A DNA stretch of 64,000 nucleotides from a virus: the IMG/VR virus record IMGVR_UViG_3300028392_002058, positions 32,649-96,648 of that record, one strand, 5' to 3'. A program made the translations under genes and the position numbers. Each line of letters starts with the position of its first letter. Within the stretch, counting starts at the first letter, position 1. A model generated the notes under the pieces. It had not been told where the DNA came from, made no database searches, and saw only the letters and a program-made list of their open reading frames with translations. Positions 1 through 64,000 of this stretch are shown here, in pieces.

Positions 1-297
1 GCCTACATGCGTGGTCGTACATTTAAAGATAGCGTTATCATTGCAGACGAAATGCAAAACGCTACACAAAGCCAGATGAAAATGCTGTTGACTCGTATCG
101 GAGATAATAGTAAGTTTGTAATAACCGGAGATCTTGAACAACACGATCGTGGTTATGAAAACAATGGTCTAAAAGACTTTATGGAAAAGATACTTGACGG
201 TAACAAATCCAATAGGCTTGCCATCGTTAAATTTGAGATTGGCCATGTTGAAAGACATCCGGCTGTTGCTCAAGTATTAAGAATATACGGAGATTAA
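1..297 (+). CDS. phoH: PhoH-like ATPase, C-terminal part (5' truncated by window)
   Basis: The reading frame is open from base 1, so the N-terminus lies outside the window. Visible are a Walker-B-type segment (IIADEMQNAT), the downstream LTRIG and the VITGDLEQHDRG segment typical of PhoH P-loop ATPases, followed by a C-terminal region containing GHVERHPAVAQVL. PhoH proteins are ATPases, some with RNA helicase or nuclease activity; phage copies are common but their role is unsettled. It is one of the few plus-strand genes and converges on the minus-strand run starting at 319, with a hairpin between. Family assignment is secure; biological role is not. Confidence 0.93.
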   Translation, partial: AYMRGRTFKDSVIIADEMQNATQSQMKMLLTRIGDNSKFVITGDLEQHDRGYENNGLKDFMEKILDGNKSNRLAIVKFEIGHVERHPAVAQVLRIYGD

Positions 298-301
298 GAA
301 T

Positions 302-319
302 AGGGGGAGAAATCCCCCT
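302..319. terminator. Hairpin between convergent genes
   Basis: A perfect 7-bp stem (AGGGGGA / TCCCCCT) with a GAAA tetraloop lies between the phoH stop and the stop codon of the convergent gene. Neither side has a good U tract, so it may act as a weak bidirectional terminator or an mRNA 3' end stabiliser. Confidence 0.5.
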
Positions 320-1134
320 TACCACCAGATAGCGTAGTCTTTGTACTTTTCTACACTACGGGCCAGTAGCTCTGCGTATTCTTTTGGACGAACTCGGCAA
401 ATAACAAATCCAGTTACCCTACTATCAATGGATCCTTCTGGAACTGCTTCAACACCGTGTGCGGCATGGGTAGTTGTTAAGTGGAATGGAAAGCAAGGTT
501 GTGGATATTTTGCATAGATTTTTTCATCTTCTACAAAGTCTGACCATGGCAACTGCTTGACAGATCCGTCCTTGTTCCTGGTCAAGTTAAGCAGGCGTTT
601 TGCTGATGGATTCTTTGCTTTCTGAAAGAAGATTTTAGCATTGCTACGATTGACTGCGTAGAATCGCAAACCAAACCATACATCTGGATCGGTGTGTATG
701 CCAACATCTGTTCCTGCTTTTTGATTCAGCAAGCTCATTGTGTAAAATTCACTAACAGGTAAACTTTCAAAGTAGGCGGCCAATTCTGGCAACCATTCTT
801 TGAACTCTGGGTAGTATTCCCATCCATCATTGGCAAAGTCACTACGCATCAAATGCAACAGGCGCCATGGGTAGGTGTCTTTTTCTTTACTCCAACTTGC
901 TGTATATCTTAGCCAAGGGTGATCTAAAGGAATAGGACCGGTTGCTCCAGACACAGATCCAGCCAGTGTGCCCCGATCTCTTTCGTCACGCATGGCAATA
1001 TACGCAAACAGGCGTGCCTCATCAATTTCTGGAGGTGGTGGCAAGTCTAGCGGACAAAAGATCAAGCCCTTGTAGGGTTCAAGTTCTGCTGGAAACTCTT
1101 GCAGTAGCGATGGGTCTCTAAACTGTTGTGCCAT
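319..1134 (-). CDS. 2OG-Fe(II) oxygenase-like protein
   Basis: 271 aa. The double-stranded beta-helix iron site is visible: H147-T-D149 (GIHTDP), a distal histidine at H226 (THAAHG) and a 2OG-anchoring arginine candidate R239 before a hydrophobic strand. This pattern fits Fe(II)/2-oxoglutarate hydroxylases of the aspartyl/asparaginyl or prolyl hydroxylase type; the substrate cannot be read. It is the last gene of the minus-strand unit beginning near 3701 and its start overlaps the end of the HAD gene by 17 bases. One of about ten such oxygenases in the window. Confidence 0.75.
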   Translation of the reverse strand: MAQQFRDPSLLQEFPAELEPYKGLIFCPLDLPPPPEIDEARLFAYIAMRDERDRGTLAGSVSGATGPIPLDHPWLRYTASWSKEKDTYPWRLLHLMRSDFANDGWEYYPEFKEWLPELAAYFESLPVSEFYTMSLLNQKAGTDVGIHTDPDVWFGLRFYAVNRSNAKIFFQKAKNPSAKRLLNLTRNKDGSVKQLPWSDFVEDEKIYAKYPQPCFPFHLTTTHAAHGVEAVPEGSIDSRVTGFVICRVRPKEYAELLARSVEKYKDYAIWW

Positions 1135-1702
1135 TTATAATTTTGTATACCTCGTTCCAAGTATTTACCCTGACTACTGATCCTATGTAAGACATATTAT
1201 GATTGTTTGTCATGATTAACGGGCGTAATCCATACTTAAATCCAAGCTCAGCATTGCTGGGTTTGTCTTCAATCCAATGCAAGTTTGAATCCGCATAGTC
1301 AACCAACTTTAGACCCTTATCGCCATGTAAAGGTAAAATGTGTAGCTCGTCAACGGCATCTTGTCCAAATACACGGTCTAAATTACTCTTCCGAAGGCCA
1401 TAAGTCCAAGGATGGTCGCCGGCGGTTGTAATCACAACGATCTTCCAATTCTCATTTTTCAATTGTGTAATATATTCAACACTATCTTTGAATGGAGTCA
1501 ATGCCTCAAAGTCACTGGAAGCATTGAACTTGGCAATCAATGCAGATCCTGCCGCTGGACTAATGTTGTACTGCTCACTGGTACTGTAAGCATTGACCGC
1601 AGTATCTCTCAATTGATAGCCTAGTCTTTTTGCAAATGCTCTAAACTTGGTTTCCCAGTCTAACAGCACACCATCACAGTCTGTCAGCAGTATCTTATCC
1701 AC
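1118..1702 (-). CDS. HAD-superfamily phosphatase (5'-nucleotidase-like)
   Basis: 194 aa with the HAD nucleophile motif at the N-terminus (DCDGVL, D8 and D10), a motif II threonine in VVITTAG and a C-terminal acidic motif (HWIEDKPSN). Size and motif spacing fit small phage HAD phosphatases acting on nucleotides or sugar phosphates; specificity is not readable. It overlaps both neighbours by a few bases, between a clamp-loader ATPase and an oxygenase, so it is translationally coupled in a replication/nucleotide unit. Confidence 0.8.
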   Translation of the reverse strand: MDKILLTDCDGVLLDWETKFRAFAKRLGYQLRDTAVNAYSTSEQYNISPAAGSALIAKFNASSDFEALTPFKDSVEYITQLKNENWKIVVITTAGDHPWTYGLRKSNLDRVFGQDAVDELHILPLHGDKGLKLVDYADSNLHWIEDKPSNAELGFKYGLRPLIMTNNHNMSYIGSVVRVNTWNEVYKIINGTTV

Positions 1703-2621
1703 GTCTCGACAATCTCTCTAGTTCTACAAATGTTGCGCTCAAGTTGATCTCTGGATCAGCAACTAATCCGTGATTGACCAGGCCTTTGCGAATTAACAAC
1801 AACGCTTCATCTTGTGTGTCTACATCGTTGCCCCAGAAGTCCAAGTTGCGGTACATGAAGCGATACATGTCCTGATACTCTTCTAAACTAATTTGTTTAA
1901 TGATCAGTTGACGAGCTTCTTTGATCCTGCCCTGTCGGAACAGATCAACCATTGCAATTTTGTAATCACTCTCTGCATCTTCTTGTTTGGGTGATTCAAG
2001 ACGACCACTGGTACTACGCATCTGTACAGTATTAATTGCCTTACGCAAATCTGGATAGCAGGTCTTTACATAAGTTTGCAAAGTTTCCGCATCTAGTTCA
2101 ACACCCTCACCCACTAGAATCTCTGCCAGTCTACGAGTAAATTGCGTTTCATCCAGTGTTCTAAATGTAATTGTTTGCAAGCGACTGTGCAGGGCTGGAA
2201 TAATCTTGTTGGGATAGTTGCAGGTTAGAATAAATCTAACGCCTTCATGATACTGTTCTAGCATGCCACGCAAGATGCCCTGTGCTGGTGGCGTAATGTA
2301 ATCAGCTTCATCCAACAACACAACCTTGAATGGACCATTGGCCATTGTGCTACAGAAATTGGCAATCTTGTTTCTTAAGAAGTCAACACCATTGTCTCTA
2401 CTTGCGTTAATGTGCATGAACTCACTGGGATCTACACCTAGCTCATTGACTAAAACTTTTGCCAGTGTGGTCTTGCCTGCGCCAGCATTGCCTGCCAACA
2501 ACAAATGCGGGATATACTGATCTTTGACCCAGGTCTCTACCATGTGCTTGGTATCTCGATCGATCCATACATAGTCTTTGATTGATACTGGTCGGTATTT
2601 CTCTACCCATAATTCTTTCAT
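1695..2621 (-). CDS. Sliding-clamp loader ATPase subunit (T4 gp44-like)
   Basis: 308 aa AAA+ protein. It starts with the RFC-type WVEKYRP motif, then Walker A GNAGAGKTT (about 44-52), Walker B LLDEAD (102-107), sensor 1 TCN (133-135) and an HSR arginine-finger segment (145-147), followed by an RFC-like lid and C-terminal collar. In T4-type replisomes gp44 with gp62 loads the gp45 clamp onto DNA. A separate small loader subunit and the clamp are not in this window. The start overlaps the stop of the next upstream gene as ATGA. Confidence 0.92.
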   Translation of the reverse strand: MKELWVEKYRPVSIKDYVWIDRDTKHMVETWVKDQYIPHLLLAGNAGAGKTTLAKVLVNELGVDPSEFMHINASRDNGVDFLRNKIANFCSTMANGPFKVVLLDEADYITPPAQGILRGMLEQYHEGVRFILTCNYPNKIIPALHSRLQTITFRTLDETQFTRRLAEILVGEGVELDAETLQTYVKTCYPDLRKAINTVQMRSTSGRLESPKQEDAESDYKIAMVDLFRQGRIKEARQLIIKQISLEEYQDMYRFMYRNLDFWGNDVDTQDEALLLIRKGLVNHGLVADPEINLSATFVELERLSRRG

Positions 2622-2857
2622 TTGGTTTCCTTTGGTACCTTGGTCACTGTAGTCTTTAACGGTTCTTCAATCGACGGCTCGATGAAAGTTGGACTTGACC
2701 CAGTCATTGATGGAAACAAGTATTGTGTGAAAGTAACTGGTTTCCAGTACTTTGCAAATAAATTGTTAACTACCAAGATGGTCATTACAATTAAAATTAA
2801 GCCAATTCCTGTTAGAATTGTACACGCTAAAAATACGCCTGCTGATTCTACTGTCAT
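2618..2857 (-). CDS. Small single-span membrane protein
   Basis: 79 aa with one strongly hydrophobic segment at about residues 7-31 followed by a proline/threonine-rich polar tail. The stop overlaps the clamp-loader start (ATGA). No family recognised; an inner-membrane protein with a soluble C-terminal tail is inferred. A competing frame on the opposite strand exists, but the overlaps with both neighbours favour this one. Confidence 0.6.
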   Translation of the reverse strand: MTVESAGVFLACTILTGIGLILIVMTILVVNNLFAKYWKPVTFTQYLFPSMTGSSPTFIEPSIEEPLKTTVTKVPKETK

Positions 2858-2878
2858 ATTAGTCTCTTTCTTTGTTGA

Positions 2879-3082
2879 TTACCAATTGCTCACATCTGTA
2901 ATATCAATTACTGTGTCCTCTGGATCAAAGGTTTGAAATTTTACTAACAGGCCCAATCCAATTCCAGATTGTTCATGCATCCAACTAAGTTTAAAATCTT
3001 GAACCGCTGGATGCAACTGCAATAATTCGTTTAACTTTTCAATTTGTTCTCTAGTCAAAACAATTGAGTCTCTCATGCTCAT
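2879..3082 (-). CDS. Hypothetical small phage protein
   Basis: 67 aa, acidic, no recognised domain. It sits in a chain of overlapping small genes; its ATG overlaps the stop of the upstream gene (ATGA), which supports translation. The amphipathic start (REQIEKLNELLQLHP) suggests a short helical protein. Confidence 0.6.
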   Translation of the reverse strand: MSMRDSIVLTREQIEKLNELLQLHPAVQDFKLSWMHEQSGIGLGLLVKFQTFDPEDTVIDITDVSNW

Positions 3083-3303
3083 AATGTCTCCTTATTGTTG
3101 TTTTCTTTTGCGGCCTCTAGCATGCGGATAAGCGAGTCTACGCCAGAATCTGACATGGTCAATGTGGTATATCCAACACGCAGGGTGACAGAACCATCAA
3201 GTGTTTTACCAACTTGGTATACCGGGCCTTCGTCAGACTTGGGCGGTTCAACTGGCTTGATCTCTGGCATGATATATTCTGGCTTTTTAAAAAAATCAAA
3301 CAT
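3079..3303 (-). CDS. Hypothetical small phage protein
   Basis: 74 aa. N-terminus MFDFFKKPEYIMPEIKPVEPP is basic then proline-rich; the C-terminal half (VTLRVGYTTLTMSDSGVDSLIRMLEAA) looks like a short beta-beta-alpha unit. No family recognised. Coupled to its downstream neighbour by an ATGA overlap. Confidence 0.6.
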   Translation of the reverse strand: MFDFFKKPEYIMPEIKPVEPPKSDEGPVYQVGKTLDGSVTLRVGYTTLTMSDSGVDSLIRMLEAAKENNNKETL

Positions 3304-3307
3304 TGAA

Positions 3308-3541
3308 TTAGTATCCCTGTAACTTGTTTAGTATAACAGTTTCTTTGTGTTCTTGCAACCAGACATCCTCACCATAGAACTCCGAACACTTGTTTAACTG
3401 TCGCTGTGCTTCCCAAAGTATCTCGTATAGTTTTTGTTTTTGTCCCCATTGGTAATAACCATCCATATGTGGATCTGTACACCTGCATCCGAGTTTCTGG
3501 ATATCCCAGATTATGTCATTAAGGCTTACTTCTGAAGACAT
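3308..3541 (-). CDS. Hypothetical small phage protein
   Basis: 77 aa with three cysteines (CRC at about 19-21 and a later CSEF) and several tryptophans; helical in appearance. No recognised domain. Overlaps the upstream gene by 23 bases. Confidence 0.55.
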   Translation of the reverse strand: MSSEVSLNDIIWDIQKLGCRCTDPHMDGYYQWGQKQKLYEILWEAQRQLNKCSEFYGEDVWLQEHKETVILNKLQGY

Positions 3542-3701
3542 TTTTAAATGAATTGAAAAGATTAAGAAACCTGGCCTTGTAAGGATCGTTTATAATTTGA
3601 TCTGCTAGACTAGGGTGATGGGGACAGCGTCCTTGCCGCCAATTGCATTGCGGCGAATATATGTCACCGCATGTTGTACAACGAGTAGTTTTAGTATCCA
3701 T
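3519..3701 (-). CDS. Small putative zinc-binding protein, leaderless
   Basis: 60 aa. The N-terminal half has CTTCGDIY followed by C18 and CPHH, a plausible Cys/His zinc site, then a basic helical tail. It heads the minus-strand unit that runs to the clamp loader and the oxygenase at 319. Its ATG is exactly six bases downstream of a consensus -10 box (TATACT) with TTGACA upstream, so the transcript should start at the A of ATG with no Shine-Dalgarno sequence. Function unknown. Confidence 0.65.
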   Translation of the reverse strand: MDTKTTRCTTCGDIYSPQCNWRQGRCPHHPSLADQIINDPYKARFLNLFNSFKNVFRSKP

Positions 3702-3707
3702 GTTAAC

Positions 3708-3737
3708 AGTATAACACAGATACTAAACTGATGTCAA
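3708..3737 (-). promoter_or_regulatory. Sigma70-type promoter, leaderless geometry
   Basis: On the minus strand: TTGACA (3732-3737), 18-base spacer, TATACT (3708-3713), then six bases (GTTAAC) to the ATG at 3701. It lies just beyond the groES stop codon. Confidence 0.85.
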
Positions 3738-3739
3738 CT

Positions 3740-4114
3740 TTAATTTGCGCCGAAATCTTCTGCGCGGTGCATGGTTGGAGCAGTATCGATTCCAACTCCA
3801 ACAAATTCATCTTGTGGATCTTCATCGGACACTAGCAAAACTTCTTTGTTGTCCAAGTGGACCAATTTCATTGTTTCACCGTTGTGCTCACATTCGAACT
3901 GTCGGCTCCATCTGCCATGTGACACCAATACATACTGTCCGGGTGAGACCCAATCAATACCTTCACCCACTAAACGAACTCTAGCCCAGCGAGGACGGAT
4001 GCCTCGGTCCTTGCCATTTTCACCTTGAATAATAATGCCACTAGCAGTTACTCGTTGTTCCAATCCCAGCAACTCGGCCAAGATGCGTTCTTTCAATGGT
4101 CTAATAGTTTTCAT
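3740..4114 (-). CDS. groES: GroES-like co-chaperonin
   Basis: 124 aa. Starts with the GroES-type strand MKTIRPLKERILAELL and the mobile-loop region (about 20-36, TASGIIIQGENGKDRG), followed by the beta-barrel segment with VSPGQYVLVSHG. Longer than bacterial GroES (about 97 aa) with an extended acidic C-terminal tail. Phage co-chaperonins (T4 gp31 type) cap host GroEL to fold the major capsid protein. No GroEL is present here, so use of the host chaperonin is inferred. The gene ends a long minus-strand unit. Confidence 0.85.
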   Translation of the reverse strand: MKTIRPLKERILAELLGLEQRVTASGIIIQGENGKDRGIRPRWARVRLVGEGIDWVSPGQYVLVSHGRWSRQFECEHNGETMKLVHLDNKEVLLVSDEDPQDEFVGVGIDTAPTMHRAEDFGAN

Positions 4115-4512
4115 TATAGGCTTGTTGGAGTTGGTTGTGCTTTTGGAGTTACCTGTATACTTCCGTCACTGTATTCAGTTTCAACTGATTCAAATCCGTC
4201 AATTGATGTAATATTTCTAGTGCCAACTACTGTTGGTGTATAGTCGGCTGTCACTGGTGAATTCCTAACCGGATTGATGGTATCGTCAGCTTTTAGGCTG
4301 ACCTGCTTTTCTTGGTTATTTTGTAGGTTTGATACTGCTCTTGAAATACTCTGGCTTGGTATTTTTATATTGCCTCTGGAGTCGACAACATCGCCACGCC
4401 CATTTAAATTACCGTTGCCAACTGCTGGAGTATCACCGTGCTTGTCTGCAAAAGCACTCATGTTAAACTCTCGACCCTTGTGGGTCTTGTATCTTGGCGT
4501 GTGTTGACTCAT
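4114..4512 (-). CDS. Hypothetical phage protein, low-complexity
   Basis: 132 aa, polar, rich in Asn/Thr/Ser with a Gly/Asn-rich stretch (VGNGNLNGRGD) and a proline-rich end; probably largely disordered. Its stop shares a base with the groES start and its ATG overlaps the stop of the polymerase-stump gene. No family recognised. Confidence 0.55.
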   Translation of the reverse strand: MSQHTPRYKTHKGREFNMSAFADKHGDTPAVGNGNLNGRGDVVDSRGNIKIPSQSISRAVSNLQNNQEKQVSLKADDTINPVRNSPVTADYTPTVVGTRNITSIDGFESVETEYSDGSIQVTPKAQPTPTSL

Positions 4513-4985
4513 CTAATAAACTCCTTAATATCTAAATTGTACTTAATTGGATTGATCTGGTGCAGTTCGACCAAGTACAACAAGAACGAACTGACGGAAC
4601 TGCCTCTGCCTACTCCCCAAATAATGTTATTCTCTTTCATTACTTGAACCAGATAAATCATAAAACGAAGCATAGGTTCTAAACCACGACTTCTAAATAA
4701 TTCTAATTCTTCCATTACCCTATGCGCTTCTTCAATTGTACTAATCTTTTCAGCAAAGTATATATCTAAATCCAAATTGGTGATATTACCAGGAAGGTTC
4801 CAATTTTTTAATGCTTCTTCTACTGTCATTGGCAATGGTTGAGAATAAAATGATGGTGCTTGTCCAAGATCGTTACATCCGTTTATGTAGCGATCGAGTA
4901 TGCTGGAATTTACAGTCAACTGTCCAGCCTTGTCTTGGTACAGTAATTCTACCAAATCTTGTTCGTTGATGGTTGTAGTGGGCAT
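4509..4985 (-). CDS. Stand-alone fragment homologous to DNA polymerase III alpha (DnaE)
   Basis: 158 aa from the ATG that follows the upstream stop by one base. Residues about 90-158 match the DnaE stretch just before the palm active site: ELELFRSRGLEP, then KENNIIWGVGRGSSVSS (DnaE VGPGRGS), then INPIKYNLDIKEFI (DnaE DPL-x-LLFERFL). The protein stops exactly there, so the catalytic aspartates of the DFDIDF motif and the fingers are missing. It cannot be a polymerase by itself. It may bind DNA or a replisome partner, or be a relic. No complementary second half lies next to it. Confidence 0.7.
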   Translation of the reverse strand: MPTTTINEQDLVELLYQDKAGQLTVNSSILDRYINGCNDLGQAPSFYSQPLPMTVEEALKNWNLPGNITNLDLDIYFAEKISTIEEAHRVMEELELFRSRGLEPMLRFMIYLVQVMKENNIIWGVGRGSSVSSFLLYLVELHQINPIKYNLDIKEFIR

Positions 4986-4986
4986 G

Positions 4987-5217
4987 TCAAGCAATGCTGT
5001 CTTTGAATTGATCATTGTCTTTGTTTTCACTGGCCGCGTAGCTTTGTTTGTAACCCATTTCCCAGATTGCCTGTTTGATTGCTTCCATGTGACCCAGTAG
5101 TTGCGATAGGACTTCTTGACTTGCTCCGCCCTGGTAGGCAGAGTTGTATTTTTTACTAATCAAAGTTTGTTGAACCATAAGCTCTTCAAATTTCATAGAA
5201 TAGTATTTGGAATACAT
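4987..5217 (-). CDS. Hypothetical phage protein
   Basis: 76 aa using the ATG (MYSKYYSMKFEEL) four bases after the Fe-S carrier stop; an upstream in-frame extension would run into that gene. Mostly helical and polar (LLGHMEAIKQAIWEMG), no cysteines, no known domain. Co-transcribed between the Fe-S carrier and the polymerase stump. Confidence 0.55.
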   Translation of the reverse strand: MYSKYYSMKFEELMVQQTLISKKYNSAYQGGASQEVLSQLLGHMEAIKQAIWEMGYKQSYAASENKDNDQFKDSIA

Positions 5218-5221
5218 GCTA

Positions 5222-5560
5222 TTAACCTGGATTGAAACTGCTACCACAACCACAAGTGGACTGGGCCGCTGGATTATCAATTACAAAACTTGAACCAGCA
5301 AGATCTTCTTTGTAGTTGATGGTGGCACCAGACAGATAAGAAATACTCATTGAGTCAATTAGTACCTTGACTCCGTTCTTTTCAAATTGGAAATCGTCCT
5401 CATTCTGTTCTTCGTCGAATGTAAATCCATACTGCATTCCACTGCAACCACCACCTTGTACAAATACTCGCAATGCCACATTTTCACTGACATCTGCTGT
5501 TTCTAGCATGATGTCCTTGATCTTTGCATAAGCATCATCTGTAATATTAACTTGTTCCAT
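5222..5560 (-). CDS. A-type Fe-S cluster carrier (ErpA/IscA family)
   Basis: 112 aa, the usual family length. All three cluster-binding cysteines are present: C39 in [10 protein letters not shown] and C103/C105 in [10 protein letters not shown]-type carriers receive [2Fe-2S] or [4Fe-4S] clusters and deliver them to apo-enzymes. The many radical SAM proteins and the Rieske oxygenase in this window are obvious potential clients, which is inference. It lies in a minus-strand unit between a SAP-like protein and a hypothetical gene. Confidence 0.93.
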
Positions 5561-5561
5561 A

Positions 5562-5771
5562 TTATGACCTCACAATGAGTTCGATTAGCTCTTCCTTCTT
5601 CTTCCTAGAATTGATGGAAATATTATGCTTTTGAGCATAAGCTACCACTTGTCTTTTAGTTAGCTGATCTAGCTCTTCCCTGTGATGCCGTGCAGACACA
5701 ATCAATGGCTCGCTGATCAACGATGCGTTTTCATCCACTTGCTTGCCTAAAAATGATTTAATTGTACTCAT
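5562..5771 (-). CDS. Small SAP/Rho-N-like protein
   Basis: 69 aa from the ATG near the upstream stop; a second ATG three codons earlier is possible. The C-terminal half ([14 protein letters not shown] then [10 protein letters not shown]) resembles the helix-extended-helix of SAP or Rho N-terminal domains, which bind nucleic acid. Stops one base before the Fe-S carrier start. Function inferred only from this weak similarity. Confidence 0.55.
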
Positions 5772-6048
5772 TGCTGACATTTTCTCCAACATGTATTTTT
5801 GCAAATAGAGCATCTTCCTTGTCCTCAAATAGTAAAAAGGCCCGTTCTCGACCAATCATTCCAAATCCCCAACCACACCAATAATTTGATAACTCTACCA
5901 TTTTATTCAATACATCATGTGGAATGCCTTGTACTGCTTCCAACTGTCCGTCTTCTCTTAGCACTGGGATTGCCCAAAACTGTTCAGGTTTTTTGTCCTG
6001 ACTATGACTGTAAACTTGATGAAGATCAGCATGTGTTAGTAGACGCAT
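5758..6048 (-). CDS. Hypothetical phage protein
   Basis: 96-97 aa from the ATG giving MRLLTHADLHQV; an in-frame ATG at 6132 would overlap the QueD-like gene and has a less protein-like N-terminus. Contains WAIPVLREDGQLEAVQG and a Trp/Gly-rich YWCGWGFGMIG segment. No family recognised. Start choice uncertain because no clear ribosome binding site is seen. Confidence 0.5.
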   Translation of the reverse strand: MRLLTHADLHQVYSHSQDKKPEQFWAIPVLREDGQLEAVQGIPHDVLNKMVELSNYWCGWGFGMIGRERAFLLFEDKEDALFAKIHVGENVSNEYN

Positions 6049-6091
6049 TACAAATGTGATCGTGATGCCAGTACTCTTCTGTCTTTTAACA

Positions 6092-6601
6092 TTATGCAAA
6101 CAAGTCCTCATTCCATTCACGGTGTCCTTCACGGAACGCCATGTTAGCCTGTGTTTCTCTAACCTCTACACGATAGCACCAAAGTCTGGCCGCTTCACCG
6201 GGGCCCCACATCTCTGGAATGTACACAGCATTCACATACTTGTACAGCATGTCACTGAGCCCTTCGCATCCTAACTTGGGTAGCACTACAATCTTGGCCA
6301 TGTTCTTTTCTTGTAGCAGTTTGAATGTGGCCATTTCTGGATCATCTTGTGCCACAATAAGTGTATGGTCGAATTGGTCTTCTAATGTCTTTTTAAGTTC
6401 TTTGAGACCACCATAGTCTGCGGCCCAGTTACGCACATCCAGTTCGTTAGTTCCAAAATAGAACTTCATTGAGAATGAGTAGCCATGAATCAAATTACAA
6501 TGGCTGTCACTCCTCCACTGTCTGTACGCACATGGAAATGCGTCATGATACTCTTTGGTGCTGGTGTACTTGTACAGTACGGGTTGTAATAAATTTGCCA
6601 T
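6092..6601 (-). CDS. queD: QueD/6-pyruvoyltetrahydropterin synthase-like enzyme
   Basis: 169 aa, start set by AAAGGAG eight bases upstream of ATG. T-fold motifs: HCNLIHG (C35, H39), FDHT (D78-H79) and CEGLSDML with a glutamate. QueD makes 6-carboxy-tetrahydropterin in the route to preQ0, which feeds queuosine or 7-deazaguanine DNA modification. An oddity: the usual zinc motif HGH reads HGY here, so a metal ligand may be replaced or shifted. A QueC-like ATPase occurs at 27801, but no QueE or FolE is recognised. Whether it acts on DNA modification is open. Confidence 0.8.
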   Translation of the reverse strand: MANLLQPVLYKYTSTKEYHDAFPCAYRQWRSDSHCNLIHGYSFSMKFYFGTNELDVRNWAADYGGLKELKKTLEDQFDHTLIVAQDDPEMATFKLLQEKNMAKIVVLPKLGCEGLSDMLYKYVNAVYIPEMWGPGEAARLWCYRVEVRETQANMAFREGHREWNEDLFA

Positions 6602-6690
6602 TGTTATCTCCTTTAGATTTAGCAATGACATGCAGAATATTTAAAGAGGGATGAATGCCGAAAAGTCCTCTAACTATACTTATCAAAGCG

Positions 6691-7275
6691 TTATCGTGTC
6701 TTCAACTCTTTAATACCTAGTTTGGAAAAGGATCGTTGTACTCCAATGAGTTGACTCCAACAATCCCATAGCGCATGGTGTGCCGCACCCTGTGGTCTCT
6801 CAAGTCCGGGTACCAATGCGTATAGTGTACGAGCGTCACGAGCCTGCCAGTAACTCCAGGCCACTCCTCGCTTGAGTTCACGACTAAAGTGTTCAAGTAT
6901 GTTCAAGTCAAAGCCTGTTCCGTTGGCCCAGATGGCGTCAACACCACCACACCATTTGTGGAAGTCTCGTAGCACATCACGAATATCATGCCTGTCATCT
7001 TCTGCAAATGCTTCAGCACGAACTTCTTCGTTTTGTTGACCCCACCATGCTAAGGTAGCGTCATCCACAATGTGGTCAAGACCTTCAAAGCTTTCTAAGC
7101 TGACACGACGATAGAATGTGTCCATTTTTTCCATTGGGTTGTCAATGTCGTCGGCCCAAGGATTAAATCGTATTGCGCCAATGGTAAGCATTAGGCTGTT
7201 TGGCTTGGTGCCAAGTGTCTCAAGGTCAACCATGATGTGGTTACCTGGGGTATTGTAGTTAAATGCTGTTGCCAT
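6691..7275 (-). CDS. DEDDh 3'-5' exonuclease (DexA-like)
   Basis: 194 aa RNase-T/DnaQ fold. ExoI motif MVDLETLG (D17, E19), ExoII WANGTGFDLNIL (D123), ExoIII HHALWDC (H167, D171) make up a complete DEDDh catalytic set. The WW-QQ-NEEVRAEA segment resembles T4 DexA exonuclease A. It likely degrades single-stranded DNA or RNA ends during host or phage nucleic acid turnover. The start overlaps the AbrB-like gene by 17 bases. Confidence 0.85.
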   Translation of the reverse strand: MATAFNYNTPGNHIMVDLETLGTKPNSLMLTIGAIRFNPWADDIDNPMEKMDTFYRRVSLESFEGLDHIVDDATLAWWGQQNEEVRAEAFAEDDRHDIRDVLRDFHKWCGGVDAIWANGTGFDLNILEHFSRELKRGVAWSYWQARDARTLYALVPGLERPQGAAHHALWDCWSQLIGVQRSFSKLGIKELKTR

Positions 7276-7441
7276 CGGTAACTTCCTTTTTCTTTAAAAC
7301 CCAAGAACCGTCTTTGTTGTCGTGCCACTCAAGTGTGTCACCTTCTTTCCAACCAGCCTGTGCCAACAGATCCTCAGGGAACTGCAGAATGCATTCGCCT
7401 GTGGCAGGATCTTCTTGAACTGTTAATGTCCAGGTTGTCAT
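7259..7441 (-). CDS. AbrB/MazE-like swapped-hairpin protein
   Basis: 60 aa. Pattern TGECILQFPEDLLAQAGWKEGDTLEW matches the AbrB/SpoVT/MazE beta-hairpin (TGE-LP-GW-GD core) over most of its length. Such domains dimerise and bind DNA; in phages they are usually unlinked to toxins. No toxin gene is adjacent here. It could regulate its own unit, which is inference. Confidence 0.7.
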   Translation of the reverse strand: MTTWTLTVQEDPATGECILQFPEDLLAQAGWKEGDTLEWHDNKDGSWVLKKKEVTDGNSI

Positions 7442-7680
7442 TACACTAGGCTTAATAGTTGTGCTGAAAGAGATTTGATATCTTTGTCAGATAAAAAGAA
7501 GTTGTAAGTGCTGGTGTCTGCCACTGTACCATCTGCCCGCAATGATTCATTGATAAACTCAATCGAATTGATATCCTTGGGAGACAACGGCTTCCAGCTT
7601 CGAATACGCAAGCGATAACCGGTGTCTTCTTTTGCAACAAATTCTTTGACTTCAAGGTCAGGGTGTAAAGTATTACTCAT
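7441..7680 (-). CDS. Hypothetical phage protein
   Basis: 79 aa, alpha/beta in appearance, no recognised domain (LEVKEFVAKEDTGYRLRIRSW, then a C-terminal helix). Its stop shares a base with the next start (7441), supporting coupling in the unit that starts at the dCMP deaminase. Confidence 0.6.
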   Translation of the reverse strand: MSNTLHPDLEVKEFVAKEDTGYRLRIRSWKPLSPKDINSIEFINESLRADGTVADTSTYNFFLSDKDIKSLSAQLLSLV

Positions 7681-7898
7681 TTTATTTTGTTTCCGTTAAA
7701 ATCTTTAGTTGAAAGTTGATCTGGTGCTTTTTGTGCTAGTCGCTCAAAGTCAGATGCATCTGGATAATGGCGCATGATCCAACGAGCCCGTTCCCTAATA
7801 GGTCCAGGTACCCTCGGTGTCACCTGCGGTATTAAAAGGTCTTCGATAAGACGCATGCCTTCGACCAGGGCACGGTATCTCTCATCAGGCATTGTCAT
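7677..7898 (-). CDS. BPSL0761-like small protein
   Basis: 73 aa. The start MTMPDERYRALVEGMRLIEDLL and the motif TPRVPGPIRERARWIMRHYP resemble short proteins of the BPSL0761 type found in beta- and gammaproteobacteria and their mobile elements. Function unknown. It hints at a proteobacterial host but is weak evidence alone. A gap of about 55 bases separates it from the next upstream gene. Confidence 0.65.
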   Translation of the reverse strand: MTMPDERYRALVEGMRLIEDLLIPQVTPRVPGPIRERARWIMRHYPDASDFERLAQKAPDQLSTKDFNGNKIK

Positions 7899-7952
7899 AA
7901 TTTTGTTCCATATTCAAATTTTAACATCTCTTAGAAGTAAATGCAACCACTG

Positions 7953-8786
7953 TTATGTCCAAAGTGATTGACGAATCTTAATAAGACGGATCATCATCGC
8001 TTCATCTTCTTTTTCGTAAGCGGCTTCTATTTTCTGCAACAGCTTGTGAGCCTTGTCACTCTGCTTTTTCATTTCGGGTGTCTTGTCAGCACTGAAACTT
8101 AGTTTACCACCATTGGCAATACGGCTGGCTTCACAGTATTCGGTCCAACCGCTGGCATCATATGCATCAGGACGAGCAGGATAGGTCACAGTCCACCATG
8201 TGTACAGCTCTTTGATTTCTTTTGCGGCCAGGGCTTGACGGGTTGGTACTGCTTCACCTTTTTTATCTTCTTCCAAGAACTCTTCGTTGGTCAGAGTCAT
8301 TGCCCAATCAAGATGGTCGAGCCCGGCGGCCGGACTGCGCCAGGTTCTCCAACGCCACCATCCTGAGGCCCAGAAGGGTGGGTTGTACTTTGCACGGTCT
8401 TCTGCAGATCCCCAAGCGACATGGGACCAAGCGGTTTCAATCTCAACGAAATCAACAAGCTCATTGAAGAGGCAAGGTAAAAAGCGATTACCAACATCCT
8501 GCCACTGTCCAGGCTTAATGTCCCTGGCATGAGCAGTAAGAGCATGGCTACGAGTAACATAGCGATTATTAATATAGTACTTAAGATCATGGATTCTATC
8601 GGTGGGGTAGTAGACAATTGTTTGCAGGATGTCTAGTCCTTCTTCAGCCAACCAGTAGCGGAAGTTGTGTTTCATTTGAGCTTGAGTGGTCCACTCATCC
8701 CATTCTTCGCTGGTACCTGCACCAAGCTTGGCAGTTCCTCGAATCCAATCGGCAAATTTGCTACATGTCCAATAATGACTTCTCAT
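7953..8786 (-). CDS. Conserved-looking phage protein of unknown function
   Basis: 277 aa, rich in Trp (SGWWRWRTWRSP) with a helical, charged C-terminus (KKQSDKAHKLLQKIEAAYEKEDEAMM). I do not recognise the family; the look resembles large hypothetical proteins of T4-like phages. Its ATG overlaps the stop of the 48-codon gene upstream. The central Trp-rich block is its most distinctive feature. Confidence 0.65.
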   Translation of the reverse strand: MRSHYWTCSKFADWIRGTAKLGAGTSEEWDEWTTQAQMKHNFRYWLAEEGLDILQTIVYYPTDRIHDLKYYINNRYVTRSHALTAHARDIKPGQWQDVGNRFLPCLFNELVDFVEIETAWSHVAWGSAEDRAKYNPPFWASGWWRWRTWRSPAAGLDHLDWAMTLTNEEFLEEDKKGEAVPTRQALAAKEIKELYTWWTVTYPARPDAYDASGWTEYCEASRIANGGKLSFSADKTPEMKKQSDKAHKLLQKIEAAYEKEDEAMMIRLIKIRQSLWT

Positions 8787-8929
8787 TCTTCAACTCCGGT
8801 TAATGGTTTGCTGGGTCTGTCGATACAGTACTCGCAAGCAGGATCGTCACACTTGTCTTCCACCCATTCATTGGTTTTGGCATTGTAATAAGCATCGTAT
8901 TCTTCAGAGTACACAATATCTTTGTTCAT
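8783..8929 (-). CDS. 48-aa Cys-containing microprotein
   Basis: ATG to TGA, 48 codons plus stop, with ATGA overlaps at both ends: with the dCMP deaminase stop upstream and the 277-aa gene start downstream. Sequence includes CDDPACEYCIDRPS, so three cysteines that could bind metal. The double overlap is strong evidence for translation. Function unknown. Confidence 0.7.
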   Translation of the reverse strand: MNKDIVYSEEYDAYYNAKTNEWVEDKCDDPACEYCIDRPSKPLTGVEE

Positions 8930-9411
8930 TCTTCTATTTGGTTAACAATTACACCAGCTTGTTTTAGGAAATCAGTTCCTGCTGTATTTCTATAGTTATC
9001 ACGATAAAACACTTGTTTAATACCGCTTTGGAATACCAATTTGGCACACTCAATACAGGGTGCATGAGTAATAAAAATTACAGCACCTTCTGAACTTTCT
9101 GGACTGCGGGCCACCTTGGCAATGGCATTGGCCTCTGCGTGAAGTACTTCAGGTTTGGTTTTCAATCGAGAGTACTGTTTCTTTACTTCATCAAATTTCC
9201 AATCTGGTGAATGATATGTATCTCTTTCATCAAATGTAGTTTCAATATCTTCGCAGTTGTTGTCCCAACCACCAGGCATACCATTATAGCCAATGCTGAT
9301 GATACGGTCCTCTTTCACAATAAGGGCACCAACTTGCAGTCTACGAGCTGTGCTTAACTTGGCATAGGTCTCTGCAACCTGCATGTGGGCCTTAATATAC
9401 TTTGGTTTCAT
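8926..9411 (-). CDS. dCMP deaminase
   Basis: 161 aa. Zinc/catalytic motifs HAEAN (H91, E93) and PCIEC (C119, C122) are intact, with the N-terminal RRLQVGALIV and GYNGMPGG segments of phage dCMP deaminases. It converts dCMP to dUMP, feeding dTMP synthesis. First gene of a minus-strand unit that runs down to groES. The ATG is six bases past a consensus -10, with no leader for a Shine-Dalgarno site, so it is probably translated leaderless. Confidence 0.93.
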   Translation of the reverse strand: MKPKYIKAHMQVAETYAKLSTARRLQVGALIVKEDRIISIGYNGMPGGWDNNCEDIETTFDERDTYHSPDWKFDEVKKQYSRLKTKPEVLHAEANAIAKVARSPESSEGAVIFITHAPCIECAKLVFQSGIKQVFYRDNYRNTAGTDFLKQAGVIVNQIEE

Positions 9412-9417
9412 GATATA

Positions 9418-9446
9418 AGTATAACATAATGATTAACAAGTGTCAA
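9418..9446 (-). promoter_or_regulatory. Sigma70-type promoter, leaderless geometry
   Basis: Minus strand: TTGACA (9441-9446), 17-base spacer, TATACT (9418-9423), then six bases (TATATC) to the dCMP deaminase ATG at 9411. Confidence 0.9.
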
Positions 9447-9456
9447 TAGGAAAATT

Positions 9457-10047
9457 ATGATAATTTATATTCACGGTGCCAGTGCCACCGGTGAAAGTTT
9501 CACTCACATTAGAGAGCATGTTGGAGGTCCTGACCGAGTTTTGGAATATTCAAGTGCCAACGGATTTTCTAACAACCTGGAAATGATGATGGAAGAACTT
9601 GAGACTGTGGACCGGTTATTTTTTGTGGCTCATAGCCTGGGTGGCATCTATGCCTTACATCTGGCCAACCATTATCGAAATCGAGTGCAGGGTGGAGTAA
9701 CTCTTAGCACTCCATATGGTGGTTGCATACAGGCCGACTATGCCAAATACTTCTTGCCATTCAGCAGACTAATGCGTGATGTTGGTACAATGAGCAAGCC
9801 CATGACTGATGCGGCTAAAATACCAGCACCGCGGAACTGGACCAACATTGTTACCACAGTGGGTGACAGTCCTTGGATTCACGAACCAAACGATGGTGTG
9901 GTTACAATTGAAAGTATGCGTTCAAAAACAGATATGGAACTGATTGAAATTGACCTAAACCATTACGAAGTTGTTATTAGCAATCGTGTAGTTGACATTA
10001 TTAAAGAACGAACTAGACAATTATCGCCTTTTCCTTCGCGTATTTAA
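9457..10047 (+). CDS. Alpha/beta hydrolase (lipase/esterase-like)
   Basis: 196 aa. N-terminal oxyanion motif YIHGASATG, nucleophile elbow AHSLGG (S60), candidate acid D146 (EPNDGVVT) and H169 (LNHYEVV) form a full triad. The PGAP1/lipase-like compact layout lacks a large lid. Cytoplasmic (no signal). A plus-strand singleton divergent from the dCMP deaminase; a second alpha/beta hydrolase is at 39206. Substrate unknown; a role in cleaving host lipids or esters is speculation. Confidence 0.85.
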   Translation: MIIYIHGASATGESFTHIREHVGGPDRVLEYSSANGFSNNLEMMMEELETVDRLFFVAHSLGGIYALHLANHYRNRVQGGVTLSTPYGGCIQADYAKYFLPFSRLMRDVGTMSKPMTDAAKIPAPRNWTNIVTTVGDSPWIHEPNDGVVTIESMRSKTDMELIEIDLNHYEVVISNRVVDIIKERTRQLSPFPSRI

Positions 10048-10342
10048 AAAGACTGGTTCCTCGCTCTCTGACTGAGTCAGCAACCACTTGCGGTGAATCC
10101 TCCCACATCTTTCTCATTTCTTCGTATTCATAATCCTCAGCAGTATCATATGCCCATACTTCTGGAAAGCGTTGGTGGTTGGCCTGTGCTCGTATCACCA
10201 TAAGACTGACACGCTGACCGACACGGTCCTTTGGCTTTTTACCCGACAGCACAGTCAACATATCTTCTCCCCTGAGGTCATCCCAAGGTAATAGTGTGTC
10301 AACCCCCAATGTATCAAATAAGACTACCCATTGCTTGGCCAT
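10013..10342 (-). CDS. Hypothetical phage protein
   Basis: 109 aa, alpha/beta, no known domain (VVLFDTLGVDTLLPWDDL at the start, an acidic tract YDTAEDYEYEEM late). It converges on and overlaps the hydrolase 3' end by 35 bases. Last gene of the minus-strand unit from 12008. Confidence 0.55.
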   Translation of the reverse strand: MAKQWVVLFDTLGVDTLLPWDDLRGEDMLTVLSGKKPKDRVGQRVSLMVIRAQANHQRFPEVWAYDTAEDYEYEEMRKMWEDSPQVVADSVRERGTSLFKYAKEKAIIV

Positions 10343-10543
10343 TTAAAAATCTCCTGTGCGTTGATCTTTTAAAATATCAATTGCCCGCTCAAGATTTTCC
10401 AGTGTTGGATCAGTCATACGCATCAATGTATTTCCAGTGTGCTCGTTGTAGATTGCAAGGCCAAAACTGCCGTCGGCCTGTGTGATCAACAGCAATTGTT
10501 TATCGTTATGCGCTACTACTTTATATACAGTATAACTGGTCAT
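10343..10543 (-). CDS. Hypothetical phage protein
   Basis: 66 aa, beta-rich (YTVYKVVAHNDKQLLLITQADGSFGLAIYN) with a C-terminal helix. Abuts its downstream gene without a gap and overlaps its upstream gene as ATGA. No family recognised. Confidence 0.6.
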   Translation of the reverse strand: MTSYTVYKVVAHNDKQLLLITQADGSFGLAIYNEHTGNTLMRMTDPTLENLERAIDILKDQRTGDF

Positions 10544-10833
10544 GCTACATTCTCCTCGTCTGGTTTAACTATGATACCTTTGCAATTTGGGAAACGAAGT
10601 CCAAATTGCTGATTTAATTCATCCATGTCCTTGCCTTGGCAAATGAATTCTTCATTGACTGCATTGTAAGCAAAGACTTTATTGTTATGTGTTTCAATTT
10701 TCATAAAAACAATTTTAGACAACAACTGCTGTACATCTTTATGTACTTCATTTATTTCCTTTGACACTTTCCTACTCCATAGCCACACTACTAATAGCAG
10801 GGCAACACCAACTATCAAGTAGACATCTTCCAT
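10540..10833 (-). CDS. Membrane-anchored small protein
   Basis: 97 aa from the ATG preceded by GGAGAG and the upstream gene's TAA (TAATATG). One N-terminal transmembrane segment (about 5-19, LIVGVALLLVVWLW), then a helical stretch and a soluble C-terminal domain with VFAYNAVNEEFICQG. An Nin/Cout or Nout/Cin orientation cannot be decided. Function unknown. Confidence 0.65.
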   Translation of the reverse strand: MEDVYLIVGVALLLVVWLWSRKVSKEINEVHKDVQQLLSKIVFMKIETHNNKVFAYNAVNEEFICQGKDMDELNQQFGLRFPNCKGIIVKPDEENVA

Positions 10834-10834
10834 A

Positions 10835-11149
10835 TTACTCTCCAACCAATGGCAATGGTACTACACTGATAACATTCTCAACACGGAAGCTTCTCCACTC
10901 CTGCTTGTCTGTGCAAAATACACTCATAACCGTAGGATTGAATTTTTTAACTTTGGGAAAGTCCACAGGATTATCTGTATTGGTTTCATGCACAGGTGCC
11001 GGCGGCAAAATTGTTGCATCCAAGGTACAAGGCATTGTGCGTAAGGTACCGTCAACCTTGGTAAAGGTAATTTCTGAGATACCTTTACCCAAGGCCTCAG
11101 TCAGCATATCTCTGCGTTGCTGTAAACTTTCTTTGTCAAATTCAATCAT
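10835..11149 (-). CDS. SH3-like beta-barrel protein (DUF2693-like)
   Basis: 104 aa. The core ISEITFTKVDGTLRTMPCTL followed later by WRSFRVENVISV is the signature of phage DUF2693/SH3-like beta-barrel proteins. These are widespread in T4-type phages without known function. Coupled by ATGA to the upstream gene. Confidence 0.75.
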   Translation of the reverse strand: MIEFDKESLQQRRDMLTEALGKGISEITFTKVDGTLRTMPCTLDATILPPAPVHETNTDNPVDFPKVKKFNPTVMSVFCTDKQEWRSFRVENVISVVPLPLVGE

Positions 11150-11469
11150 TTCTGTTCCTTTACAATGTTATACAATACATCAAACTCTCGTTTTGCTTCT
11201 GCAAGATTTGGATAGTTTTTGCACAATTCAGCAACCTGTTGCTCCTCTGCTCGTTTGAGTTCAAACCAAGCAACCATTTCTTGTAATTTAGATCCAACTG
11301 TGATGCTGGCCGAGCTTTGTGGCACAGACTGAGCATTGCCATTAACATCAACAATCTTGTGTTGTCTAGCGTTTGCATCCCAATAAAGTGCTCCACTGGT
11401 GTAGGCACCGTTGTTGTAATATGACACCGCAATGATATCTGGATCTGAACTTACAATATTATCAATCAT
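11146..11469 (-). CDS. Hypothetical phage protein
   Basis: 107 aa. N-terminal beta region (IIAVSYYNNGAYTSGALYWD) and a helical C-terminus (EMVAWFELKRAEEQQVAELC). No domain recognised. ATGA overlaps on both sides show it is translated within the 12008 unit. Confidence 0.6.
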   Translation of the reverse strand: MIDNIVSSDPDIIAVSYYNNGAYTSGALYWDANARQHKIVDVNGNAQSVPQSSASITVGSKLQEMVAWFELKRAEEQQVAELCKNYPNLAEAKREFDVLYNIVKEQK

Positions 11470-12008
11470 GATTTAAAATAGTCAAAGTGATCTTGTAATG
11501 TCCATGCAGTAGGATCAATTGCTTGTCCATCGTGCGTGGTAATTGCATCTGTGAAAATATTGTAGCGTTCAAAGAATATCCACAAGTTTGATGTTGAACT
11601 TACCCTGCCGCTCTTGTTAAGCGTCAAGTCTTGTTTCTTAGAAACAAAACAAGTGGGCATATTAATTGCCTGTTCTGCTGTCAGTATGCCTTGCAACAAC
11701 AGGTCCCGAGTCTTGCTGGCTGGAATCACATGCTCAAAGATTTTGGCCTTTGAACTGGCACTTTCCTTGGTAGCATAATGGCTACCAATGCTACCACGAA
11801 TTGCATAACCATGGTACCTGCGTAACCAATGATCAATTGCATCTCGGATCAAACGCAGTCGTTGAGCGCCTGAGGTTGTCCGATACAAATCGATCAGTCG
11901 GTTCAATTCAATCACAGTAATCTCAATGGACTCTGTGTAACTGTCTGGGCCTCGCCGAACTTTTGTGTACGGCGTGGCCACATAGTTGGCAATGGTTTCT
12001 TTTAGCAT
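11466..12008 (-). CDS. Unknown phage protein, leaderless
   Basis: 180 aa, basic. Contains IFEHVIPASKTRDLLLQG and LTLNKSGRVSSTSNLW, which look enzyme-like, possibly nuclease-related, but I do not recognise a family. First gene of its transcription unit; the ATG is six bases downstream of TATAAT with TTGACA upstream, giving a leaderless start. Its position next to the PD-(D/E)XK-like gene at 12040 may be relevant. Confidence 0.6.
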   Translation of the reverse strand: MLKETIANYVATPYTKVRRGPDSYTESIEITVIELNRLIDLYRTTSGAQRLRLIRDAIDHWLRRYHGYAIRGSIGSHYATKESASSKAKIFEHVIPASKTRDLLLQGILTAEQAINMPTCFVSKKQDLTLNKSGRVSSTSNLWIFFERYNIFTDAITTHDGQAIDPTAWTLQDHFDYFKS

Positions 12009-12014
12009 AATCTA

Positions 12015-12043
12015 ATTATACTACAAAATGGTCAAAGTGTCAA
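12015..12043 (-). promoter_or_regulatory. Sigma70-type promoter, leaderless geometry
   Basis: Minus strand: TTGACA (12038-12043), 17-base spacer, TATAAT (12015-12020), six bases (TAGATT), ATG at 12008. The -35 overlaps the last codons of the upstream gene. Confidence 0.92.
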
Positions 12044-12804
12044 ACAGGTTGTTGCGGAAATGCTACAAATTCTCTAGGCCAGTTTCGATAGGTATGAAAC
12101 TGTGGTGTGTGATAAAGTTCACCATCTCCGGACCCTTTCATTTGTAAACTAAAAATCTTTTGATCCTCTGGTCCTACGCACCATATGTTGTAGTTGTGGC
12201 CAATCCTGCTCCGGCTCATGATCCAGTGACAGTTGGCAGTGATCCAGGTCACATACTGATTCACATCAACGATTTCAATATAGTTGGTTCTTTTATTGCG
12301 CCATATAAGATAGTCTACAGTATGCCGATCATTCAACGATTGCAACAACAACTTTGGCAGGACCCCTGCGGCGGTAACTTCATTCAACCAGGTCAAAACT
12401 TCGTCCCATGCTGGAATATGATGACTACCAAACCGTTGTCTGCGTTGTTCACTGTTGGCATGCAGATCAATTCCCATGGCCCATGTATTGAACTTGGTCA
12501 GATCCGATGTACCAAACCATTTCTCTAATTTTTCTATCACTGTCACAGGTGCATTTAAAGTACTACACATGGCCTTGTGCGTTGTGCCGTGTACCTGTGT
12601 ATTTCCACCACTGGCATTTTTAATACTAAAATAAAAAGTGCGATCACCGTAACCCACTAGATCTACCTTGGTACCGGTACCACCTAGTGTATCAAAATTT
12701 TGTATGTTAAATCTTGTGCTTAATAATTGTTTAAGATCTTCGTTACTTTCGTAATCTCGACCTTCGTAGTATTGTTGTCTGGACATGCTCGTATATAAGC
12801 GCAT
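12040..12804 (-). CDS. Putative restriction-endonuclease-fold protein
   Basis: 254 aa from the ATG with GGAGG ten bases upstream. Residues about 42-70 read GTKVDLVGYGDRTFYFSIKNASGGNTQVH: an Asp, a beta strand, then S-I-K followed by an NTQVH tail, reminiscent of PD-(D/E)XK nucleases such as type II restriction enzymes. The middle acidic residue of the motif is not obvious, so this is a hypothesis. The C-terminal half is Trp/Tyr-rich. No methyltransferase is adjacent. Confidence 0.55.
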   Translation of the reverse strand: MRLYTSMSRQQYYEGRDYESNEDLKQLLSTRFNIQNFDTLGGTGTKVDLVGYGDRTFYFSIKNASGGNTQVHGTTHKAMCSTLNAPVTVIEKLEKWFGTSDLTKFNTWAMGIDLHANSEQRRQRFGSHHIPAWDEVLTWLNEVTAAGVLPKLLLQSLNDRHTVDYLIWRNKRTNYIEIVDVNQYVTWITANCHWIMSRSRIGHNYNIWCVGPEDQKIFSLQMKGSGDGELYHTPQFHTYRNWPREFVAFPQQPV

Positions 12805-12818
12805 GCCAGCCTCCTGTA

Positions 12819-13163
12819 TTACCAACTGGAATTGTAAAACACTCGTAGCCCACAGAACAAGTCTGCACGAGCATGAGCAACAAAGTCTAAATCCTGTTGC
12901 TTGTAATGTTCATCTGCTTCGTTGCCAAAGAAGAATCCCGAAGTCGGCGGCAAGTGACCGTTAATAACGGCATCTTCCAAGTCAGCTAGATCTTCTTCAA
13001 ACAGTTCTAACTCAATGCCATTGAACGAGCTGTATTCTAGATTTCTGTCCTCGGCCAGTTGTTCCATCCAACCATGCAGGTTAGGATGCTTGCGCCAATA
13101 TGCAAGTTCTTTCTCTTGCTCATTGTCCTTGACCTTAGAGTATGCGTACATATCCAAACCCAT
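12819..13163 (-). CDS. Conserved MGLDMYAY-type protein
   Basis: 114 aa starting MGLDMYAYSK, directly after the upstream stop (TAACATG). Conserved-looking blocks AYWRKHPNLHGWMEQL, FNGIEL and LPPTSGFFFGN match a small family in bacteria and phages often mislabelled phosphoglycerate kinase. Function unknown; no kinase motif is present. Confidence 0.75.
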   Translation of the reverse strand: MGLDMYAYSKVKDNEQEKELAYWRKHPNLHGWMEQLAEDRNLEYSSFNGIELELFEEDLADLEDAVINGHLPPTSGFFFGNEADEHYKQQDLDFVAHARADLFCGLRVFYNSSW

Positions 13164-13164
13164 G

Positions 13165-13257
13165 TTATGCTCCAAAAAATAAAATTAAAAATGCCAGGAA
13201 TAGTGCCATACCGGGATGACCTACCATCACCAACATCAGTACAGCAATCCAGGCCAT
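13165..13257 (-). CDS. 30-aa hydrophobic microprotein
   Basis: ATG to TAA, 30 codons: nearly all hydrophobic (MAWIAVLMLVMVGHPGMALF and onward to FFGA), a single membrane span. Its ATG overlaps the upstream stop as TAATG and its own stop precedes the next ATG by one base, so it fills the space between two real genes exactly. Too short for most gene callers. Confidence 0.65.
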   Translation of the reverse strand: MAWIAVLMLVMVGHPGMALFLAFLILFFGA

Positions 13258-13430
13258 TATGAATTTACAGTTTCAAACGGACTGTACTGTTCACCACCTA
13301 AGCAAGTGGTCAAAATCCAGTTGTTCATAACACGCTGAAGTTCAGCATACTCATAAGTTTTATTGGCTGGACGCAGAGCCTCTGACTGCTTGCGATCATA
13401 TTCAGTGTTCAATTTGCGATTGGTTTTCAT
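13257..13430 (-). CDS. 57-aa hypothetical protein
   Basis: ATG at 13428-13430 overlaps the upstream gene's stop (ATGA); its TAA overlaps the next ATG (TAATG). Basic N-terminus (MKTNRKLNTEYDRKQSE), then RPANKTYEYAELQRVMNNW. No domain recognised. Translation is supported by the overlaps at both ends. Confidence 0.65.
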   Translation of the reverse strand: MKTNRKLNTEYDRKQSEALRPANKTYEYAELQRVMNNWILTTCLGGEQYSPFETVNS

Positions 13431-13627
13431 TTGGAGTCCTTGAGTGATTTAATGTGATTGATAACTTGGTTTGCTTCTTTGTATTGACTTTCTTCTAATT
13501 GCATGATGTCAAGCATTTCTGCTATCATTCGTTGTGCAATCAGTTCAGTGTCAATTTTGGTAGTGCCTGGCCATGGTTGTGTCCAACGGGCCTGCGCCAG
13601 TAGGCGTTTAGAACGGAATCCGCTCAT
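13427..13627 (-). CDS. Hypothetical phage protein
   Basis: 66 aa, basic N-terminus (MSGFRSKRLLAQARW) and helical C-terminus. Overlaps its neighbours by ATGA on both sides. No family recognised. Confidence 0.6.
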   Translation of the reverse strand: MSGFRSKRLLAQARWTQPWPGTTKIDTELIAQRMIAEMLDIMQLEESQYKEANQVINHIKSLKDSK

Positions 13628-14070
13628 GCCGCCACCTTTAGGCCTTCGCTCAGCAAGCGAAGAGTCTTGTCACGACAGGTGCTGTAGTACCACACACTAT
13701 CTCGCATGATATAGTAATATTCGGCACCAGCACCATCAAAGTAATCATAGAACGAATCATAGTCGTGGAATACCTTCCAGCTGACATTTTCTTCGCCGCG
13801 ATCACGACCATAAAAGGTAGTCATGTTGCCGTACAAGCGATCGTATTCTGCAGTGGTCATGCCACTGTCAAGAGGACTGAACGAATGTTTTTCGCCAATT
13901 TCTTCGCGCAAGGCACTGATGTCTCCCAGGGCCACTAGGTTGTTGGCCTTGCCGCTGTCATAGTGCTGTTGTAAAATAGCACCATTGTGTTCAAGGTAGC
14001 CGTCCCAATGACAGTATACTGCCTTGATCACATTACCGTGCATGACGCCAATTGCTGAACGAGTTGCCAT
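13624..14070 (-). CDS. Conserved phage protein with YCHWDGYLEHNG motif
   Basis: 148 aa. The start MATRSAIGVMHGNVIKAVYC followed by HWDGYLEHNGAILQQHY is a signature seen in many phage and plasmid hypothetical proteins. C-terminal acidic/aromatic half (YDSFYDYFDGAGAEYYYIM). Function unknown. Two bases separate it from the upstream membrane protein. Confidence 0.75.
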   Translation of the reverse strand: MATRSAIGVMHGNVIKAVYCHWDGYLEHNGAILQQHYDSGKANNLVALGDISALREEIGEKHSFSPLDSGMTTAEYDRLYGNMTTFYGRDRGEENVSWKVFHDYDSFYDYFDGAGAEYYYIMRDSVWYYSTCRDKTLRLLSEGLKVAA

Positions 14071-14072
14071 GA

Positions 14073-14297
14073 TTAATCCTTGGTAGAAAGAGAAAGTTTA
14101 AAAAATATATTGACCAGTACCAACAGTCCCCAGGACTGTAGCCAACCAATTTCATGTACGCCATCTATGGCACCAACCAGGCAGGCATTCCATAGCCACA
14201 TAACTGGCAGACTTGCTAGTAGGCCAAACAGCACACCAACAACAACCATACCGCCGACGAATCCTACAGTTTGTGCTTTACCATTGACTGTGAACAT
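14073..14297 (-). CDS. Small two-span membrane protein
   Basis: 74 aa with hydrophobic segments at about 10-35 and 50-66 separated by a polar turn (GAIDGVHEIGW). Probably an inner-membrane hairpin. The start codon shares a base with the upstream stop at 14297. No family recognised. Confidence 0.65.
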   Translation of the reverse strand: MFTVNGKAQTVGFVGGMVVVGVLFGLLASLPVMWLWNACLVGAIDGVHEIGWLQSWGLLVLVNIFFKLSLSTKD

Positions 14298-14569
14298 TAT
14301 GCATTCTCCAACATTGAAGCAGGCACATTGTAACGACCTTGTGGTGTGTTTACCAGCACAAATTTGATTTTGATTTTATCAACTGTGCCGGTGTAAGTCA
14401 TACCATTTCGGTTGCTGGTGAACTTGACTCTGGAACCCAAGGTAATCGAACGCTTGGTCTGTTCTACTAGACGGGCACGAGCAAAGCGGATTGCATCACC
14501 AATGCTGGTCAATTGATCATTTGTAAAAGAGCCAGACATGATGGCTGAGTTGATTTCTTGTATAGTCAT
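14297..14569 (-). CDS. KOW/SH3-like small protein
   Basis: 90 aa from the ATG with AGGAG eight bases upstream (MTIQEINSAIMSGSF). The C-terminal part (ITLGSRVKFTSNRNGMTYTGTVDKIKIKFVLV) looks like an SH3/KOW-type beta barrel, preceded by two helices. Such folds often bind RNA or protein; no specific family is assigned. Confidence 0.65.
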   Translation of the reverse strand: MTIQEINSAIMSGSFTNDQLTSIGDAIRFARARLVEQTKRSITLGSRVKFTSNRNGMTYTGTVDKIKIKFVLVNTPQGRYNVPASMLENA

Positions 14570-14727
14570 ACCGTTACTCCTGTTGTATCTTCTGCTACAT
14601 TTTGGTCTTCCAACCAATCGTAAACTATGCCCAAAGGGCAATCCAAAAGTCGAGCAATCTTTGTAGGGTGGCACCCTTCAATGTACAGTTGCTCGATGTC
14701 GTATGCCAGTTCTGCCATTTTACTCAT
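14566..14727 (-). CDS. 53-aa helix-turn-helix protein
   Basis: ATG at 14725-14727, TGA overlapping the next ATG. Residues about 11-42 (EQLYIEGCHPTKIARLLDC then GIVYDWLEDQ) have the spacing of a resolvase/sigma-like helix-turn-helix, so a DNA-binding regulator is plausible. The short acidic tail follows directly. Confidence 0.65.
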   Translation of the reverse strand: MSKMAELAYDIEQLYIEGCHPTKIARLLDCPLGIVYDWLEDQNVAEDTTGVTV

Positions 14728-14736
14728 TTGTGGTCC

Positions 14737-14964
14737 TTAGATATAAAAGGTGGTTTTAAAATTACAACGACTGTAAACAACCTCGCGGACTTCTGTGTCC
14801 ATTGCTTCGCCAAATTTGTCTTCGTTACTCAGTGCTTCGAGAGCCTTGTAAGTCTCAGGCCAAGTCCAGCGTTTGGCATGGGCTCGTTTCACAATGGTTG
14901 CCACCCGCTTGTTGCCTGCAACAGTAAACATACCAAAATCTTTGGAAAAATCTGTATCAAACAT
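14737..14964 (-). CDS. Hypothetical phage protein
   Basis: 75 aa from the ATG preceded by AAGGAG. Contains FGMFTVAGNKRVATIVKRAH and a TWPETYKALEALS helix; no family recognised. First gene behind the promoter at 14995-15023, with a normal leader of about 30 bases. Confidence 0.65.
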   Translation of the reverse strand: MFDTDFSKDFGMFTVAGNKRVATIVKRAHAKRWTWPETYKALEALSNEDKFGEAMDTEVREVVYSRCNFKTTFYI

Positions 14965-14994
14965 CGCCAACTCCTTTTTACTTACTATGCCACA

Positions 14995-15023
14995 ATTATA
15001 ACGCAGAACCAATACCCTGTCAA
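14995..15023 (-). promoter_or_regulatory. Sigma70-type promoter
   Basis: Minus strand: TTGACA (15018-15023), 17-base spacer, TATAAT (14995-15000). Preceded by CCGG; the CGGTTGACA block recurs at several promoters in the window. Drives the unit beginning at 14964. Confidence 0.93.
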
Positions 15024-15045
15024 CCGGTCGGGTTATTGGTGTTGT

Positions 15046-15324
15046 TTATCTGCAACCTTGGTAAACATACGCACCAGTATGATTCATTTGATACACCGGT
15101 GTTGAGTACCCTGGACAAACATGACCCAAGTCACGAGTTGGACCGCTGTTATACTGATGATATCCGTAGTACGGAGCCGGAGCAGGTTGTGCATACACCA
15201 CTCGCGGTTGGGCCAATGAGTAGCCAATCACGCCACCCAGCAGGGCTGAGCCTACTGGATTATGAGCACAGGCTGTGGTGCTAAGACTTACGACTACTGC
15301 AAGAGCAAGTGTTAATTTACGCAT
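15046..15324 (-). CDS. Putative lipoprotein
   Basis: 92 aa. Type II signal sequence: MRKLTLALAVVVSLSTTAC with a lipobox-like TTAC and cysteine at about 19, followed by a glycine-rich hydrophobic patch (GSALLGGVIGYSL) and a Tyr/Pro-rich tail with two more cysteines. Probably lipidated and exported to the envelope; possible role in superinfection exclusion or host envelope change is speculation. Confidence 0.7.
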   Translation of the reverse strand: MRKLTLALAVVVSLSTTACAHNPVGSALLGGVIGYSLAQPRVVYAQPAPAPYYGYHQYNSGPTRDLGHVCPGYSTPVYQMNHTGAYVYQGCR

Positions 15325-15345
15325 GATTTTCTCCTTAGAAAATAT

Positions 15346-15585
15346 TTAAGCGGTTTGCCGAGCTTCCATCATCTCAGACAGTATGAACTTGGCAATGTTC
15401 ATCTGTTTACGAACATACTCAACTGAGCGAGGACCTGTGCCCATCGACATCATTTCTTGGCAATCGCTTAGGATGCCCATAGCAACCATTTCAAGTCCGG
15501 AGAACTTGGCAGTGATGCTGTTCATGTACTGTTCACGGATGGCTTGCTCGGACATACCGTAGCAGTTCTTTTCAAATTCTGTCAT
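15346..15585 (-). CDS. Hypothetical phage protein
   Basis: 79 aa, helical and methionine-rich (SGLEMVAMGILSDCQEMMSM). Ribosome site GGAG upstream of the ATG, first gene behind the promoter at 15616-15644. A similar layout is seen in unassigned phage proteins; function unknown. Confidence 0.65.
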   Translation of the reverse strand: MTEFEKNCYGMSEQAIREQYMNSITAKFSGLEMVAMGILSDCQEMMSMGTGPRSVEYVRKQMNIAKFILSEMMEARQTA

Positions 15586-15615
15586 CTTTAACTCCTTTTC
15601 GTTTACTGTACATAC

Positions 15616-15644
15616 AGTATAAGCGATCTTGAGCCTGCTGTCAA
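15616..15644 (-). promoter_or_regulatory. Sigma70-type promoter
   Basis: Minus strand: TTGACA (15639-15644) in an AACGGTTGACA context, 17-base spacer, TATACT (15616-15621). The leader to the ATG at 15585 is about 25 bases and contains AAGGAG. Confidence 0.93.
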
Positions 15645-15684
15645 CCGTTATTTTGAGTCGCTAAGTCGTTGATTTCTAAGGAGA

Positions 15685-15735
15685 TTTTGGGCTATTTTTG
15701 TTGTTTTTTAGCAACAGTTCTAAATTAGCCCAAAA
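15685..15735 (-). repeat. Inverted repeat at BKACE 3' end
   Basis: Ten-base arms TTTTGGGCTA and TAGCCCAAAA flank the stop of the DUF849 gene, with a small GTTG/CAAC hairpin nested inside. It could form a 3' terminal stem, but no U tract follows, so termination is uncertain. Confidence 0.5.
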
Positions 15736-16580
15736 ATTTGACGAGTTTCTGCGGGTGTAGCAATTGCGCCGCCCAAAAGTTCAATAATTTTGACGGCTTT
15801 TTCTACCAGTTCGCAATTGGTTTTTGCCAGCACACCTCGTTCTAAATAGATGTTATCTTCGAGCCCTACACGAGCATGACCACCAGCAATTGTACTGAGT
15901 GCAACAAACGGCATTTGCTGGGCACCAATACCAAAGGCATACCATGTTGCATCTCGGGGCAACAGATTACGAGCATAATTTAATGTTTCAGATGTGGCAC
16001 TCCATCCCCATCTGACACCTGCGGCAATTTGCCAAATTGCTGGCTCAGTAATTAGACCTTCTCGAATTAATTGTTGAGCAATATGAAAGTCACCAGAATC
16101 AAATAATTCAATTTCGGGTTTGACACCTGCTTCTCGAATCAAACGGGCCATGGTGCGGGCAGTGGTCAAGGTATTGATTGTGATATTTTCTGCGCCACGA
16201 TTCATTGTGTTTAAATCTAAACTACAGATATCAGGCCTTAGAGCCAAGATATGTTCTACACGAGCTTCGGCGCTGGCAAATGCTGGACTGCTCCCTACAC
16301 GATCTGCAGGACCAGTAGCGCCTGCACCGGTGGTTAAATTAATAATCAATTGGTCATTGATATCTTTGATTCGTGCAACCACTTCATCATACAATTTTAG
16401 ATCCATACTTGGGCGGCCCGACTCTGGGTCGCGCACATGTATATGAACTACGCTGGCACCAGCTTCTGCGGCTTCTAGTGCCGAATCAGCAATCTGTTTT
16501 GGAGTAACAGGTAGATAAGGTGTCTGTTCAGGTGTAGTCTGACCACCGGTAATGGCACAGGTGATAACTGTCTTTTTCAT
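15720..16580 (-). CDS. BKACE-family beta-keto acid cleavage enzyme (DUF849)
   Basis: 286 aa, full family length. TIM-barrel motifs: TCAITGG near the N-terminus, the zinc site VVHIHVRDP (H46, H48), and a late IAGGHARVGLEDN. BKACE enzymes condense a beta-keto acid with acetyl-CoA and cleave it; the founder acts on 3-keto-5-aminohexanoate. A complete copy in a phage-like genome is unusual, and no partner of lysine or carnitine catabolism is nearby. It abuts the hypothetical gene at 16581 with no spacer. Confidence 0.92.
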   Translation of the reverse strand: MKKTVITCAITGGQTTPEQTPYLPVTPKQIADSALEAAEAGASVVHIHVRDPESGRPSMDLKLYDEVVARIKDINDQLIINLTTGAGATGPADRVGSSPAFASAEARVEHILALRPDICSLDLNTMNRGAENITINTLTTARTMARLIREAGVKPEIELFDSGDFHIAQQLIREGLITEPAIWQIAAGVRWGWSATSETLNYARNLLPRDATWYAFGIGAQQMPFVALSTIAGGHARVGLEDNIYLERGVLAKTNCELVEKAVKIIELLGGAIATPAETRQIFGLI

Positions 16581-16865
16581 TTAATGTCTGCCGTTTACAG
16601 TTTTAATGTCTTTGATTTTGAGTACGGCTTTTGTAACTTTGGCAGTCTTTACAGGACGGTCAAATTCTTTGGCCAAGTAGTAGGCAATTACTTTGTTGGC
16701 GATTGAATGTACCACTGATGTGCTGTCGTCATCTAAGGCCCATTGGTACGGACTATGTTGCCAAGATTTGGTCTTTTGAAATGTATGGAAAATATCTCGA
16801 TGCTCTGCTTTGGTTGCATCAAAAATTATAAAAGGCCTAGACCGCAATACAAATGATCGTAACAT
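16581..16865 (-). CDS. Hypothetical phage protein
   Basis: 94 aa from the ATG behind AGGAG; basic C-terminus (KTAKVTKAVLKIKDIKTVNG). Contains WQHSPYQWALDDD. No domain recognised. First gene of the unit that includes the BKACE enzyme, under the promoter at 16896-16924. Confidence 0.6.
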   Translation of the reverse strand: MLRSFVLRSRPFIIFDATKAEHRDIFHTFQKTKSWQHSPYQWALDDDSTSVVHSIANKVIAYYLAKEFDRPVKTAKVTKAVLKIKDIKTVNGRH

Positions 16866-16895
16866 TAAATGTCTCCTGATAGTGTTAGTTCTACT

Positions 16896-16924
16896 AGTAT
16901 ACCACAAATTTATCTAAATGTCAA
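16896..16924 (-). promoter_or_regulatory. Sigma70-type promoter for the BKACE unit
   Basis: Minus strand: TTGACA (16919-16924), 17-base spacer, TATACT (16896-16901). The leader to the ATG at 16865 is about 25 bases with a ribosome site. Confidence 0.9.
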
Positions 16925-16948
16925 TTGGTTAAGACATCCAAAAAAAGT

Positions 16949-17917
16949 ATGCTAACTAAGGATATGAAACAGTATTTAACTCGCGAAGAACTATCCGCCT
17001 GGCCTGGCGCTGGCAAGGATGGTTGGATCAAAATGCGATATAATCGAACCTATGATGACCCGACTATTGAAAGCGATATGGATGCATATCTGGTACCCAA
17101 TGGACCAAGTGAGATACGAGACATTACAACTGTCAGCAATGAAATTGCCCAAGAATTATATGAAACATACGGCAAGATATTTGTTGGAATGAGCGGCGGC
17201 ATTGACAGTGAATGGGTTGCAAAAAGTTTCCATAGACAGGGAATTCCGTTTACACCAATCATATACGAAGCGGAAGATTTACAGGCTGAAGATACCTGGT
17301 GGGCACACAAATGGTGTGCAGATAACAATGTTAAAGAAATTACATATAAAGAATATATTTCACAATACATGCTTGGTATTACACAACTAGGAAGCCGTGA
17401 CTGTTTGCGTACAGTTGGCGGCCCATATATCAGTGGTAGGCTGGCTAGATATGCAGAAGATCAAGGTGGAGTATTGGTAATGGGAGCCGGATTTCCAGAA
17501 GTATTTCCAGATCCCAATATTGAATACATTGCAGGACGATTCTTTGACAATAAGTTTATGAATCCAGATGGTTCTTTAAAGCATGCTGGATGGTTGCTAC
17601 ACGAAGCAGATTTTACAATTAATAGATATTGTGGAAATCATCCTTGGAATTTTTTAAGCTGGCGCCCGGATATTGTTTTATCTTACATGGCATTGAGAAC
17701 TGATGGCAGTACTGCATTTAATAAAGCCAAGATATTTGATTGCTTGCCCAGGCCAAAAAGTACTGGTGTTCCAGACATCTTCTGGAGAGCAAAATTTCCT
17801 CTAATAGAAAAGTGGACAAAAATTAGAAATCGTTGCGGTAAAAGCGAAGTAGACTATCTCGGTACTACGGAACAATTAAAGGCAATTTTGACCACCGGAG
17901 ACATCAATGCAGTCTGA
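16949..17917 (+). CDS. PP-loop ATP pyrophosphatase (asparagine-synthase/NAD-synthase-like)
   Basis: About 322 aa from this ATG; a TTG at 16925 and an ATG at 16964 are alternatives, none with a convincing ribosome site. The PP-loop KIFVGMSGGIDSEW (about 78-91) is the adenylation signature. Downstream features include TTLRTVGGPYISG-like and WWAHKWCADNN segments with four or five cysteines overall. Such enzymes activate a carboxyl or carbonyl group by adenylation before amidation or sulfuration; the substrate is unknown. It overlaps the next gene by 11 bases and is divergent from the BKACE unit. Confidence 0.8.
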   Translation: MLTKDMKQYLTREELSAWPGAGKDGWIKMRYNRTYDDPTIESDMDAYLVPNGPSEIRDITTVSNEIAQELYETYGKIFVGMSGGIDSEWVAKSFHRQGIPFTPIIYEAEDLQAEDTWWAHKWCADNNVKEITYKEYISQYMLGITQLGSRDCLRTVGGPYISGRLARYAEDQGGVLVMGAGFPEVFPDPNIEYIAGRFFDNKFMNPDGSLKHAGWLLHEADFTINRYCGNHPWNFLSWRPDIVLSYMALRTDGSTAFNKAKIFDCLPRPKSTGVPDIFWRAKFPLIEKWTKIRNRCGKSEVDYLGTTEQLKAILTTGDINAV

Positions 17918-18455
17918 AAGCATTGTGTTTACATTTAAATTGGGGTTGGTTAACATTTATAATCCTGTGCCTGTTCAACTTACTTTGAACGATGCTGTAA
18001 TAAATGAGCTAGAATTGACTGGTAACAGTAACAGTATCAATTATAAAATTTCATTGGAAGACAACAAAAAGTATTGCCTGGGCTTTAAAGTTTTATCTAT
18101 CAATAAACCAAGTAGGATAAATCTCAATAATTTAAATTTAAAATGGGTTGACGATAATCGACAGTTTACTCCAGGCTGGCGGGCCTCTAGCCCAAATGAG
18201 ATTTGGAATTATACAGATCCAGACGCAACCAAAAAACAAGAACAACTGATTCAACGATCACAAAATATAGACCTAGATTATTTTATGGGGCCAGCACCTG
18301 GTTATTTGAAAAAGTTTGGTACCTTTGAATTTGTATCAGGTGAAACCATAAAGTTTTCTAACTTAGAACGGCCATACACAATAACTGTTCCGGGCACATT
18401 TAAATTGAATTTTACTACGCCTATTAGTCATTGGTTATATCGTAACTTGATCTAA
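17907..18455 (+). CDS. Unknown protein paired with PP-loop ATPase
   Basis: 182 aa, beta-rich (IVFTFKLGLVNIYNPVPVQLTL at the start), with a middle section PGWRASSPNEIWNY and a C-terminal FYLKKFG/IKFSN part. No family recognised. It overlaps the PP-loop gene, so the pair probably works together. It converges on the Rieske gene and overlaps it by 21 bases. Confidence 0.6.
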   Translation: MQSESIVFTFKLGLVNIYNPVPVQLTLNDAVINELELTGNSNSINYKISLEDNKKYCLGFKVLSINKPSRINLNNLNLKWVDDNRQFTPGWRASSPNEIWNYTDPDATKKQEQLIQRSQNIDLDYFMGPAPGYLKKFGTFEFVSGETIKFSNLERPYTITVPGTFKLNFTTPISHWLYRNLI

Positions 18456-19313
18456 CCAAGTGCGGAAATGCAATTTTTGCGCTTCTAGATGGGCAGGATC
18501 AATTTCAATATTGGTCAATTGTTCTGCTTGATTTTTATCCTGTGCCCAGGCAGTTTCCCAAACTTTGGAATTGATTTCCCAATTTTGTGAACCGTAACGA
18601 GTATCTTTGTACTTGTATACATTGACCTTGGTCAATGAGTCAGAGACCGGTACGCATACAGTAATAAACCAAGCACCTGGTTGCCATTCTATCATGGTAT
18701 ATGGGAACACAGTGGTCCAAGCCGCAGAATAAGGCAGTGACTTATCTGCATCCAATAGTGTGCTATTAAATTCATTGTCTATTTCAACACGCGGCACCAA
18801 CTGAATGCTGGCATTGTCTTTGTAATGCCATTTGATATTGTTGACATTGGGAGCACCAATTTCCTGATAGACACCGGGATGTACAATTGGAATATGATCC
18901 ACGTCTAGAAATAAATCAATTACATTTTTCCAATGGGTATTTACAATGTCTATTCTGTTTTCAACTAACACTAAATTTCGATTGTCAACAAAATTTAGCT
19001 CGGTGAGATCTACAGATTCTGAAAATACAAAATTGTTTGTAACAGTCACATCCTTTGCATCTAGCTGTGCAACATTTGCACATTTAGTATTGCCACTGCC
19101 CAATGGAGTACCTTGCAAATCATACCGCCATCCGTGAAATGGGCACATCCTATCGCCTCGACCAGACTCACCCCGCAACCTACTGCCCTGATGTCGACAT
19201 ACATTACTGACCAGCGATAATTTGTGCTCGTTGTTAATCAACGCCCAATTTGGCAATTGCGGGTATACTCTCCAATGATTGTATTTGACGTCGGAAACAT
19301 GGCTTAGGAACAT
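18435..19313 (-). CDS. Rieske non-heme iron oxygenase
   Basis: 292 aa. Rieske [2Fe-2S] site CRHQGSRL (C39, H41) and CPFHGW (C57, H60) precede a mononuclear iron site with H140-x4-H145 in DHIPIVHPG. This is the alpha-subunit layout of ring-hydroxylating or demethylating oxygenases, although slightly short. A reductase/ferredoxin partner is not visible, so host electron donors are implied. A late-type AATAAATA lies five bases before the ATG and a terminator hairpin just upstream. Confidence 0.9.
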   Translation of the reverse strand: MFLSHVSDVKYNHWRVYPQLPNWALINNEHKLSLVSNVCRHQGSRLRGESGRGDRMCPFHGWRYDLQGTPLGSGNTKCANVAQLDAKDVTVTNNFVFSESVDLTELNFVDNRNLVLVENRIDIVNTHWKNVIDLFLDVDHIPIVHPGVYQEIGAPNVNNIKWHYKDNASIQLVPRVEIDNEFNSTLLDADKSLPYSAAWTTVFPYTMIEWQPGAWFITVCVPVSDSLTKVNVYKYKDTRYGSQNWEINSKVWETAWAQDKNQAEQLTNIEIDPAHLEAQKLHFRTWLDQVTI

Positions 19314-19318
19314 GTAGA

Positions 19319-19326
19319 TATTTATT
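19319..19326 (-). promoter_or_regulatory. Late-type promoter motif AATAAATA
   Basis: Minus strand AATAAATA followed by TCTAC and then the Rieske ATG. Resembles the T4 late consensus TATAAATA with one mismatch. No -35 and no ribosome site. Confidence 0.5.
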
Positions 19327-19330
19327 GAAA

Positions 19331-19358
19331 AAAATAAGGAACCGAGGTTCCTTATTTT
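19331..19358. terminator. Bidirectional hairpin terminator
   Basis: Perfect 12-bp stem AAAATAAGGAAC / GTTCCTTATTTT around a 4-base loop, with A/T tracts on both sides. It closes the minus-strand unit ending at 19376. Confidence 0.85.
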
Positions 19359-19375
19359 GTATTAGCAGTTTTAGA

Positions 19376-19672
19376 TTAAACTACGGATTCGGCCGCTGTG
19401 ATACCATTGGCTAAACAATGTGCTACTTTTGCGTCCTGGTCTGCAATTACCAAGGCTTCGGCTTGAAAAGCCGCACATGCTTCTGGAGTTGTAAAAACAA
19501 ATATTTGAGCAAACACCAATCGGTCTGCTGAAAATTCCAAGTTGGATTGCAATAAAGTTGCATTTGCACCTTGATATTTTTCAATAATAACTTGTCTGGC
19601 CGCGAACGGCATATTATAATAAAACGGAGTTGTAGTGTCTGTTCTTGTTTGAAGTCTGGTTAATGTTATCAT
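19376..19672 (-). CDS. Small alpha/beta protein, paralogue of 19688-20011
   Basis: 98 aa. Ferredoxin-like beta-alpha-beta pattern: ITLTRLQTRTDT, then FAQIFVFTTPEACAAFQAEA and AHCLANGIT. The order and spacing of the Cys, Asn and GIT residues match the adjacent gene, so the two are likely duplicates. Fold suggests a dimeric alpha/beta barrel (monooxygenase-like) but no function can be assigned. Confidence 0.65.
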   Translation of the reverse strand: MITLTRLQTRTDTTTPFYYNMPFAARQVIIEKYQGANATLLQSNLEFSADRLVFAQIFVFTTPEACAAFQAEALVIADQDAKVAHCLANGITAAESVV

Positions 19673-19687
19673 TTTATTTAATGTCCT

Positions 19688-20011
19688 TTATGCTGGAATT
19701 GGATCGTTTTCATCGGCAATAAGTTCGCCGTGATAATCAAGTGTGATATTATGATTGATACAATATAATAACCTATCTTCTTTCATGTCAATTGCGACTG
19801 CATCAGCCGCAAATAAATCAAAATCTGCTTTTGATTTCCAACGATTTACCAAATTTAAAGTCAAACCATCATCACTTAAAGTGGAATAGACAGCCATAAG
19901 CTTTCCTGTATCCTGGTAAGCAGTGAAGTTTCTATCTCTAAATTGGTCTGTCAGACAATACCAAGCGGTTGTTGCACTTGGTCTCATAAATGTTACTGTT
20001 GTAATTAGCAT
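19688..20011 (-). CDS. Small alpha/beta protein, paralogue of 19376-19672
   Basis: 107 aa. Core LNLVNRWKSKADFDLFAADA and LLYCINHNIT parallels the neighbouring gene. N-terminus TTVTFMRPSATTAWYC. Same candidate dimeric alpha/beta barrel fold; no substrate evident. The two are transcribed together toward the terminator at 19331. Confidence 0.65.
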   Translation of the reverse strand: MLITTVTFMRPSATTAWYCLTDQFRDRNFTAYQDTGKLMAVYSTLSDDGLTLNLVNRWKSKADFDLFAADAVAIDMKEDRLLYCINHNITLDYHGELIADENDPIPA

Positions 20012-20088
20012 GTGTTCTCCGATTATTTGACTTAAAAACGCTCTTGACTATTTAGTCAAACAATATAATGTTCTACAGTTATTTAGCT

Positions 20089-20289
20089 TCAGTTGTGATT
20101 GTTGTAGTCCGGATAGTTAAAAAACTGCTCTAAATAATTGCTGATATTTCCATAGATTATTGCGTCAATGTGCTCTTGCTGTTCAGGCGTTAAACTGGTG
20201 TCGTTTTCAATGGCCTCGTGCAGAGTCAACAGCCACGAATTTATAGTGTCCATACAAACCTGATCATGTTGTCTTTTTATCTTGCTCAT
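20089..20289 (-). CDS. Hypothetical small protein, leaderless
   Basis: 66 aa, helical, acidic middle (TLHEAIENDTSLTPEQQEHI). The ATG is six bases from the -10 hexamer of the promoter at 20296-20324, so the mRNA should be leaderless. No domain recognised. Confidence 0.65.
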   Translation of the reverse strand: MSKIKRQHDQVCMDTINSWLLTLHEAIENDTSLTPEQQEHIDAIIYGNISNYLEQFFNYPDYNNHN

Positions 20290-20295
20290 TGTGCA

Positions 20296-20324
20296 ATTTT
20301 ACGCTATACTAGTACAAATGTCAA
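20296..20324 (-). promoter_or_regulatory. Sigma70-type promoter, leaderless geometry
   Basis: Minus strand: TTGACA (20319-20324), 17-base spacer, TAAAAT (20296-20301), six bases (TGCACA), ATG at 20289. Confidence 0.85.
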
Positions 20325-20333
20325 TCTTGTTAC

Positions 20334-20341
20334 TATAAATA
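20334..20341 (+). promoter_or_regulatory. Late-type promoter motif TATAAATA
   Basis: Exact T4 late consensus TATAAATA on the plus strand, followed by TACC and the ATG of the HNH nuclease gene. No TTGACA at -35. The four-base gap suggests a near-leaderless transcript. Confidence 0.6.
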
Positions 20342-20345
20342 TACC

Positions 20346-20903
20346 ATGCTACTCGACAACCAATATCCTGCGCTGTTATTAAACGCAGACTTTCAACCAT
20401 TTCATATCCATCCATTGAGCACGGTCAATTGGCAAGATGCAATCAAAGCCATTGTGTCGGACCGAGTTACCATAGTTGAAGAATACGAATATGAAATACA
20501 TAGTGCAAACCGCGCCTGGCGATTGCCCAGTGTGATTGCGCTCAAAGACTATGTCAAGCGAGACCAAACGCCAACATTCAGCAGGTACAATGTTTACCTT
20601 CGTGACAATTTCACTTGCCAATATTGCGGTTGTGAATTTGAAACTCGTGCGCTGACCTTTGACCATGTGATTCCAAGGCATCACGGTGGTGTTAGTTCAT
20701 GGACCAATGTGGTGGCCGCTTGTAGCCCATGCAATCATCGAAAGGGCAGTAAGTTACCAGCTGAAGCTAAAATGTTTCCAATGATCAAACCCAAGCAACC
20801 AACCAGTTGGGATTTACATGCTCGAGGAAAAAGAATTCCTCAAAAGTACCTGCACGAAACTTGGAGAGATTATCTTTATTGGGATGCTGAACTGGAAGCC
20901 TGA
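20346..20903 (+). CDS. HNH endonuclease
   Basis: 185 aa. HNH domain about 80-140: RDNFTCQYCGCEF, then LTFDHVIPRHHGGVSSWTN and ACSPCNHRKGSKLP, giving two CxxC zinc knuckles and the DH catalytic pair. The N-terminal about 70 residues (LLDNQYPALLLNADFQPFHI) match the extra domain of the phage/bacterial HNH family with an N-terminal LVLNADYQPL-like stretch. Probably a free-standing DNA endonuclease (homing or host DNA attack). Converges on the TauD-like gene, overlapping 28 bases. Confidence 0.9.
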   Translation: MLLDNQYPALLLNADFQPFHIHPLSTVNWQDAIKAIVSDRVTIVEEYEYEIHSANRAWRLPSVIALKDYVKRDQTPTFSRYNVYLRDNFTCQYCGCEFETRALTFDHVIPRHHGGVSSWTNVVAACSPCNHRKGSKLPAEAKMFPMIKPKQPTSWDLHARGKRIPQKYLHETWRDYLYWDAELEA

Positions 20904-21748
20904 TACTCTGTGGCCAGGTCTAGATCGTGCTCGACATTTGCTCTCCACATCAATCTGATTGCACCTGTATCTAATCCTAGTTCACCGCGGCGGTGCACAA
21001 ACGGCCAGTTGTCATATAAAACAATGTCATTAGGTGTCCAGTGATGTTCGTACACACACTCTGGTATTTCTGCCATGGCTTCCATTAATTCTTCTACAAT
21101 ACCTGTGCCCATGCTAACACCATCACGCATGGTATCCAAGATCCAGGAATCTTTTATTCCGTGATAGTTGCAACGAGGACTCCATCGTTGTGTGACTGGG
21201 TGCTGTTTCATTGACGGCCATTCAATTATGTCTCGACCAGGGTGGTGCCAGTTTTGTTGCATGATTGTAATGCTTTCCCAGCGTTTTCGTAGAGTCGGAT
21301 GCACTTCTGGGTAGGCCAATTCCATATCTAACCAATAGGTAAAACCAGCCTGGGCATTTGGGACTGTTTTCATATAAATGCAACGATGCGGGAAATTTGT
21401 CTTGCCATCGACTCTGTTGGCAATATCAGCATGCCAAGGCATTTCGTAGTCTACCAGTCGCTTGCTGATTTTATTACTCATTTGAGTGATATATCTGATA
21501 GAACCGGTAGCAGGGTCTCTAATTGGTTCCCACTTCTCTGTGCTCTTTTGATAATCTAGGGCATTCCACGGCTGACCCCATAAGGCCAGGAAATTCCAAT
21601 ATTCCAACTTGGTCCAATTTGGAGCATGAAATACCAACATCTTACGATCGTACAACAGTTTTTTTAGTGCTTGAGGATCTTGTGCAGACAGATCACTCAT
21701 GTCTGTAAACTCTGTTCCCCATGCATCAAATATATTCTTTATTTCCAT
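20876..21748 (-). CDS. TauD/TfdA-like 2OG dioxygenase
   Basis: 290 aa, typical length. Iron ligands MPWHAD (H106, D108) and distal H252 in PFVHRRGEL, with R265/R269 for 2OG. FHAPNWTKLEYWNFLALWG matches the N-terminal TauD helix region. These enzymes hydroxylate small sulfonates, carnitine precursors, ethers or amino acids. Substrate unknown. A CATAAATA motif four bases before the ATG suggests late expression. Confidence 0.85.
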   Translation of the reverse strand: MEIKNIFDAWGTEFTDMSDLSAQDPQALKKLLYDRKMLVFHAPNWTKLEYWNFLALWGQPWNALDYQKSTEKWEPIRDPATGSIRYITQMSNKISKRLVDYEMPWHADIANRVDGKTNFPHRCIYMKTVPNAQAGFTYWLDMELAYPEVHPTLRKRWESITIMQQNWHHPGRDIIEWPSMKQHPVTQRWSPRCNYHGIKDSWILDTMRDGVSMGTGIVEELMEAMAEIPECVYEHHWTPNDIVLYDNWPFVHRRGELGLDTGAIRLMWRANVEHDLDLATEYQASSSASQ

Positions 21749-21752
21749 GTTC

Positions 21753-21760
21753 TATTTATG
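21753..21760 (-). promoter_or_regulatory. Late-type promoter motif CATAAATA
   Basis: Minus strand CATAAATA, then GAAC, then the TauD-like ATG. One mismatch from TATAAATA; sits in the 14-base gap after the preceding gene's stop. Confidence 0.45.
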
Positions 21761-21762
21761 TA

Positions 21763-22056
21763 TCATCGTGACAGCTGGTCAAGCATGTGTTTTTCAGCAA
21801 AATCCTTTAAGGATTCGTTGCGAGATTCTATTAGCTTGGGCAAAATACTTTGTATCAATGAAACAACATAGCGTTCGCCCGGTTCTTGCAATTCACTGTA
21901 CCTGGGATTTGAACTGATGTAACAGTACTCTTTGTTGTTGAGCATCTCTTTTAGGCCACCCATGATCATATTACTGACCTGTGCATCAAGTTCGATGGCC
22001 TCAATGCTTTTTGTATTACTCATATATTTCCTTTTAAACCGAGTCCAGACACTCAT
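21763..22056 (-). CDS. Hypothetical phage protein
   Basis: 97 aa, helical; start overlaps the upstream stop (ATGA) although an internal ATG (MSNTKSIEAIELD) is also possible. No recognised domain. Last gene of the minus-strand unit coming from 25569. Confidence 0.55.
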   Translation of the reverse strand: MSVWTRFKRKYMSNTKSIEAIELDAQVSNMIMGGLKEMLNNKEYCYISSNPRYSELQEPGERYVVSLIQSILPKLIESRNESLKDFAEKHMLDQLSR

Positions 22057-22715
22057 TTTACTAAAAATTCGTACAAATTATTTTCAAACTCACCAATGGT
22101 CAAATCTTGCAATCCTAAATCAATCCAATTGGGGTGAAAAGGTTGCTGTCCCCGTAACAGAGCTCTGCCCATTATGACAACAATTGCCCATTCTTTTCTT
22201 TCAAACCTTGGAAGATATGGCAGTAGCGATCTTGTATTTTCACTGTATTCTTTGGTCTGCACTTGCCTTCGCAATGGAATCATCACAGTAAATTCTCCCT
22301 GTTTGGTGGGGTAATGATCGTATACTTTGGCATCTGCTGGCACCGTTATTCCGGCTGGAATTCTATCCTGTTCATACCAATGGCGGTAACCTTTTTCTAT
22401 CCACTCAACCATGTATTGCTTTTCCCAGACTAATCTTTTTGCCGAGTCTCGAACATGTTTGCCATGCCATTCGTCTGTGTTTGCTCCACTGATATGATGC
22501 ACACTGGTATTATCACCTGCCACAATTCCAAACGGAATATCGCCGTGGCCTGCGATTCGAATTTTATCGTCATGATCAATTACTACAGAATAGGCGGCCC
22601 TGTCCTCACAGTCTGGGTTGCCATCAGCCCATTCAAACATTTCAGCATATCCAGTGGCAGTTGTATTATTTCGCATGCTGTTATTTAATGGACTATGCTG
22701 TTGTATGTTGGTCAC
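22053..22715 (-). CDS. Peptidase_G2/IMC-like autoproteolytic domain protein
   Basis: 220 aa. The N-terminal half reads YAEMFEWADGNPDCEDRAAY then KIRIAGHGDIPFGIVAGDNTSV, which resembles the Peptidase_G2 intramolecular chaperone/autocleavage domain at the ends of phage tail fibres and spikes. Here it is not fused to a fibre. It could be a detached chaperone for a tail protein encoded elsewhere. The rest (about 110-220) is not recognised. Confidence 0.6.
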   Translation of the reverse strand: MTNIQQHSPLNNSMRNNTTATGYAEMFEWADGNPDCEDRAAYSVVIDHDDKIRIAGHGDIPFGIVAGDNTSVHHISGANTDEWHGKHVRDSAKRLVWEKQYMVEWIEKGYRHWYEQDRIPAGITVPADAKVYDHYPTKQGEFTVMIPLRRQVQTKEYSENTRSLLPYLPRFERKEWAIVVIMGRALLRGQQPFHPNWIDLGLQDLTIGEFENNLYEFLVK

Positions 22716-23410
22716 ATTGTCAATTTAACTCTGGTCAATCGGGTTTCGGCATTGCCATCTCTGTCTGTTTGATGTGTTTTAACCACGCCAACAATTTCAA
22801 ATTCTTCTGGAGCATCAGGCCACATGTCAATCATTTTGCTACTGGTCCAAAAATACAGGTTGGTACCGTCTGTGGCACGAACAACAGATCCAGGAAATGC
22901 CTTGCCTTCGAACTTGCTCATCACTTGCACTCGAAGACGCAGATGCTGATCTATACTGCCTTGATGTATGCTGGTGCCACCAACTCGTAGCAGTACTTCA
23001 TTTTTGATTTCCTTGGCCAGTTCACGCCGGTAACGAACTGCCATGCAGGCCAAGTAGGCCATGCCCATGGTGGTATCAACTTCGTCTTGAGTGATGAAGT
23101 TCATGATCTTTTGATCAAACTCATTCAGGCGCTCTGATAATGCTTTGAACGCAATACCTTGAAAGTGCTCGCCCATGGACTGGCCAAATTGACGATCTGT
23201 TTCGGTCACATTGGGGCATCCAAGTGCCAGTTGAGTTTTGATAAGTTCTCTATTTGGATGCTTTGCTACAACGCCGGTGTCTTGGTCAAATTCAGGAAAC
23301 TTGATATACTGTCCTTCGTTGACACGATCAGCCATGGCCACAAGAGCCCATGCCTCGGCGAGAGGAAGCTTTTTCTTTTTGATAAAGTTTTTCCGCTCTT
23401 CATTGTTCAC
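22712..23410 (-). CDS. Hypothetical phage protein with OB-like C-terminus
   Basis: 232 aa. Basic N-terminus (MNNEERKNFIKKKKLPLAEA), helical middle, and a C-terminal beta region (GSVVRATDGTNLYFWTSSKM then FEIVGVVKTHQTDRDG and TRLTRVKL) resembling an OB-type module that may bind nucleic acid. No family assigned. ATGA overlaps on both sides. Confidence 0.6.
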   Translation of the reverse strand: MNNEERKNFIKKKKLPLAEAWALVAMADRVNEGQYIKFPEFDQDTGVVAKHPNRELIKTQLALGCPNVTETDRQFGQSMGEHFQGIAFKALSERLNEFDQKIMNFITQDEVDTTMGMAYLACMAVRYRRELAKEIKNEVLLRVGGTSIHQGSIDQHLRLRVQVMSKFEGKAFPGSVVRATDGTNLYFWTSSKMIDMWPDAPEEFEIVGVVKTHQTDRDGNAETRLTRVKLTM

Positions 23411-23619
23411 GGTTCAACTCCGAAATGTTTTTTAATCAAATCACCTTGTGTCTTTCCACCTTCAGCCATTATCCAATCAACCTGTTCAGCACATTCCTGA
23501 ACAATCAACTCGGCGAACTTTTCTTTCAAAGGATTGGGAACAATGAAGGTAGCGTATTTGTGTTCGGCTGAGAATTCGTTAGAAGCCTGTTCAAATAGTT
23601 CATTAATTCGTTCGTTCAT
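23407..23619 (-). CDS. MNERI-family small protein, copy 1
   Basis: 70 aa, one of three tandem copies. Shares MNERI at the start, KFAELIVQECAEQV in the middle and KKHFGVE at the end with the genes at 23616 and 24011. This family is common in phages as short paralogues; function unknown. ATGA overlap with the next copy. Confidence 0.75.
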   Translation of the reverse strand: MNERINELFEQASNEFSAEHKYATFIVPNPLKEKFAELIVQECAEQVDWIMAEGGKTQGDLIKKHFGVEP

Positions 23620-23831
23620 TCTTCAACTCCGAAATGTTGTTCGATGGCAATGGCACAATTATCTCTATCTACTTTTAATGCATAGACATTGGGCTGGTTC
23701 CGACATATTTGGGCACATTCCCGAACAATCAACTCGGCGAACTTTTTACAAAATTCATCAGGAATGTTCCAAGGACCAGAGGGCATGTCTTCAACAGCCT
23801 TATCAGCAAGTTCTAGAATTCGTTCGTTCAT
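23616..23831 (-). CDS. MNERI-family small protein, copy 2
   Basis: 71 aa from MNERILELADKAVEDMPSG; an in-frame ATG further up is less likely. Core KFAELIVRECAQIC and end EQHFGVEE match the other two copies. Confidence 0.75.
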   Translation of the reverse strand: MNERILELADKAVEDMPSGPWNIPDEFCKKFAELIVRECAQICRNQPNVYALKVDRDNCAIAIEQHFGVEE

Positions 23832-24024
23832 TGTTTGTCCTTTGTGGATAATAATATGTACAGTCACTACGGCGTATGTCCCAACTGCTGGCTAGGCCAC
23901 CCAGATGTTGTAAGGTCCATCTGGCACGGTCATGTGCTTGCGGTACAGCCATGGGCCAGGGTGTGTTGTTGCGACATTGTATGTACTGCTTGAGATAAAC
24001 ATAACTTTGTTCACGAGCCCACAT
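23803..24024 (-). CDS. Small Trp/His-rich protein between MNERI copies
   Basis: 73 aa from an ATG inside the last codons of copy 3, with GGAG upstream; it ends 29 bases into copy 2. Sequence starts MWAREQSYVYLKQYIQCRNN and continues VPQAHDRARWTLQHLGG. The overlaps fit the unit, but with no homologue recognised the call is tentative. Confidence 0.45.
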   Translation of the reverse strand: MWAREQSYVYLKQYIQCRNNTPWPMAVPQAHDRARWTLQHLGGLASSWDIRRSDCTYYYPQRTNNERTNSRTC

Positions 24025-24283
24025 CTTCAACTCCAAAATGTTCTCGATACAATGGTAGCAGGCGTTCAATGGCCGTGATTGACAATTCTTTCGAATTCAA
24101 CTTCATACATTCCGCCACAATCAACTCGGCGAACTTTTCATAACTGAGTCCAAGTCCCACATGAATCTGTGTGCCGGGTATGGCATAACTAGGCGCATAC
24201 TTTGCAAGTTCGGGCGTGTTCTTGACTTGCTCACGGGCCAAGGCCTGAGCCTCAACCAGTAGTTGTCGAATTCGTTCGTTCAT
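24011..24283 (-). CDS. MNERI-family small protein, copy 3
   Basis: 90 aa, the longest copy; MNERIRQLLVEAQ, KFAELIVAECMKL and REHFGVED in the same order as the others. An inserted segment (SYAIPGTQIHVGLGLSYE) lengthens the middle. Confidence 0.75.
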   Translation of the reverse strand: MNERIRQLLVEAQALAREQVKNTPELAKYAPSYAIPGTQIHVGLGLSYEKFAELIVAECMKLNSKELSITAIERLLPLYREHFGVEDVGS

Positions 24284-24286
24284 ATA

Positions 24287-24505
24287 CTACCTTGAAAGTC
24301 GGTCAACAATTCGTTGTTGGATAAGATCCATTTCATCTTGTTCCATATAAAAGTCTGTGGTTGGGTCATAGTATGCACCTTCTGCATTGTCATAGTATAA
24401 CACACGACCGCTGAAATTAAAAGGCCCCTCTAGTCCTTTTCTAGGTCCATACTTGACACGCATCTGATCCATCTGCGTCTTGTCTGCTAGCACGGCATAG
24501 CCCAT
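24287..24505 (-). CDS. Conserved-looking small phage protein
   Basis: 72 aa. MGYAVLADKTQMDQMRVKYG, then GRVLYYDNAEGAYYDPTTDF and a helical end. No function recognised; typical of T4-like accessory genes. SD GGAG upstream. Confidence 0.6.
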   Translation of the reverse strand: MGYAVLADKTQMDQMRVKYGPRKGLEGPFNFSGRVLYYDNAEGAYYDPTTDFYMEQDEMDLIQQRIVDRLSR

Positions 24506-24514
24506 ATCAACTCC

Positions 24515-24655
24515 TTAGATTGTATGCAAAGGATTGCGTCGACGCAGGTGAGCCAGTGCGGCTTCCTTTGAATCAAAGCGACCCGAGATGGGTGTTTGAT
24601 GTGCGCCTCGCACAATGTACCAACCACCCAAAATACCGTTGTAGACGACTTTCAT
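24515..24655 (-). CDS. 46-aa hypothetical protein
   Basis: Uses the ATG that overlaps the upstream membrane-protein stop (ATGA): MKVVYNGILGGWYIVRGAHQ, then an EAALAHLRRR helix. An earlier in-frame start would read through the membrane-protein gene. Beta-beta-alpha character; function unknown. Confidence 0.6.
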   Translation of the reverse strand: MKVVYNGILGGWYIVRGAHQTPISGRFDSKEAALAHLRRRNPLHTI

Positions 24656-24855
24656 TTTAATACTCCAGTTGTATTCCAAATAGCAGGCTTGCCAAAAAAT
24701 AAGTAATTTAATCCGGCAATACATGCATACCCAACAACCATTAATCCAACACATTCAATTTTATAATCATATCTCGGTAATACCAAGAGTCCAATACCTA
24801 TACAAGTACCTAGGATTACTAGTAAATTTACGAATCTTTTAAAAAAATCTTTCAT
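24652..24855 (-). CDS. Small two-span membrane protein
   Basis: 67 aa with hydrophobic segments at about 8-27 and 33-53 and a basic start (MKDFFKRF). AAGGAA is seven bases before the ATG. No family recognised. Confidence 0.65.
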   Translation of the reverse strand: MKDFFKRFVNLLVILGTCIGIGLLVLPRYDYKIECVGLMVVGYACIAGLNYLFFGKPAIWNTTGVLK

Positions 24856-24864
24856 TGCAGTTCC

Positions 24865-24948
24865 TTAAATTTTAGTAAGAATCCAAACCTTGACAGCAAA
24901 AATAATTGCCACCACTGCCACTGTTATAAGAATTTCCAAGTCTGACAT
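24865..24948 (-). CDS. 27-aa membrane microprotein
   Basis: MSDLEILITVAVVAIIFAVK followed by a short basic end and TAA. A single transmembrane span. AAGGAA lies upstream of the ATG and the reading frame fills the gap between two genes, supporting it as real. Confidence 0.6.
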   Translation of the reverse strand: MSDLEILITVAVVAIIFAVKVWILTKI

Positions 24949-24957
24949 GATAATTCC

Positions 24958-25233
24958 TTAGGCAAGACTGACTTGAACTTGAAACTTATTTACTGTGATG
25001 CCAATGCCCGTTGGTTCAGGCTTGTGCGTGGCCAATGCCATTTGACGATCGTAACTTAATCTTTCCAGAGCAGTCCAAACTGCCACACGAGCATTGGTAG
25101 TGGCCATTGATTCTGACATCTGCTGGATTGTCATATAAAGGCCAACATCAGTTTCGCTACCGCCAGCAGTATTCCAAATTACTCGAAACTTCTGGCTGTT
25201 CTTAAAACCGTCAATGATTGTTTTTGTACGCAT
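24958..25233 (-). CDS. Hypothetical phage protein
   Basis: 91 aa, alpha/beta; contains QKFRVIWNTAGGSETDVGLY and a basic middle; ends with a beta strand (NKFQVQVSLA). SD GGAG. No family recognised. Confidence 0.6.
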   Translation of the reverse strand: MRTKTIIDGFKNSQKFRVIWNTAGGSETDVGLYMTIQQMSESMATTNARVAVWTALERLSYDRQMALATHKPEPTGIGITVNKFQVQVSLA

Positions 25234-25242
25234 GGTCGCTCC

Positions 25243-25569
25243 TTAGTCTGCTCTTGAACTCATGTAGGCAGTGATGCCATGTGACTTGAGAACATCAGCG
25301 TAGGCCTGTGCGCCGGTTTCTTTGATGTCCATGCTTTGCGTGAAGCTACCACCAGGATTCCAAAGTTGAAGTCCGCCACCATAAGCAGGCTTGAAGCCCA
25401 CAGTTTTCAGCGCACGGCCCAATTTGGTTGATGCCTTTTCGCTCACATGCACCCAGGCAAAACCGCAGTAGCCGGGCTCACCGTGACGAGTACGAAAGTC
25501 AGCTTCGGCTTTTTGGGCCGCCGCAGTAGCGGTGTTATGGATGGATTCGATATTGTCTAGTGCAAACAT
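25243..25569 (-). CDS. Conserved-looking phage protein
   Basis: 108 aa. Segment HGEPGYCGFAWVHVSEKAST then ALKTVGFKPAYGGGLQLWNP, an N-terminal helix and C-terminal AYADVLKSHGITAY. I recognise this as phage-type but cannot name a function. First gene behind the promoter at 25600-25628, with a GGAG ribosome site. Confidence 0.65.
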   Translation of the reverse strand: MFALDNIESIHNTATAAAQKAEADFRTRHGEPGYCGFAWVHVSEKASTKLGRALKTVGFKPAYGGGLQLWNPGGSFTQSMDIKETGAQAYADVLKSHGITAYMSSRAD

Positions 25570-25599
25570 TCTGAGCTCCTTTTTACTGTTTATGTGTTT

Positions 25600-25628
25600 A
25601 TTATACGGCCTATTGGACCACTTGTCAA
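25600..25628 (-). promoter_or_regulatory. Sigma70-type promoter
   Basis: Minus strand: TTGACA (25623-25628) in AAACGGTTGACA, 17-base spacer, TATAAT (25600-25605). Fully consensus. It overlaps the last codons of the gene above. Confidence 0.95.
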
Positions 25629-26101
25629 CCGTTTAGTTTGGCTTTTAACAACTCTCCCAGGCTCAACTGTGGGTTTTCTGCCACAGTCACGCCCTCCACG
25701 AACAGGTCCACGCTCTCGCTGTAGTAGCCGTTGCTCTCGCCCAACCAACGCACATCCACATAACCCCGGCGGGTAGCGAACTTGTAGAAAGTATAAGAAT
25801 AGCTCTCATAGTGCTCTTCGTCTGGCTCTGTAGCGCCAGCCACTTCTTCGGCCATCAACAAAGGAGAGCCAACCAGGTCCTGCAGGTCACCAACAATGTC
25901 ATTGATATCCACAGTCTCGCAACAATCCTGGCAATGAGCAAACATGAATCGCTCGCCTGAGGCTGTTTCAAACAGCATCTCATTGCCACCCACAGCACCA
26001 GTGACACGGACAAAGGTCCGACCCACCATCTGTGCCATGCCCTTTTGGGTGTTTACTATATTGTCATAATTCATATCGTGATCCTTGTTTTTTTGTTTCA
26101 T
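25625..26101 (-). CDS. DUF7448-like phage protein
   Basis: 158 aa if it starts at the leaderless ATG, 149 aa from an in-frame ATG at 26074 with AAGGA. Motifs HCQDCCETVDINDIVGDLQDL and RWLGESNGYYSESVDLFVEG match DUF7448 proteins. The CQDCC block could hold metal. Two competing starts in one frame, one at +1 and one with a ribosome site, may give two products. Function unknown. Confidence 0.8.
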   Translation of the reverse strand: MKQKNKDHDMNYDNIVNTQKGMAQMVGRTFVRVTGAVGGNEMLFETASGERFMFAHCQDCCETVDINDIVGDLQDLVGSPLLMAEEVAGATEPDEEHYESYSYTFYKFATRRGYVDVRWLGESNGYYSESVDLFVEGVTVAENPQLSLGELLKAKLNG

Positions 26102-26107
26102 GCCACT

Positions 26108-26136
26108 ATTGTAGCAAACTCTGGTCCACTTGTCAA
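26108..26136 (-). promoter_or_regulatory. Sigma70-type promoter, leaderless geometry
   Basis: Minus strand: TTGACA (26131-26136) in AAACGGTTGACA, 17-base spacer, TACAAT (26108-26113), six bases (AGTGGC), ATG at 26101. Confidence 0.92.
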
Positions 26137-26185
26137 CCGTTTTTGTGTTGTATTTTTACAACGGAAAAGTAGTACTTTTAGTTGC

Positions 26186-26193
26186 AATAAATA
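26186..26193 (+). promoter_or_regulatory. Late-type promoter motif AATAAATA
   Basis: Plus strand AATAAATA then ACCCT and the ATG of the 2OG gene at 26199. No ribosome site. Confidence 0.45.
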
Positions 26194-26198
26194 ACCCT

Positions 26199-26864
26199 AT
26201 GAATCCCAGTACTTTACCTGCACTTACAGCAGAGCAAACACAGGCCCTGATTGATTGTTTTAAAACCAATAAGCAATTTATTGAATATCCAGGCAGGTGC
26301 TTTGGACTAGACATTGGCCCAGCACTAGAAATAGTTACACCGATCATTGACAGCGTACTGGGCACAGGCACTTGGGAACCAGCTGGTGGCAACTTTTTTG
26401 AAACAGATACCGGATATCGTGTTCATGCAGACACAGGTAAGGAAGGTCCAGATCGTGTACTGCAAACTTTTGTGTTTCCCCTGAGCATTACAGCCAAGCC
26501 CGATGTTGTGCCAAATCTTGAAAGGGTTAGACTGCTTATACTAAATCAAACATGGTCAGGTGATGCGGCATTCTTTTTGAGTGGCAGTCCAGACGAACCA
26601 AGTGAGTATAATATTGTAGTCAAAGACTATCAAGATGTTGGTAATCGTGATGACGACTTGACAATTGATGGCATATTGATCAATGAATGCCCACATCTAA
26701 TTCCCAGTAACTTTGTGGGACTATCGGTAGATAAAAACTTTCAATGGATACCGGGTGTACCAATCACATTCCCACGCAACAGACTTCATGTCAGTAGTGC
26801 ATTTCCAAGACAAGGTGTTGCTAAAAAGCTTGGACTAAGTATTTTTACATCAAAGAAACTATGA
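26199..26864 (+). CDS. 2OG-Fe(II) oxygenase-like protein
   Basis: 221 aa from this ATG; an upstream in-frame ATG is unlikely since it would lie inside the divergent promoter region. Iron ligands H76-A-D78 (YRVHADTG) and a distal histidine in RLHVSSAF; the usual 2OG-binding arginine is not clear (KK region). The hydroxylase overlaps the radical SAM gene by four bases (ATGA), a tight oxygenase plus radical SAM pair. Substrate unknown. Confidence 0.7.
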   Translation: MNPSTLPALTAEQTQALIDCFKTNKQFIEYPGRCFGLDIGPALEIVTPIIDSVLGTGTWEPAGGNFFETDTGYRVHADTGKEGPDRVLQTFVFPLSITAKPDVVPNLERVRLLILNQTWSGDAAFFLSGSPDEPSEYNIVVKDYQDVGNRDDDLTIDGILINECPHLIPSNFVGLSVDKNFQWIPGVPITFPRNRLHVSSAFPRQGVAKKLGLSIFTSKKL

Positions 26865-27823
26865 AAAAATTTATCGAAATCAAGCGCACCGAAGATACAA
26901 TTACTTTCTATTGGAAGCTGACAGATTATTGCAATTGGTCATGCAGTTATTGTAGTCCAACAGTACATGAAGGAAAATATTATCATGCCAATCAATTGTC
27001 CAGTGATCTGCGTGTTAGAGTATTTTTAAACCGTCTAGAATCTATCAAGGGAGACAAAAAATTAATTGTTTGCTTGACCGGTGGCGAGCCAACTATGCAT
27101 CCGTTGTTTGGTGAAATAGTTGAAAGAATTCAAAGCATTGGTGGACATGTTGATTTGATTACAAATGGTAGTCGACCAGTTGGGTGGTGGAAAAAATTAC
27201 CTAGACTGCCAGGTTTTAACATTATATCTTTACACCCAGAATTTACAGACTTGGCAAAAATTAATGAGTTGGCATTGTACCTTGACAGTCAAAAAGTATC
27301 GTTGAGATTTAATTTATGTGCTGATCCTGCAAATTGGGATTGGGTCAAATCTGTCTACGACCATCTTGATCCATCCCTGCATGACGCTGTTATTTGTAAA
27401 ATCTTGACAAGACACAGGAACGAAGTTGATCCACAATTTGTTGAAGGTCAGCTGTATGATTATACCGCTGAACAAATGGATTTTATCAAGAAAAGAAGTG
27501 CATATCAAAGAGAACAACGGCATCCCGGAGACAATTCTGTTGGGTATTACGATGACGGTTCTTCATTTAATTTAAATCCAAATCGTTTAACAGCAAACAA
27601 CAATCATAAATTTTATGGTTGGGAATGTACAGCTGGACAGACTGGATTTATGATTGAGCCAGATGGAAAAATTTGGGCCGGACTTTGTGCAACCAAGTTC
27701 TTGGGACTCATTGATAGTTTTAGCATTTTGGAAGACCCGGTCAAATGCAAAATTCCTTTTTGCAAATGTCCAGCTGACATCGCAATAAACAAAAAGAAAG
27801 TTACATTGTTCCAGGGTCAGTGA
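26861..27823 (+). CDS. Radical SAM protein
   Basis: 320 aa. CX3CX2C at C24-C28-C31 (YCNWSCSYCSP), GGEP in LTGGEPTMHP, and extra C-terminal cysteines (WECTAGQ, GLCATK, FCKCP) typical of twitch/SPASM auxiliary cluster regions. It generates a 5'-deoxyadenosyl radical to modify a substrate. Not QueE-like at the N-terminus. Partner of the 2OG gene before it; converges on the QueC-like gene. Confidence 0.9.
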   Translation: MKKFIEIKRTEDTITFYWKLTDYCNWSCSYCSPTVHEGKYYHANQLSSDLRVRVFLNRLESIKGDKKLIVCLTGGEPTMHPLFGEIVERIQSIGGHVDLITNGSRPVGWWKKLPRLPGFNIISLHPEFTDLAKINELALYLDSQKVSLRFNLCADPANWDWVKSVYDHLDPSLHDAVICKILTRHRNEVDPQFVEGQLYDYTAEQMDFIKKRSAYQREQRHPGDNSVGYYDDGSSFNLNPNRLTANNNHKFYGWECTAGQTGFMIEPDGKIWAGLCATKFLGLIDSFSILEDPVKCKIPFCKCPADIAINKKKVTLFQGQ

Positions 27824-28448
27824 AACCCATGTCTGCCAAAGCCCAGGCACGCTCTACACAATTGTAACATTCACCACAGCGACCTTTGGTCAATGCTGTG
27901 CAACTATGTGTAATTTCAATCAGTGACCATACATCAAATGCTTCATATAATGCCAATGTATGTCGCTTGTCCAACAAGGCAAATGGACAGGTTGTTGTAA
28001 CTATGCCAACTTTATTAGTGTATTCAATCCGATCCGGTCTGCCTGGATATTCACCGGGCATAGGTACAGGCGGATGCCGTTGACTACCATAAAAGATATG
28101 TTCAATGCCATGTTTAATTCTAGCATCTCGTTCACCAGTATTTGTTTGTTCGCTGTGGTGTACTGTTGGATCGCCTACCATAATTGGCTGAGGAATGTCT
28201 AAGCCCAGCATTTCGTTAACACGAGTAACAATTGGACCTGCGTAATCCCAGGCTCCATCTGTGCGTGGCACACATAGAGTAATTAACTCATGTTTGCTTT
28301 TTGCCAGCTTCCATTCTGTTGCCAACAGATACAGTAAAATAGCACTATCTGCACCACCTGATACCATGACACCAATGCGTTGATGCTGTGGTGGCAATTC
28401 AATTTTAATCTCACGCTTGTCGTCTTTGGGGCCTGCTGTTATAATCAT
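27801..28448 (-). CDS. queC: QueC-like 7-cyano-7-deazaguanine synthase / PP-loop ATPase
   Basis: 215 aa. PP-loop VSGGADS (about 29-35), and a C-terminal zinc site C183 plus CGECYNC (C191, C194, C197) as in QueC (TC...GCGHCAAC). QueC turns carboxy-deazaguanine into preQ0 with ATP and ammonia. Together with the QueD-like gene it suggests a deazaguanine route, but QueE and FolE are not seen. Other N-type PP-loop enzymes are possible because the middle domain is divergent. Confidence 0.75.
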   Translation of the reverse strand: MIITAGPKDDKREIKIELPPQHQRIGVMVSGGADSAILLYLLATEWKLAKSKHELITLCVPRTDGAWDYAGPIVTRVNEMLGLDIPQPIMVGDPTVHHSEQTNTGERDARIKHGIEHIFYGSQRHPPVPMPGEYPGRPDRIEYTNKVGIVTTTCPFALLDKRHTLALYEAFDVWSLIEITHSCTALTKGRCGECYNCVERAWALADMGFTDPGTM

Positions 28449-28449
28449 A

Positions 28450-29190
28450 TCAATGTCTATGCTGTAAATGTTTTAATACCCGGTTTACATTTTCCGCTGT
28501 AAACGGTACATTAAGTATCAGGTGCCACGAATCGTTGGCCCATGAAATTGTTCTGTGTGTTTTACGAGTGTTTACATAGTAAACTCTTCCTAATTCAATA
28601 TTTAATTTTTTATCATCCTGCCACCAATCATATTCCAATGGTCCACAATTCTTTAAGAATGCAACAAGACGAAAGCAAGGGCGAGGCATGCCAGGATGGT
28701 CGCGATGTGGCACAAAATATCCGCCAATTCCTGCATTGACAATAAATGTTCTACCCAATGGATTCCATTCATCTAAGAAATCTTTTAAACTATCAAGTCC
28801 AGGATGTGCTTGATCACAATCTTGGTACAATTGCGTAGGAACACAAAACTCATGCTCAAAGGGCACACGGCCTAATTTGTTTGTTGCTTCTGGAATGCTG
28901 GGAGGACTCTGGTGGTTCCACCCTGGAATAGTTGTCAATGACATTGACCGACGATTATTTGGACGATCTGTCCTTGGAAGGTAATCTACCCAGTCGTTGC
29001 TGTATTTTTCAGTAATGACACGATCAATACTGTGTGCATCTAGGTGCCAGTCAAGTGGTTCAAAGTCGCCAAGTTGCAATAGTGCCAGTTCTGCGGCCAT
29101 TGTATCAGGGCGCATTATTCCTAGTCCTTGACGGCTTCCACTAACTCCGTCTCCAACAACTGCGTTTGGATTATTTTGATTAAAGCTCAT
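28450..29190 (-). CDS. 2OG-Fe(II) oxygenase (aspartyl/asparaginyl hydroxylase-like)
   Basis: 246 aa. Metal ligands H162-R-D164 in VPHRDHPG and distal H212 in KTHRTISW; FRLVAFLKNC follows. Its stop is one base before the QueC-like start. Function as a hydroxylase is family inference; its substrate is unknown. Confidence 0.75.
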   Translation of the reverse strand: MSFNQNNPNAVVGDGVSGSRQGLGIMRPDTMAAELALLQLGDFEPLDWHLDAHSIDRVITEKYSNDWVDYLPRTDRPNNRRSMSLTTIPGWNHQSPPSIPEATNKLGRVPFEHEFCVPTQLYQDCDQAHPGLDSLKDFLDEWNPLGRTFIVNAGIGGYFVPHRDHPGMPRPCFRLVAFLKNCGPLEYDWWQDDKKLNIELGRVYYVNTRKTHRTISWANDSWHLILNVPFTAENVNRVLKHLQHRH

Positions 29191-29238
29191 GTAAATAGTT
29201 ATCTATTCTGCACAACCATGCAAGATCTAAATGTCTAC

Positions 29239-29246
29239 TATAAATA
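29239..29246 (+). promoter_or_regulatory. Late-type promoter motif TATAAATA
   Basis: Exact TATAAATA on the plus strand, 19 bases before the ATG; unlike most copies it leaves room for a ribosome site (GGGAGG). Confidence 0.65.
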
Positions 29247-29265
29247 CTACTGTTGGGAGGCTTTT

Positions 29266-29994
29266 ATGACACGTCAGGCTTTTAATTGGTCCGCGTTGGA
29301 TCGAGATACATTATACTCAATGCTTTACAGCCTCAAACCAGAGATTGTAGACAAACGCTTGCCTATAGGCGAAATTAGTCGTCAGTTAAGTAAGCATATT
29401 AAAACACACCTTCCAATCAAAGTGGTCAGTCATAAGCATAAGCTTGTTAAATCAGGTGAAATTTGGATAGGTGGCGCCTATTACAGTGACGACGATAAAC
29501 AAGGAAAGAAACGATTTATTGAAGTTGAATTGGCGTTCCCCACTGATGCTAAAACTATGAAAACCAGTTCATATCGTTGGGAGCGCATTTGCAGACTTTT
29601 TGCAGATACAATATTACACGAAATTATACACACACGTCAATATCGTGCTAGAAACTTCAAAGATCTCCCAGGTTATGAAAGCACAGCCTATTATGCCAAG
29701 GATCGTGCATGGCAAGAGTACTATGGCCACAGAGACGAAATAGGTGCCCACTCATTTAATCTTGCACAGGACATGATTGATAAGTTTGAATTTGATCCAA
29801 CAGCCATACGAGAATACCTGGATTCAAAAGTTCCAAAACGAGTTTGCCCCAACAGTTGGGGGCGATTTATGAAATCTTTTGAATACGATCATACCCATCC
29901 AAAAGTACGCCAAATGAAACATAAAATTATGACTCAATTGGAAAATGCTTACCACGGCAAGCCATTTAAAACATCAAACTATTTGACTTATTGA
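29266..29994 (+). CDS. HEXXH-type metallopeptidase-like protein
   Basis: 242 aa from the ATG behind GGGAGG. Zinc motif ILHEIIHTRQYRAR (HEIIH at 118-122) with upstream beta strands and a downstream YGHRDEIGAHSFN helix that could give the third ligand. Resembles SprT/WLM-like or phage late peptidases. Expressed alone from a late promoter, which fits a morphogenesis or lysis-related protease, but this is inference. Confidence 0.7.
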   Translation: MTRQAFNWSALDRDTLYSMLYSLKPEIVDKRLPIGEISRQLSKHIKTHLPIKVVSHKHKLVKSGEIWIGGAYYSDDDKQGKKRFIEVELAFPTDAKTMKTSSYRWERICRLFADTILHEIIHTRQYRARNFKDLPGYESTAYYAKDRAWQEYYGHRDEIGAHSFNLAQDMIDKFEFDPTAIREYLDSKVPKRVCPNSWGRFMKSFEYDHTHPKVRQMKHKIMTQLENAYHGKPFKTSNYLTY

Positions 29995-30000
29995 ATAAGT

Positions 30001-30906
30001 CTATGTTAATTCTAAGCCTGGAATTACATCACCGTCAACCAACATATCTAGCGGGTGTTTGCGACCGGTAAATTTGTTTGAACTCCAGGTCTGTGCTGTT
30101 TCATTAAAGTCCCACCAGCAACTGAATCCCAACATCAAGTGTATTCTTGGTGGTGCGGTGCGTGTTTTTGCATAGGCTCTATGTAATAAATTTGTATCCC
30201 AGGTATAGGCATGGCCTTGTTCCAGGTGAATTGGAGTATGCTCCTTTTGCTCTAGTACATAATCAGGATGTGTCACCAGTGGTATATTGACTCTTAGATT
30301 AATTGGCATTCTTTCGTCAATGTGCCAAGTTACTCCAGCAAACTTGTCATCACCAACTGGCCCTTCATTTTCAGCATAAATGATTCGAACTGCTGTTCGT
30401 ACCAGTGGACACTTAAAAGTATCTATAAATCTACCAAGTTCTCCAACGCGACTGGCCGGAGTTCTATACACAAAACCATATGTGTCATAATGTGTATTTC
30501 TTTTATTTCTGGGCATTTCTTCTTTGTTCAGAAGTGAATATGGATTAGGTACATTATCTGCAGTACCTGGTGTATGGGTTCCTTGTATTTGTTCATGTAT
30601 ATCACCATCAGTGTAATTGACATTATATGTCAGTCCAATGCCACCATAGCTTTGATCTTTGCGATCACCTTCGCCACCATTTAATCTGTAATTCCAAGCG
30701 CCATATGTTTCCATTGCCAGTTTTGTATCTTCAACCAGTAATTTAAAATTTAAATCTTCTGGTAATTTAAATTTTAAAAAAGTTCCGTAATCCTTTGATG
30801 GTTCAGTCACTGCTTTGCCAAAAGTATTAAACTTGGTAACATATTGGTCAACATAATCATGTATTGTCATACGCGAAGGAATTGATTTAATTTTAATAGT
30901 AGACAT
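30001..30906 (-). CDS. 2OG-Fe(II) oxygenase
   Basis: 301 aa. H195-I-D197 (TWHIDERMP), distal H242 (NLLHRAYA) and R254 (PPRIHLMLG) form the full facial triad plus 2OG arginine. Aspartyl/asparaginyl beta-hydroxylase-like core in the C-terminal half; the first about 150 residues are unassigned. Start shares a base region with the next oxygenase, so the two are a translationally coupled pair. Confidence 0.8.
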   Translation of the reverse strand: MSTIKIKSIPSRMTIHDYVDQYVTKFNTFGKAVTEPSKDYGTFLKFKLPEDLNFKLLVEDTKLAMETYGAWNYRLNGGEGDRKDQSYGGIGLTYNVNYTDGDIHEQIQGTHTPGTADNVPNPYSLLNKEEMPRNKRNTHYDTYGFVYRTPASRVGELGRFIDTFKCPLVRTAVRIIYAENEGPVGDDKFAGVTWHIDERMPINLRVNIPLVTHPDYVLEQKEHTPIHLEQGHAYTWDTNLLHRAYAKTRTAPPRIHLMLGFSCWWDFNETAQTWSSNKFTGRKHPLDMLVDGDVIPGLELT

Positions 30907-31898
30907 TATAGGTTTGGAATAATAGATCGATACTTGTTGTAACTGGGCTCAATGGCTTTGATCCACTGATAGAGTTTTGGTCGTCCTTTGACTGCCATGA
31001 TAATTTTTGGTTTTGCCATGTCAGCACCGTGCAAGTATGCGCCATTGTTGAATACAAATGTATTTGTTTCTGGCGGCAGATCAACATACATTCTTTTTTC
31101 CTGTGGAATAAGCTTTGGATCACATCCGTATTTGCCTTTGTTACGAACTACAATTGGTTCTGGATTAAAATCATCTGTTCGTTTGGGCCAGCGACTCATC
31201 CAAAATGTTGCTCGCTCATTGGTGTCCCACAGCATGATCCGCAAGCTGTCTGGCCAAGGATATATCACTGCATCCGGATCAAAATGCGGACCTACTTCGT
31301 TGATGTTTGACCAAAGCACCACTTTTTCTAAGCTGTGAAAAGGCAAACAATTTTTAATTTGTGCAAACATCTTGGGAAAGTGCATTGACCAATCGTCAAT
31401 CACAGTATTGTTGTAGTTGAATTTGGTATGATCAATGGCTGGATTCAACCAAATGCAAAGGCCTTTCCAATACTGCGTTTCATTTAGGCCGCGACTGATG
31501 TCAGAATTTTTTGCATTCCATAGTTCCCAAAACAAATCCCAGTTGTCGGGTTCAATGCGAGGAACATCCAATGGAACATAAGGAATGCTGGTCCACTTGG
31601 GATCCAGTGCTGTGGCAATCTCTGGCCAGGCCTTGGGACTAATATGCGACAAGAAACCTAGATCTAGATCTTGATCGACCCGTAACACTTTGTTGCCAAT
31701 TTTAGCATAATTGCTCCAGGGTTCACTGCCATTCATCAGTAGAAATCCCACCGCAGGATCCAACGCCACCCAATTATCCATATTACCTTTGAGTGTAACA
31801 CCGGGTACCGTGAATTGCGTGTTTCCATTTAATCGAGAAGTGCTAGGATTAGATTCAGCCCAGAGCAATCTGGGCATAGGGGCAATGTTGTTTATCAT
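30906..31898 (-). CDS. 2OG-Fe(II) oxygenase-like protein
   Basis: 330 aa. H205-F-D207 (GPHFDPDA) and distal H290 (YLHGAD) but the expected basic 2OG anchor is a lysine (KPKIIM). Tryptophan-rich. Either a divergent hydroxylase or one using a different anchor. Next to the 30001 oxygenase and coupled to it. Confidence 0.65.
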   Translation of the reverse strand: MINNIAPMPRLLWAESNPSTSRLNGNTQFTVPGVTLKGNMDNWVALDPAVGFLLMNGSEPWSNYAKIGNKVLRVDQDLDLGFLSHISPKAWPEIATALDPKWTSIPYVPLDVPRIEPDNWDLFWELWNAKNSDISRGLNETQYWKGLCIWLNPAIDHTKFNYNNTVIDDWSMHFPKMFAQIKNCLPFHSLEKVVLWSNINEVGPHFDPDAVIYPWPDSLRIMLWDTNERATFWMSRWPKRTDDFNPEPIVVRNKGKYGCDPKLIPQEKRMYVDLPPETNTFVFNNGAYLHGADMAKPKIIMAVKGRPKLYQWIKAIEPSYNKYRSIIPNL

Positions 31899-31917
31899 AA
31901 CAATAGTTATGATAGAT

Positions 31918-32553
31918 TTAGGTGACTGCGTTGCTCAGTGCTTGTTCTATCTCAACCCAATCGTTGAATTTTCTGACAGATATGTCAGAAAAGTCTAGAT
32001 TCCACGGTTGTTTGATCATGTATGTTGCATGCCCAGCTTGAGCACTGATACGGGCTGTGGATTCTGTACTGGTAACGCAGACTGCATATTCGTGTTCTTT
32101 GAACAGGGGATACAGGTTAGCAGTTCTACCAACCACATACAGTTCTTTGAACACACCCGGCATGATCAATTCCAAGTTTGCTCTACGCAATATTGCGCGA
32201 TTCATTTCATTGCTAGACTTTGTATACCCAATGATGACCCAACCTGCTGTGGCCAATTTTGGTAGTATTTGTTCTGAACCCAGCATTGGATATAGTGCGC
32301 CCCATTGCCAAGTTTGTTCGCAAAATTCGCCCATCCAAAGATCTGCCAAATCATCTGGAATGTTTAACCAGTGACCCAGTGTTTCTCTATTTGTAATTCG
32401 ATTGCCTTCGACGCCTTTGAGTCGACCTAGTACAGCAAGCCAGCGGACAAATGCTGTTAATGTGTCAAGGCAAGTATCATCAATGTCGATGATCAGTTTG
32501 CGAGGTAATTCTTCATCCTGCAAGTTCAACACTGACCCCAAGCGGGTGACCAT
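31918..32553 (-). CDS. HAD-like hydrolase
   Basis: 211 aa with LIIDIDDTCLD (nucleophile and acid Asp) and IIGYTKSS for motif II; a helical cap follows. Close in length to phage deoxynucleotidases. Its 3' end and the clpS 5' region overlap by 41 bases: clpS ends inside this gene's N-terminal codons, so the two are translationally coupled. Confidence 0.75.
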   Translation of the reverse strand: MVTRLGSVLNLQDEELPRKLIIDIDDTCLDTLTAFVRWLAVLGRLKGVEGNRITNRETLGHWLNIPDDLADLWMGEFCEQTWQWGALYPMLGSEQILPKLATAGWVIIGYTKSSNEMNRAILRRANLELIMPGVFKELYVVGRTANLYPLFKEHEYAVCVTSTESTARISAQAGHATYMIKQPWNLDFSDISVRKFNDWVEIEQALSNAVT

Positions 32554-32824
32554 TGGTACGGGCTATTTGCGTAGATTCCATGGCCTTTTGTTCAGCTACT
32601 TCAAACGAATAAATTCCGGCTGTGCCCTTGCCCAGCTGATGCACCTGCAACATGATTGCAACTGCACCTTCTTGTGAATGATGAAATATAACTTTGAGTA
32701 GTTCTATAACAAATTCCATTGGTGTGCTGTTGTCGTTTAAAATAACCACGCGAAATTTTTCTGGTTCTTTGACACCAATGATGTTATCTGTCTTGTTAAT
32801 AGTTTCGGTAGCAGTATCTGACAT
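32513..32824 (-). CDS. clpS: ClpS adaptor-like protein
   Basis: 103 aa, the usual ClpS length. Contains FRVVILNDNSTPMEFVIELL (N-end-rule pocket) and VHQLGKGTAGIYSFEVAEQKA. ClpS hands N-degron substrates to ClpA/ClpC. ClpA is not in the window, so the host unfoldase is likely used. It lies next to Hsp20 and clpX, a quality-control cluster. ACTAAATA in the leader may be a late-type element. Confidence 0.93.
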   Translation of the reverse strand: MSDTATETINKTDNIIGVKEPEKFRVVILNDNSTPMEFVIELLKVIFHHSQEGAVAIMLQVHQLGKGTAGIYSFEVAEQKAMESTQIARTNGHPLGVSVELAG

Positions 32825-32857
32825 TTTTTTATGTTCCGTTTAAGTCACTATATTTAG

Positions 32858-32885
32858 TGTGAGCAAGCTTTTGCACTTGCCCACA
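32858..32885. terminator. Hairpin after hsp20
   Basis: Ten-base stem with one mismatch (TGTGAGCAAG / CTTGCCCACA) and an eight-base loop nine bases past the hsp20 stop. A T-rich tract follows only on the plus strand, so its termination role for hsp20 is doubtful. Confidence 0.4.
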
Positions 32886-32893
32886 CATTTTTA

Positions 32894-33322
32894 TTATTCC
32901 GTAATTAAAGGAATTTTCTTAGGCTTGATTTCTTCTGGTACTACCTCGGTTAGATCAATTACCAACATGCCGTCTTTGAGGCTTGCAGTATTGATTTCAA
33001 CTCGGTCACCAATAACGAACTCACGCTTAAAACTGCGATTGGCAATGCCACGATGCAGATACTCTTTGGTATCATCTTCTTGCTTGTTGCCGTTTACAGT
33101 CAGGGTATTTTCTTGCAGGGTTACTTCAATATCTTTTTCTGCAAAGCCAGCAACTGCCATCGTAATACGATATGCATGGTCTTGTAGTTTTTCAATATTG
33201 AAAGGGGGATACCCTGTATTGTTACCATTGCTGGCTTGTAGCAAACGATCCAGTTCGTTGAACATACGATCGAAACCTAAGCCGAAGCGTTGGTAAGGGT
33301 GATGAAGTGTTAGATTAGTCAT
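32894..33322 (-). CDS. hsp20: Small heat-shock protein Hsp20 (alpha-crystallin domain)
   Basis: 142 aa. N-terminal HHPYQRFGLGFDRMFNELD, central alpha-crystallin domain with YRITMAVAGFAEKDIEV and NGNKQEDDTKEYLHRGIANRSF, ending with the conserved C-terminal I-P-L (KKIPLI) motif. A holding chaperone that prevents aggregation. AAGGAG lies seven bases before the ATG, but inside a folded leader that may act as a thermosensor. Confidence 0.95.
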   Translation of the reverse strand: MTNLTLHHPYQRFGLGFDRMFNELDRLLQASNGNNTGYPPFNIEKLQDHAYRITMAVAGFAEKDIEVTLQENTLTVNGNKQEDDTKEYLHRGIANRSFKREFVIGDRVEINTASLKDGMLVIDLTEVVPEEIKPKKIPLITE

Positions 33323-33405
33323 AATAGTCTCCTTATAGCGAGTCTAAACATTGTGAGCTCTTCATGAGCCTCACTGTGCGTTGCCAGCCCTCTTGGCACT
33401 GGCAT
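33319..33405 (-). CDS. 28-aa open frame in the hsp20 leader (possible leaderless peptide)
   Basis: ATG six bases beyond TATAAT, 28 codons (MPVPRGLATHSEAHEELT, continuing to a basic RLAIRRLL end), stop overlapping the hsp20 start as ATGA. It could be a translated leader peptide or a coincidence inside a structured 5' UTR. The exact ATGA join argues mildly for translation. Confidence 0.4.
   Translation of the reverse strand: MPVPRGLATHSEAHEELTMFRLAIRRLL
33323..33405 (-). promoter_or_regulatory. Candidate ROSE-like RNA thermometer in hsp20 5' UTR
   Basis: 83-base leader from the predicted +1. Three hairpins can be drawn: TGCCAG/CTGGCA; GTGAG-CTC/GAG-CTCAC around ATGAA; and a 3' hairpin where UCGCU faces AAGGAG across an AUA loop, extended by UAG/CUA. 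The UYGCU-to-SD pairing with a G.G mismatch is the hallmark of ROSE elements before proteobacterial small heat-shock genes. Prediction only by eye. Confidence 0.6.
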
Positions 33406-33411
33406 AACACA

Positions 33412-33440
33412 ATTATACTTATCTTCTAAACCAAAGTCAA
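33412..33440 (-). promoter_or_regulatory. Sigma70-type promoter of hsp20
   Basis: Minus strand: TTGACT (33435-33440), 17-base spacer, TATAAT (33412-33417), then six bases to an ATG at 33405. Located between the S21 stop and the leader. Confidence 0.9.
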
Positions 33441-33442
33441 AT

Positions 33443-33721
33443 TTAATATAGCCGTTTTCTGCCACCGTCTTTGGCTGGCCTGCGTCCTGCTAATTCATCT
33501 GCTTCAACTTGTTTTAGGTGTCTGCGTCGAGCTTTATTTTTTGTCTGTGTTTTGACAATGTTTGGCTTGACATATTCCATGCGGGCTTTTACTTCTTCCA
33601 GCTTGCCGCTGTCTTGGATTTTCTTTTTAAATTTACGAAGAGCTTTTTCAACATTGCCGTCGTTGATGTAAACTATTGATCCATTAAATTGCGATTCTCT
33701 TTTTGGTGTGTCTCTACTCAT
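33443..33721 (-). CDS. rpsU: Ribosomal protein bS21 homologue
   Basis: 92 aa. SIVYINDGNVEKALRKFKKK and a basic end (KNKARRRHLKQVEADELAGR) match bS21 in sequence and charge. Slightly longer than E. coli S21. Phage S21 copies may join host ribosomes and steer initiation to phage mRNAs, including leaderless or weak-SD messages. That link is inference. Confidence 0.9.
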   Translation of the reverse strand: MSRDTPKRESQFNGSIVYINDGNVEKALRKFKKKIQDSGKLEEVKARMEYVKPNIVKTQTKNKARRRHLKQVEADELAGRRPAKDGGRKRLY

Positions 33722-33730
33722 TGTGTCCTT

Positions 33731-34960
33731 TTATGCCACTATTTCTAAATTTTTGTATACAGTAACAGGCGTGTGGTCTACCACACTTTGTTCAGTAATT
33801 ATAACTTTACTTAATCCTTCTAGAGCCAATTCAGGTAGATTAAACTGTATATCCAGCAAAATTTGCTCGATTATACTGCGTAATCCACGGGCACCAGTTT
33901 TCTTAGTAACACATAAATTAGCAATGGCACTTTTGGATTCTGGAGTAAATTCCAATTCCACTTGATCCATCATAAAAATGGACTTGTATTCTCGTTCAAT
34001 ACTGTCCTCGGGTTCGGACATAATTTTTACCAACTCGTCGATGCCCAATGGATCCAAGCTGGCAACGATTGGTACTCTGCCCATAAATTCTGGAATCATT
34101 CCAAACTTGACAAAGTCTTCGGGCTCCACCGAATGCAACCAGTGACCAGTATCAGCTTCTGCTTTGTCTATGCTGGCACCAAAGCCAATCCGTGTACCAC
34201 CAGTTATTCTTTTCTTCACTTGCTCGTCTAGACCAACAAAGGATCCACCTAGGATGAACAGAATATTTTTTGTGTTGATTACATTTGCATCATGTCCAGG
34301 ATGCTTACGGCCACCGCCTACTGGTACACGACATTCAGTTCCTTCAATTAACTTGAGCAAGGCTTGTTGTACGCCTTCACCTGATACATCGCGGGTGATG
34401 CTTGCGCTTTCACTCTTGCGACCTTTCTTGTCTATTTCGTCAATGTAGATAATGCCTTGTTCAGCTCGTTTAATGTCGCCACCTGCATTTTGCAAAAGTC
34501 GATGGATGACATTTTCAACATCATCGCCAACATATCCACTTTCAGTTAGTGTAGTGGCATCTGCAATTGCAAATGGTACATTGATCCGTTCTGCCAGTTT
34601 CTTGGCCAACAAAGTTTTGCCACTGCCAGTGGGACCTATTAGCAATACATTGCTTTTCTTAATAAGATCAGTATCAACTTGGCCGAGTCGTTTGTAATGA
34701 TTGCGTACTGCCACACTGAGTTGGCGCTTGGCTTCATGTTGTCCAATCACATATCTATCCAAGTACTCTTTGATGTCTCTGGGAGTAGTAGCATCGTCAA
34801 ATTCAGATTTTTCTTCATTGACTTCTTCATTCATTGCTTCTAGGCACAGGTGAATACATTCATTGCAAATGTATGCCTTATCTCCTGCAATCAATGCTTT
34901 TACAGCATCTCTGTGTTTGTTACAGAAACTACAGTTTAATGTTGGTGATTTATCCGCCAA
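33731..34960 (-). CDS. clpX: ClpX ATP-dependent unfoldase
   Basis: 409 aa full-length. Zinc-binding domain C10/C13/C32/C35, Walker A GPTGSGKT (109-116), GYVG pore loop (142-145), Walker [10 protein letters not shown] (170-178), RKH loop (218-220) and the IGF ClpP-docking tripeptide (RIGFGA, 258-260). ClpX with intact IGF should engage host ClpP; no ClpP is seen here. Start codon is TTG with GGAG about eight bases upstream, overlapping the previous gene by 11 bases. Confidence 0.96.
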
Positions 34961-35375
34961 AAGCTGACTCCATGATTTTTATTAGTTCATCATGGTCTTC
35001 AACCCAGGGAATATCAATGGCATTGAGTAGTGCAATAAATTCATCATTGCCTGGCTTGACATAAAATATAACTGGCATGTTTTCTTTACACATGGCCAAT
35101 GCCATCCTGACTTCTTGTTCGCTGGCATGTGCCAGTTCGCATATGATCATGCTACAGTTAGTTGCAATGTGCCAATACCAAACCCAAGTCTTAGGATCTA
35201 CATTGGTCGAATCATTGACATAAAAAGTCAATTGATTATCTTGAATTCCTTTTTCTAATAACTCTATAATAGAGTCTTGCCATGTCTTATCATTGCCAAT
35301 AAGACAAAAGGCAAGTCCACCACCGGGCATGTACAATGTTGGAGGACTGACCACATACACATTTGAATCGTTCAA
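34950..35375 (-). CDS. Nucleoside 2-deoxyribosyltransferase/TIR-like fold protein (tentative)
   Basis: 141 aa starting with TTG behind AAAGG. Rossmann-like: [13 protein letters not shown], a helix, TFYVNDST, then [21 protein letters not shown] and VIFYVKPG, the pattern of NDT/TIR-type nucleotide-binding proteins. The catalytic Glu could be in the ICEL segment. Fold is suggested, not certain. It precedes clpX and overlaps it. Confidence 0.5.
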
Positions 35376-35387
35376 GATAAACCTTTG

Positions 35388-36716
35388 TTATTTGTCATCG
35401 CGCTTGGGGAATGTTGCTTGAAACCAACCCTTGGTGCGATGCTCTTTGGCCAGCTTTTCAGTACTGGCCTTATATATTTTATCCAAGTTATCTTCCGACT
35501 GTTGCTCGGAACCTTCTTTAATAGGAGTATCCCATACTTCACCAGGAGTGCCTGGAGGTGCTTCCATTGGTGGCACCTTGACTTCTGCCACAGCCGTAGC
35601 TGTTTTGGTTTCTTCAAACGCTGGTCCTGTTTGTTCCCAACTGCCACTGTCAGGATTTTTAATGCCTTCAAACGGTGGCCAGCTGTCAGTTGTTTCTACC
35701 ACTGGTGCTTGTACAACTTCTATAGGCTGAGCCCAAACTTTTTCCTTGGCTTGCTCTATGGCTGTTGCAAATTCAGCAATGTCTTGTTCGTTGGCAGGAT
35801 ATGGGTTGGCAACCTCTTGTGGTAGGTTTGCTGTCTCATCTGAGTCTACCATTGTTATGGTTGGTTCCTTCTTTTTTGCCTCAACAGATTCCGCCGCAGG
35901 TACTGCAACGACTGCAGGCTGTTCTTCGTCTTGTTTGCGGAACCAAGCAAAACTATACTGACTTGCCAACAATAGCACGACTGCCAAAGGATCAAAGATT
36001 ACAACTATTAAAATAATAACAAAGCGAACTGCCTTTTCTAATGTATTTGTGTCTGGGTCGTCATTGTACAACAAAGCGGCAATGTATTTGATAGGTCCTA
36101 CTTCAGCTTCAACCTTACGCAACTCTGCCGCAATAGGAGCCCGTTGTTCATTGAGCTTGGCAATTTCAACCTGTGACCTGGCAATGTCTGCTTGGATCTG
36201 TGTTCTTTCTTTGGCCTGACGAGTACGCATGGCATTTGCATTCATTGCACCTTGTTCGCCTTTGCTACGGGCAATTGTTTCGTCAATGGTAGCATCCATT
36301 TGCTTGAGTGCCCTGCGGCCAGATTCAATGTTTTCTTTTGCAGTTTTAATTTTCTCATCAAAAATTGCAACCTGTGCAACAACATTGCCTGTTGGTACTG
36401 CTTGGTCCAAGTGTGCTTTGCTGAGGTATCCAAAGATGCCCATGCTGGTGATCATCATGAGGATGATCACTGCAATAAACAGATACAGTCGAATCAACTT
36501 GGGGGCAATACTCCAATTCTGTTTTAACCAAACTGTTGCCACCAGCTTGCCTAGTTCAAGTACTACACCCATAACAATAATAGGAATAACACTGGCCGCA
36601 AAGATTGCAACCAGTCCTGCAACTGAATACCATACTGCAACTGCGGAAATACTTAATCCGCTTAATAGTGCAAACCATGCAGTTAGTTTGTCTGCAAATG
36701 TGATTGTCTTGTTCAT
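35388..36716 (-). CDS. Membrane protein with coiled-coil and proline/Glu-rich tail
   Basis: 442 aa from the ATG overlapping the upstream stop (ATGA). Four membrane segments (about 10-95 and about 210-240) flank a long helical coiled-coil (KIKTAKENIESGRRALKQ and on). The C-terminal 150 residues are low-complexity, acidic and proline-rich. No family recognised; similar topologies occur in T4-like phage hypothetical proteins. Confidence 0.7.
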   Translation of the reverse strand: MNKTITFADKLTAWFALLSGLSISAVAVWYSVAGLVAIFAASVIPIIVMGVVLELGKLVATVWLKQNWSIAPKLIRLYLFIAVIILMMITSMGIFGYLSKAHLDQAVPTGNVVAQVAIFDEKIKTAKENIESGRRALKQMDATIDETIARSKGEQGAMNANAMRTRQAKERTQIQADIARSQVEIAKLNEQRAPIAAELRKVEAEVGPIKYIAALLYNDDPDTNTLEKAVRFVIILIVVIFDPLAVVLLLASQYSFAWFRKQDEEQPAVVAVPAAESVEAKKKEPTITMVDSDETANLPQEVANPYPANEQDIAEFATAIEQAKEKVWAQPIEVVQAPVVETTDSWPPFEGIKNPDSGSWEQTGPAFEETKTATAVAEVKVPPMEAPPGTPGEVWDTPIKEGSEQQSEDNLDKIYKASTEKLAKEHRTKGWFQATFPKRDDK

Positions 36717-37465
36717 AGTGAGTGTGTCCTTGCTAAAAAGCAATGTGGCAAGTCTTCAAATAAAGGCTCGTGTACTAAATTACCATTGATGTCATAATCA
36801 TAGGTTGTATTTTTATTTTGTGGGTTTGGAACAGTTGCATAGGGATTGTAAAGCTCTAGCATACGGTCGTAATAGTTTTGCGGCATAATATCAATGATCA
36901 AATGTGTTCTCCAGGTGTTGCCATAGTTTACAGCAGTATGAATTATTTTGTTATTCAGTTCCCAAACTTCACCTTCGCTGATGTGATTTCGTGTGCCACC
37001 AGTTGTTAAATCATATGATTGGTAGTACAGCCAACAATCGTCATTGGTACTGATTGCAACATTATATCTTCTTGCGTATCGTTGATTGTATCTGGTGTCA
37101 GTGTGCAGTACTGTGTCACCTGTTACAGGTCGCATTCGTGCAAGGTCTGCTTGCACAATTACAGGATCTGCAATACCAGTAAGGCTTGCCAGATACTCGC
37201 ATATGGGCTTTAGAATCTTATTCCAAAGTATTTGAACACTAGGTTGATAGTTTCTAGTCAAAAGTCCAAAGTTATTAGATCCAGATATTTTATTACGAAG
37301 ATCATTGATGGGCAAATATATTAGATGAGTGCCGTCGGCCCGCAGATATCTTTTTGGGTCAACCGCTGGCTCCCAGTCAAATGCCCGTTCCCATTCACGG
37401 TACTTGTCAAATATGGCTGTATCAAACTCTGCTATTTTTCTAGCAGTTAGTCCTGGTTCGTACAT
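36713..37465 (-). CDS. 2OG-Fe(II) oxygenase (aspartyl/asparaginyl hydroxylase-like)
   Basis: 250 aa. H121-T-D123 (VLHTDTRY), distal H176 (NKIIHTAVNYG) and R186 (TWRTHLIIDI): complete facial triad plus 2OG arginine. Starts at the very base where the SNase-like stop ends (37465). Substrate unknown. Confidence 0.82.
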   Translation of the reverse strand: MYEPGLTARKIAEFDTAIFDKYREWERAFDWEPAVDPKRYLRADGTHLIYLPINDLRNKISGSNNFGLLTRNYQPSVQILWNKILKPICEYLASLTGIADPVIVQADLARMRPVTGDTVLHTDTRYNQRYARRYNVAISTNDDCWLYYQSYDLTTGGTRNHISEGEVWELNNKIIHTAVNYGNTWRTHLIIDIMPQNYYDRMLELYNPYATVPNPQNKNTTYDYDINGNLVHEPLFEDLPHCFLARTHSL

Positions 37466-37809
37466 TAATCATCTTCCTCTTCTTCCGGGGCTTGGAAACT
37501 TGTAGCCAAGTTTTGTTCCACTAGTGCCTCGTTGATATTTAATGTAGGTTCACCGGTTTCATTTGCAATGTAGGCCCAACCAAGCACACGGCCTAATTTG
37601 GCTCGTTTGGTAATGATGGGTTCTACTATTAGTCCATCCTTGCAAAGCTCTGTGAGCACAATGCGTACATCGCCATCTTTACCGCATGACGATACGCCAA
37701 ACAGTCTAATCTTTTGACGTGTGTACACATTGAAACCTAGATCTAGTTCTACTTCTAGGGTATCAGTTCCCCGTACTTCTAATAATCTAGCCGAGTATAA
37801 TTTTCTCAT
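37465..37809 (-). CDS. Staphylococcal-nuclease-like domain protein
   Basis: 114 aa. RLLEVRGTDTLEVELDLGFNVYTRQKIRLFGV matches the first strands of the SNase OB fold, but the catalytic aspartate after IRL-G-V is replaced (SSCGKDG). The acidic tail (EEEEDD) follows. Either inactive or divergent. Shares end bases with both neighbours. Confidence 0.7.
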   Translation of the reverse strand: MRKLYSARLLEVRGTDTLEVELDLGFNVYTRQKIRLFGVSSCGKDGDVRIVLTELCKDGLIVEPIITKRAKLGRVLGWAYIANETGEPTLNINEALVEQNLATSFQAPEEEEDD

Positions 37810-38492
37810 TTTTCCTCTTTTGGTTTAGTTCTATAAAAAACATGGTTGCCAATGCGTTGAACCGAATCTTTGACTCGTTGCCAACCTGGTTGCCAGTTTA
37901 TATATGTAGCATGGAAGTGGGTAGCACCGTTAGTCGGATCCTCAATGGCGCTGGGTTCATTGATCAAAACAACTGCTAGTCCAACTGCTTGGTTCCAATG
38001 AAAGCCCACTGGATTTCCAGCGCCAGCGCATACCCACTCAAATTGACAGCCGTTGGGATTGCGCTGTTTGACTACTCCACATACTGTGCGAGCATAGCCT
38101 TCTTCTAGACGGGTGAGCGTTACCTTGGCAACTGCAATCTGTCCTTCCAATGACTCACCTCTGCTTTCATAATAGATATTTTCCGCAAGGCAACGAACTT
38201 GCTTGTCACTGACTGCTTTGCGAATACCACCTATCTCTTCAAGTTGTGAGTTCATTAGTCTGCGAACCCGGTGTTCCCAGGTTTCATTTTCATAACTGTG
38301 AAGCTGACCAGATACCCAGTCAGTAACTGACGTCATACTGTTTGTGTATGCACGACTCTGCGCTTGCGATGGCTGTGCTATTGCTGTCGCAAAAATTACA
38401 AATACAGTTAAAAGTGACAGCGTCACTTTAACTAGCAAAGATTCTACTCTTTGCTTAGACATGCCCAATAAAAATTTATGGTTCATGTGCAT
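37806..38492 (-). CDS. Cell wall hydrolase, SleB family, exported
   Basis: 228 aa. N-terminal signal-like segment (VESLLVKVTLSLLTVFVIFA with an AQA site), then the SleB/hydrolase-2 domain with AENIYYESRGES, VAKVTLTRLEEGYARTVCGV and GATHFHATYINWQPGW; the glutamate of YYESRGES is the probable catalytic acid. An exported muralytic enzyme, likely an endolysin. SD AAGGAGG upstream. Confidence 0.88.
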   Translation of the reverse strand: MHMNHKFLLGMSKQRVESLLVKVTLSLLTVFVIFATAIAQPSQAQSRAYTNSMTSVTDWVSGQLHSYENETWEHRVRRLMNSQLEEIGGIRKAVSDKQVRCLAENIYYESRGESLEGQIAVAKVTLTRLEEGYARTVCGVVKQRNPNGCQFEWVCAGAGNPVGFHWNQAVGLAVVLINEPSAIEDPTNGATHFHATYINWQPGWQRVKDSVQRIGNHVFYRTKPKEEK

Positions 38493-38524
38493 TTTACACC
38501 TCCTTTCATTTGGATTACCTCCAG

Positions 38525-39040
38525 TCAGGCCTTTGACAACAAAGTGTCTAAGACTTCACCTGGGCTCTGGTATCCATGATCAACCTGGGTGTAGGTTATA
38601 TCATGCTTGGCCAAGAGCACCGCAATCCGCCGATCGATCTCAATGCTTGCATTGAGATTATGCACACGGCCATGATCATCGAACCACGGGCCGCGCCCTA
38701 GAAATGCTACAACATTGTTGTAACGCTTCCAGAGTTCTACTACTACCTGCTCCCACTCTACAGGGTAATCCTCCGGAGCATAGATAGCACTCAATAACAC
38801 TGGACTGTCGGTTATTACATAATCGACATGTCCATTAAGTCTATGTAGGCGTTGAATCTGCCTACCAAACACATACGCTTGATTACTAAGCGCAACTGTG
38901 CGGCCTTCCCAGACTAGGTCTTTGGCCACTTCCGTGACCAATTCTACATTCCACCCTCGGCGTTTGGCTTCATGATAAAGTCCTGACGCTAGAGTGCTTT
39001 TACCTGCACCTGGGCCTGCAATGACATTAATTACTTTCAT
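38525..39040 (-). CDS. AAA/NadR-like P-loop ATPase, leaderless
   Basis: 171 aa. Walker A VIAGPGAGKST (about 6-16); a YVITDSPVLL segment for Walker B; a lid-type basic region. Similar to NadR/AAA_28 proteins that phosphorylate nicotinamide riboside or small nucleosides. The ATG at 39040 is six bases past a -10. The first gene of the 39040 unit. Confidence 0.75.
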   Translation of the reverse strand: MKVINVIAGPGAGKSTLASGLYHEAKRRGWNVELVTEVAKDLVWEGRTVALSNQAYVFGRQIQRLHRLNGHVDYVITDSPVLLSAIYAPEDYPVEWEQVVVELWKRYNNVVAFLGRGPWFDDHGRVHNLNASIEIDRRIAVLLAKHDITYTQVDHGYQSPGEVLDTLLSKA

Positions 39041-39046
39041 TATGTT

Positions 39047-39075
39047 ATTGTAGCAAAATACTTATAACAAGTCAA
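39047..39075 (-). promoter_or_regulatory. Sigma70-type promoter, leaderless geometry
   Basis: Minus strand: TTGACT (39070-39075), 17-base spacer, TACAAT (39047-39052), six bases (AACATA), ATG at 39040. Confidence 0.9.
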
Positions 39076-39079
39076 GAAA

Positions 39080-39102
39080 ACAGGGCAACCAATGTGCCCT
39101 GT
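39080..39102 (-). terminator. Hairpin terminator after alpha/beta hydrolase
   Basis: Minus strand: 8-bp stem ACAGGGCA / TGCCCTGT with a 7-base loop and TTTTC following. It insulates the hydrolase from the next promoter. The 100 bases between it and the hydrolase stop hold no gene I can support. Confidence 0.7.
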
Positions 39103-39205
39103 CTAGCGATACCGTATGCGGCGATTCTGATTTTTATACTTCTAAACTACCAGTTAAGTGGTACTTTAAATGACTTTTGATAGAGAAATAACCCAATTTA
39201 AAGGA

Positions 39206-39931
39206 TTACAAAGTGTCGATCCAATTTAGAATTTTTGTGAGTTTGGTTCTGGCCACACCAACATGTGTGCCGTCGGGAATCAGCACATATTTGTTTTTGT
39301 TTGATTTGATTTTTAAATTCAAATAAATTGATTCAAAGAAAAGTTTTTGTGTGATATCTCTTTCGCCACTGATGACCAACACATTGGCAGGCCAATTTAG
39401 ATTTTCCACACTGGTTCGCATGTTGGCAGGACCTTCAGGATTCAGCATCGAATAATAATTTGCCGCTGTGCATTTTAATACCACAATGGATCCGTTGCTG
39501 TCGTAGTCTGCAAAATGTGATTCAACATCGCCCGACTCGGCGTCAATCATGTTTTTGGCATGTGCTACACTCCAACTGTGTATTTTGGCAAACATGGGCA
39601 AATGCACATTGTGTGCAGGCGATAATAGCACAACACCGTCAACTGAATTGACCTGTTGAGAAATATAATACAGAGCCGCATTGGCTCCCATGCTGTGCCC
39701 AATTAAAAATATTCTGGTAGCACCTTGAGATTTTAAATCAACAATGGCCGAATCAATTTGATCTTTACAAGTTTCAAATCTATTATGATAGCATTTGTTA
39801 TCCAATTCACTCCAGGCGTAGGCCTGATAATCAACCAGCCCATGTTCTAATAACTCATTGCTCAGCTGAAAAAGTGTATGATTTTCTCTATTGCCGCTGT
39901 GTTTGCCATGTAGTAAAATGTATGCATCCAT
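39206..39931 (-). CDS. Alpha/beta hydrolase
   Basis: 241 aa. HG motif YILLHGKHSGNREN, nucleophile GHSMGA at about 87-92, acid D in SGERD and H in DGTHVG. Full catalytic triad. Cytoplasmic. Differs clearly from the hydrolase at 9457 in having a longer cap (HSWSVAHAKNMIDAES). Late-type motif TATAAGTA precedes the ATG. Substrate unknown. Confidence 0.88.
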   Translation of the reverse strand: MDAYILLHGKHSGNRENHTLFQLSNELLEHGLVDYQAYAWSELDNKCYHNRFETCKDQIDSAIVDLKSQGATRIFLIGHSMGANAALYYISQQVNSVDGVVLLSPAHNVHLPMFAKIHSWSVAHAKNMIDAESGDVESHFADYDSNGSIVVLKCTAANYYSMLNPEGPANMRTSVENLNWPANVLVISGERDITQKLFFESIYLNLKIKSNKNKYVLIPDGTHVGVARTKLTKILNWIDTL

Positions 39932-39936
39932 GCAAC

Positions 39937-39944
39937 TACTTATA
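39937..39944 (-). promoter_or_regulatory. Late-type promoter motif TATAAGTA
   Basis: Minus strand TATAAGTA, then GTTGC and the hydrolase ATG. The same variant precedes the radical SAM operon (56593-56600). Confidence 0.5.
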
Positions 39945-39950
39945 GGTCAA

Positions 39951-39976
39951 AAGAAATGGGCCGAAGCCCATTTCTT
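39951..39976. terminator. Bidirectional hairpin terminator
   Basis: Perfect 11-bp stem AAGAAATGGGC / GCCCATTTCTT with a CGAA loop (UUCG on the minus strand); T-rich on the plus side and short T run on the minus side. Confidence 0.85.
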
Positions 39977-39992
39977 TTTATTAAATTAAATC

Positions 39993-40232
39993 TTATTCAA
40001 ATTTAACGCCATTGGCGTCCATCCAACTGCCAAAGTACATTTGCCAAACTTGTTTGGCCGGGTCATCTTGTGGCATAATTGCCTTGCCATCGCCTTCAAC
40101 TGCCATCACAGCATCTTTGGCGGCTCTGCATTTTTCTCTATCATCTTCGGGCATGTTTTCTTCGTATACTAAGAATACAGAAAGCAATGCTTCGTAAGTT
40201 GTTGGTTCACCGTTTTTGGTCCAATTTGACAT
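39993..40232 (-). CDS. Hypothetical phage protein
   Basis: 79 aa from the ATG behind AAGGA (MSNWTKNGEPTTYEALL). Contains an acidic block EENMPEDDREKC and aromatic end QMYFGSWMDANG. No family recognised. Follows the secreted nuclease. Confidence 0.6.
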   Translation of the reverse strand: MSNWTKNGEPTTYEALLSVFLVYEENMPEDDREKCRAAKDAVMAVEGDGKAIMPQDDPAKQVWQMYFGSWMDANGVKFE

Positions 40233-40248
40233 TTTATTAATCCTTAAG

Positions 40249-41064
40249 TTAAGGTGATGCGCTAGCACCACATTTTGCCCGTTTCGCATTGGTTAACATA
40301 CCAAAATCAACTGGCCATTCCTGTCCGGGTGCAAGTTCGACTGCCCCTGGTGGGAAAGCAAAATTTACCCCTGCCGTTTGCATTATCTGTGCTACAGGCA
40401 TACGATATTTAGTCAAATCATTTCCTAAATTTGGGTAAGGTGCAACATGGGGAAATGCCCATCCTGCTGTTTGTTTTGTGGCATTGTTGATGACAATTTT
40501 GTAGAAGCCGTGCGGAACAACTACACCATTACCAATCTTCTTGTCTTGAGCATTGTAAACGCCGCCAACATAAATTGTAAAGGGTTGATTAAGTTGAACT
40601 GCCCATCCACGCACACTAGTTTCTAATAGTTTCCAAATTCCGCGATTTAAACTTCCTGCTTGTGGACTCATGTTGGTCATTAGGAATGACTCAAACTCAA
40701 CTTGCACATCCCACGACAAATCACCGTCAGGACTCATGTGTCCTTTGTCGTAACCGGTGGCCGCATAGTCATCTGGGCGTGGTCCATTTTGTATGCTTTG
40801 ATCTTGCACAAATGCATTTGTGCGGGCAACGCAACCTAGTGCATTCTGCGGCAACAGTTCATATGTGACATATTTTGGTAGTTTGGCAGCGGCATCATAA
40901 CCTACCAGGTAAGCCTGGCGGCAAATGGGTTGTACACCTGCTGTTTGTGGGAATCCATAGGGTGCATGTACTGCACATGCCTGTGGTGGTAGTGGTGGTC
41001 TTTGTTCCCAAGCGTGACTCAATGTGGAGCAAAGAAACAATGCTGATATAATAATTTTTTTCAT
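40249..41064 (-). CDS. Secreted DNA/RNA non-specific endonuclease
   Basis: 271 aa. N-terminal signal peptide (MKKIIISALFLCSTLSHA). NUC domain: DRGH-type YDKGHMSP (H109) and metal-binding N140 in LNRGIWKLLE. Many cysteines fit an exported protein. Such nucleases degrade DNA and RNA in the periplasm or outside the cell. A phage-encoded exported copy may destroy incoming DNA or recycle nucleotides; inference. TATAAATA precedes it. Confidence 0.9.
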   Translation of the reverse strand: MKKIIISALFLCSTLSHAWEQRPPLPPQACAVHAPYGFPQTAGVQPICRQAYLVGYDAAAKLPKYVTYELLPQNALGCVARTNAFVQDQSIQNGPRPDDYAATGYDKGHMSPDGDLSWDVQVEFESFLMTNMSPQAGSLNRGIWKLLETSVRGWAVQLNQPFTIYVGGVYNAQDKKIGNGVVVPHGFYKIVINNATKQTAGWAFPHVAPYPNLGNDLTKYRMPVAQIMQTAGVNFAFPPGAVELAPGQEWPVDFGMLTNAKRAKCGASASP

Positions 41065-41085
41065 TTATAAGGTTCTTTAAAGCTA

Positions 41086-41093
41086 TATTTATA
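41086..41093 (-). promoter_or_regulatory. Late-type promoter motif TATAAATA
   Basis: Minus strand TATAAATA overlaps the stop of the radical SAM gene and lies 21 bases from the nuclease ATG. Confidence 0.6.
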
Positions 41094-42255
41094 CTGTTGG
41101 ACCATTAGTTGTTCCTTTTGTGTATATTTTATCATGCGAACTCTTTTGACCACATACTTCAGCACAAAATAACATTTTACCATTTTCCACAGTATCTTTG
41201 TTCCAAGCTTCGTCGAAGAAGTTGTTGAATTTGGGGCCGGACAATATGTCAACCAGGCTGTGTTTTCTAAGGTCAAATTCATCTAATCCTGTTTTATCAA
41301 TTTTTTCATTGAATTGATATCTTGCATAACTGGTATTTTTTTGACCAAATGCGCCGCCAAGGTAACAGCAGGGCAACAAATGCCCGCTGGCCGATATAAA
41401 AATTTCCTGATGTTCTGGATATTCAAATGATTTACATTTGATTATAGATTCCTTGCCCAATTGTCTACTGTATTCGCTTAGTATCGGAACTGTTCCAACA
41501 ATAGAACTGATCTTAAATGTCTTATGCGCTTTGGGTATTATTTTTTCGCCTGCAAAGTCATGCGGCCAAATAGAATATTCGTAATCTCCATTTTTGTCAT
41601 GCACATTCAGTGCTCGTTGAATTCCCTCATTTTCGCCGAACCCCAGTGGAGTTTTAAGAATAAAAGTAAAGCCCAGTGTGTCGGCCAATGCTCGAGCTTC
41701 ATCAACTTGATGTTTATTGTGATCAAAAATCAAATACTCCCAAATACCATACCCACCTGCTTCGCTGTATGCTTTCATATTGGCCCAGACCTTGTTCCAC
41801 ACAACACCGCGTCGATAAATGTGATTGGTGTCTTCTAATCCGTCGACTCCAAACACCACTCCGCTGTTGGTGAATGCAAATTCTGGCTTGATATTGGGCT
41901 TGGGCAACAGTTGGGCAATCTTGGCCCAATGCTCGGTGCCACGCATGCCACCGTTGGTCCGCACCACCTGCTTTAAATTTTTATTGCCATGCACTTTAAA
42001 ATACAATAAAGTGTCGGGTAAGTCTTTGACTATGCCCGGATCACCTAAATTGCCACAATAGTTGATGTGTTCTATATTTTTAATTATTTCTGGAGAGAAA
42101 AATGTCCGCATGTCGTTGGTACTTAGATCAACCTGTTCAAAACCAGCTACAACTGGACCGCCGCTGTAGTTGCGACTGCATGCAGGACAGCTGGCATTGC
42201 ACCTGCTGGATAATTCTATCTGTACTCTGCGTATCTTTGTCAGGTCATATATCAT
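41089..42255 (-). CDS. Radical SAM/SPASM protein, last gene of the operon
   Basis: 388 aa. CX3CX2C at C19, C23, C26 (RCNASCPAC) near the N-terminus, and C-terminal cysteines (HLLPCCYLGGAFG, FCAEVCG) for an auxiliary cluster, the usual SPASM order. Different domain order from the eight paralogues upstream. GNLGDPG takes the place of the GGEP motif. Coupled to the hydroxylase by ATGA. Confidence 0.9.
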   Translation of the reverse strand: MIYDLTKIRRVQIELSSRCNASCPACSRNYSGGPVVAGFEQVDLSTNDMRTFFSPEIIKNIEHINYCGNLGDPGIVKDLPDTLLYFKVHGNKNLKQVVRTNGGMRGTEHWAKIAQLLPKPNIKPEFAFTNSGVVFGVDGLEDTNHIYRRGVVWNKVWANMKAYSEAGGYGIWEYLIFDHNKHQVDEARALADTLGFTFILKTPLGFGENEGIQRALNVHDKNGDYEYSIWPHDFAGEKIIPKAHKTFKISSIVGTVPILSEYSRQLGKESIIKCKSFEYPEHQEIFISASGHLLPCCYLGGAFGQKNTSYARYQFNEKIDKTGLDEFDLRKHSLVDILSGPKFNNFFDEAWNKDTVENGKMLFCAEVCGQKSSHDKIYTKGTTNGPTV

Positions 42256-42965
42256 TTAAGTGCGGCTCTCAGGCTGTCTGCTACTATTTTGTCAAATGTA
42301 GCGGAAGGTGCACCATGCGATATCATGTGTATCCTGGGCTCGGAACTGTTGTTCCATACACTATGTATGCGACCAACGTCTACTAGGCAAGCATTGCCCG
42401 AATCTTTAAAAGGGACATCACCATGACCTTTCATTCTAAAAACACACCCGTCTGGATTGTTTAATGCCACATTGATTGGGGATAAGAAATGTTCTGTCCT
42501 GTCTTGATGTGGTTCAATGTAGCCCTGCGGATCCAGCCACATGTATCGTAATCGCTGATAATTGTGGTTGGGAAATTCGTCTTTAAAGTATTTGGTAGTG
42601 ACAGGACAGCGTTCTGCAATTTCTGTCCATTTATATATAATTTCATTAGCATTACGGCCTGCATTTTCAGGGTAGGCAGTATAATAATCAGTCTTGTCCC
42701 AAGCTTCGCCGTGTAAGCAAATGCTTCTCCAGCCAGGACTGCCATAACTTCTATGTGCAATATACAAGTCCTCTAATGCCGCGGCTTCTGCCAGCATATC
42801 TGCATAAGGTGCGCCGGGCAATTCCAATGGCAGGTATGGCCAGCCGCTTTTGTATATCAGCCACTGCACCAGTTCCCTGTCGGAATCGAATGCAGGAACT
42901 GCCTGTTCTTTAAAATTAAAAGTCCAGGGCGTGTCAGCAAAAAATTCAACAATCTGTTCATTCAT
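42252..42965 (-). CDS. Aspartyl/asparaginyl beta-hydroxylase-like 2OG oxygenase
   Basis: 237 aa from the ATG overlapping the previous gene's end; an upstream in-frame extension is unlikely. H153-Q-D155 (EPHQDRTEH), distal H201 (RIHSVWNN) and R211 (PRIHMISHG). This is the aspartyl/asparaginyl hydroxylase layout and suggests hydroxylation of a protein side chain. Part of the radical SAM operon. Confidence 0.85.
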   Translation of the reverse strand: MNEQIVEFFADTPWTFNFKEQAVPAFDSDRELVQWLIYKSGWPYLPLELPGAPYADMLAEAAALEDLYIAHRSYGSPGWRSICLHGEAWDKTDYYTAYPENAGRNANEIIYKWTEIAERCPVTTKYFKDEFPNHNYQRLRYMWLDPQGYIEPHQDRTEHFLSPINVALNNPDGCVFRMKGHGDVPFKDSGNACLVDVGRIHSVWNNSSEPRIHMISHGAPSATFDKIVADSLRAALK

Positions 42966-44409
42966 ATTGTATTTTACCATGTAATCGAGTTTGATATCCG
43001 CCGATGTGATCATATCCAACCATTTGTACACATACATTGTTGTCAACTACAGATTTTAGAAAGTCGTCCCAGCTGTCCTGTAATAAGCCTGGTGCAAAGT
43101 TTCTAATTGTCGCAGGAGTGTGGAAGCTGTTGCTGATCCAAATCATATTATTACCAGGATTTTGTTTCATGTCCGCAAGCATGGCCGAATATTCATTTAT
43201 TAAATTGGTTTTAATATACCCATGCTCCAGTGCCTTGTACTTGTTCCAAAACTTTAACCATTGTTGTTGGCCACCAAATAAATCAAGTGTATTTGCCCAT
43301 TCTTGTGGATACTGTTGTTGACGACCAGGCAGCCAAATTGGATCAAAGTTGGGATTTACTTGTCGGTACTGTTCTATGGCCTGCATATAATCAACACCGT
43401 CCCAGTTATCAACTAACCATTGGCGATAGTTTAATGCGTCTTGGCTGTAGTCAATGTACACTACTCGGGCCGTATCACAATCAACTTGGCTTAGCAACTG
43501 TAAAGGTTTAAAACCAGCGGCCACAGCATACAATGTGCCCAGTCGTGTCGTCGGAGAATACTTAATTCTTTCTAATTCCATGCTGTCGTTATTAAAAACA
43601 AATACTGCGCCTGTCACATTGGTAAAGTCTGTTTCTTTAAGATAATGGCATTGAGCATAAGTTGGACCAGTGGGTTCTACAGTAATTCCTTGCTCGCCAC
43701 CCAGTATGCGCTCAAACCTGTCGTCATCAATTTCTGGATATAGATATGACTTCTTTCTTCTAATATATTCATCAAAATTACCAACAGCACATTGATTTGT
43801 CAGGAAAGTATTAATCAAGTTCCAACCGGGCCCGACCGGGCCCGAGTATGTTTTGGCATTTGATTGTAAATTTGGTGGTCGCGGGCCACCCACAGGTGTC
43901 AGCCACAATGGGGTATAATCATCGTGTATGTTTTCATCGCTTCTGTTGTAATCTGCAATTTTAATATCGTGTACTGTGCCTTTGTCACCAAAGCGTGGAC
44001 AACCAAAATTGTTCCATATATGCAGATTTAAAAGAAAGCTTTGTGTGTGTAAATGGAAAAATCCCTCGGATTGGCCTTTAAAATATTTTTGGTCTTCTAA
44101 TAGATGTCCAACTAATCCATACTCATTTTCTTCTGCGAAATTCAATATGTTTGCGATCAGGTCATGATCGCTGGTGATATAACCAATGTTCATTAGGTAG
44201 ATATAATCGTAACCGGCGTCAAACGCTTGTGATATCAATGCATCAATGTTGTTGCCTTCTAGAATTGAATGCTTGTTTAGACCGCGCCTGTTCATTGTGA
44301 CACGAATATCAAAGGTAGAAATAGCTCTGACATGGTCTCTGTATGTTTTATTCTTGTGATCAAGTTGATCATACAATGCAAATGCCACTGTTTTCATTGA
44401 ATTTTCCAT
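42958..44409 (-). CDS. Glycosyltransferase-like plus methyltransferase-like two-domain protein
   Basis: 483 aa. First part: AFDAGYDYIYLMNIGYITSD then YGLVGHLLED and FFHLHTQSFLLNL, like GT-A glycosyltransferases seen in phages. Second part: LYAVAAGFKPLQLL then ARVVYIDYSQDALNYRQWL, like a Rossmann methyltransferase. Motif I is imperfect. It may decorate a glycan or protein in concert with the radical SAM enzymes. Family calls are by appearance only. Confidence 0.55.
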   Translation of the reverse strand: MENSMKTVAFALYDQLDHKNKTYRDHVRAISTFDIRVTMNRRGLNKHSILEGNNIDALISQAFDAGYDYIYLMNIGYITSDHDLIANILNFAEENEYGLVGHLLEDQKYFKGQSEGFFHLHTQSFLLNLHIWNNFGCPRFGDKGTVHDIKIADYNRSDENIHDDYTPLWLTPVGGPRPPNLQSNAKTYSGPVGPGWNLINTFLTNQCAVGNFDEYIRRKKSYLYPEIDDDRFERILGGEQGITVEPTGPTYAQCHYLKETDFTNVTGAVFVFNNDSMELERIKYSPTTRLGTLYAVAAGFKPLQLLSQVDCDTARVVYIDYSQDALNYRQWLVDNWDGVDYMQAIEQYRQVNPNFDPIWLPGRQQQYPQEWANTLDLFGGQQQWLKFWNKYKALEHGYIKTNLINEYSAMLADMKQNPGNNMIWISNSFHTPATIRNFAPGLLQDSWDDFLKSVVDNNVCVQMVGYDHIGGYQTRLHGKIQYE

Positions 44410-45320
44410 AATGTAATATTATCTAATACGATAGAGCTAATCCTGCTCTTGGTTAATTTTGGCCAATCGACTGTGTTAACTATCTTGCCCAAGGGCCAGC
44501 GATTCAGTTTCTTGGCACTGGCTTGATAGTCGGCCATGAACGCTGGATTGTCAATTATGCTGGCATATATCATGTGAGGATCAAACATGACATTCGGAGT
44601 CATAAAACTGTTGCCCCACACATCTGTTTCCAATAGGTCATCTTCGTCTAGCCAGGCCTTCATATGATCTTTGCCCTGTATATCTTCATTGATCCATACA
44701 TCATAGTGATATTCTTCAGTGGCCGGATCAAACGAGTCTGTGATACTTTCTGCGTGGCCGCTGGCCCACAACGCATTACTGCCTTCAAGTGCTCTAGCGT
44801 CGGCACAGAATGCGCTATACTGTTGTTTATCACCAATGGCTGTTCGGCGACTTAGTGTCGGGTATGTCATAAACTCTAAATCGTGTACATTCTGATTTAA
44901 TGCATGGAATCGTTCGAACATTTCATCTACTCTAACCTCTGCTGGTATTTTCATGCGACCGCTGTAGTATTCTGTTGCCACAGTGGTAAAGTGTCTATGC
45001 CATGTATTAAGATGTGCCTGTGTTAAATCGTTGGGTACTTCTAGTAAGTGTACCAAATCTGCAATTTCTTTAGCAAAGTCAATACCAAGATGAGTTTGTA
45101 AAAACACAAATGACTTATGTAAATCAGTTAGTAAAGGAATTGGATTGGCCTTGTACTGTTTGGCCATACCATGACTACTAAAATTCCACAATATGCTTGG
45201 CAATCTAGCGGCAGTACGAGTCAGGTATTGTTGCCATTCATTGACAAATTTATTATCTAATAATTCAACTTCAATTTGTTTTATTTCGCCCTGTGGTGCT
45301 GTGTATTTGTAAATTAACAT
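44394..45320 (-). CDS. Unknown operon protein
   Basis: 308 aa, no recognised fold. Aromatic and histidine-rich helices (HLNTWHRHFTTVATEYY) and a DPATEEYHYDVWINED acidic segment. Overlaps both neighbours by several bases, so it belongs to the operon. Possible substrate or scaffold; the sequence does not say. Confidence 0.6.
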   Translation of the reverse strand: MLIYKYTAPQGEIKQIEVELLDNKFVNEWQQYLTRTAARLPSILWNFSSHGMAKQYKANPIPLLTDLHKSFVFLQTHLGIDFAKEIADLVHLLEVPNDLTQAHLNTWHRHFTTVATEYYSGRMKIPAEVRVDEMFERFHALNQNVHDLEFMTYPTLSRRTAIGDKQQYSAFCADARALEGSNALWASGHAESITDSFDPATEEYHYDVWINEDIQGKDHMKAWLDEDDLLETDVWGNSFMTPNVMFDPHMIYASIIDNPAFMADYQASAKKLNRWPLGKIVNTVDWPKLTKSRISSIVLDNITLWKIQ

Positions 45321-45877
45321 ATTTCTCTTGATACCTGTACGAATGTAATAATGTGATTTCTTTGTTCTGTTACAGGTGGTACATTATGCCAACTGTTTGG
45401 CAGGTTTAACCAGAATGCGCCCGAACCAGCCTTTGATGGTGCTGTATAAATTGGCGTTGTATCATTACTGTTGGCATAAAAATGGGTAGGTGTAATTGTA
45501 TCAGTTATATGCACTACCCCAGATAACAATATTACAGGCTGGTCAATGTGCATTTGCTGTTGCCAGCCTGGATCATCTCTACATATTTGTGTTCCAAATG
45601 TAAGGTTACCAAGATACTGTTCATAGGGTTTAAATCTCATGTCATCTCTCATTGGTTGAATGATAAAATTAAACACTATATCTCTAAAGAGGCAACTAAC
45701 CTTGTAACCAACAGGATTCTTGTAATCCTCATAGTATCGTTTACCTGGATACATTTTATTGGTATGATGGTCTGGTTCTGTGTATACTAACTCTTCAAAC
45801 TTAATCTCCGGAAGGGCAACATCATGCACTTCCATGATTAGCAAATTAGGAAACTGATCAACTAATTTTGTTATCAT
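45314..45877 (-). CDS. 2OG-Fe(II) oxygenase-like protein
   Basis: 187 aa. H110-I-D112 (QMHIDQPV), distal H164 (NSWHNVPP) and R173 (EQRNHIITF). Short jelly-roll oxygenase. Overlaps the next gene by seven bases and the previous by four. It is the second hydroxylase of the operon. Confidence 0.75.
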   Translation of the reverse strand: MITKLVDQFPNLLIMEVHDVALPEIKFEELVYTEPDHHTNKMYPGKRYYEDYKNPVGYKVSCLFRDIVFNFIIQPMRDDMRFKPYEQYLGNLTFGTQICRDDPGWQQQMHIDQPVILLSGVVHITDTITPTHFYANSNDTTPIYTAPSKAGSGAFWLNLPNSWHNVPPVTEQRNHIITFVQVSREIC

Positions 45878-47127
45878 ACTTTGCCTATAAATTGTGCAAA
45901 GTTAACAGGCTTGTTTCTTCGCTGTGTGTACTGTTCAAAGAATGTATCGCTATCCTTACGCAATGCCGCTTGGTTATCTTTAATAAGCCCCGCATCTAAC
46001 ATTTTAATCAATCGTTCAGCGTACTCTACTTCAAATGGAAGTAAATCATTTTGAATCGTGGCATAGAAGGCAGTGTATTTTTTGATATAAAAGTCTCTGT
46101 CTGCTCTGCTTAAACAACCAAAGCCCTGGAAGTCTGGTTTGTCTACCATATTAATAGTGACAGCTGGTTTAATACGAGTGCGCTCTCGCATTTTAATGAT
46201 GTCAATATACATTCGATCCAGGGCTTGTAGGCTAATTGCGCTACAGGTTGTGCTGACTGTGGCCACGCTGACATTGCTGTTGCATAATAATTCCATATTA
46301 TGCAACCATTCATCGTAGACCATGCCTTCGCGAATAAACTCTGCCACAGCACCTGCACTTTCATTGCTGACATTGACACGCAGGTTGTTTAATCGCTTGG
46401 CTTTTTCTAAGAAGCGTTCAATTACCACGGGCTTTTGACAAAGGTTAGTGTGTACGACACATTCAATATTGGGATTTATTTCGGTCATCCGGTCAAACAG
46501 TTTGAATACTTCTTCGTGCATGAGTGGTTCACCACCACTGACACGAATACTTTCTAGTCCTGGAGCAACTGTTTCAAACCACTGCCAGAACAATGTCATA
46601 TCTGGGGGCGCAATCATTTCATCCAGTTCACTCAGATCCTTTTGATAGTGCTTGCGGTCGTCTGTGATGATTCCAGTGTATACACCTCGAGTTCGAATAT
46701 CATTGATCCAGCTGGTGCTGAACTGTGGACTGCAATAGCTACAGGCCAGGTTGCAGGTGTTTTGAAATGCCAACTCCAATGCTTTTGGTTTAAAGTTGTA
46801 AGCAGGATCAAAGTATTCCTCTGCTGTCAAGTGATCCGTAAATGCCAGGCTTTTGCGAGTACGATCACTGGTCAAGCCAAGATTCTCAAAATGCCAGCAA
46901 CTGTTGCATGCAGGCGGCTGTTCTCCGGCCAGCATACTCTGTTGGTGACTGCGTTTTTCTGGCGGATTGTAGAATGTGTCAACTGTGGTGCCAACCTGTA
47001 GGAATGGCGTATAATGACAGCTGGCTATCTTGCCTGAGTATACCCAGATACTTGCTTCGTGAAACTTGGCCAAGCAAAATGTTGGACTTGTTGCCTGACG
47101 AATTTTAAATAGTTTTTGCTCATTCAT
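45874..47127 (-). CDS. Radical SAM paralogue 8 of 8 (class A)
   Basis: 417 aa. N-terminal cysteine cluster: C18 (FCLAKF), C37 (SCHYTP), C74/C77 (ACNSCWHFE) with LTSDR; radical SAM CX3CX2C at C125, C129, C132 (CNLACSYCSP) followed by FSTSW; SGGEP further on. Class A means the sequence CxAK then SC-H-P and CxxCWxxE-SDR. Overlaps the oxygenase by four bases. Confidence 0.9.
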   Translation of the reverse strand: MNEQKLFKIRQATSPTFCLAKFHEASIWVYSGKIASCHYTPFLQVGTTVDTFYNPPEKRSHQQSMLAGEQPPACNSCWHFENLGLTSDRTRKSLAFTDHLTAEEYFDPAYNFKPKALELAFQNTCNLACSYCSPQFSTSWINDIRTRGVYTGIITDDRKHYQKDLSELDEMIAPPDMTLFWQWFETVAPGLESIRVSGGEPLMHEEVFKLFDRMTEINPNIECVVHTNLCQKPVVIERFLEKAKRLNNLRVNVSNESAGAVAEFIREGMVYDEWLHNMELLCNSNVSVATVSTTCSAISLQALDRMYIDIIKMRERTRIKPAVTINMVDKPDFQGFGCLSRADRDFYIKKYTAFYATIQNDLLPFEVEYAERLIKMLDAGLIKDNQAALRKDSDTFFEQYTQRRNKPVNFAQFIGKV

Positions 47128-48446
47128 TAGTAATCAAATTCGTCGTGTAGATCATGCTCGGTCATGTAGTCTCGCATATCAGCATGCTCTGGAAATGTTT
47201 TCCAAAAATCTTCTCCGCGAATTGTATCCAGCTTCTTGGTAATGCGACTAAAGTTCTTCAAACTGTCGTGCAGGTTTGTAATCTTATAAGTTTCAAGTGA
47301 GCGTACTTGCCACATAAACCCAATAGCTGTTTCGTACATGAACAGGGTTTGTTTGTTGCATCCTCGTTCCTGTAGCCATGTCATTTGTTCTCTAAAAAGC
47401 TTTTCAATTTGATGCTTCTTCCAGTCTGGAATATTCTTTAACGAGTAATAGCTTGGTCCATCTAGAACATTTAATAAGATGTTATCTGGGTGAATATAAC
47501 CCAGCTCTACCCATTCTCTGTGGAATTCAATCAGGTTGTGAGCGTTGGGCCAACTGAGCGTAAAGCCAATGTTGAATCTAACATGTGGCGCTTGTTCGCG
47601 CATTCGCAATCTGTTGGCCACAACATCCTTCCATACAGTACCGTGACGCCAGTATTCTGCTTTGGCATAACTGCCATCCAGACTGGCATTGACATTGATA
47701 TCCTTGAAGTTTTTCCAATATTCAATCACATCATGTTTGCCCAGGGTCAGTTTACTGAAGTTTGTATTGTATCTAATACCGCATTGCGAATTACCCAGCT
47801 CTACCAGCTTGTTCAGTGTTTCGTAGTGTTCTTTTTGCATCAATGGTTCGCCACCGGCAAAATAAATGCTTTTCATTGTGGGCAGATGCGGCATCATTTC
47901 TTCTAGTGCTTGTTCTTCTGTTTGCCCTGGAAACTGGAATTCATCATTGATTGATTCTTTGGTCTTCTTGTTGTACAGCTTGCGACTATCCACAATCCAA
48001 CTGGTGCTAAAGTGTGGACCACAACTGCGGCACCCTAGATTACATAGATTGTTAAAACGCACATCCATGTAGATCAACTTGTGTTCGTCTAGGCTACCAT
48101 CAGGATTGGTTGCGGCCACAATTGAGTGTACAGCTTGATTGTTCTTAAAGAAGTCATCGTTAAATTTATTTTTAAATTCAGCTTCCAATTCAACTCTGCT
48201 GTTGCAACGACCACAGTTGGCATCTTCTTCACCGTTTAGAAATTTCAGGCGCATGGTCCGCGTAGCGTCATTGTTCCAAATTTCTTTTAGTGTATTTTGT
48301 TTGAGACTGCCAATTTGTTCCTTGTGTTCGTATACACAGCAGGGCTTGACATCTCCAGGTGGTCCTACATATTGATGGATCCAAGGCAGGATACAGAAGG
48401 TTCTACTTTTCTTGGCCAATTCTAGCGGGTTAAATTCAGTGTTCAT
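47127..48446 (-). CDS. Radical SAM paralogue 7 of 8 (class B)
   Basis: 439 aa. N-terminal C18 (FCILPW), C36C37 (PCCVYE), C78/C81 (CGRCN); radical SAM C135, C139, C142 (CNLGCRSCGP) followed by FSTSW; AGGEP. The class B signature is CxxPW then CC then CxxC. It shares a base with the next gene and follows the only gap (20 bases) in the array, where an AATAAATA lies. Confidence 0.9.
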   Translation of the reverse strand: MNTEFNPLELAKKSRTFCILPWIHQYVGPPGDVKPCCVYEHKEQIGSLKQNTLKEIWNNDATRTMRLKFLNGEEDANCGRCNSRVELEAEFKNKFNDDFFKNNQAVHSIVAATNPDGSLDEHKLIYMDVRFNNLCNLGCRSCGPHFSTSWIVDSRKLYNKKTKESINDEFQFPGQTEEQALEEMMPHLPTMKSIYFAGGEPLMQKEHYETLNKLVELGNSQCGIRYNTNFSKLTLGKHDVIEYWKNFKDINVNASLDGSYAKAEYWRHGTVWKDVVANRLRMREQAPHVRFNIGFTLSWPNAHNLIEFHREWVELGYIHPDNILLNVLDGPSYYSLKNIPDWKKHQIEKLFREQMTWLQERGCNKQTLFMYETAIGFMWQVRSLETYKITNLHDSLKNFSRITKKLDTIRGEDFWKTFPEHADMRDYMTEHDLHDEFDY

Positions 48447-48451
48447 AGCGA

Positions 48452-48459
48452 TATTTATT
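48452..48459 (-). promoter_or_regulatory. Late-type promoter motif AATAAATA inside the operon
   Basis: Minus strand AATAAATA, then TCGCT, then the ATG at 48446. Sits in the sole intergenic gap of the radical SAM array and could start an internal transcript. Confidence 0.45.
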
Positions 48460-48466
48460 CAACAGG

Positions 48467-49582
48467 TTATGTCTGGTATTCGTCAATCAATCTTTGTATA
48501 TGTTCATTATGGTTGCGAACAGTCACTAGCTTTTTCAATTCGTTAATGCCTTGACTCAACAGAGCTGTGTCAATATTGGTTGTAAATTGTAAAGATTCTT
48601 TATATAGATCCAACAGTCTTTGAAACTGTTGATTAGGTGCCAACTGTGGCAACAATGACAACAAGCTGTCTCGTCGAGACTCTGGCAGTAAATTAACTGC
48701 ATAATATTCTGGCCTATCTAGTTTTGTCAAATGTAAACTGTCCGCATCAATATAATTTAACAGCAACCAATTGTAATAGGGCAGGAATGAATCAGCATTT
48801 AGCCAGGACAAAGTAAAATTAAACCCGTAATTTAGATTGTTGTGCAACTGTGTCAACGCCCGGAAGTAATCAACATTGACTTTCATTTTGTCAAAGTCAG
48901 CGCCGTAACGCATTGAATCAAATGCCTCGTCAACTCCATCTACACTGAATTGAATCAATACTCGCTTGAAGTTTTTTAATTCAGATTCAATCACTGTCAG
49001 TGAGGTAGTACCATTTGTTGTTATAACCAGTTCAGTTATATCGGCATGGTCACTGGCGGCCAGCCAGGCAATGAACTTCAACACCACTGGATTGATCAAT
49101 GGTTCACCACCAAAAATTTCTAAGCGTAACTTATTAAAACTTGAGTTTGATATAGTATCTTCAATCATTGCAAGCTTGCTACTGCCCTGATCCAGCATGG
49201 TGTTAAAGTATTTCTTGGTAAGCCCACGAGTATTGAACTTGTCCAACTTTTCCCACTCGCTTATGTGCTGACTACTATAATAGGGATTACAAGTGATACA
49301 TTTGATATTGCAAAGATTGTCAAAGCATACACCAATGACCAACTCATTTACATCTTTAAACAACTGACGATGGCTCCATGTTGCGCCTGCACTTTCTTGA
49401 TCAATACAATGTCGACAGCCGGCGGCAATATCAATTTCACTCAATTTACTTTGATATTCGCTGTAGGTACTGGCACTGACTCCGGGCTTGAACCAACAGC
49501 AAGGCATGTATGGCTTGGTTTCATTTGATATGTACAGGCCGTGCCGATGCGCCAGACAGTTTTTAAAAGGTGTTAAATCCAT
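48467..49582 (-). CDS. Radical SAM paralogue 6 of 8 (class B, shortest)
   Basis: 371 aa. C9 (NCLAHR), C28C29 (PCCWFK), C56/C59 (CRHC), radical SAM C91, C95, C98 (CNIKCITCNP), then FGGEP. The class B pattern is kept but the first motif is CLAHR rather than CxxPW, and the insert is shorter. Starts ten bases inside the next gene. Confidence 0.88.
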   Translation of the reverse strand: MDLTPFKNCLAHRHGLYISNETKPYMPCCWFKPGVSASTYSEYQSKLSEIDIAAGCRHCIDQESAGATWSHRQLFKDVNELVIGVCFDNLCNIKCITCNPYYSSQHISEWEKLDKFNTRGLTKKYFNTMLDQGSSKLAMIEDTISNSSFNKLRLEIFGGEPLINPVVLKFIAWLAASDHADITELVITTNGTTSLTVIESELKNFKRVLIQFSVDGVDEAFDSMRYGADFDKMKVNVDYFRALTQLHNNLNYGFNFTLSWLNADSFLPYYNWLLLNYIDADSLHLTKLDRPEYYAVNLLPESRRDSLLSLLPQLAPNQQFQRLLDLYKESLQFTTNIDTALLSQGINELKKLVTVRNHNEHIQRLIDEYQT

Positions 49583-50850
49583 CCTGCCAATTCCGGAAAG
49601 GTCGCGGCAAAGTTTAAGCTTCTGCGTTTATCATACTCTGCTGTGAATCGAGCAAATTGATCTCGGCGATGATCGCGCTCAATCACATTCATTGCAGTGT
49701 GTCTAGACTTCCAGAACTGATAGACCATTTCCCATGTTTCTCTTTCAACACTCACAGTAGGATTGGTCAGCACAAAGTCATTGACTGTATCAAAGTATTG
49801 ATCGCAACTGTCTGGCAAGATGCGTAGGTCAAACTGCTTGGGGTCAACAAGACGACAGCAATTGAACATGATATCAATGCCGTCGGCTCGCATGTCAATT
49901 ACTTTCTGTACAAACACACTGAAGTTAAACACACTCATCAGGCCAAATGTGACCATTACACGAATAGGCACTCCAAATGTTGTGCTGACCTTGCGTACTG
50001 TTGCTTCCCACTTGACAATGTCAAGTCCGTCACGAATGTATTCTGCTTGTGGTCCCCATGTGTCCATGCTGGTGTAAACTTCGAGTCCTTTAATAGTCTT
50101 TGCTTCAAGCAATGCTGTTGCTTTGGTAAAGAATAGATCCAAGTTCTTTTCAGGTACACACAGGTTGGTGTTGACAACCAGTGTCAGCTCAGGATTATGA
50201 TTCTCTGCCACATAATCCAACAGCTTCATGAAGTTACGGGTGGCCAAAGGCTCTCCACCTGTTATGCGTAGATAACGCAGGCCAGAATATATTTCAGGTA
50301 ACCACTTCCAAAATGCATCAATGTAAGGATTGTTATCCTCGGGTATCATATCGTGCATCTTGTCTCGATGCACAGTTGGATCTTCAATTGGGTATGAACC
50401 GTACTTGCTTATTTCGTGTTCCCATGTTGAGCTTTGCCCAGGACTGCAATAGCTACAGGCAAAGTTGCAGGTGTTGGCAAATGAAATTTCCAAGTGTGCT
50501 GGACCAACAGGCTGGTCAGCTGGCGCAGATAATATCTCTTGTCTGCGTTCAATAGCCCAGGTTTCATTGGTAAAACGCTTACGATCACTGACTGCTGTGG
50601 CATCAATGTCTTCCATGTCCCAACAATAGCTACACTCTTTGGGACGGATGCCGTTCAGCATCATTTCTCGCTGTTTGATCTTGTGCTTGCTGTTGTGCAA
50701 TGCACCTGGGTTCGTGTTTACATCCGCCAAGTCCCAACGGTGTATCGGTGGATGATAGCAGGAGTGATTCTCACCCATGCCAAAGTGCATGGTGACCATC
50801 AGCCACTTGGCCGCACAAAAGCTGTGTTCAATGTTAATTGGTATCTGCAT
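49573..50850 (-). CDS. Radical SAM paralogue 5 of 8 (class A)
   Basis: 425 aa. C12 (FCAAKW), C31 (SCYHPP), C73/C76 (CSYCWDMED) with SDR, radical SAM C128, C132, C135 (CNFACSYCSP) followed by STWEHEI, then TGGEP. Same class as 45874, 53406 and 54928. Confidence 0.9.
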   Translation of the reverse strand: MQIPINIEHSFCAAKWLMVTMHFGMGENHSCYHPPIHRWDLADVNTNPGALHNSKHKIKQREMMLNGIRPKECSYCWDMEDIDATAVSDRKRFTNETWAIERRQEILSAPADQPVGPAHLEISFANTCNFACSYCSPGQSSTWEHEISKYGSYPIEDPTVHRDKMHDMIPEDNNPYIDAFWKWLPEIYSGLRYLRITGGEPLATRNFMKLLDYVAENHNPELTLVVNTNLCVPEKNLDLFFTKATALLEAKTIKGLEVYTSMDTWGPQAEYIRDGLDIVKWEATVRKVSTTFGVPIRVMVTFGLMSVFNFSVFVQKVIDMRADGIDIMFNCCRLVDPKQFDLRILPDSCDQYFDTVNDFVLTNPTVSVERETWEMVYQFWKSRHTAMNVIERDHRRDQFARFTAEYDKRRSLNFAATFPELAGWI

Positions 50851-52042
50851 TTATAATTTCTTCTAGTTCAGGCACATAAGTTTTATAGTTTAACTCACGA
50901 CTCTTATCCAACGCTGTAACAAACTCCCTGGCCTTGACAGTCAATTCAGGAATCCAAGGTCTGTCAAGCTTGGCATACAATTCATTTCTTTTGGCATCAT
51001 CAAACTTGTATTCATACTTGGATTTTAATTGTGCTTTAAGTGCTGTTGGAACAGCCTGTAAACTGAGATAGTCTGGATACAACACATAGTTATGAGTTGT
51101 GTTTTTATCAAATGAATATCGCATCCAGTCATCCAGTTTGTCTAGATTAAACACATTGAATATGCTGACAGTTTGTGTCACATGCCAGTCCACAGTGTGA
51201 ATTGCATCCAATTTCTTGATGCTGTTGACTGTGTCAACCCATACACTGGGCCAACGAATGTAATAATTTCTAGCACCGTAGTCGTCGACACTACAGTTGA
51301 CAGTGACCCGTTTAAAGTGTTTCCATAAGTCAGCAAGTCTGTCTGGAATATCCATCATGTTAAGACTGTACACCAAGTGTACCTGTTGTGCTTGCCCTGT
51401 GGCTATCAGCTTTTCAAGGTAACCAAAGTGTGCTTTTATCAGTGTTGGTTCACCACCGTTGATGTAAATCTCTTCTACATCTGTGCTCAATGTGGCCAGC
51501 TCAGAATAAAACTCTGGTCGGTCATGCCATTTGAAGTTTTCCATTGGTCGCAATGTAAACCAAGGCAGATCCTTGGCAATCTTGACTTCATCTCCGTACC
51601 ACTTGCTACTGCTGAAACTGTTGCAGGTCACGCAGGCATTGTTGCATACATTGCCAAGTCTCAGCTCAACATAACGATAGTTTGGCTTGGTCAATCGTGC
51701 TGTTTGTTCCAGCTCTGGTACAATATGTGCCCAGCGTTCATTTTCGTACATGCGCTTGCTGACCAGGCCAGCGGCCTCATCCTGCCAGCAACCTTCACAT
51801 TCAACAGGTTCCTTGCCATCAATCATGTCTTGCCGTACACGAACAAAGTTGTCGCTGTTGGCAATGGTCAAGATGTTGGTATTGTCAAAGGTCTGTAATT
51901 GTGTTGTGCGTGGCTTCATTGCCCAACTGACTGCATCAGTGTGATTGCTACGACAGCATAGACTAACGCCGCCATTGGGATGGCTGGCCAGATGCATCCA
52001 GGGTAACACGCATCTTGTGTCTTTCATAGACTCTCCCACCAA
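50834..52042 (-). CDS. Radical SAM paralogue 4 of 8 (class B)
   Basis: 402 aa. C11 (CVLPW), C29C30 (LCCRSN), C82/C85 (CEGCWQDE), radical SAM C133, C137, C140 (CNNACVTCNS) with SSSKW, then NGGEP. Overlaps its neighbours by 17-19 bases. Confidence 0.9.
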   Translation of the reverse strand: MVGESMKDTRCVLPWMHLASHPNGGVSLCCRSNHTDAVSWAMKPRTTQLQTFDNTNILTIANSDNFVRVRQDMIDGKEPVECEGCWQDEAAGLVSKRMYENERWAHIVPELEQTARLTKPNYRYVELRLGNVCNNACVTCNSFSSSKWYGDEVKIAKDLPWFTLRPMENFKWHDRPEFYSELATLSTDVEEIYINGGEPTLIKAHFGYLEKLIATGQAQQVHLVYSLNMMDIPDRLADLWKHFKRVTVNCSVDDYGARNYYIRWPSVWVDTVNSIKKLDAIHTVDWHVTQTVSIFNVFNLDKLDDWMRYSFDKNTTHNYVLYPDYLSLQAVPTALKAQLKSKYEYKFDDAKRNELYAKLDRPWIPELTVKAREFVTALDKSRELNYKTYVPELEEIINADTN

Positions 52043-53409
52043 GCCAGCAGTTCTGGATCTGCAGAATAGATTGTGGCCATGGTTGTTTTATCTTTGCGGA
52101 TTGTTTCCAACCGCTTGACCCAATTCATTCCGTTGCGGGCCGCTGACTTATAAGTTTCTGGAAAGGCTTCTTCATGTGTTTGTCTACTATCACGCATGGA
52201 CTCTAAGGTAGAGATTACACTCCATTGCTTTGGTCCTGCTAAAGGTCGCATGTAAGCAACAAGTTCCTCAATGTGACGATTTAAAATATGTCTGGGCCAG
52301 CTCATTGGTGTCCACATGATATCTGCATGGAACGCAAATGTAATCTTTGTGATGATTTCAACATCTAATTCCAAGCTTAGTTCAAATAGATCTTTGAGAG
52401 AGAACATGCCCGGTGCTGTGATGGTCAAATCCAGTTTCATGCGCTCTCGACCGCCAGGCAAGCTCACCCCTTCTTTAAAGTTGGCCAGCCACTCGTTCCA
52501 CTTGATGCCTGTACGAATATATTCTACAATTTCACCTGTGCCATCTATGCTGGCACACATCATCCAGTCTTTGAATTGCGGCAAGTAATCAAACAGATTC
52601 TTTTTACCAAACACCACACGACTTAGATTGCTGTTGTAGCGCATGTAACAATCTTTTGCACTGCCATTGCGAAGCATTTCTTCAAGCGTCCACCAATGTA
52701 TATCATACATCAATGGCTCGCCACCTACCCAATACATTTCTTCAATGATACCACGCTGTACTGCATCTCGAAATTCAGGTTCTACCACACGAGCTTGGAA
52801 GTCTTGCATGGCAGACTTGATTTCAGGAACCATAAAGGGTTGGTCTTTGGGTGTCCATAGGTCATGCTGTTTCTTTTCAACTTCCCAACTACTGCTCAAT
52901 TGTTCTCCACACATGCGGCATTTGAAATTGCATAGGTTACTGAACCTGTAGTCAAAGCTGACAGGTTCCATTGTGGTATGGCCTGTTTCATCTGTTGCAT
53001 CAAACGCCTGTTGAATCTGTTCGCGAAATAGATTACCTGTAAACCAACCCTTGTAACTGCCTTCCATTAGTAAATTATGATTGCACACATCACATTGTGG
53101 AATTTCTTCACCAGCCATCAGCTTGACCCGAATATCTTTCATGTAGTCGCTGTTCCAGTGTTCCTTTAAACTGACTGGCTGGTAATCTGACAATGCTGTC
53201 TTGCTTTCAGTCACTGCTCCGTAGGCCTTGTCATTGCTACTGTCAATGTATTGCTTCTGGAAGCTGTGCTCTTCTCTACTGGCACAACAGAGTCTGCGCT
53301 CACTTTGCGGACTGATGTAAGTGTGGCGCCAAGGTGCCATACAGAAATAAGGGTTAGGATTGTCCTTGGCTGGCTTACCTGGTTCCCAAATTGGTATTAC
53401 TCGTTTCAT
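52024..53409 (-). CDS. Radical SAM paralogue 3 of 8 (class B)
   Basis: 461 aa. C23 (FCMAPW), C41C42 (LCCASR), C106/C109 (CDVCN), radical SAM C160, C164, C167 (CNFKCRMCGE) with LSSSW, then VGGEP. Coupled to paralogue 2 by a four-base overlap. Confidence 0.9.
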   Translation of the reverse strand: MKRVIPIWEPGKPAKDNPNPYFCMAPWRHTYISPQSERRLCCASREEHSFQKQYIDSSNDKAYGAVTESKTALSDYQPVSLKEHWNSDYMKDIRVKLMAGEEIPQCDVCNHNLLMEGSYKGWFTGNLFREQIQQAFDATDETGHTTMEPVSFDYRFSNLCNFKCRMCGEQLSSSWEVEKKQHDLWTPKDQPFMVPEIKSAMQDFQARVVEPEFRDAVQRGIIEEMYWVGGEPLMYDIHWWTLEEMLRNGSAKDCYMRYNSNLSRVVFGKKNLFDYLPQFKDWMMCASIDGTGEIVEYIRTGIKWNEWLANFKEGVSLPGGRERMKLDLTITAPGMFSLKDLFELSLELDVEIITKITFAFHADIMWTPMSWPRHILNRHIEELVAYMRPLAGPKQWSVISTLESMRDSRQTHEEAFPETYKSAARNGMNWVKRLETIRKDKTTMATIYSADPELLAWWESL

Positions 53410-54944
53410 TGTAAGTCCGGATTGAAAAATTCTTCCTTGCTGGGGTCTTCGGGCGGATGGTCTGGAATATGTCCAGTTTCATCGCTGTATGTTCCGCTTA
53501 GGATTTCTTCTCTTGACGGAGTTGGTGTATCAATGCTGTCATACCAATCAACAAACTCCTGTGGAAATGTTGCACGGAAGTCCTTGCCTCTACGCACATC
53601 ATATTGTGTGTAGAAGTTTTTAAAGTCCAAGTGCTGTTGACCCATATCCTTGACATTCTTGTGCGGTGTCTTGATGACATCAAGATAGTCAATCAGTCGT
53701 TGTGTTTGTTCACGCTCAATTGGAGTCATGATAGGCCAACCATGTGGGCCAGTTCCCATTTGTACTCGTTCATCCTGGGCAATTATATTATCCAACCATG
53801 CTTGTAACTTGTCGCGATACTTTTGTCTAATGCTGGTTGGCAACATGGCGCAACTCTGGAAGCTGGGAAAACGCAGAATATTCAAACTCATTGTGGGATA
53901 TACAGTTTTATGCTCACGCTTGAATTCCAGTATCTCATCCATGAATTCGGTGATACTGGCAAGACACAAACTATTGATGGTCATCATCATGTGTGTCTTT
54001 TTAATATTGCCTTCAGTGTGCAAGCGATGCAAATTGTCTTTCCATTTGCTGTAGACCATACCATCACGAATGTATTCGCTGTGTGCGCCCACACTTTCAT
54101 TGCTGGTATAAACTTCCAGGTGCGGAACAAACTTACTCAACTCAATAAACTTGTCCATCAAGTCATCTTTGGGCACCAGGTTACTGTTGATGGCATAACG
54201 CAATACACCGCCGTCGGCTCGTTTGGTTGCTCGTTCTTGATTGTCTTTGAACCATTGCATCAGTTTCCAAACGCCCGGAGCCATCAATGGCTCGCCACCA
54301 GTGATTCGAATCTCTTCTAAGTTGTCGGCTAGCCCTTCATCCCACCAGCGCCAAAACGCTTTGATGTAAGGATTGGTTTCGTCTGCAATTGGAATAGCAT
54401 GGTCAGCCGCATTGATAAAGTGGCTACGGGCATCACCATCAATGTTACGATATGGGCCAAACTTTTTAATGTCTTTGACCCAACTGGTACTAAAGCTGGG
54501 GTTGCAATAACTGCAAGAAAAATTGCAAGTACGGTCAAACGAAATTTCCAATGTCTTTAACATTGTATCGTGTTGCCAATGTGTGGTAGCGGCCGCAATG
54601 ATGTCTTTGTCCGAGAACACCGCAGTTTTGTACACACGATCCGATATGCTGTTGCGACCCAAGTCTTCAATCTTCCAGCAGTACTCACATTCTTGTGGAC
54701 GAGTACCTTCCTGCATCATCTTACGCATGAGTTTCTTGTGCGGTGTATTGTGAATGGCAGTGGGATTGGCGTCGAGTTCACTTGCATCAATTTGATGTCC
54801 AAGTGGATGGTGGCAACTGGTTGTTTGTCCATTGCCCAACCAAATTGTGGCATTGAGCCATTTGGCGGCACAGAAGCTGTCGCTAGTGCTGTCAACCATC
54901 CGAATTTTGTATTCGGCAAAGGATTCATTATGTTTCTTTGGCAT
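53406..54944 (-). CDS. Radical SAM paralogue 2 of 8 (class A)
   Basis: 512 aa. C25 (FCAAKW), C44 (SCHHPL), C86/C89 (CEYCWKIED) with SDR, radical SAM C140, C144, C147 (CNFSCSYCNP) with FSTSW, then TGGEP. Acidic proline-rich C-terminal tail (ETGHIPDHPPEDPSKEE) not shared by the others. Confidence 0.9.
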   Translation of the reverse strand: MPKKHNESFAEYKIRMVDSTSDSFCAAKWLNATIWLGNGQTTSCHHPLGHQIDASELDANPTAIHNTPHKKLMRKMMQEGTRPQECEYCWKIEDLGRNSISDRVYKTAVFSDKDIIAAATTHWQHDTMLKTLEISFDRTCNFSCSYCNPSFSTSWVKDIKKFGPYRNIDGDARSHFINAADHAIPIADETNPYIKAFWRWWDEGLADNLEEIRITGGEPLMAPGVWKLMQWFKDNQERATKRADGGVLRYAINSNLVPKDDLMDKFIELSKFVPHLEVYTSNESVGAHSEYIRDGMVYSKWKDNLHRLHTEGNIKKTHMMMTINSLCLASITEFMDEILEFKREHKTVYPTMSLNILRFPSFQSCAMLPTSIRQKYRDKLQAWLDNIIAQDERVQMGTGPHGWPIMTPIEREQTQRLIDYLDVIKTPHKNVKDMGQQHLDFKNFYTQYDVRRGKDFRATFPQEFVDWYDSIDTPTPSREEILSGTYSDETGHIPDHPPEDPSKEEFFNPDLQ

Positions 54945-56586
54945 CGTCTATTCTCATTTGTAACAACTTACATTCATTGTAGTAGGAGTTCATCTCCGGA
55001 AAAACTTCTAAGAAGGCAGTATCTCTGCGTCTATCATACTCATTTATGTATTGATAAAATTGTAATCTATTCGTTTGAACAGCGGCAGGGTCTTTGCCTT
55101 CTTTAATTATAGCTAGATTTCTTTCAAGTTTCAATATCTCATGTGGCTTGAAACCTTCAAATGTTTCTCTGTAATCTTCTTGCTGTGCATTGCTACGCAT
55201 AAACTCCAAGCAATCTTCAATGGTTGCAATCAAGGTTGGCGTTGCATTTTGTGGATCAAACCAGTTGGGGTATTTTAGCAATGGTATGTCTAAAAATATT
55301 CTTTGGAACTTCTTTTGGAAATACTTCTTGTGTTCAATGCCATGTTCTTTTTCGTGCTCTGTTGGTTCTGGAGCAATTTCAAACTCAGTTTGATTCCGGC
55401 CGCCGAATTCTACTCGCAAATCTAATATCATTTGCAACCAACTTTTTAAACTTGGAATTGACAGTATGTTAAAGGTGTTGATGAAACTGACAGTGGTGTA
55501 CTTAGTTTCAGCTAAGAACTTTCTAGTGTTGGACATTAATCTTGCATAGTCTAAACCAGTACGCATATATTCTGCTTGCTGACCTACTCCGTCCAAGCTG
55601 ATGTATAACCAGAAATGTTTAAAGCCCTTGTCCACATACCAATGATTGCCACTGAACTTGTTGAAGTTTTCAGTATCTTCATAAGTGCGTATGACTTCAA
55701 TGGCCTGTACTTTGCTAATAAACTTGTCAAATAACTTTTGATCCGGCGGACACATGTTGCTGGTAATGCTTAGTTCTAATTGTCCATGTGGATTCTCATT
55801 CACATAGTCCAACACCTTAAAGGTATTCCGATCCATCAATGGTTCGCCGCCAGTCATACGAAATACTCGTAGTGTACGATAAATGTCTGGCCACCATTTC
55901 CAAAATGCTGTCACATAAGGATTATCTTTGACAGCAACTTCTAGCGGCATGTATCCTGAAACTTTTAAATTGCGTAGATTGTTATGATCAACCTTGTTTT
56001 TGCCCGGCAAGTCAAAGTTGTAAGGTCCATGCTGTTTGATTTCTTCTTCCCATGCTGTACTGATATGAGGACTACAGTACATGCATTTGAAATTACAAGC
56101 CTGATTAAAATTCACTTCGACATATCGTGGAACAATATCGAAATCGGCCTCCTTTAGAACTACATTGCGAAAGTCAGGGGCGGCCCAGTCTTCGCTGGAC
56201 TTGTAATGTCTATCACTAAGGTGTCCTTGTGGGCCACCACCAGGTGCATCTTCCACACGCCAACAGTAACTACAACCTTCTGGCCGCTTGCCAGTCAACA
56301 TTAGTTCTCGTTCTTGTTTTTTGAACTTGGTGTTATGCAATGCGCTGGGATTTTCTTTGAGCTCTAGTAGTGGAATAGCATGCGGAGGCGGATGATAACA
56401 ACTTTGTGTGGTACCGTTGGCCAGATTGATACTGACTTGTAACCACTTGGCCAGACACATTGTTGGACTAATTTTGTCCAGGTTGTCTCGCATGTTCTCT
56501 GCCTTTTGAAAATACTCAGTATAACCAAAGTCTTTTCTCTTAGGCGGCTCTTTTACTTGCTTGGAAATTTTGTCAAAGAAATTCAT
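54928..56586 (-). CDS. Radical SAM paralogue 1 of 8 (class A, first and largest)
   Basis: 552 aa from this ATG (a GTG six bases upstream is possible). C44 (MCLAKW), C63 (SCYHPP), C105/C108 (CSYCWRVED) with LSDR, radical SAM C164, C168, C171 (CNFKCMYCSP) with ISTAW, then TGGEP. Starts the 15.5-kb operon directly after TATAAGTA and a terminator. Confidence 0.9.
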   Translation of the reverse strand: MNFFDKISKQVKEPPKRKDFGYTEYFQKAENMRDNLDKISPTMCLAKWLQVSINLANGTTQSCYHPPPHAIPLLELKENPSALHNTKFKKQERELMLTGKRPEGCSYCWRVEDAPGGGPQGHLSDRHYKSSEDWAAPDFRNVVLKEADFDIVPRYVEVNFNQACNFKCMYCSPHISTAWEEEIKQHGPYNFDLPGKNKVDHNNLRNLKVSGYMPLEVAVKDNPYVTAFWKWWPDIYRTLRVFRMTGGEPLMDRNTFKVLDYVNENPHGQLELSITSNMCPPDQKLFDKFISKVQAIEVIRTYEDTENFNKFSGNHWYVDKGFKHFWLYISLDGVGQQAEYMRTGLDYARLMSNTRKFLAETKYTTVSFINTFNILSIPSLKSWLQMILDLRVEFGGRNQTEFEIAPEPTEHEKEHGIEHKKYFQKKFQRIFLDIPLLKYPNWFDPQNATPTLIATIEDCLEFMRSNAQQEDYRETFEGFKPHEILKLERNLAIIKEGKDPAAVQTNRLQFYQYINEYDRRRDTAFLEVFPEMNSYYNECKLLQMRIDDAKET

Positions 56587-56592
56587 TAACAC

Positions 56593-56600
56593 TACTTATA
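56593..56600 (-). promoter_or_regulatory. Late-type promoter motif TATAAGTA for the radical SAM operon
   Basis: Minus strand TATAAGTA six bases from the ATG at 56586, right after the terminator at 56607-56628. No TTGACA at -35. Confidence 0.55.
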
Positions 56601-56606
56601 AAAAAC

Positions 56607-56628
56607 AAAAGGCCACGAATGGCCTTTT
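56607..56628 (-). terminator. Intrinsic terminator
   Basis: 9-bp stem AAAAGGCCA / TGGCCTTTT with a UUCG loop on the minus strand, then TTTTGTTTTTT. Ends the unit containing the DUF3307 gene. Confidence 0.9.
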
Positions 56629-56644
56629 GAATTGATGTAACTGA

Positions 56645-57004
56645 TTATACTGATCTTACAAATATTGCAACAATGATTAGGTATGTTGCACTATGAGCAA
56701 GTTGGTCAAGGCCAAACTCGGCCCAGTACCGTGAGGTAGTATTGTCTTTGATACCATAATTCATTTTTGCCCAATCAATATGATAATGAAGTACAAAATC
56801 AATGATTGCCAAAAACAATGCAAACACCATACCCGATACTGCAAATACTACAAAGGTACCAAGGCCGTGGTATGCAGAATGCAATAGCCCATGCTTGGCT
56901 CCATAGGTGCCTTTGTCTTGCATCATCTGTTGGGTTTGCCAAACAAAATCGCATAACCAATGCTTGATAAAAAGCATTAGCAATGCGGCTTCAAATAATA
57001 ACAT
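56645..57004 (-). CDS. DUF3307-like membrane protein
   Basis: 119 aa with three or four membrane helices. The family pattern IKHWLCDFVWQTQQMMQDKG then GLLHSAYHGLGT, HYHIDWAKMNYG and GLDQLAHSATYLI is clear. Membrane protein of unknown role, common in phages. Confidence 0.85.
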   Translation of the reverse strand: MLLFEAALLMLFIKHWLCDFVWQTQQMMQDKGTYGAKHGLLHSAYHGLGTFVVFAVSGMVFALFLAIIDFVLHYHIDWAKMNYGIKDNTTSRYWAEFGLDQLAHSATYLIIVAIFVRSV

Positions 57005-57005
57005 G

Positions 57006-57170
57006 TTATTTCTCTCTAAGATCGATTATTAGTACCTTGTCATAGTGGCCTTCTTCGGCTTCTATAATTGCGTCTGCTTCAAACTCATTGTCACACAATT
57101 CAGTTCTAGATACTATTAAGCCATCGGCTGTTTCTTTATAAAATTGTATTTCAACTCTAGGATTCATCAT
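57006..57170 (-). CDS. 54-aa hypothetical protein
   Basis: Two ATGs in a row at the start overlap the upstream stop region (ATG ATG AAT). Beta-alpha-beta look (RVEIQFYKETADGLIVS, then an acidic helix). Family unknown. Confidence 0.6.
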   Translation of the reverse strand: MMNPRVEIQFYKETADGLIVSRTELCDNEFEADAIIEAEEGHYDKVLIIDLREK

Positions 57171-57393
57171 TATTCTCAATGTCATTGAGCCAGGTGTCAA
57201 CCCGCTCTTCGGCCTCTTGTTGTGTCAAGGCCGGCACATCAAACTCCATTGGGTAGCCTACATTGTGTCGAACATCAAATGGAATACGACCTGCAGAAAA
57301 AGGAAACCTATCCAAGTTACGAAATACTGTAAACTCTTGCAAGTTCTTGGCTCTTGTAATTAGATTTTCAGAGATTGATTTAGCGGTTTCCAT
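57157..57393 (-). CDS. Hypothetical phage protein
   Basis: 78 aa; central FSAGRIPFDVRHNVGYPMEF and C-terminal acidic helix. Overlaps its neighbour by 14 bases. No domain recognised. Confidence 0.6.
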   Translation of the reverse strand: METAKSISENLITRAKNLQEFTVFRNLDRFPFSAGRIPFDVRHNVGYPMEFDVPALTQQEAEERVDTWLNDIENNDES

Positions 57394-57401
57394 TGTATTC
57401 C

Positions 57402-57602
57402 TTATGCCATCTTGTCTACATTCTGTCCTGCACGATTCATCTGTCGATTCATTTCAATTCGCTTGCGCTCATTTTCTACTTGGTTTTCTTTGACACGCTG
57501 AGCTTCTAACCTGAGTTCTTCATGCCGCTGATCTAATTTTTTAAGTTGCATTTGATCATAGATTCTACTGGCATCTTGTGCGGCACGATTGACTGCTTCC
57601 AT
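57402..57602 (-). CDS. Short coiled-coil protein
   Basis: 66 aa, nearly all charged heptads (LKKLDQRHEELRLEAQRVKE) with no cysteine or proline; a coiled-coil helix. Ends one base before the peroxiredoxin. Function unknown. Confidence 0.65.
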   Translation of the reverse strand: MEAVNRAAQDASRIYDQMQLKKLDQRHEELRLEAQRVKENQVENERKRIEMNRQMNRAGQNVDKMA

Positions 57603-57603
57603 G

Positions 57604-58140
57604 TTATTCTCCTTGCAGGTATTTCATTACATTTTCAGGACTAGATACCCCGTACGGATCTGCATCATCTTTGGATGAATCTGGTTCTTTGAACATTCGT
57701 TCTACCTTGCCATTACTTATAATTGCGGCATAACGATGACTGCGAGAACCAAATCCAATGTCACTCATATCAACCAACATGTCCATCAGTTTGGTAAATT
57801 TGCCAGCACCATCTGGAATAACTTTTACATTTTTGATGCCAAGGCTACGGGCCCACTCGTTCATTACAAAGGCATCGTTGACACTGATGCAATAGATTTC
57901 ATCAATGCCCTGTGCTTTGAAGTCGATGTAGTGCTGTTCAAAGCCGGGTAACTGAAATGTACTGCAAGTTGGTGTAAATGCGCCTGGTAAACTAAAAATA
58001 ATTACTCGCTTGTTGTCAAACAACTCATTGGCTGTTTTAAACACAAATTCTCCGCCAATCGGGCATCCGCCGTCAGCAGGTGCTTCATCGCCTTCGCGGA
58101 ATGCAAAGGTCACATTAGGTATAAATTTTGTATTTTCCAT
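57604..58140 (-). CDS. Peroxiredoxin (Prx5/AhpE-like)
   Basis: 178 aa. PGAFTPTCST with peroxidatic C59 and an Arg-Trp region (MNEWARSLG) typical of Prx5. Reduces peroxides using thiols. It follows the Bax-inhibitor gene with TAATATG coupling. Its presence fits a genome rich in oxygen-sensitive iron enzymes (inference). Confidence 0.9.
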   Translation of the reverse strand: MENTKFIPNVTFAFREGDEAPADGGCPIGGEFVFKTANELFDNKRVIIFSLPGAFTPTCSTFQLPGFEQHYIDFKAQGIDEIYCISVNDAFVMNEWARSLGIKNVKVIPDGAGKFTKLMDMLVDMSDIGFGSRSHRYAAIISNGKVERMFKEPDSSKDDADPYGVSSPENVMKYLQGE

Positions 58141-58141
58141 A

Positions 58142-58837
58142 TTACTCTTTCCTATCTCCAAACAATTGCAATAGATTAATAAAGATGTTGATAAAGTCCA
58201 TGTACAATGTCAGCGCACCTTTTACTTCTTCGTTGCCTTCATGAATCACACTGACAGCTTCTCGAATATTTTGTGTGTCGTATGCAGTCAATCCTAAGAA
58301 GATAATGATTGCCAGGGCACTGATCACCATCTGCATTACTGTACTACCGATAAAGATATTGACTACACTGGCAATCAAGATTGCAATTAATCCAATGAAC
58401 ATAAACTGGCCCATACTCTCAAGACTTCGCTTGGTAAAGTATCCATACAGACTCATTGAACCAAATAATACTGCGGCTCCCATGAATGCTCCAACAATAG
58501 ATCCCAGTGAATATACTGCAAAAATAAATCCAAAACTCAGTCCCATCAGTGCGGCAAATCCATGTAGCATTAACAATGCGCCACCTTTGGACACCTTGTC
58601 AATAAACATACCAACTGCAAAAATTGCCGCAACAGGTGCCAGCATTACAATCCACTTCATTACACCTGTAAACAAAACTGCCATCAGTGCTGGACTAGAA
58701 CTGATTAAGAAACTGACCAACATGGAATTGACTACTGCCAGAGCCATGTAGTTGTAGACTCGGATCATTGAGTCATTGATTTCCTCGGCACTACGATAAT
58801 AAATCGTTTCACTTGCAAATACATCATTATTGAACAT
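58142..58837 (-). CDS. Bax-inhibitor-1 (YccA/TMBIM) membrane protein
   Basis: 231 aa from the ATG with AGGAG. Seven hydrophobic segments; NNDVFASETIYYRSAEEIND at the N-terminus, then the BI-1 core AYDTQNIREAV near the C-terminus with the paired aspartates. Family members act on Ca2+ leakage or FtsH regulation in bacteria. In phage it might affect host membrane or protease control; inference. Confidence 0.9.
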   Translation of the reverse strand: MFNNDVFASETIYYRSAEEINDSMIRVYNYMALAVVNSMLVSFLISSSPALMAVLFTGVMKWIVMLAPVAAIFAVGMFIDKVSKGGALLMLHGFAALMGLSFGFIFAVYSLGSIVGAFMGAAVLFGSMSLYGYFTKRSLESMGQFMFIGLIAILIASVVNIFIGSTVMQMVISALAIIIFLGLTAYDTQNIREAVSVIHEGNEEVKGALTLYMDFINIFINLLQLFGDRKE

Positions 58838-59603
58838 TTGTTTTTCTCCTTGCTCTAAACACAACTCTCCAAAATGGATCTGATTGTGATGTTGTTGATG
58901 GTGAATATGTGGTATGTAAGCATCTGCCATCATACACTAATATCCTACCTGGGATCGGACTTACTAGTCGCCCCTTATCAGCCCAGCCAATATTAAAACC
59001 TCGCTGTTGTTGTGCGCCAACATTAAATTGTTGGTGGTCTCCTGTTGAACCGTCGGGATCCTCTGGGAAGAAAATAAATTCGCCACCAAATCTTGGATAC
59101 CATTCTAGGTTAAGACAATAAATTATTGTTACACTTGTATCATCTTCTAGATTTGGTGTGTCCCTATGCGGCCCCCAAGTTCCAGCATTGATTTGTCCTA
59201 CAGTACCATTAACATAAACACGCCAGCCTTCGCCGTCGACTCCATATTTACTAGAGTATTCCCGGTCATACATTTCTTCAGGGTTTCCAGTAATCTCATA
59301 TTGGTTATCTAATCCAGCATTAATAGTTTCCCATAAAGTTGAAATTATTGGATGCCGATCTTTTAAAGTATTTTCATCAGTTGCAATACAGCATCGATGA
59401 AAACCTGCTCTAGGCCACACTGGCCAAGCCCGTGCCCAATATCCATCTTTGGGTTTAAAACGATCTAAGCGTCCAGGTGTCTCTTTTTGAGCTAACCAAA
59501 AAACATGCCAAGTCTGTTCACGCAGATATTCCCATAGTTCTTTTTGGAAATCCTTGGGTACTAATCCATCGTGTACTTGGATATCAAAAAGATTGTTTTC
59601 CAT
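58827..59603 (-). CDS. Prolyl-4-hydroxylase-like 2OG oxygenase
   Basis: 258 aa from the ATG after the upstream TAA (TAATATG). H146-R-D148 (GPHRDTP), distal H230 (CLHTTYSP) and R246 (FWRVVFRAR). GGEFIFFPED matches the P4H beta-helix. An ATG nine bases earlier is also possible. Substrate unknown. Confidence 0.85.
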   Translation of the reverse strand: MENNLFDIQVHDGLVPKDFQKELWEYLREQTWHVFWLAQKETPGRLDRFKPKDGYWARAWPVWPRAGFHRCCIATDENTLKDRHPIISTLWETINAGLDNQYEITGNPEEMYDREYSSKYGVDGEGWRVYVNGTVGQINAGTWGPHRDTPNLEDDTSVTIIYCLNLEWYPRFGGEFIFFPEDPDGSTGDHQQFNVGAQQQRGFNIGWADKGRLVSPIPGRILVYDGRCLHTTYSPSTTSQSDPFWRVVFRARRKTNVQ

Positions 59604-59604
59604 A

Positions 59605-59919
59605 TTAGACATCTCTGTCCATCTCACCAGCTTCCTTGACCAGTGCCAGCACTTCGTCTAAGGTGTTGCACAAGATCTTAGCGTTGACATAATCGCCTTT
59701 CTTGTTGCGACCACCTGCTTCTACCATGAAGCCGTTGTCATACATATTAACGGTAAATGATTCATTTACCTTTGTCAACTTGTCACCAAGTCGATTTACT
59801 GATTTAGCTGTTGCCATATTTTTCTCCTGTTTAATCAATTCATCAAATTCTAACATTAACGCATCTAGGTCGTTGATTAAGTCCTGATCGGTAACTTCTG
59901 TTTTTTTCTTCCTGGCCAT
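59605..59919 (-). CDS. Phage protein with possible internal start
   Basis: 104 aa; at residue 35 an in-frame ATG (MATAKSVNRLGD) has its own CAGGAG ribosome site. A 70-aa shorter product may therefore also be made. No domain is recognised. Confidence 0.65.
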   Translation of the reverse strand: MARKKKTEVTDQDLINDLDALMLEFDELIKQEKNMATAKSVNRLGDKLTKVNESFTVNMYDNGFMVEAGGRNKKGDYVNAKILCNTLDEVLALVKEAGEMDRDV

Positions 59920-60158
59920 TAATAGGCTTCCTGTTGTATCATCATATGCTTGCCTATTTCAAACAGACCTATGCCTGTTGGCAAGTCTATTACCTTGGCA
60001 TGTATTTGACATTCACCATCATCACATATACTTACTGCTACAAATTCTACGATGTTGCCATCTTCAATTTGAGTACGCATCTCATCTAGCACTTCTAGTA
60101 AGTCATTCTTAATCTTTTGTTTTTCTTTTTCTTTTGGATCAATGCTTACTACTTTCAT
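59919..60158 (-). CDS. Hypothetical phage protein
   Basis: 79 aa: basic coil start (SIDPKEKEKQKIKNDLLEVL) then FVAVSICDDGECQIHAKVID. The upstream and downstream stops touch it. No known family. Confidence 0.6.
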   Translation of the reverse strand: MKVVSIDPKEKEKQKIKNDLLEVLDEMRTQIEDGNIVEFVAVSICDDGECQIHAKVIDLPTGIGLFEIGKHMMIQQEAY

Positions 60159-60167
60159 CTTGTTCTC

Positions 60168-60371
60168 CTAATTGCTCAATTGCATAACCATGTATTCTTC
60201 TGCTGTGACATGGGCCACAGGTTTAAGCCAACCGTGGTTAATACACTCTACAATAAGATCCTTGTAATTTTCTGGGCATCGTTGACTAATCTCAATGCCT
60301 GCACGATTGGCAACTATAAATCCATCATTGATGACAAAGTGTGGATCTTTGGGTTTGATAGCTCTAATCAT
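60168..60371 (-). CDS. Hypothetical phage protein
   Basis: 67 aa. Starts MIRAIKPKDPHFVINDGFIV; middle ENYKDLIVECINHGWLKPV. No family. Overlaps the small frame at 60364. Confidence 0.6.
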   Translation of the reverse strand: MIRAIKPKDPHFVINDGFIVANRAGIEISQRCPENYKDLIVECINHGWLKPVAHVTAEEYMVMQLSN

Positions 60372-60498
60372 CTTCTAGTTCTGCTTTTGATGGTGGTAAT
60401 CCATATCCTGGAAACTTGCATTCAAATTCAAATTTTCTCGCCAACTTCGAATCCGCGGAATCGTAGGAATCGAGGAAAGCGGAGGGAGAAAGTGCCAT
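60364..60498 (-). CDS. Doubtful small frame overlapping the ligase end
   Basis: Frame runs from an ATG inside the ligase C-terminus to a stop within the next gene's start (last residues FECKFPGYGLPPSKAELEDD). Only the final 21 codons lie outside the ligase gene. No ribosome site seen. A longer version with a membrane span would lie inside the ligase frame. Confidence 0.3.
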   Translation of the reverse strand: MALSPSAFLDSYDSADSKLARKFEFECKFPGYGLPPSKAELEDD

Positions 60499-61747
60499 CT
60501 TGGTTCTGTGTGATAGCATCTGCTCGCACTTCGATATATTGTCCAAGAATGTTATTGCGTGAACCCCAAAAGCTATCACGATCAACATCAGTAAAGCCAG
60601 ACCCAACATTAGTCTTGATCGTTTTACCATCGTCGATTCCTTCACATACAACCGCTCCAAGCCGACCAATGTTTTTTCCTGTTCCTTCTTCAACATCTTT
60701 TACCTCCAAGCTTACTTCAATGAAGGGTTTGAGTTTGAGCCAAGACACACTTCGCTTGCACTCATAAGGAGCATTCGGATCCTTAATCATAATACCTTCA
60801 TAACCGCCAGCTATTGCATTCTTGTTTATCTCTTTAAAACGCTTCTGTCCTGCCGGAGTGTCAAGATCAACCGTTTCTTGGCCCAAGGCTCTTACACTTG
60901 TTAGAACAGCTTTATGGTGCTCAACAAATGTGGTTAGATGGTTACTACGAAATGTTTGTGTGGCGTTCCACTGGCCTGCTTTAAAGTGTACCAACGGAAC
61001 ACAATCAAACAAGTTTAAAATTGCATCACCAGCATCCACATCACTTTTGCGATGCACCTGCTTCATCAAGTCCTGAAAACTACTTGACATTATCTCGCCG
61101 TCGAACACCCAGGGCTCCAGCAAGCCAGTCGCTATTTGCTCGAATTGGTTTTTGATGTGACCAAAGTTCACCAATTCCTTGCCATTGCGGCTGTACTGGT
61201 TTACTCGACCATCCGGGTACACGATTGTCAAAACACGAACTCCATCCAACTTGACTTCGATTAGGCGTTGTCCGCATACTTTACTTTCATGGTTGGCACT
61301 ATCATGTGCAAGCTGACATTCAAACACTGGTATCATGTAGGCAGGTTTGATTTTCTTGACTACTTTGTTGACTGTGTTCTCGCCAAACCCGGCTCGTAGG
61401 TCCTTGGTAAGGATACGCATGTACCAATCGTTCCACTCAGTTTGTTTTGCAGTCTTGAGGCAAAGTTCAATTGCATCTCGGGCCGCGTCACCTGTTAACT
61501 GACGACTGGCAAGACTATCTGCCAGGGCTTTGAATGCCGCCCATGGTAAACCCTGTCCATCTGGGCCACCATGCCGAGGAACTTTCTTGACACCAAATGT
61601 GATCATTGGGTCCAGTGCAAGGCGCACACCGGCAAAGAATTCGTCATTCCCTGCTTTTGCCTCGGCTTCAATTATTGCTTCTTTATTCAAGCGGCTAGGA
61701 TGTGTTTCTAGTGCATGGATAATAAAAGTGTTAACTGTAGTCGACAT
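60428..61747 (-). CDS. ATP-dependent DNA ligase (T4 gp30-like)
   Basis: 439 aa from the ATG behind AAAGGA. Nucleotidyltransferase motif I VKLDGVR with K166, motif III WVFDGEIM-type, motif IV GIMIKDPN, motif V LKLKPF; OB-fold end. It seals nicks in phage DNA. The end overlaps a small frame. Typical of T4-type phages. Confidence 0.95.
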   Translation of the reverse strand: MSTTVNTFIIHALETHPSRLNKEAIIEAEAKAGNDEFFAGVRLALDPMITFGVKKVPRHGGPDGQGLPWAAFKALADSLASRQLTGDAARDAIELCLKTAKQTEWNDWYMRILTKDLRAGFGENTVNKVVKKIKPAYMIPVFECQLAHDSANHESKVCGQRLIEVKLDGVRVLTIVYPDGRVNQYSRNGKELVNFGHIKNQFEQIATGLLEPWVFDGEIMSSSFQDLMKQVHRKSDVDAGDAILNLFDCVPLVHFKAGQWNATQTFRSNHLTTFVEHHKAVLTSVRALGQETVDLDTPAGQKRFKEINKNAIAGGYEGIMIKDPNAPYECKRSVSWLKLKPFIEVSLEVKDVEEGTGKNIGRLGAVVCEGIDDGKTIKTNVGSGFTDVDRDSFWGSRNNILGQYIEVRADAITQNQDGTFSLRFPRFLRFRGFEVGEKI

Positions 61748-61806
61748 GTGCATCCTTTAAAAATATGTAGGGGGCATTGGCCCGCCCCCAAAGGGCCCAA
61801 AGTCTA

Positions 61807-62097
61807 TTAGGCGGCTTTGGAAACAGGGCCTGTCTTGATGAGGTCAGAAACCTTGCGCTTGGTACGCTTGGCCAATTCCTCAGCAACGGCAACTCCTGCG
61901 GTGCCGTGGATGTTCTTGCTGTGCAAGAATTCCAGTGCTTCAATTTTAGTTGCTGGCTTGGCCAACTCGTAAAGTTGAATGTCAGTATGACCGGTCTTGA
62001 CCAAGGTCTTGATTCGTGTCATGTCTGTTGCAAAGCGAGCTTTGACTTTGCCATCTTTGGTTGAATAACCGACTACTGTAAAAAGTTTTTCACTCAT
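61807..62097 (-). CDS. Conserved-looking phage protein
   Basis: 96 aa from the ATG behind AGGAG. MSEKLFTVVGYSTKDGKVKA then IQLYELAKPATKIEALEFLH and a basic end. DNA-binding-like charge. No function known. Confidence 0.65.
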   Translation of the reverse strand: MSEKLFTVVGYSTKDGKVKARFATDMTRIKTLVKTGHTDIQLYELAKPATKIEALEFLHSKNIHGTAGVAVAEELAKRTKRKVSDLIKTGPVSKAA

Positions 62098-62170
62098 AAT
62101 AACTCCTGTCTGTGAGTGTGTGAACAAGAAACGCTTGTCCAACGCATATGAACTTTGTGTCCATATTCTT

Positions 62171-62199
62171 ATTATGCACGAAATGGCTTTGGAAGTCAA
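62171..62199 (-). promoter_or_regulatory. Sigma70-type promoter
   Basis: Minus strand: TTGACT (62194-62199), 17-base spacer, CATAAT (62171-62176). An ATG lies six bases beyond (62164) and opens a 24-codon frame that overlaps the real gene's start out of frame. Confidence 0.8.
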
Positions 62200-62204
62200 C
62201 CATT

Positions 62205-62477
62205 TTATGCAAATTTAACCTGACCCAGCTTGGCCAAAAGTAACTGGCCCTGAAAGTCATCTGGCAGTACTGCTACTGTAGATCCATCACCAATGTATCG
62301 ATACCCCTTGTCACGCTTGGACCGCTCGACTTTGGTAACTTCATAAACCGAATGGTATACTTTGAATGCCAAGGTACCGCGGCTTCTGCCCCAAAAACTT
62401 ATGGCACCATCATCAGTCTTGGTCCAGCCCCAGATCTTATCTGAGGTGCCTTCTTTGAAATGGTACAGTGAAATCAT
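62205..62477 (-). CDS. WGR-like phage protein
   Basis: 90 aa. YHFKEGTSDKIWGWTKTDDG and SFWGRSRGTL are reminiscent of WGR domains. TAATG overlap with the upstream gene. Possible nucleic-acid binding; tentative. Confidence 0.55.
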   Translation of the reverse strand: MISLYHFKEGTSDKIWGWTKTDDGAISFWGRSRGTLAFKVYHSVYEVTKVERSKRDKGYRYIGDGSTVAVLPDDFQGQLLLAKLGQVKFA

Positions 62478-62638
62478 TATTGCACCGGTGTCAGTAATGT
62501 TTGATCATAAATTTCAAGCAGGTCTACATCGCTGATGCTGGCCAGGTCCTGTTCATTGACATGAAATTTTTGCATTAGTTCTTCTTCTTCAAATGCAAAA
62601 AGAATATATTCTGACATGAGTTCACGCAATGACAGCAT
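62477..62638 (-). CDS. 53-aa acidic protein
   Basis: ATG to TAA, MLSLRELMSEYILFAFEEEE followed by a helical end with DLASISDVDLLEIYD. Stop overlaps the next ATG as TAATG. No family recognised. Confidence 0.6.
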   Translation of the reverse strand: MLSLRELMSEYILFAFEEEELMQKFHVNEQDLASISDVDLLEIYDQTLLTPVQ

Positions 62639-62639
62639 T

Positions 62640-62912
62640 TTATTTTCCCAAGGTGGTTAGAGCTAAAATATGTGCAAGTGCAGTTGGCAAGTCTTCGTCT
62701 GGTGTGATGATATGCAACGAAGTAAAATTACGATCTTTGATGCGATCATAATGACGAACTTGCACAATACGACCGCCTGCGGCATTGACCACTTCAAAGC
62801 GAATGGCATTTTCATCCTGCACAAAATTAGGTGCATCGTCTACCACCATGTCAGGGCTGTCGTTTTCTTCAAACAGCCAGTTTCTAAATCTTTGTCTAAA
62901 TGAAATTCGCAT
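62640..62912 (-). CDS. Conserved T4-like phage protein
   Basis: 90 aa from MRISFRQRFRNWLFEEND; later FEVVNAAGGRIVQVRHYD and LHIITPDEDLPTALAHIL. This layout recurs in phage hypothetical proteins. Starts two bases before the end of the preceding gene. Function unknown. Confidence 0.7.
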   Translation of the reverse strand: MRISFRQRFRNWLFEENDSPDMVVDDAPNFVQDENAIRFEVVNAAGGRIVQVRHYDRIKDRNFTSLHIITPDEDLPTALAHILALTTLGK

Positions 62913-62913
62913 T

Positions 62914-63117
62914 TTAGTTGGCTTCCTGATCTTGTTTGAAGTTGTTTGAACTAACCCTCGACCACTCGCCATACTCCGTTTCGAAGCATATCCACCGCTC
63001 ATAATCAATCCTTACATCTACTGAATAATGTGTTAAATTAGATCCTACCAAACGAATCAACTGTTGATTCATTTTGGTCACGGCATACAATGCTGGGAAT
63101 TCCAGTTGATAAGACAT
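62914..63117 (-). CDS. Hypothetical phage protein
   Basis: 67 aa: MSYQLEFPALYAVTKMNQQL, then YERWICFETEYGEWSRVSS. Start overlaps the microprotein stop (TGATG). No family recognised. Confidence 0.6.
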   Translation of the reverse strand: MSYQLEFPALYAVTKMNQQLIRLVGSNLTHYSVDVRIDYERWICFETEYGEWSRVSSNNFKQDQEAN

Positions 63118-63233
63118 CAGTTGTTTTTAACCAAAAAGAAAATTCCAACTGCAACAAGTGCCGCCCAAAAAATTGTATCCATCCATAACCATATGCTGTT
63201 ATTGTACAACCAAATTTTAATTTTGTCAATCAT
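63117..63233 (-). CDS. 38-aa membrane microprotein
   Basis: ATG to TGA with one membrane span (WMDTIFWAALVAVGIFFLV) and a basic amphipathic start (MIDKIKIWLYNN). One-base overlaps with both neighbours (TAATG and TGATG). Confidence 0.65.
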   Translation of the reverse strand: MIDKIKIWLYNNSIWLWMDTIFWAALVAVGIFFLVKNN

Positions 63234-63559
63234 TATGCTGTTTCCAGTTCTTTAACATGTTTGCAAGCACCACGGAATGTGAATCCAGGGCAGGTGCAAG
63301 TGTTTGCCTCAGGATCTACTTCGTAAACTGCACCCTTACTGCCCTGCACCTTTATGGTGGTTGAGGTAACTTCAGCATTGAATGGGTTGGGCTTAATTTC
63401 TACAAACTTACGACCACGCTTGTCAAATCCTTTGATGGGATTCTTAAAGTAAAATGGAACTGTATCACCTGTCTTGATATAGGCAACCAAGTTGTTGCTG
63501 TCCAACAAGTAGATGTGAGCCGGAAATAGCCCGCCAGTGGTTTCTTTAAAGGCTTGCAT
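63233..63559 (-). CDS. SWIM zinc-finger protein
   Basis: 108 aa from the ATG overlapping the upstream stop (TAATG). The C-terminus has the SWIM pattern CTCPGFTFRGACKHV (CxC...CxH). SWIM fingers bind DNA or proteins; the N-terminal part (FYFKNPIKGFDKRGRKFVEI) is an unassigned beta domain. Confidence 0.75.
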   Translation of the reverse strand: MQAFKETTGGLFPAHIYLLDSNNLVAYIKTGDTVPFYFKNPIKGFDKRGRKFVEIKPNPFNAEVTSTTIKVQGSKGAVYEVDPEANTCTCPGFTFRGACKHVKELETA

Positions 63560-63933
63560 TATTTGGTCTGGATGTAAGGCTTGTCCCATGCACCAACTTG
63601 AAGGTGCATGTAGTAAGCGGTGTGAAAGTAATCAGTCTGTGCGTCTGACTCGTCGAACCAACGACGGCCGCCAGGTATGGTGCTGGGTGCAATTTTGATA
63701 ATGCGAATGATCTGTTCAAAGAAAGATTTGTGTTCGCCGTAATTGCCCAAATGGTAGTGATTGATCTGACCGTGATTTTGCAACACATCACTGAAGTCTG
63801 CAGGACCAGCTTTAATGGTAACATCAACTGACAAACTGCCAGAGCCTTTGCGAACACCAAATTTGAATTTTGGAAATTGTGCTTTAAGTTCATCGCGGAT
63901 TGCTTTAACTTCGTTTGCGCCAATGTATGCCAT
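63559..63933 (-). CDS. LPD29-like protein
   Basis: 124 aa. MAYIGANEVKAIRDELKAQF, then KFGVRKGSGSLSVDVTIKAG and FHTAYYMHLQVG. Fits LPD29-type phage/mobile-element domains of unknown function. First gene behind the promoter at the window end; AGGAG before ATG. Confidence 0.7.
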   Translation of the reverse strand: MAYIGANEVKAIRDELKAQFPKFKFGVRKGSGSLSVDVTIKAGPADFSDVLQNHGQINHYHLGNYGEHKSFFEQIIRIIKIAPSTIPGGRRWFDESDAQTDYFHTAYYMHLQVGAWDKPYIQTK

Positions 63934-63966
63934 TTAAAACTCCTGTTTGTTGCTGTCTATGTATGT

Positions 63967-63995
63967 ATTATACCGGATTCTGCCTGTTTGGTCAA
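63967..63995 (-). promoter_or_regulatory. Sigma70-type promoter
   Basis: Minus strand: TTGACC (63990-63995) in AACGGTTGACC, 17-base spacer, TATAAT (63967-63972). The leader to 63933 is about 30 bases and has a ribosome site. Confidence 0.9.
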
Positions 63996-64000
63996 CCGTT

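Follow-up and report, generated by a model that had tools for sequence, protein, structure and literature searches.

Several T4-like phages with multiple radical SAM (rSAM) genes have been described. The host-recognition clusters of pelagimyophages contain glycosyltransferases and differ from one another by rSAM cassettes (PMC7029224). The T4-like Campylobacter phages CP220 and CPt10 carry 11 to 12 rSAM genes; five of these form a cluster that can be exchanged and that includes an amidinotransferase and genes resembling sugar transferases (PMC2853527). The T4-like marine genome TARA_ERS488813_N000010 has a similarly high number of 12 rSAM genes, interpreted there via Fe-S assembly genes (PMC5332604). 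These precedents lower the novelty of the locus described here.

Within the 64-kb window, the whole stretch of viral DNA that was analysed, eight rSAM genes (P1 to P8) lie head to tail on the minus strand, from 45874 to 56592 (Table 1). The likeness to the pelagimyophage cluster lies in T4-like phages in which tail fibres and glycosyltransferases accompany rSAM cassettes that are gained and lost. However, that paper speaks only of "some gene cassettes", and its freshwater genomes are without rSAM genes, whereas the window array has eight ordered members and lies away from the fibre genes (PMC7029224). The CP220 rSAM module was considered as a homologue and rejected, as the proteins examined were of 249 to 367 aa, gave no N-terminal twitch match and were not orthologous.

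Followed 5' to 3' along the minus strand, the junctions within the array measure -17, -4, -19, -17, -10, +20 and -1 bp, which reproduces exactly the overlaps of 1 to 19 bases and the single 20-base gap of the original prediction, and the overlapping or abutting ORFs agree with its tight, operon-like packing. P1 may start at either a GTG (56592) or an ATG (56586). The number of tandem rSAM genes had been called unusual; the array is real, but "unprecedented" would be an overstatement, given the 11 to 12 rSAM genes of the earlier genomes (PMC2853527 and PMC5332604) and the up to 19 rSAM genes of the twitch family (NF033640, below) per viral record. The window phage is a large one and also has many genes of metabolism (BKACE, Rieske, TauD and peroxiredoxin).

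Table 1. Features of the rSAM locus (positions in the window).
Feature	Position	Strand	Properties
Terminator-like hairpin + T run	56606..56629	-	directly upstream of P1; sequence pattern only
P1, first array rSAM	54928..56592	-	553 aa; N-terminal twitch + radical SAM core; NF033640 290 bits; dN/dS 0.049
P2, twitch rSAM	53406..54944	-	512 aa; NF033640 299 bits; dN/dS 0.027
P3, twitch rSAM	52024..53409	-	461 aa; NF033640 299 bits; N-terminal Pfam SPASM 23.0 bits; dN/dS 0.047
P4, twitch rSAM	50834..52042	-	402 aa; NF033640 326 bits
P5, twitch rSAM	49573..50850	-	425 aa; NF033640 284 bits
P6, most divergent twitch rSAM	48467..49582	-	371 aa; NF033640 148 bits (cut-off 170); dN/dS 0.106
P7, twitch rSAM	47127..48446	-	439 aa; NF033640 356 bits; Pfam SPASM 7.8e-12, residues 18-82
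P8, last rSAM of tandem array	45874..47127	-	417 aa; NF033640 242 bits; Pfam Radical_SAM 2e-11
Small possible 2OG-type protein	45314..45877	-	187 aa; HxD...H pattern by eye
k65, no family assignment	44394..45320	-	308 aa; no Pfam/PHROG family above cut-off
k66, no family match	42958..44409	-	483 aa
Aspartyl/asparaginyl beta-hydroxylase-family 2OG protein	42252..43046	-	Pfam PF05118, 3.7e-12
k2, rSAM with C-terminal SPASM-like region	41089..42255	-	phrog_21308 9e-16 (best family); SPASM 21.3 bits (cut-off 21.5)

CX3CX2C and GGEP motifs are present in all eight array members, as are four Cys residues in the N-terminal part, which, together with the matches to NF033640, bears out the family identity proposed earlier. 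NF033640 is the NCBIfam model for twitch domain-containing radical SAM proteins (N_Twi_rSAM), with a curated cut-off of 170 bits. It was passed by seven of the eight members (242-356 bits); P6 scored below it but keeps all four twitch Cys. In 375 of 383 related proteins, all seven cluster Cys are retained. What the family shares with the array is the N-terminal four-Cys twitch followed by the CX3CX2C/GGEP core; its name carries no function, and it is the locus described here, not the family, that has the ordered multi-gene array. At the far end of the gene cluster, k2 scored 40 bits, under the NF033640 cut-off, and has a C-terminal SPASM-like region rather than an N-terminal twitch; its earlier description as a SPASM-type rSAM stands, with a SPASM score just short of the cut-off. 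Conservation of this protein extends to 36 of the loci that were compared.

None of the array members has a close homologue with a known substrate. They fall far under the cut-offs of named rSAM families (viperin, at most 25 of 180 bits; MoaA, at most 38 of 284), and similarity to RiPP maturase profiles is weak. When the array profile was compared with PDB sequences, the matches included the twitch part of BtrN and cytosylglucuronate decarboxylase, two enzymes with sugar-like substrates. BtrN is a twitch rSAM dehydrogenase of aminoglycoside synthesis, and its chemistry on cyclitol or sugar rings is a plausible parallel; however, the match to its twitch region is weak, the homology is distant, and its twitch is C-terminal whereas that of the array is N-terminal. 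Phage DNA hypermodification is known to include rSAM and 2OG enzymes, and on this ground the array might be thought to hypermodify phage DNA or tRNA. We regard this as very improbable: in the NCBIfam profile scan no array member matched a known nucleic-acid rSAM family above its cut-off, genes for base modification or nucleotide synthesis were not seen within the arrays, and the usual site of the arrays is a tail-fibre or host-recognition region.

After dereplication, about 27 viral contigs share the core order of the array, and their orthologues reach 99% identity (P2, 60-98% in colinear arrays; P3, 66-99%; P5, 72-98%), so that the same gene order does recur in other phages, as had been proposed for checking. 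The eight paralogues are only 19-26% identical to one another. This identity and their separate orthologous groups rule out a recent tandem duplication. A quick tree, in which the deep forks are weak, sets the P-groups apart, several of them including Bdellovibrionota sequences, and dN/dS values for all eight genes lie between 0.027 and 0.106. The array members are distinct, non-redundant and ancient orthologous groups that share one gene order, have both iron-sulphur sites intact and are under purifying selection. The original prediction had named two findings that would count against it. An assembly artefact (or chance) is excluded because independent contigs carry the same order. The other, that the enzymes are unrelated, present in single copy and of separate known roles, holds by half: the groups are indeed separate and non-redundant, but no known roles emerged.

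Member number varies freely at accessory positions; the near relatives L016 and L030, for example, have one extra rSAM gene between P5 and P6. The array-bearing phages are termed lake phages. Those relatives whose sequence reaches the capsid genes are T4-like; the Gp23 major capsid protein was found in 14 of 26 related records and not in the 96.6-kb record of the window, which is itself a fragment. By tblastn, the cultured-phage relatives were only the Vibrio phages K566/K567 and QD01, together with one short single-cell virus contig. Orthologues of P1 occur in about 100 viral contigs and in Bdellovibrionota genomes. The Bdellovibrionota homologues are mostly lone genes in differing surroundings, most without sugar genes nearby; their context was considered as a guide to function and gave no clear hint. 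Among the titles and abstracts listed on Bdellovibrio and rSAM, none was relevant.

The absence of a precursor-peptide gene between the rSAM genes, noted for the window, holds across 31 loci including the window array. None of the 170 directly adjacent rSAM pairs is separated by more than 100 bp, and the genes inserted in these arrays all encode at least 172 aa. A RiPP cluster with a clustered precursor was therefore rejected. A RiPP pathway with its precursor encoded elsewhere in the phage or in the host is quite improbable. Eight rSAM enzymes with hydroxylases would fit a heavily modified peptide, and the incomplete genome leaves room for a distant precursor; against this, there is no small gene within any array, no RRE/PqqD-like peptide-recognition domain was found in Pfam and NCBIfam scans at E up to 1, and the auxiliary-cluster domain is N-terminal rather than C-terminal.

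The protein k0 is encoded within two genes upstream of P1 in 17 of the 27 dereplicated arrays, and tail-fibre families lie within the locus in 17 of 27. A DxD motif is present in k0, and nearly all PDB matches of its confident structure model (pLDDT 86) were to GT-A glycosyltransferases or to nucleotidyltransferases for sugars, among them the capsid glycosyltransferase of PBCV-1; k0 is thus taken to be a GT-A-fold protein. Downstream of the array, where the sequence reaches, relatives carry a carbamoyltransferase (Pfam 4e-47) and putative SGNH genes. The SGNH, epimerase and k1 labels were assigned by eye; k1 and the SGNH-like genes gave no Pfam match. One tail protein has a Peptidase_G2 autoproteolytic domain. 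In the cultured Vibrio phage K566, twitch rSAM genes are interleaved with genes for two GT8 proteins and one GT4-like protein, and a fusion of a twitch rSAM to a weak aminotransferase match also occurs. In the window record, the array is not beside tail-fibre genes and its operon has no confirmed glycosyltransferase.

The shared order and the tail-fibre and sugar-transfer neighbours suggest joint editing of a surface sugar or tail component. We tentatively favour, at close to an even chance, the reading that the array is an enzyme line which edits a putative glycan or adhesin substrate and belongs to the host-recognition region, from which it has been displaced in the phage of the window. The earlier guess that the target would be a glycan, a host factor or part of the virion is supported. 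Working in succession, the eight enzymes would together carry out C-H abstractions (epimerisation, dehydrogenation, deoxygenation or the like) on a single substrate that contains sugar, the candidates being a glycan placed on the tail fibres or virion, or a host surface polysaccharide. The number of members would correspond to the number of different steps or residues, and the edited substrate might alter adsorption or exclude rival phages. In the window lineage, the array would have moved out of the tail-fibre region; it is followed there by k65, k66, the beta-hydroxylase and the SPASM rSAM. Several points speak against this reading: the setting of the array in the window record, the Bdellovibrionota homologues with mostly no sugar genes nearby, the labels given by eye, the lack of a close homologue with a known substrate, and the common ancestry of the relatives, whose synteny is therefore not fully independent. 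A bolder version, rather unlikely in our view, is an ordered multi-step radical "assembly line" for a phage surface structure, in which every enzyme would have its own site or unit to edit within one glycan or adhesin. Acquiring or losing single enzymes at the accessory positions would then change the chemistry that the host sees.

SPASM and twitch rSAM enzymes often act on peptides, and the beta-hydroxylase and SPASM rSAM downstream of the array would also suit protein modification. The enzymes might then introduce epimerised, cross-linked or otherwise altered residues into a tail-fibre or other structural polypeptide, beta-hydroxylated by the neighbouring Asp/Asn hydroxylase, with the full-size structural protein as the "precursor". 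The position of arrays directly 3' of tail-fibre genes in relatives and the weak RiPP-maturase similarity agree with this. We nevertheless consider it unlikely, as no family scan revealed an RRE/PqqD domain, the recurring companions are GT-fold proteins and a carbamoyltransferase, and in the window the array has no fibre genes beside it. Also improbable is a role in auxiliary metabolism or in supplying the host with a cofactor, where the product would be, for example, an antibiotic- or aminoglycoside-like small molecule or a cofactor and would not be linked to host recognition. The metabolic genes of the window phage would fit it, a carbamoyltransferase beside twitch rSAM genes recalls aminoglycoside chemistry, and boosted host metabolism was proposed by the authors of the Campylobacter phage study (PMC2853527), but neither the tail-fibre linkage in relatives nor the free variation of member number, unlike a fixed cofactor pathway, is in line with such a role.

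A phage would not be expected to devote 11 kb to eight different radical enzymes that are sensitive to oxygen, and the conservation of their order across many phages, together with low dN/dS and metal sites that remain intact, implies a product of importance. Should a tail-fibre or surface glycan prove to be the substrate, the arrays would offer phages a way to change host recognition and would represent a large reservoir of radical chemistry on carbohydrates that is so far unused; the assembly line, if true, would give phages a way of diversifying their surface that is new. Phage K566, being cultured, opens the host-recognition idea to direct testing.

Among the genes 3' of the array, only one of the two proposed 2OG oxygenases is upheld, the beta-hydroxylase-family protein. 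For the other, with its HxD...H pattern, searches of Pfam, PHROGs and PDB sequences returned nothing, and its gene is missing at the same place in near relatives (e.g. L108). The glycosyltransferase/methyltransferase-like label of k66 could not be confirmed because there was no family match and the structure model, built from three sequences, failed (pLDDT 39, unusable). In the viral contig L100, a homologue of k66 forms a fusion with two twitch rSAM domains (E = 2e-25). Beyond close phages, k66 was found in only 2 loci and k65 in only 4; k65 comes after the array in L018, L113, L114 and L029 as well as in the window lineage. The single operon promoter that had been proposed is not borne out, as promoter-like sites are at chance level (55 observed vs 51 +/- 8 expected), and the T4-late motif TATAAATA is not enriched. 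The terminator-like hairpin divides the array from the upstream DUF3307 gene, and TATAAGTA is positioned between this hairpin and P1.

On the minus strand of the window, which covers positions 32649 to 96648 of a virus record of 96,648 bp, lie eight consecutive radical SAM (rSAM) genes, P1 to P8. In a profile search all eight proteins matched NF033640, the profile of rSAM proteins that begin with a twitch (auxiliary Fe-S) domain; seven scored 242-356 bits and P6 scored 148 bits against a cut-off of 170. Four N-terminal cysteines, CNxxCxxC and GGEP are invariant (8/8). Searching the whole record for twitch rSAM genes returned these eight and a weak ninth (k2, about 40 bits), which has a C-terminal SPASM domain and belongs to another family, phrog_21308. 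A terminator-like hairpin, by its sequence pattern, lies directly upstream of P1, and a sequence scan yielded no nameable promoter for the array.

Identity to P7, taken as the reference, is 19-26% across the array, and each member has its own orthologue in other viral contigs, where the core order P1-P2-P3-P4-P5-(P6)-P7-P8 recurs with accessory members inserted. Recent tandem copying is ruled out by this divergence and by the separate orthologues, and an assembly artefact by the recurrence of those orthologues in the same core order. When loci were dereplicated by P1 (95% nucleotide identity), 27 with at least four array members remained. Single records have up to 19 twitch rSAM genes. The two nearest records (L016 and L030) are 92-99% identical over the array; more distant ones show about 35-89%, with the minimum at P6, and some lack single members. 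Single genes have been gained or lost within the block: both nearest records carry an extra twitch rSAM gene between P5 and P6 (30% to P4) that is missing from the window, while a small gene of the window is absent from them.

A quick tree resolved the P-groups, with most shallow forks well supported, deep forks without good support and long branches flagged. Between the window and near relatives, dN/dS was 0.027-0.106 for all eight genes; CX3CX2C is present in 383/383 related proteins, and all seven cluster cysteines are kept in 375 of these. Because of these orthologues, tree groups, low dN/dS ratios and intact cysteines, each array gene appears to encode a functional enzyme that is maintained independently of the others, and gene order and overlap suggest that the enzymes act jointly. 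Over 41089-60500, dS between the window and L030 or another near relative (L108) varies abruptly by gene (P3, 0.28; P7, 0.88; k66, saturated), a probable sign of patchwork recombination.

The block follows tail-fibre-type genes and k0 in 17 of 27 arrays, and one tail protein of related arrays has a Peptidase_G2 autoproteolytic domain. In k0 the DxD motif is invariant; its confident structure model (pLDDT 86) matched almost exclusively GT-A glycosyltransferases or sugar nucleotidyltransferases in the PDB. Because E-values were modest, 7e-4 at best, and the global TM-scores were low, the model supports a GT-A-type fold class and not an exact function. Downstream, fully read arrays carry a k2-type rSAM, putative SGNH proteins (labelled by eye; none matched Pfam), a Pfam-supported carbamoyltransferase (4e-47) and a repeat protein of 1300-2250 aa; a class I methyltransferase and a short-chain dehydrogenase are among the products of inserted genes. 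Where rSAM genes are fewer, the loci have epimerase-, SGNH-, carbamoyltransferase- and glycosyltransferase-like genes (labels partly by eye). In the cultured Vibrio phage K566, twitch rSAM genes are interspersed with genes for two GT8 proteins and one GT4-like protein. T4-type Gp23 occurs in 14 of 26 related records. The L097 repeat protein and nine related ORFs (919-2248 aa), located after the carbamoyltransferase gene, matched no Pfam family; the one read has many FDFSWHPD...PPYIYxFGxQW units and a k0-like C-terminal part.

The best reading is: that the array belongs to a host-recognition module, in which successive rSAM enzymes would edit one sugar-containing substrate; and that the edited substrate may alter adsorption or exclusion. 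As the main alternative, the array enzymes may act directly on a structural protein. As to a peptide substrate, 31 loci were checked. Among 170 directly adjacent rSAM pairs, 137 overlap, 30 are separated by 0-30 bp and three by 31-100 bp, with none more than 100 bp apart; no small precursor-sized gene lies between rSAM genes, the intervening genes of 17 further pairs all encoding at least 172 aa. Family scans of the array proteins found no RRE/PqqD-type domain.

In the window and its two nearest relatives the array is followed by k65, k66, an Asp/Asn beta-hydroxylase-family protein and a SPASM rSAM, and the k65-k66-hydroxylase order is also kept in L018/L114. No family match was obtained for k66, but it is linked to the twitch rSAM system by a homologue (E = 2e-25) that forms one protein with two twitch rSAM domains in another virus, in which a further rSAM is joined to a weak aminotransferase match (0.0024). 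Both fusions lie in L100, a viral record of 99 kb that gave 19 matches to twitch rSAM.

Features of the array, its relatives and the phage record
Feature	Locus	Coordinates	Strand	Remarks
rSAM array, n=8 genes	window	45874-56592	minus	junctions -17, -4, -19, -17, -10, +20, -1 bp
P6	window	48467-49582	minus	
Small gene	window	45314-45877		
k66	window	42958-44409	minus	
k2, SPASM rSAM	window	41089-42255	minus	
Extra twitch rSAM	L030	17021-18196		
Repeat protein	L097	12463-17160		
rSAM + aminotransferase-like domain	L100	1717-4158		
k66-like domain + two rSAM domains	L100	4148-8401		
Beta-keto acid cleavage enzyme	window	15720-16580		6e-95
Rieske ring-hydroxylase-like	window	18435-19313		
TauD-type oxygenase	window	20876-21748		
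Redoxin	window	57604-58161		
rSAM, another type	window	26861-27823		Pfam 2e-13
rSAM, another type	L010	6215-7108		Pfam 8e-4
TRAP (DctP) solute-binding protein	L010	3719-4663		by eye
Tricarboxylate (TctC) solute-binding protein	L010	5224-6369		by eye
Collagen-like protein	L011	5154-8876		1240 aa

A search of GTDB, with each species represented by one genome, found homologues of P1 mostly in Bdellovibrionota MAGs, long contigs among them (about 29-44%; one partial match, 49%), and a few Bdellovibrionota contigs hold several rSAM genes together. The remaining matches, short contigs with tail-fibre/k0/P1/P2 order, look like mis-binned phages. The Bdellovibrionota homologues therefore point to old gene exchange with array phages, which is not a demonstration of host. 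Clustered twitch rSAM genes, up to eight in 20 kb, occur in Bdellovibrionota-type MAG contigs L116, L147, L148, L160 and L177.

Among Campylobacter phages, CP220/CPt10 carry 11-12 rSAM genes, five of them in a module that can be exchanged (PMC2853527); in contrast to the window proteins, the CP220 rSAM proteins examined lack the N-terminal twitch. Twelve rSAM genes are reported for a T4-like marine genome (PMC5332604), and pelagimyophage host-recognition clusters contain glycosyltransferases and vary among themselves in their rSAM cassettes (PMC7029224). An ordered, ancient array from one twitch family is new, and so are its occurrence across many uncultured phages, its displaced position in the window lineage and the fusions of twitch rSAM with k66-like and aminotransferase-like domains. 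Judging by sample type, the array phages presumably come from lakes.

The phage record also carries metabolic genes (beta-keto acid cleavage enzyme, Rieske-like, TauD-type oxygenase and redoxin), genes for two proteins that resemble periplasmic solute-binding proteins and two more rSAM genes of another type. In Bdellovibrionia contigs L147 and L148, relatives of the one at 26861-27823 adjoin twitch rSAM genes. The collagen-like protein, with GXY repeats, is a probable tail fibre, and it could be a hydroxylation target because its record has several 2OG hydroxylase-like genes.
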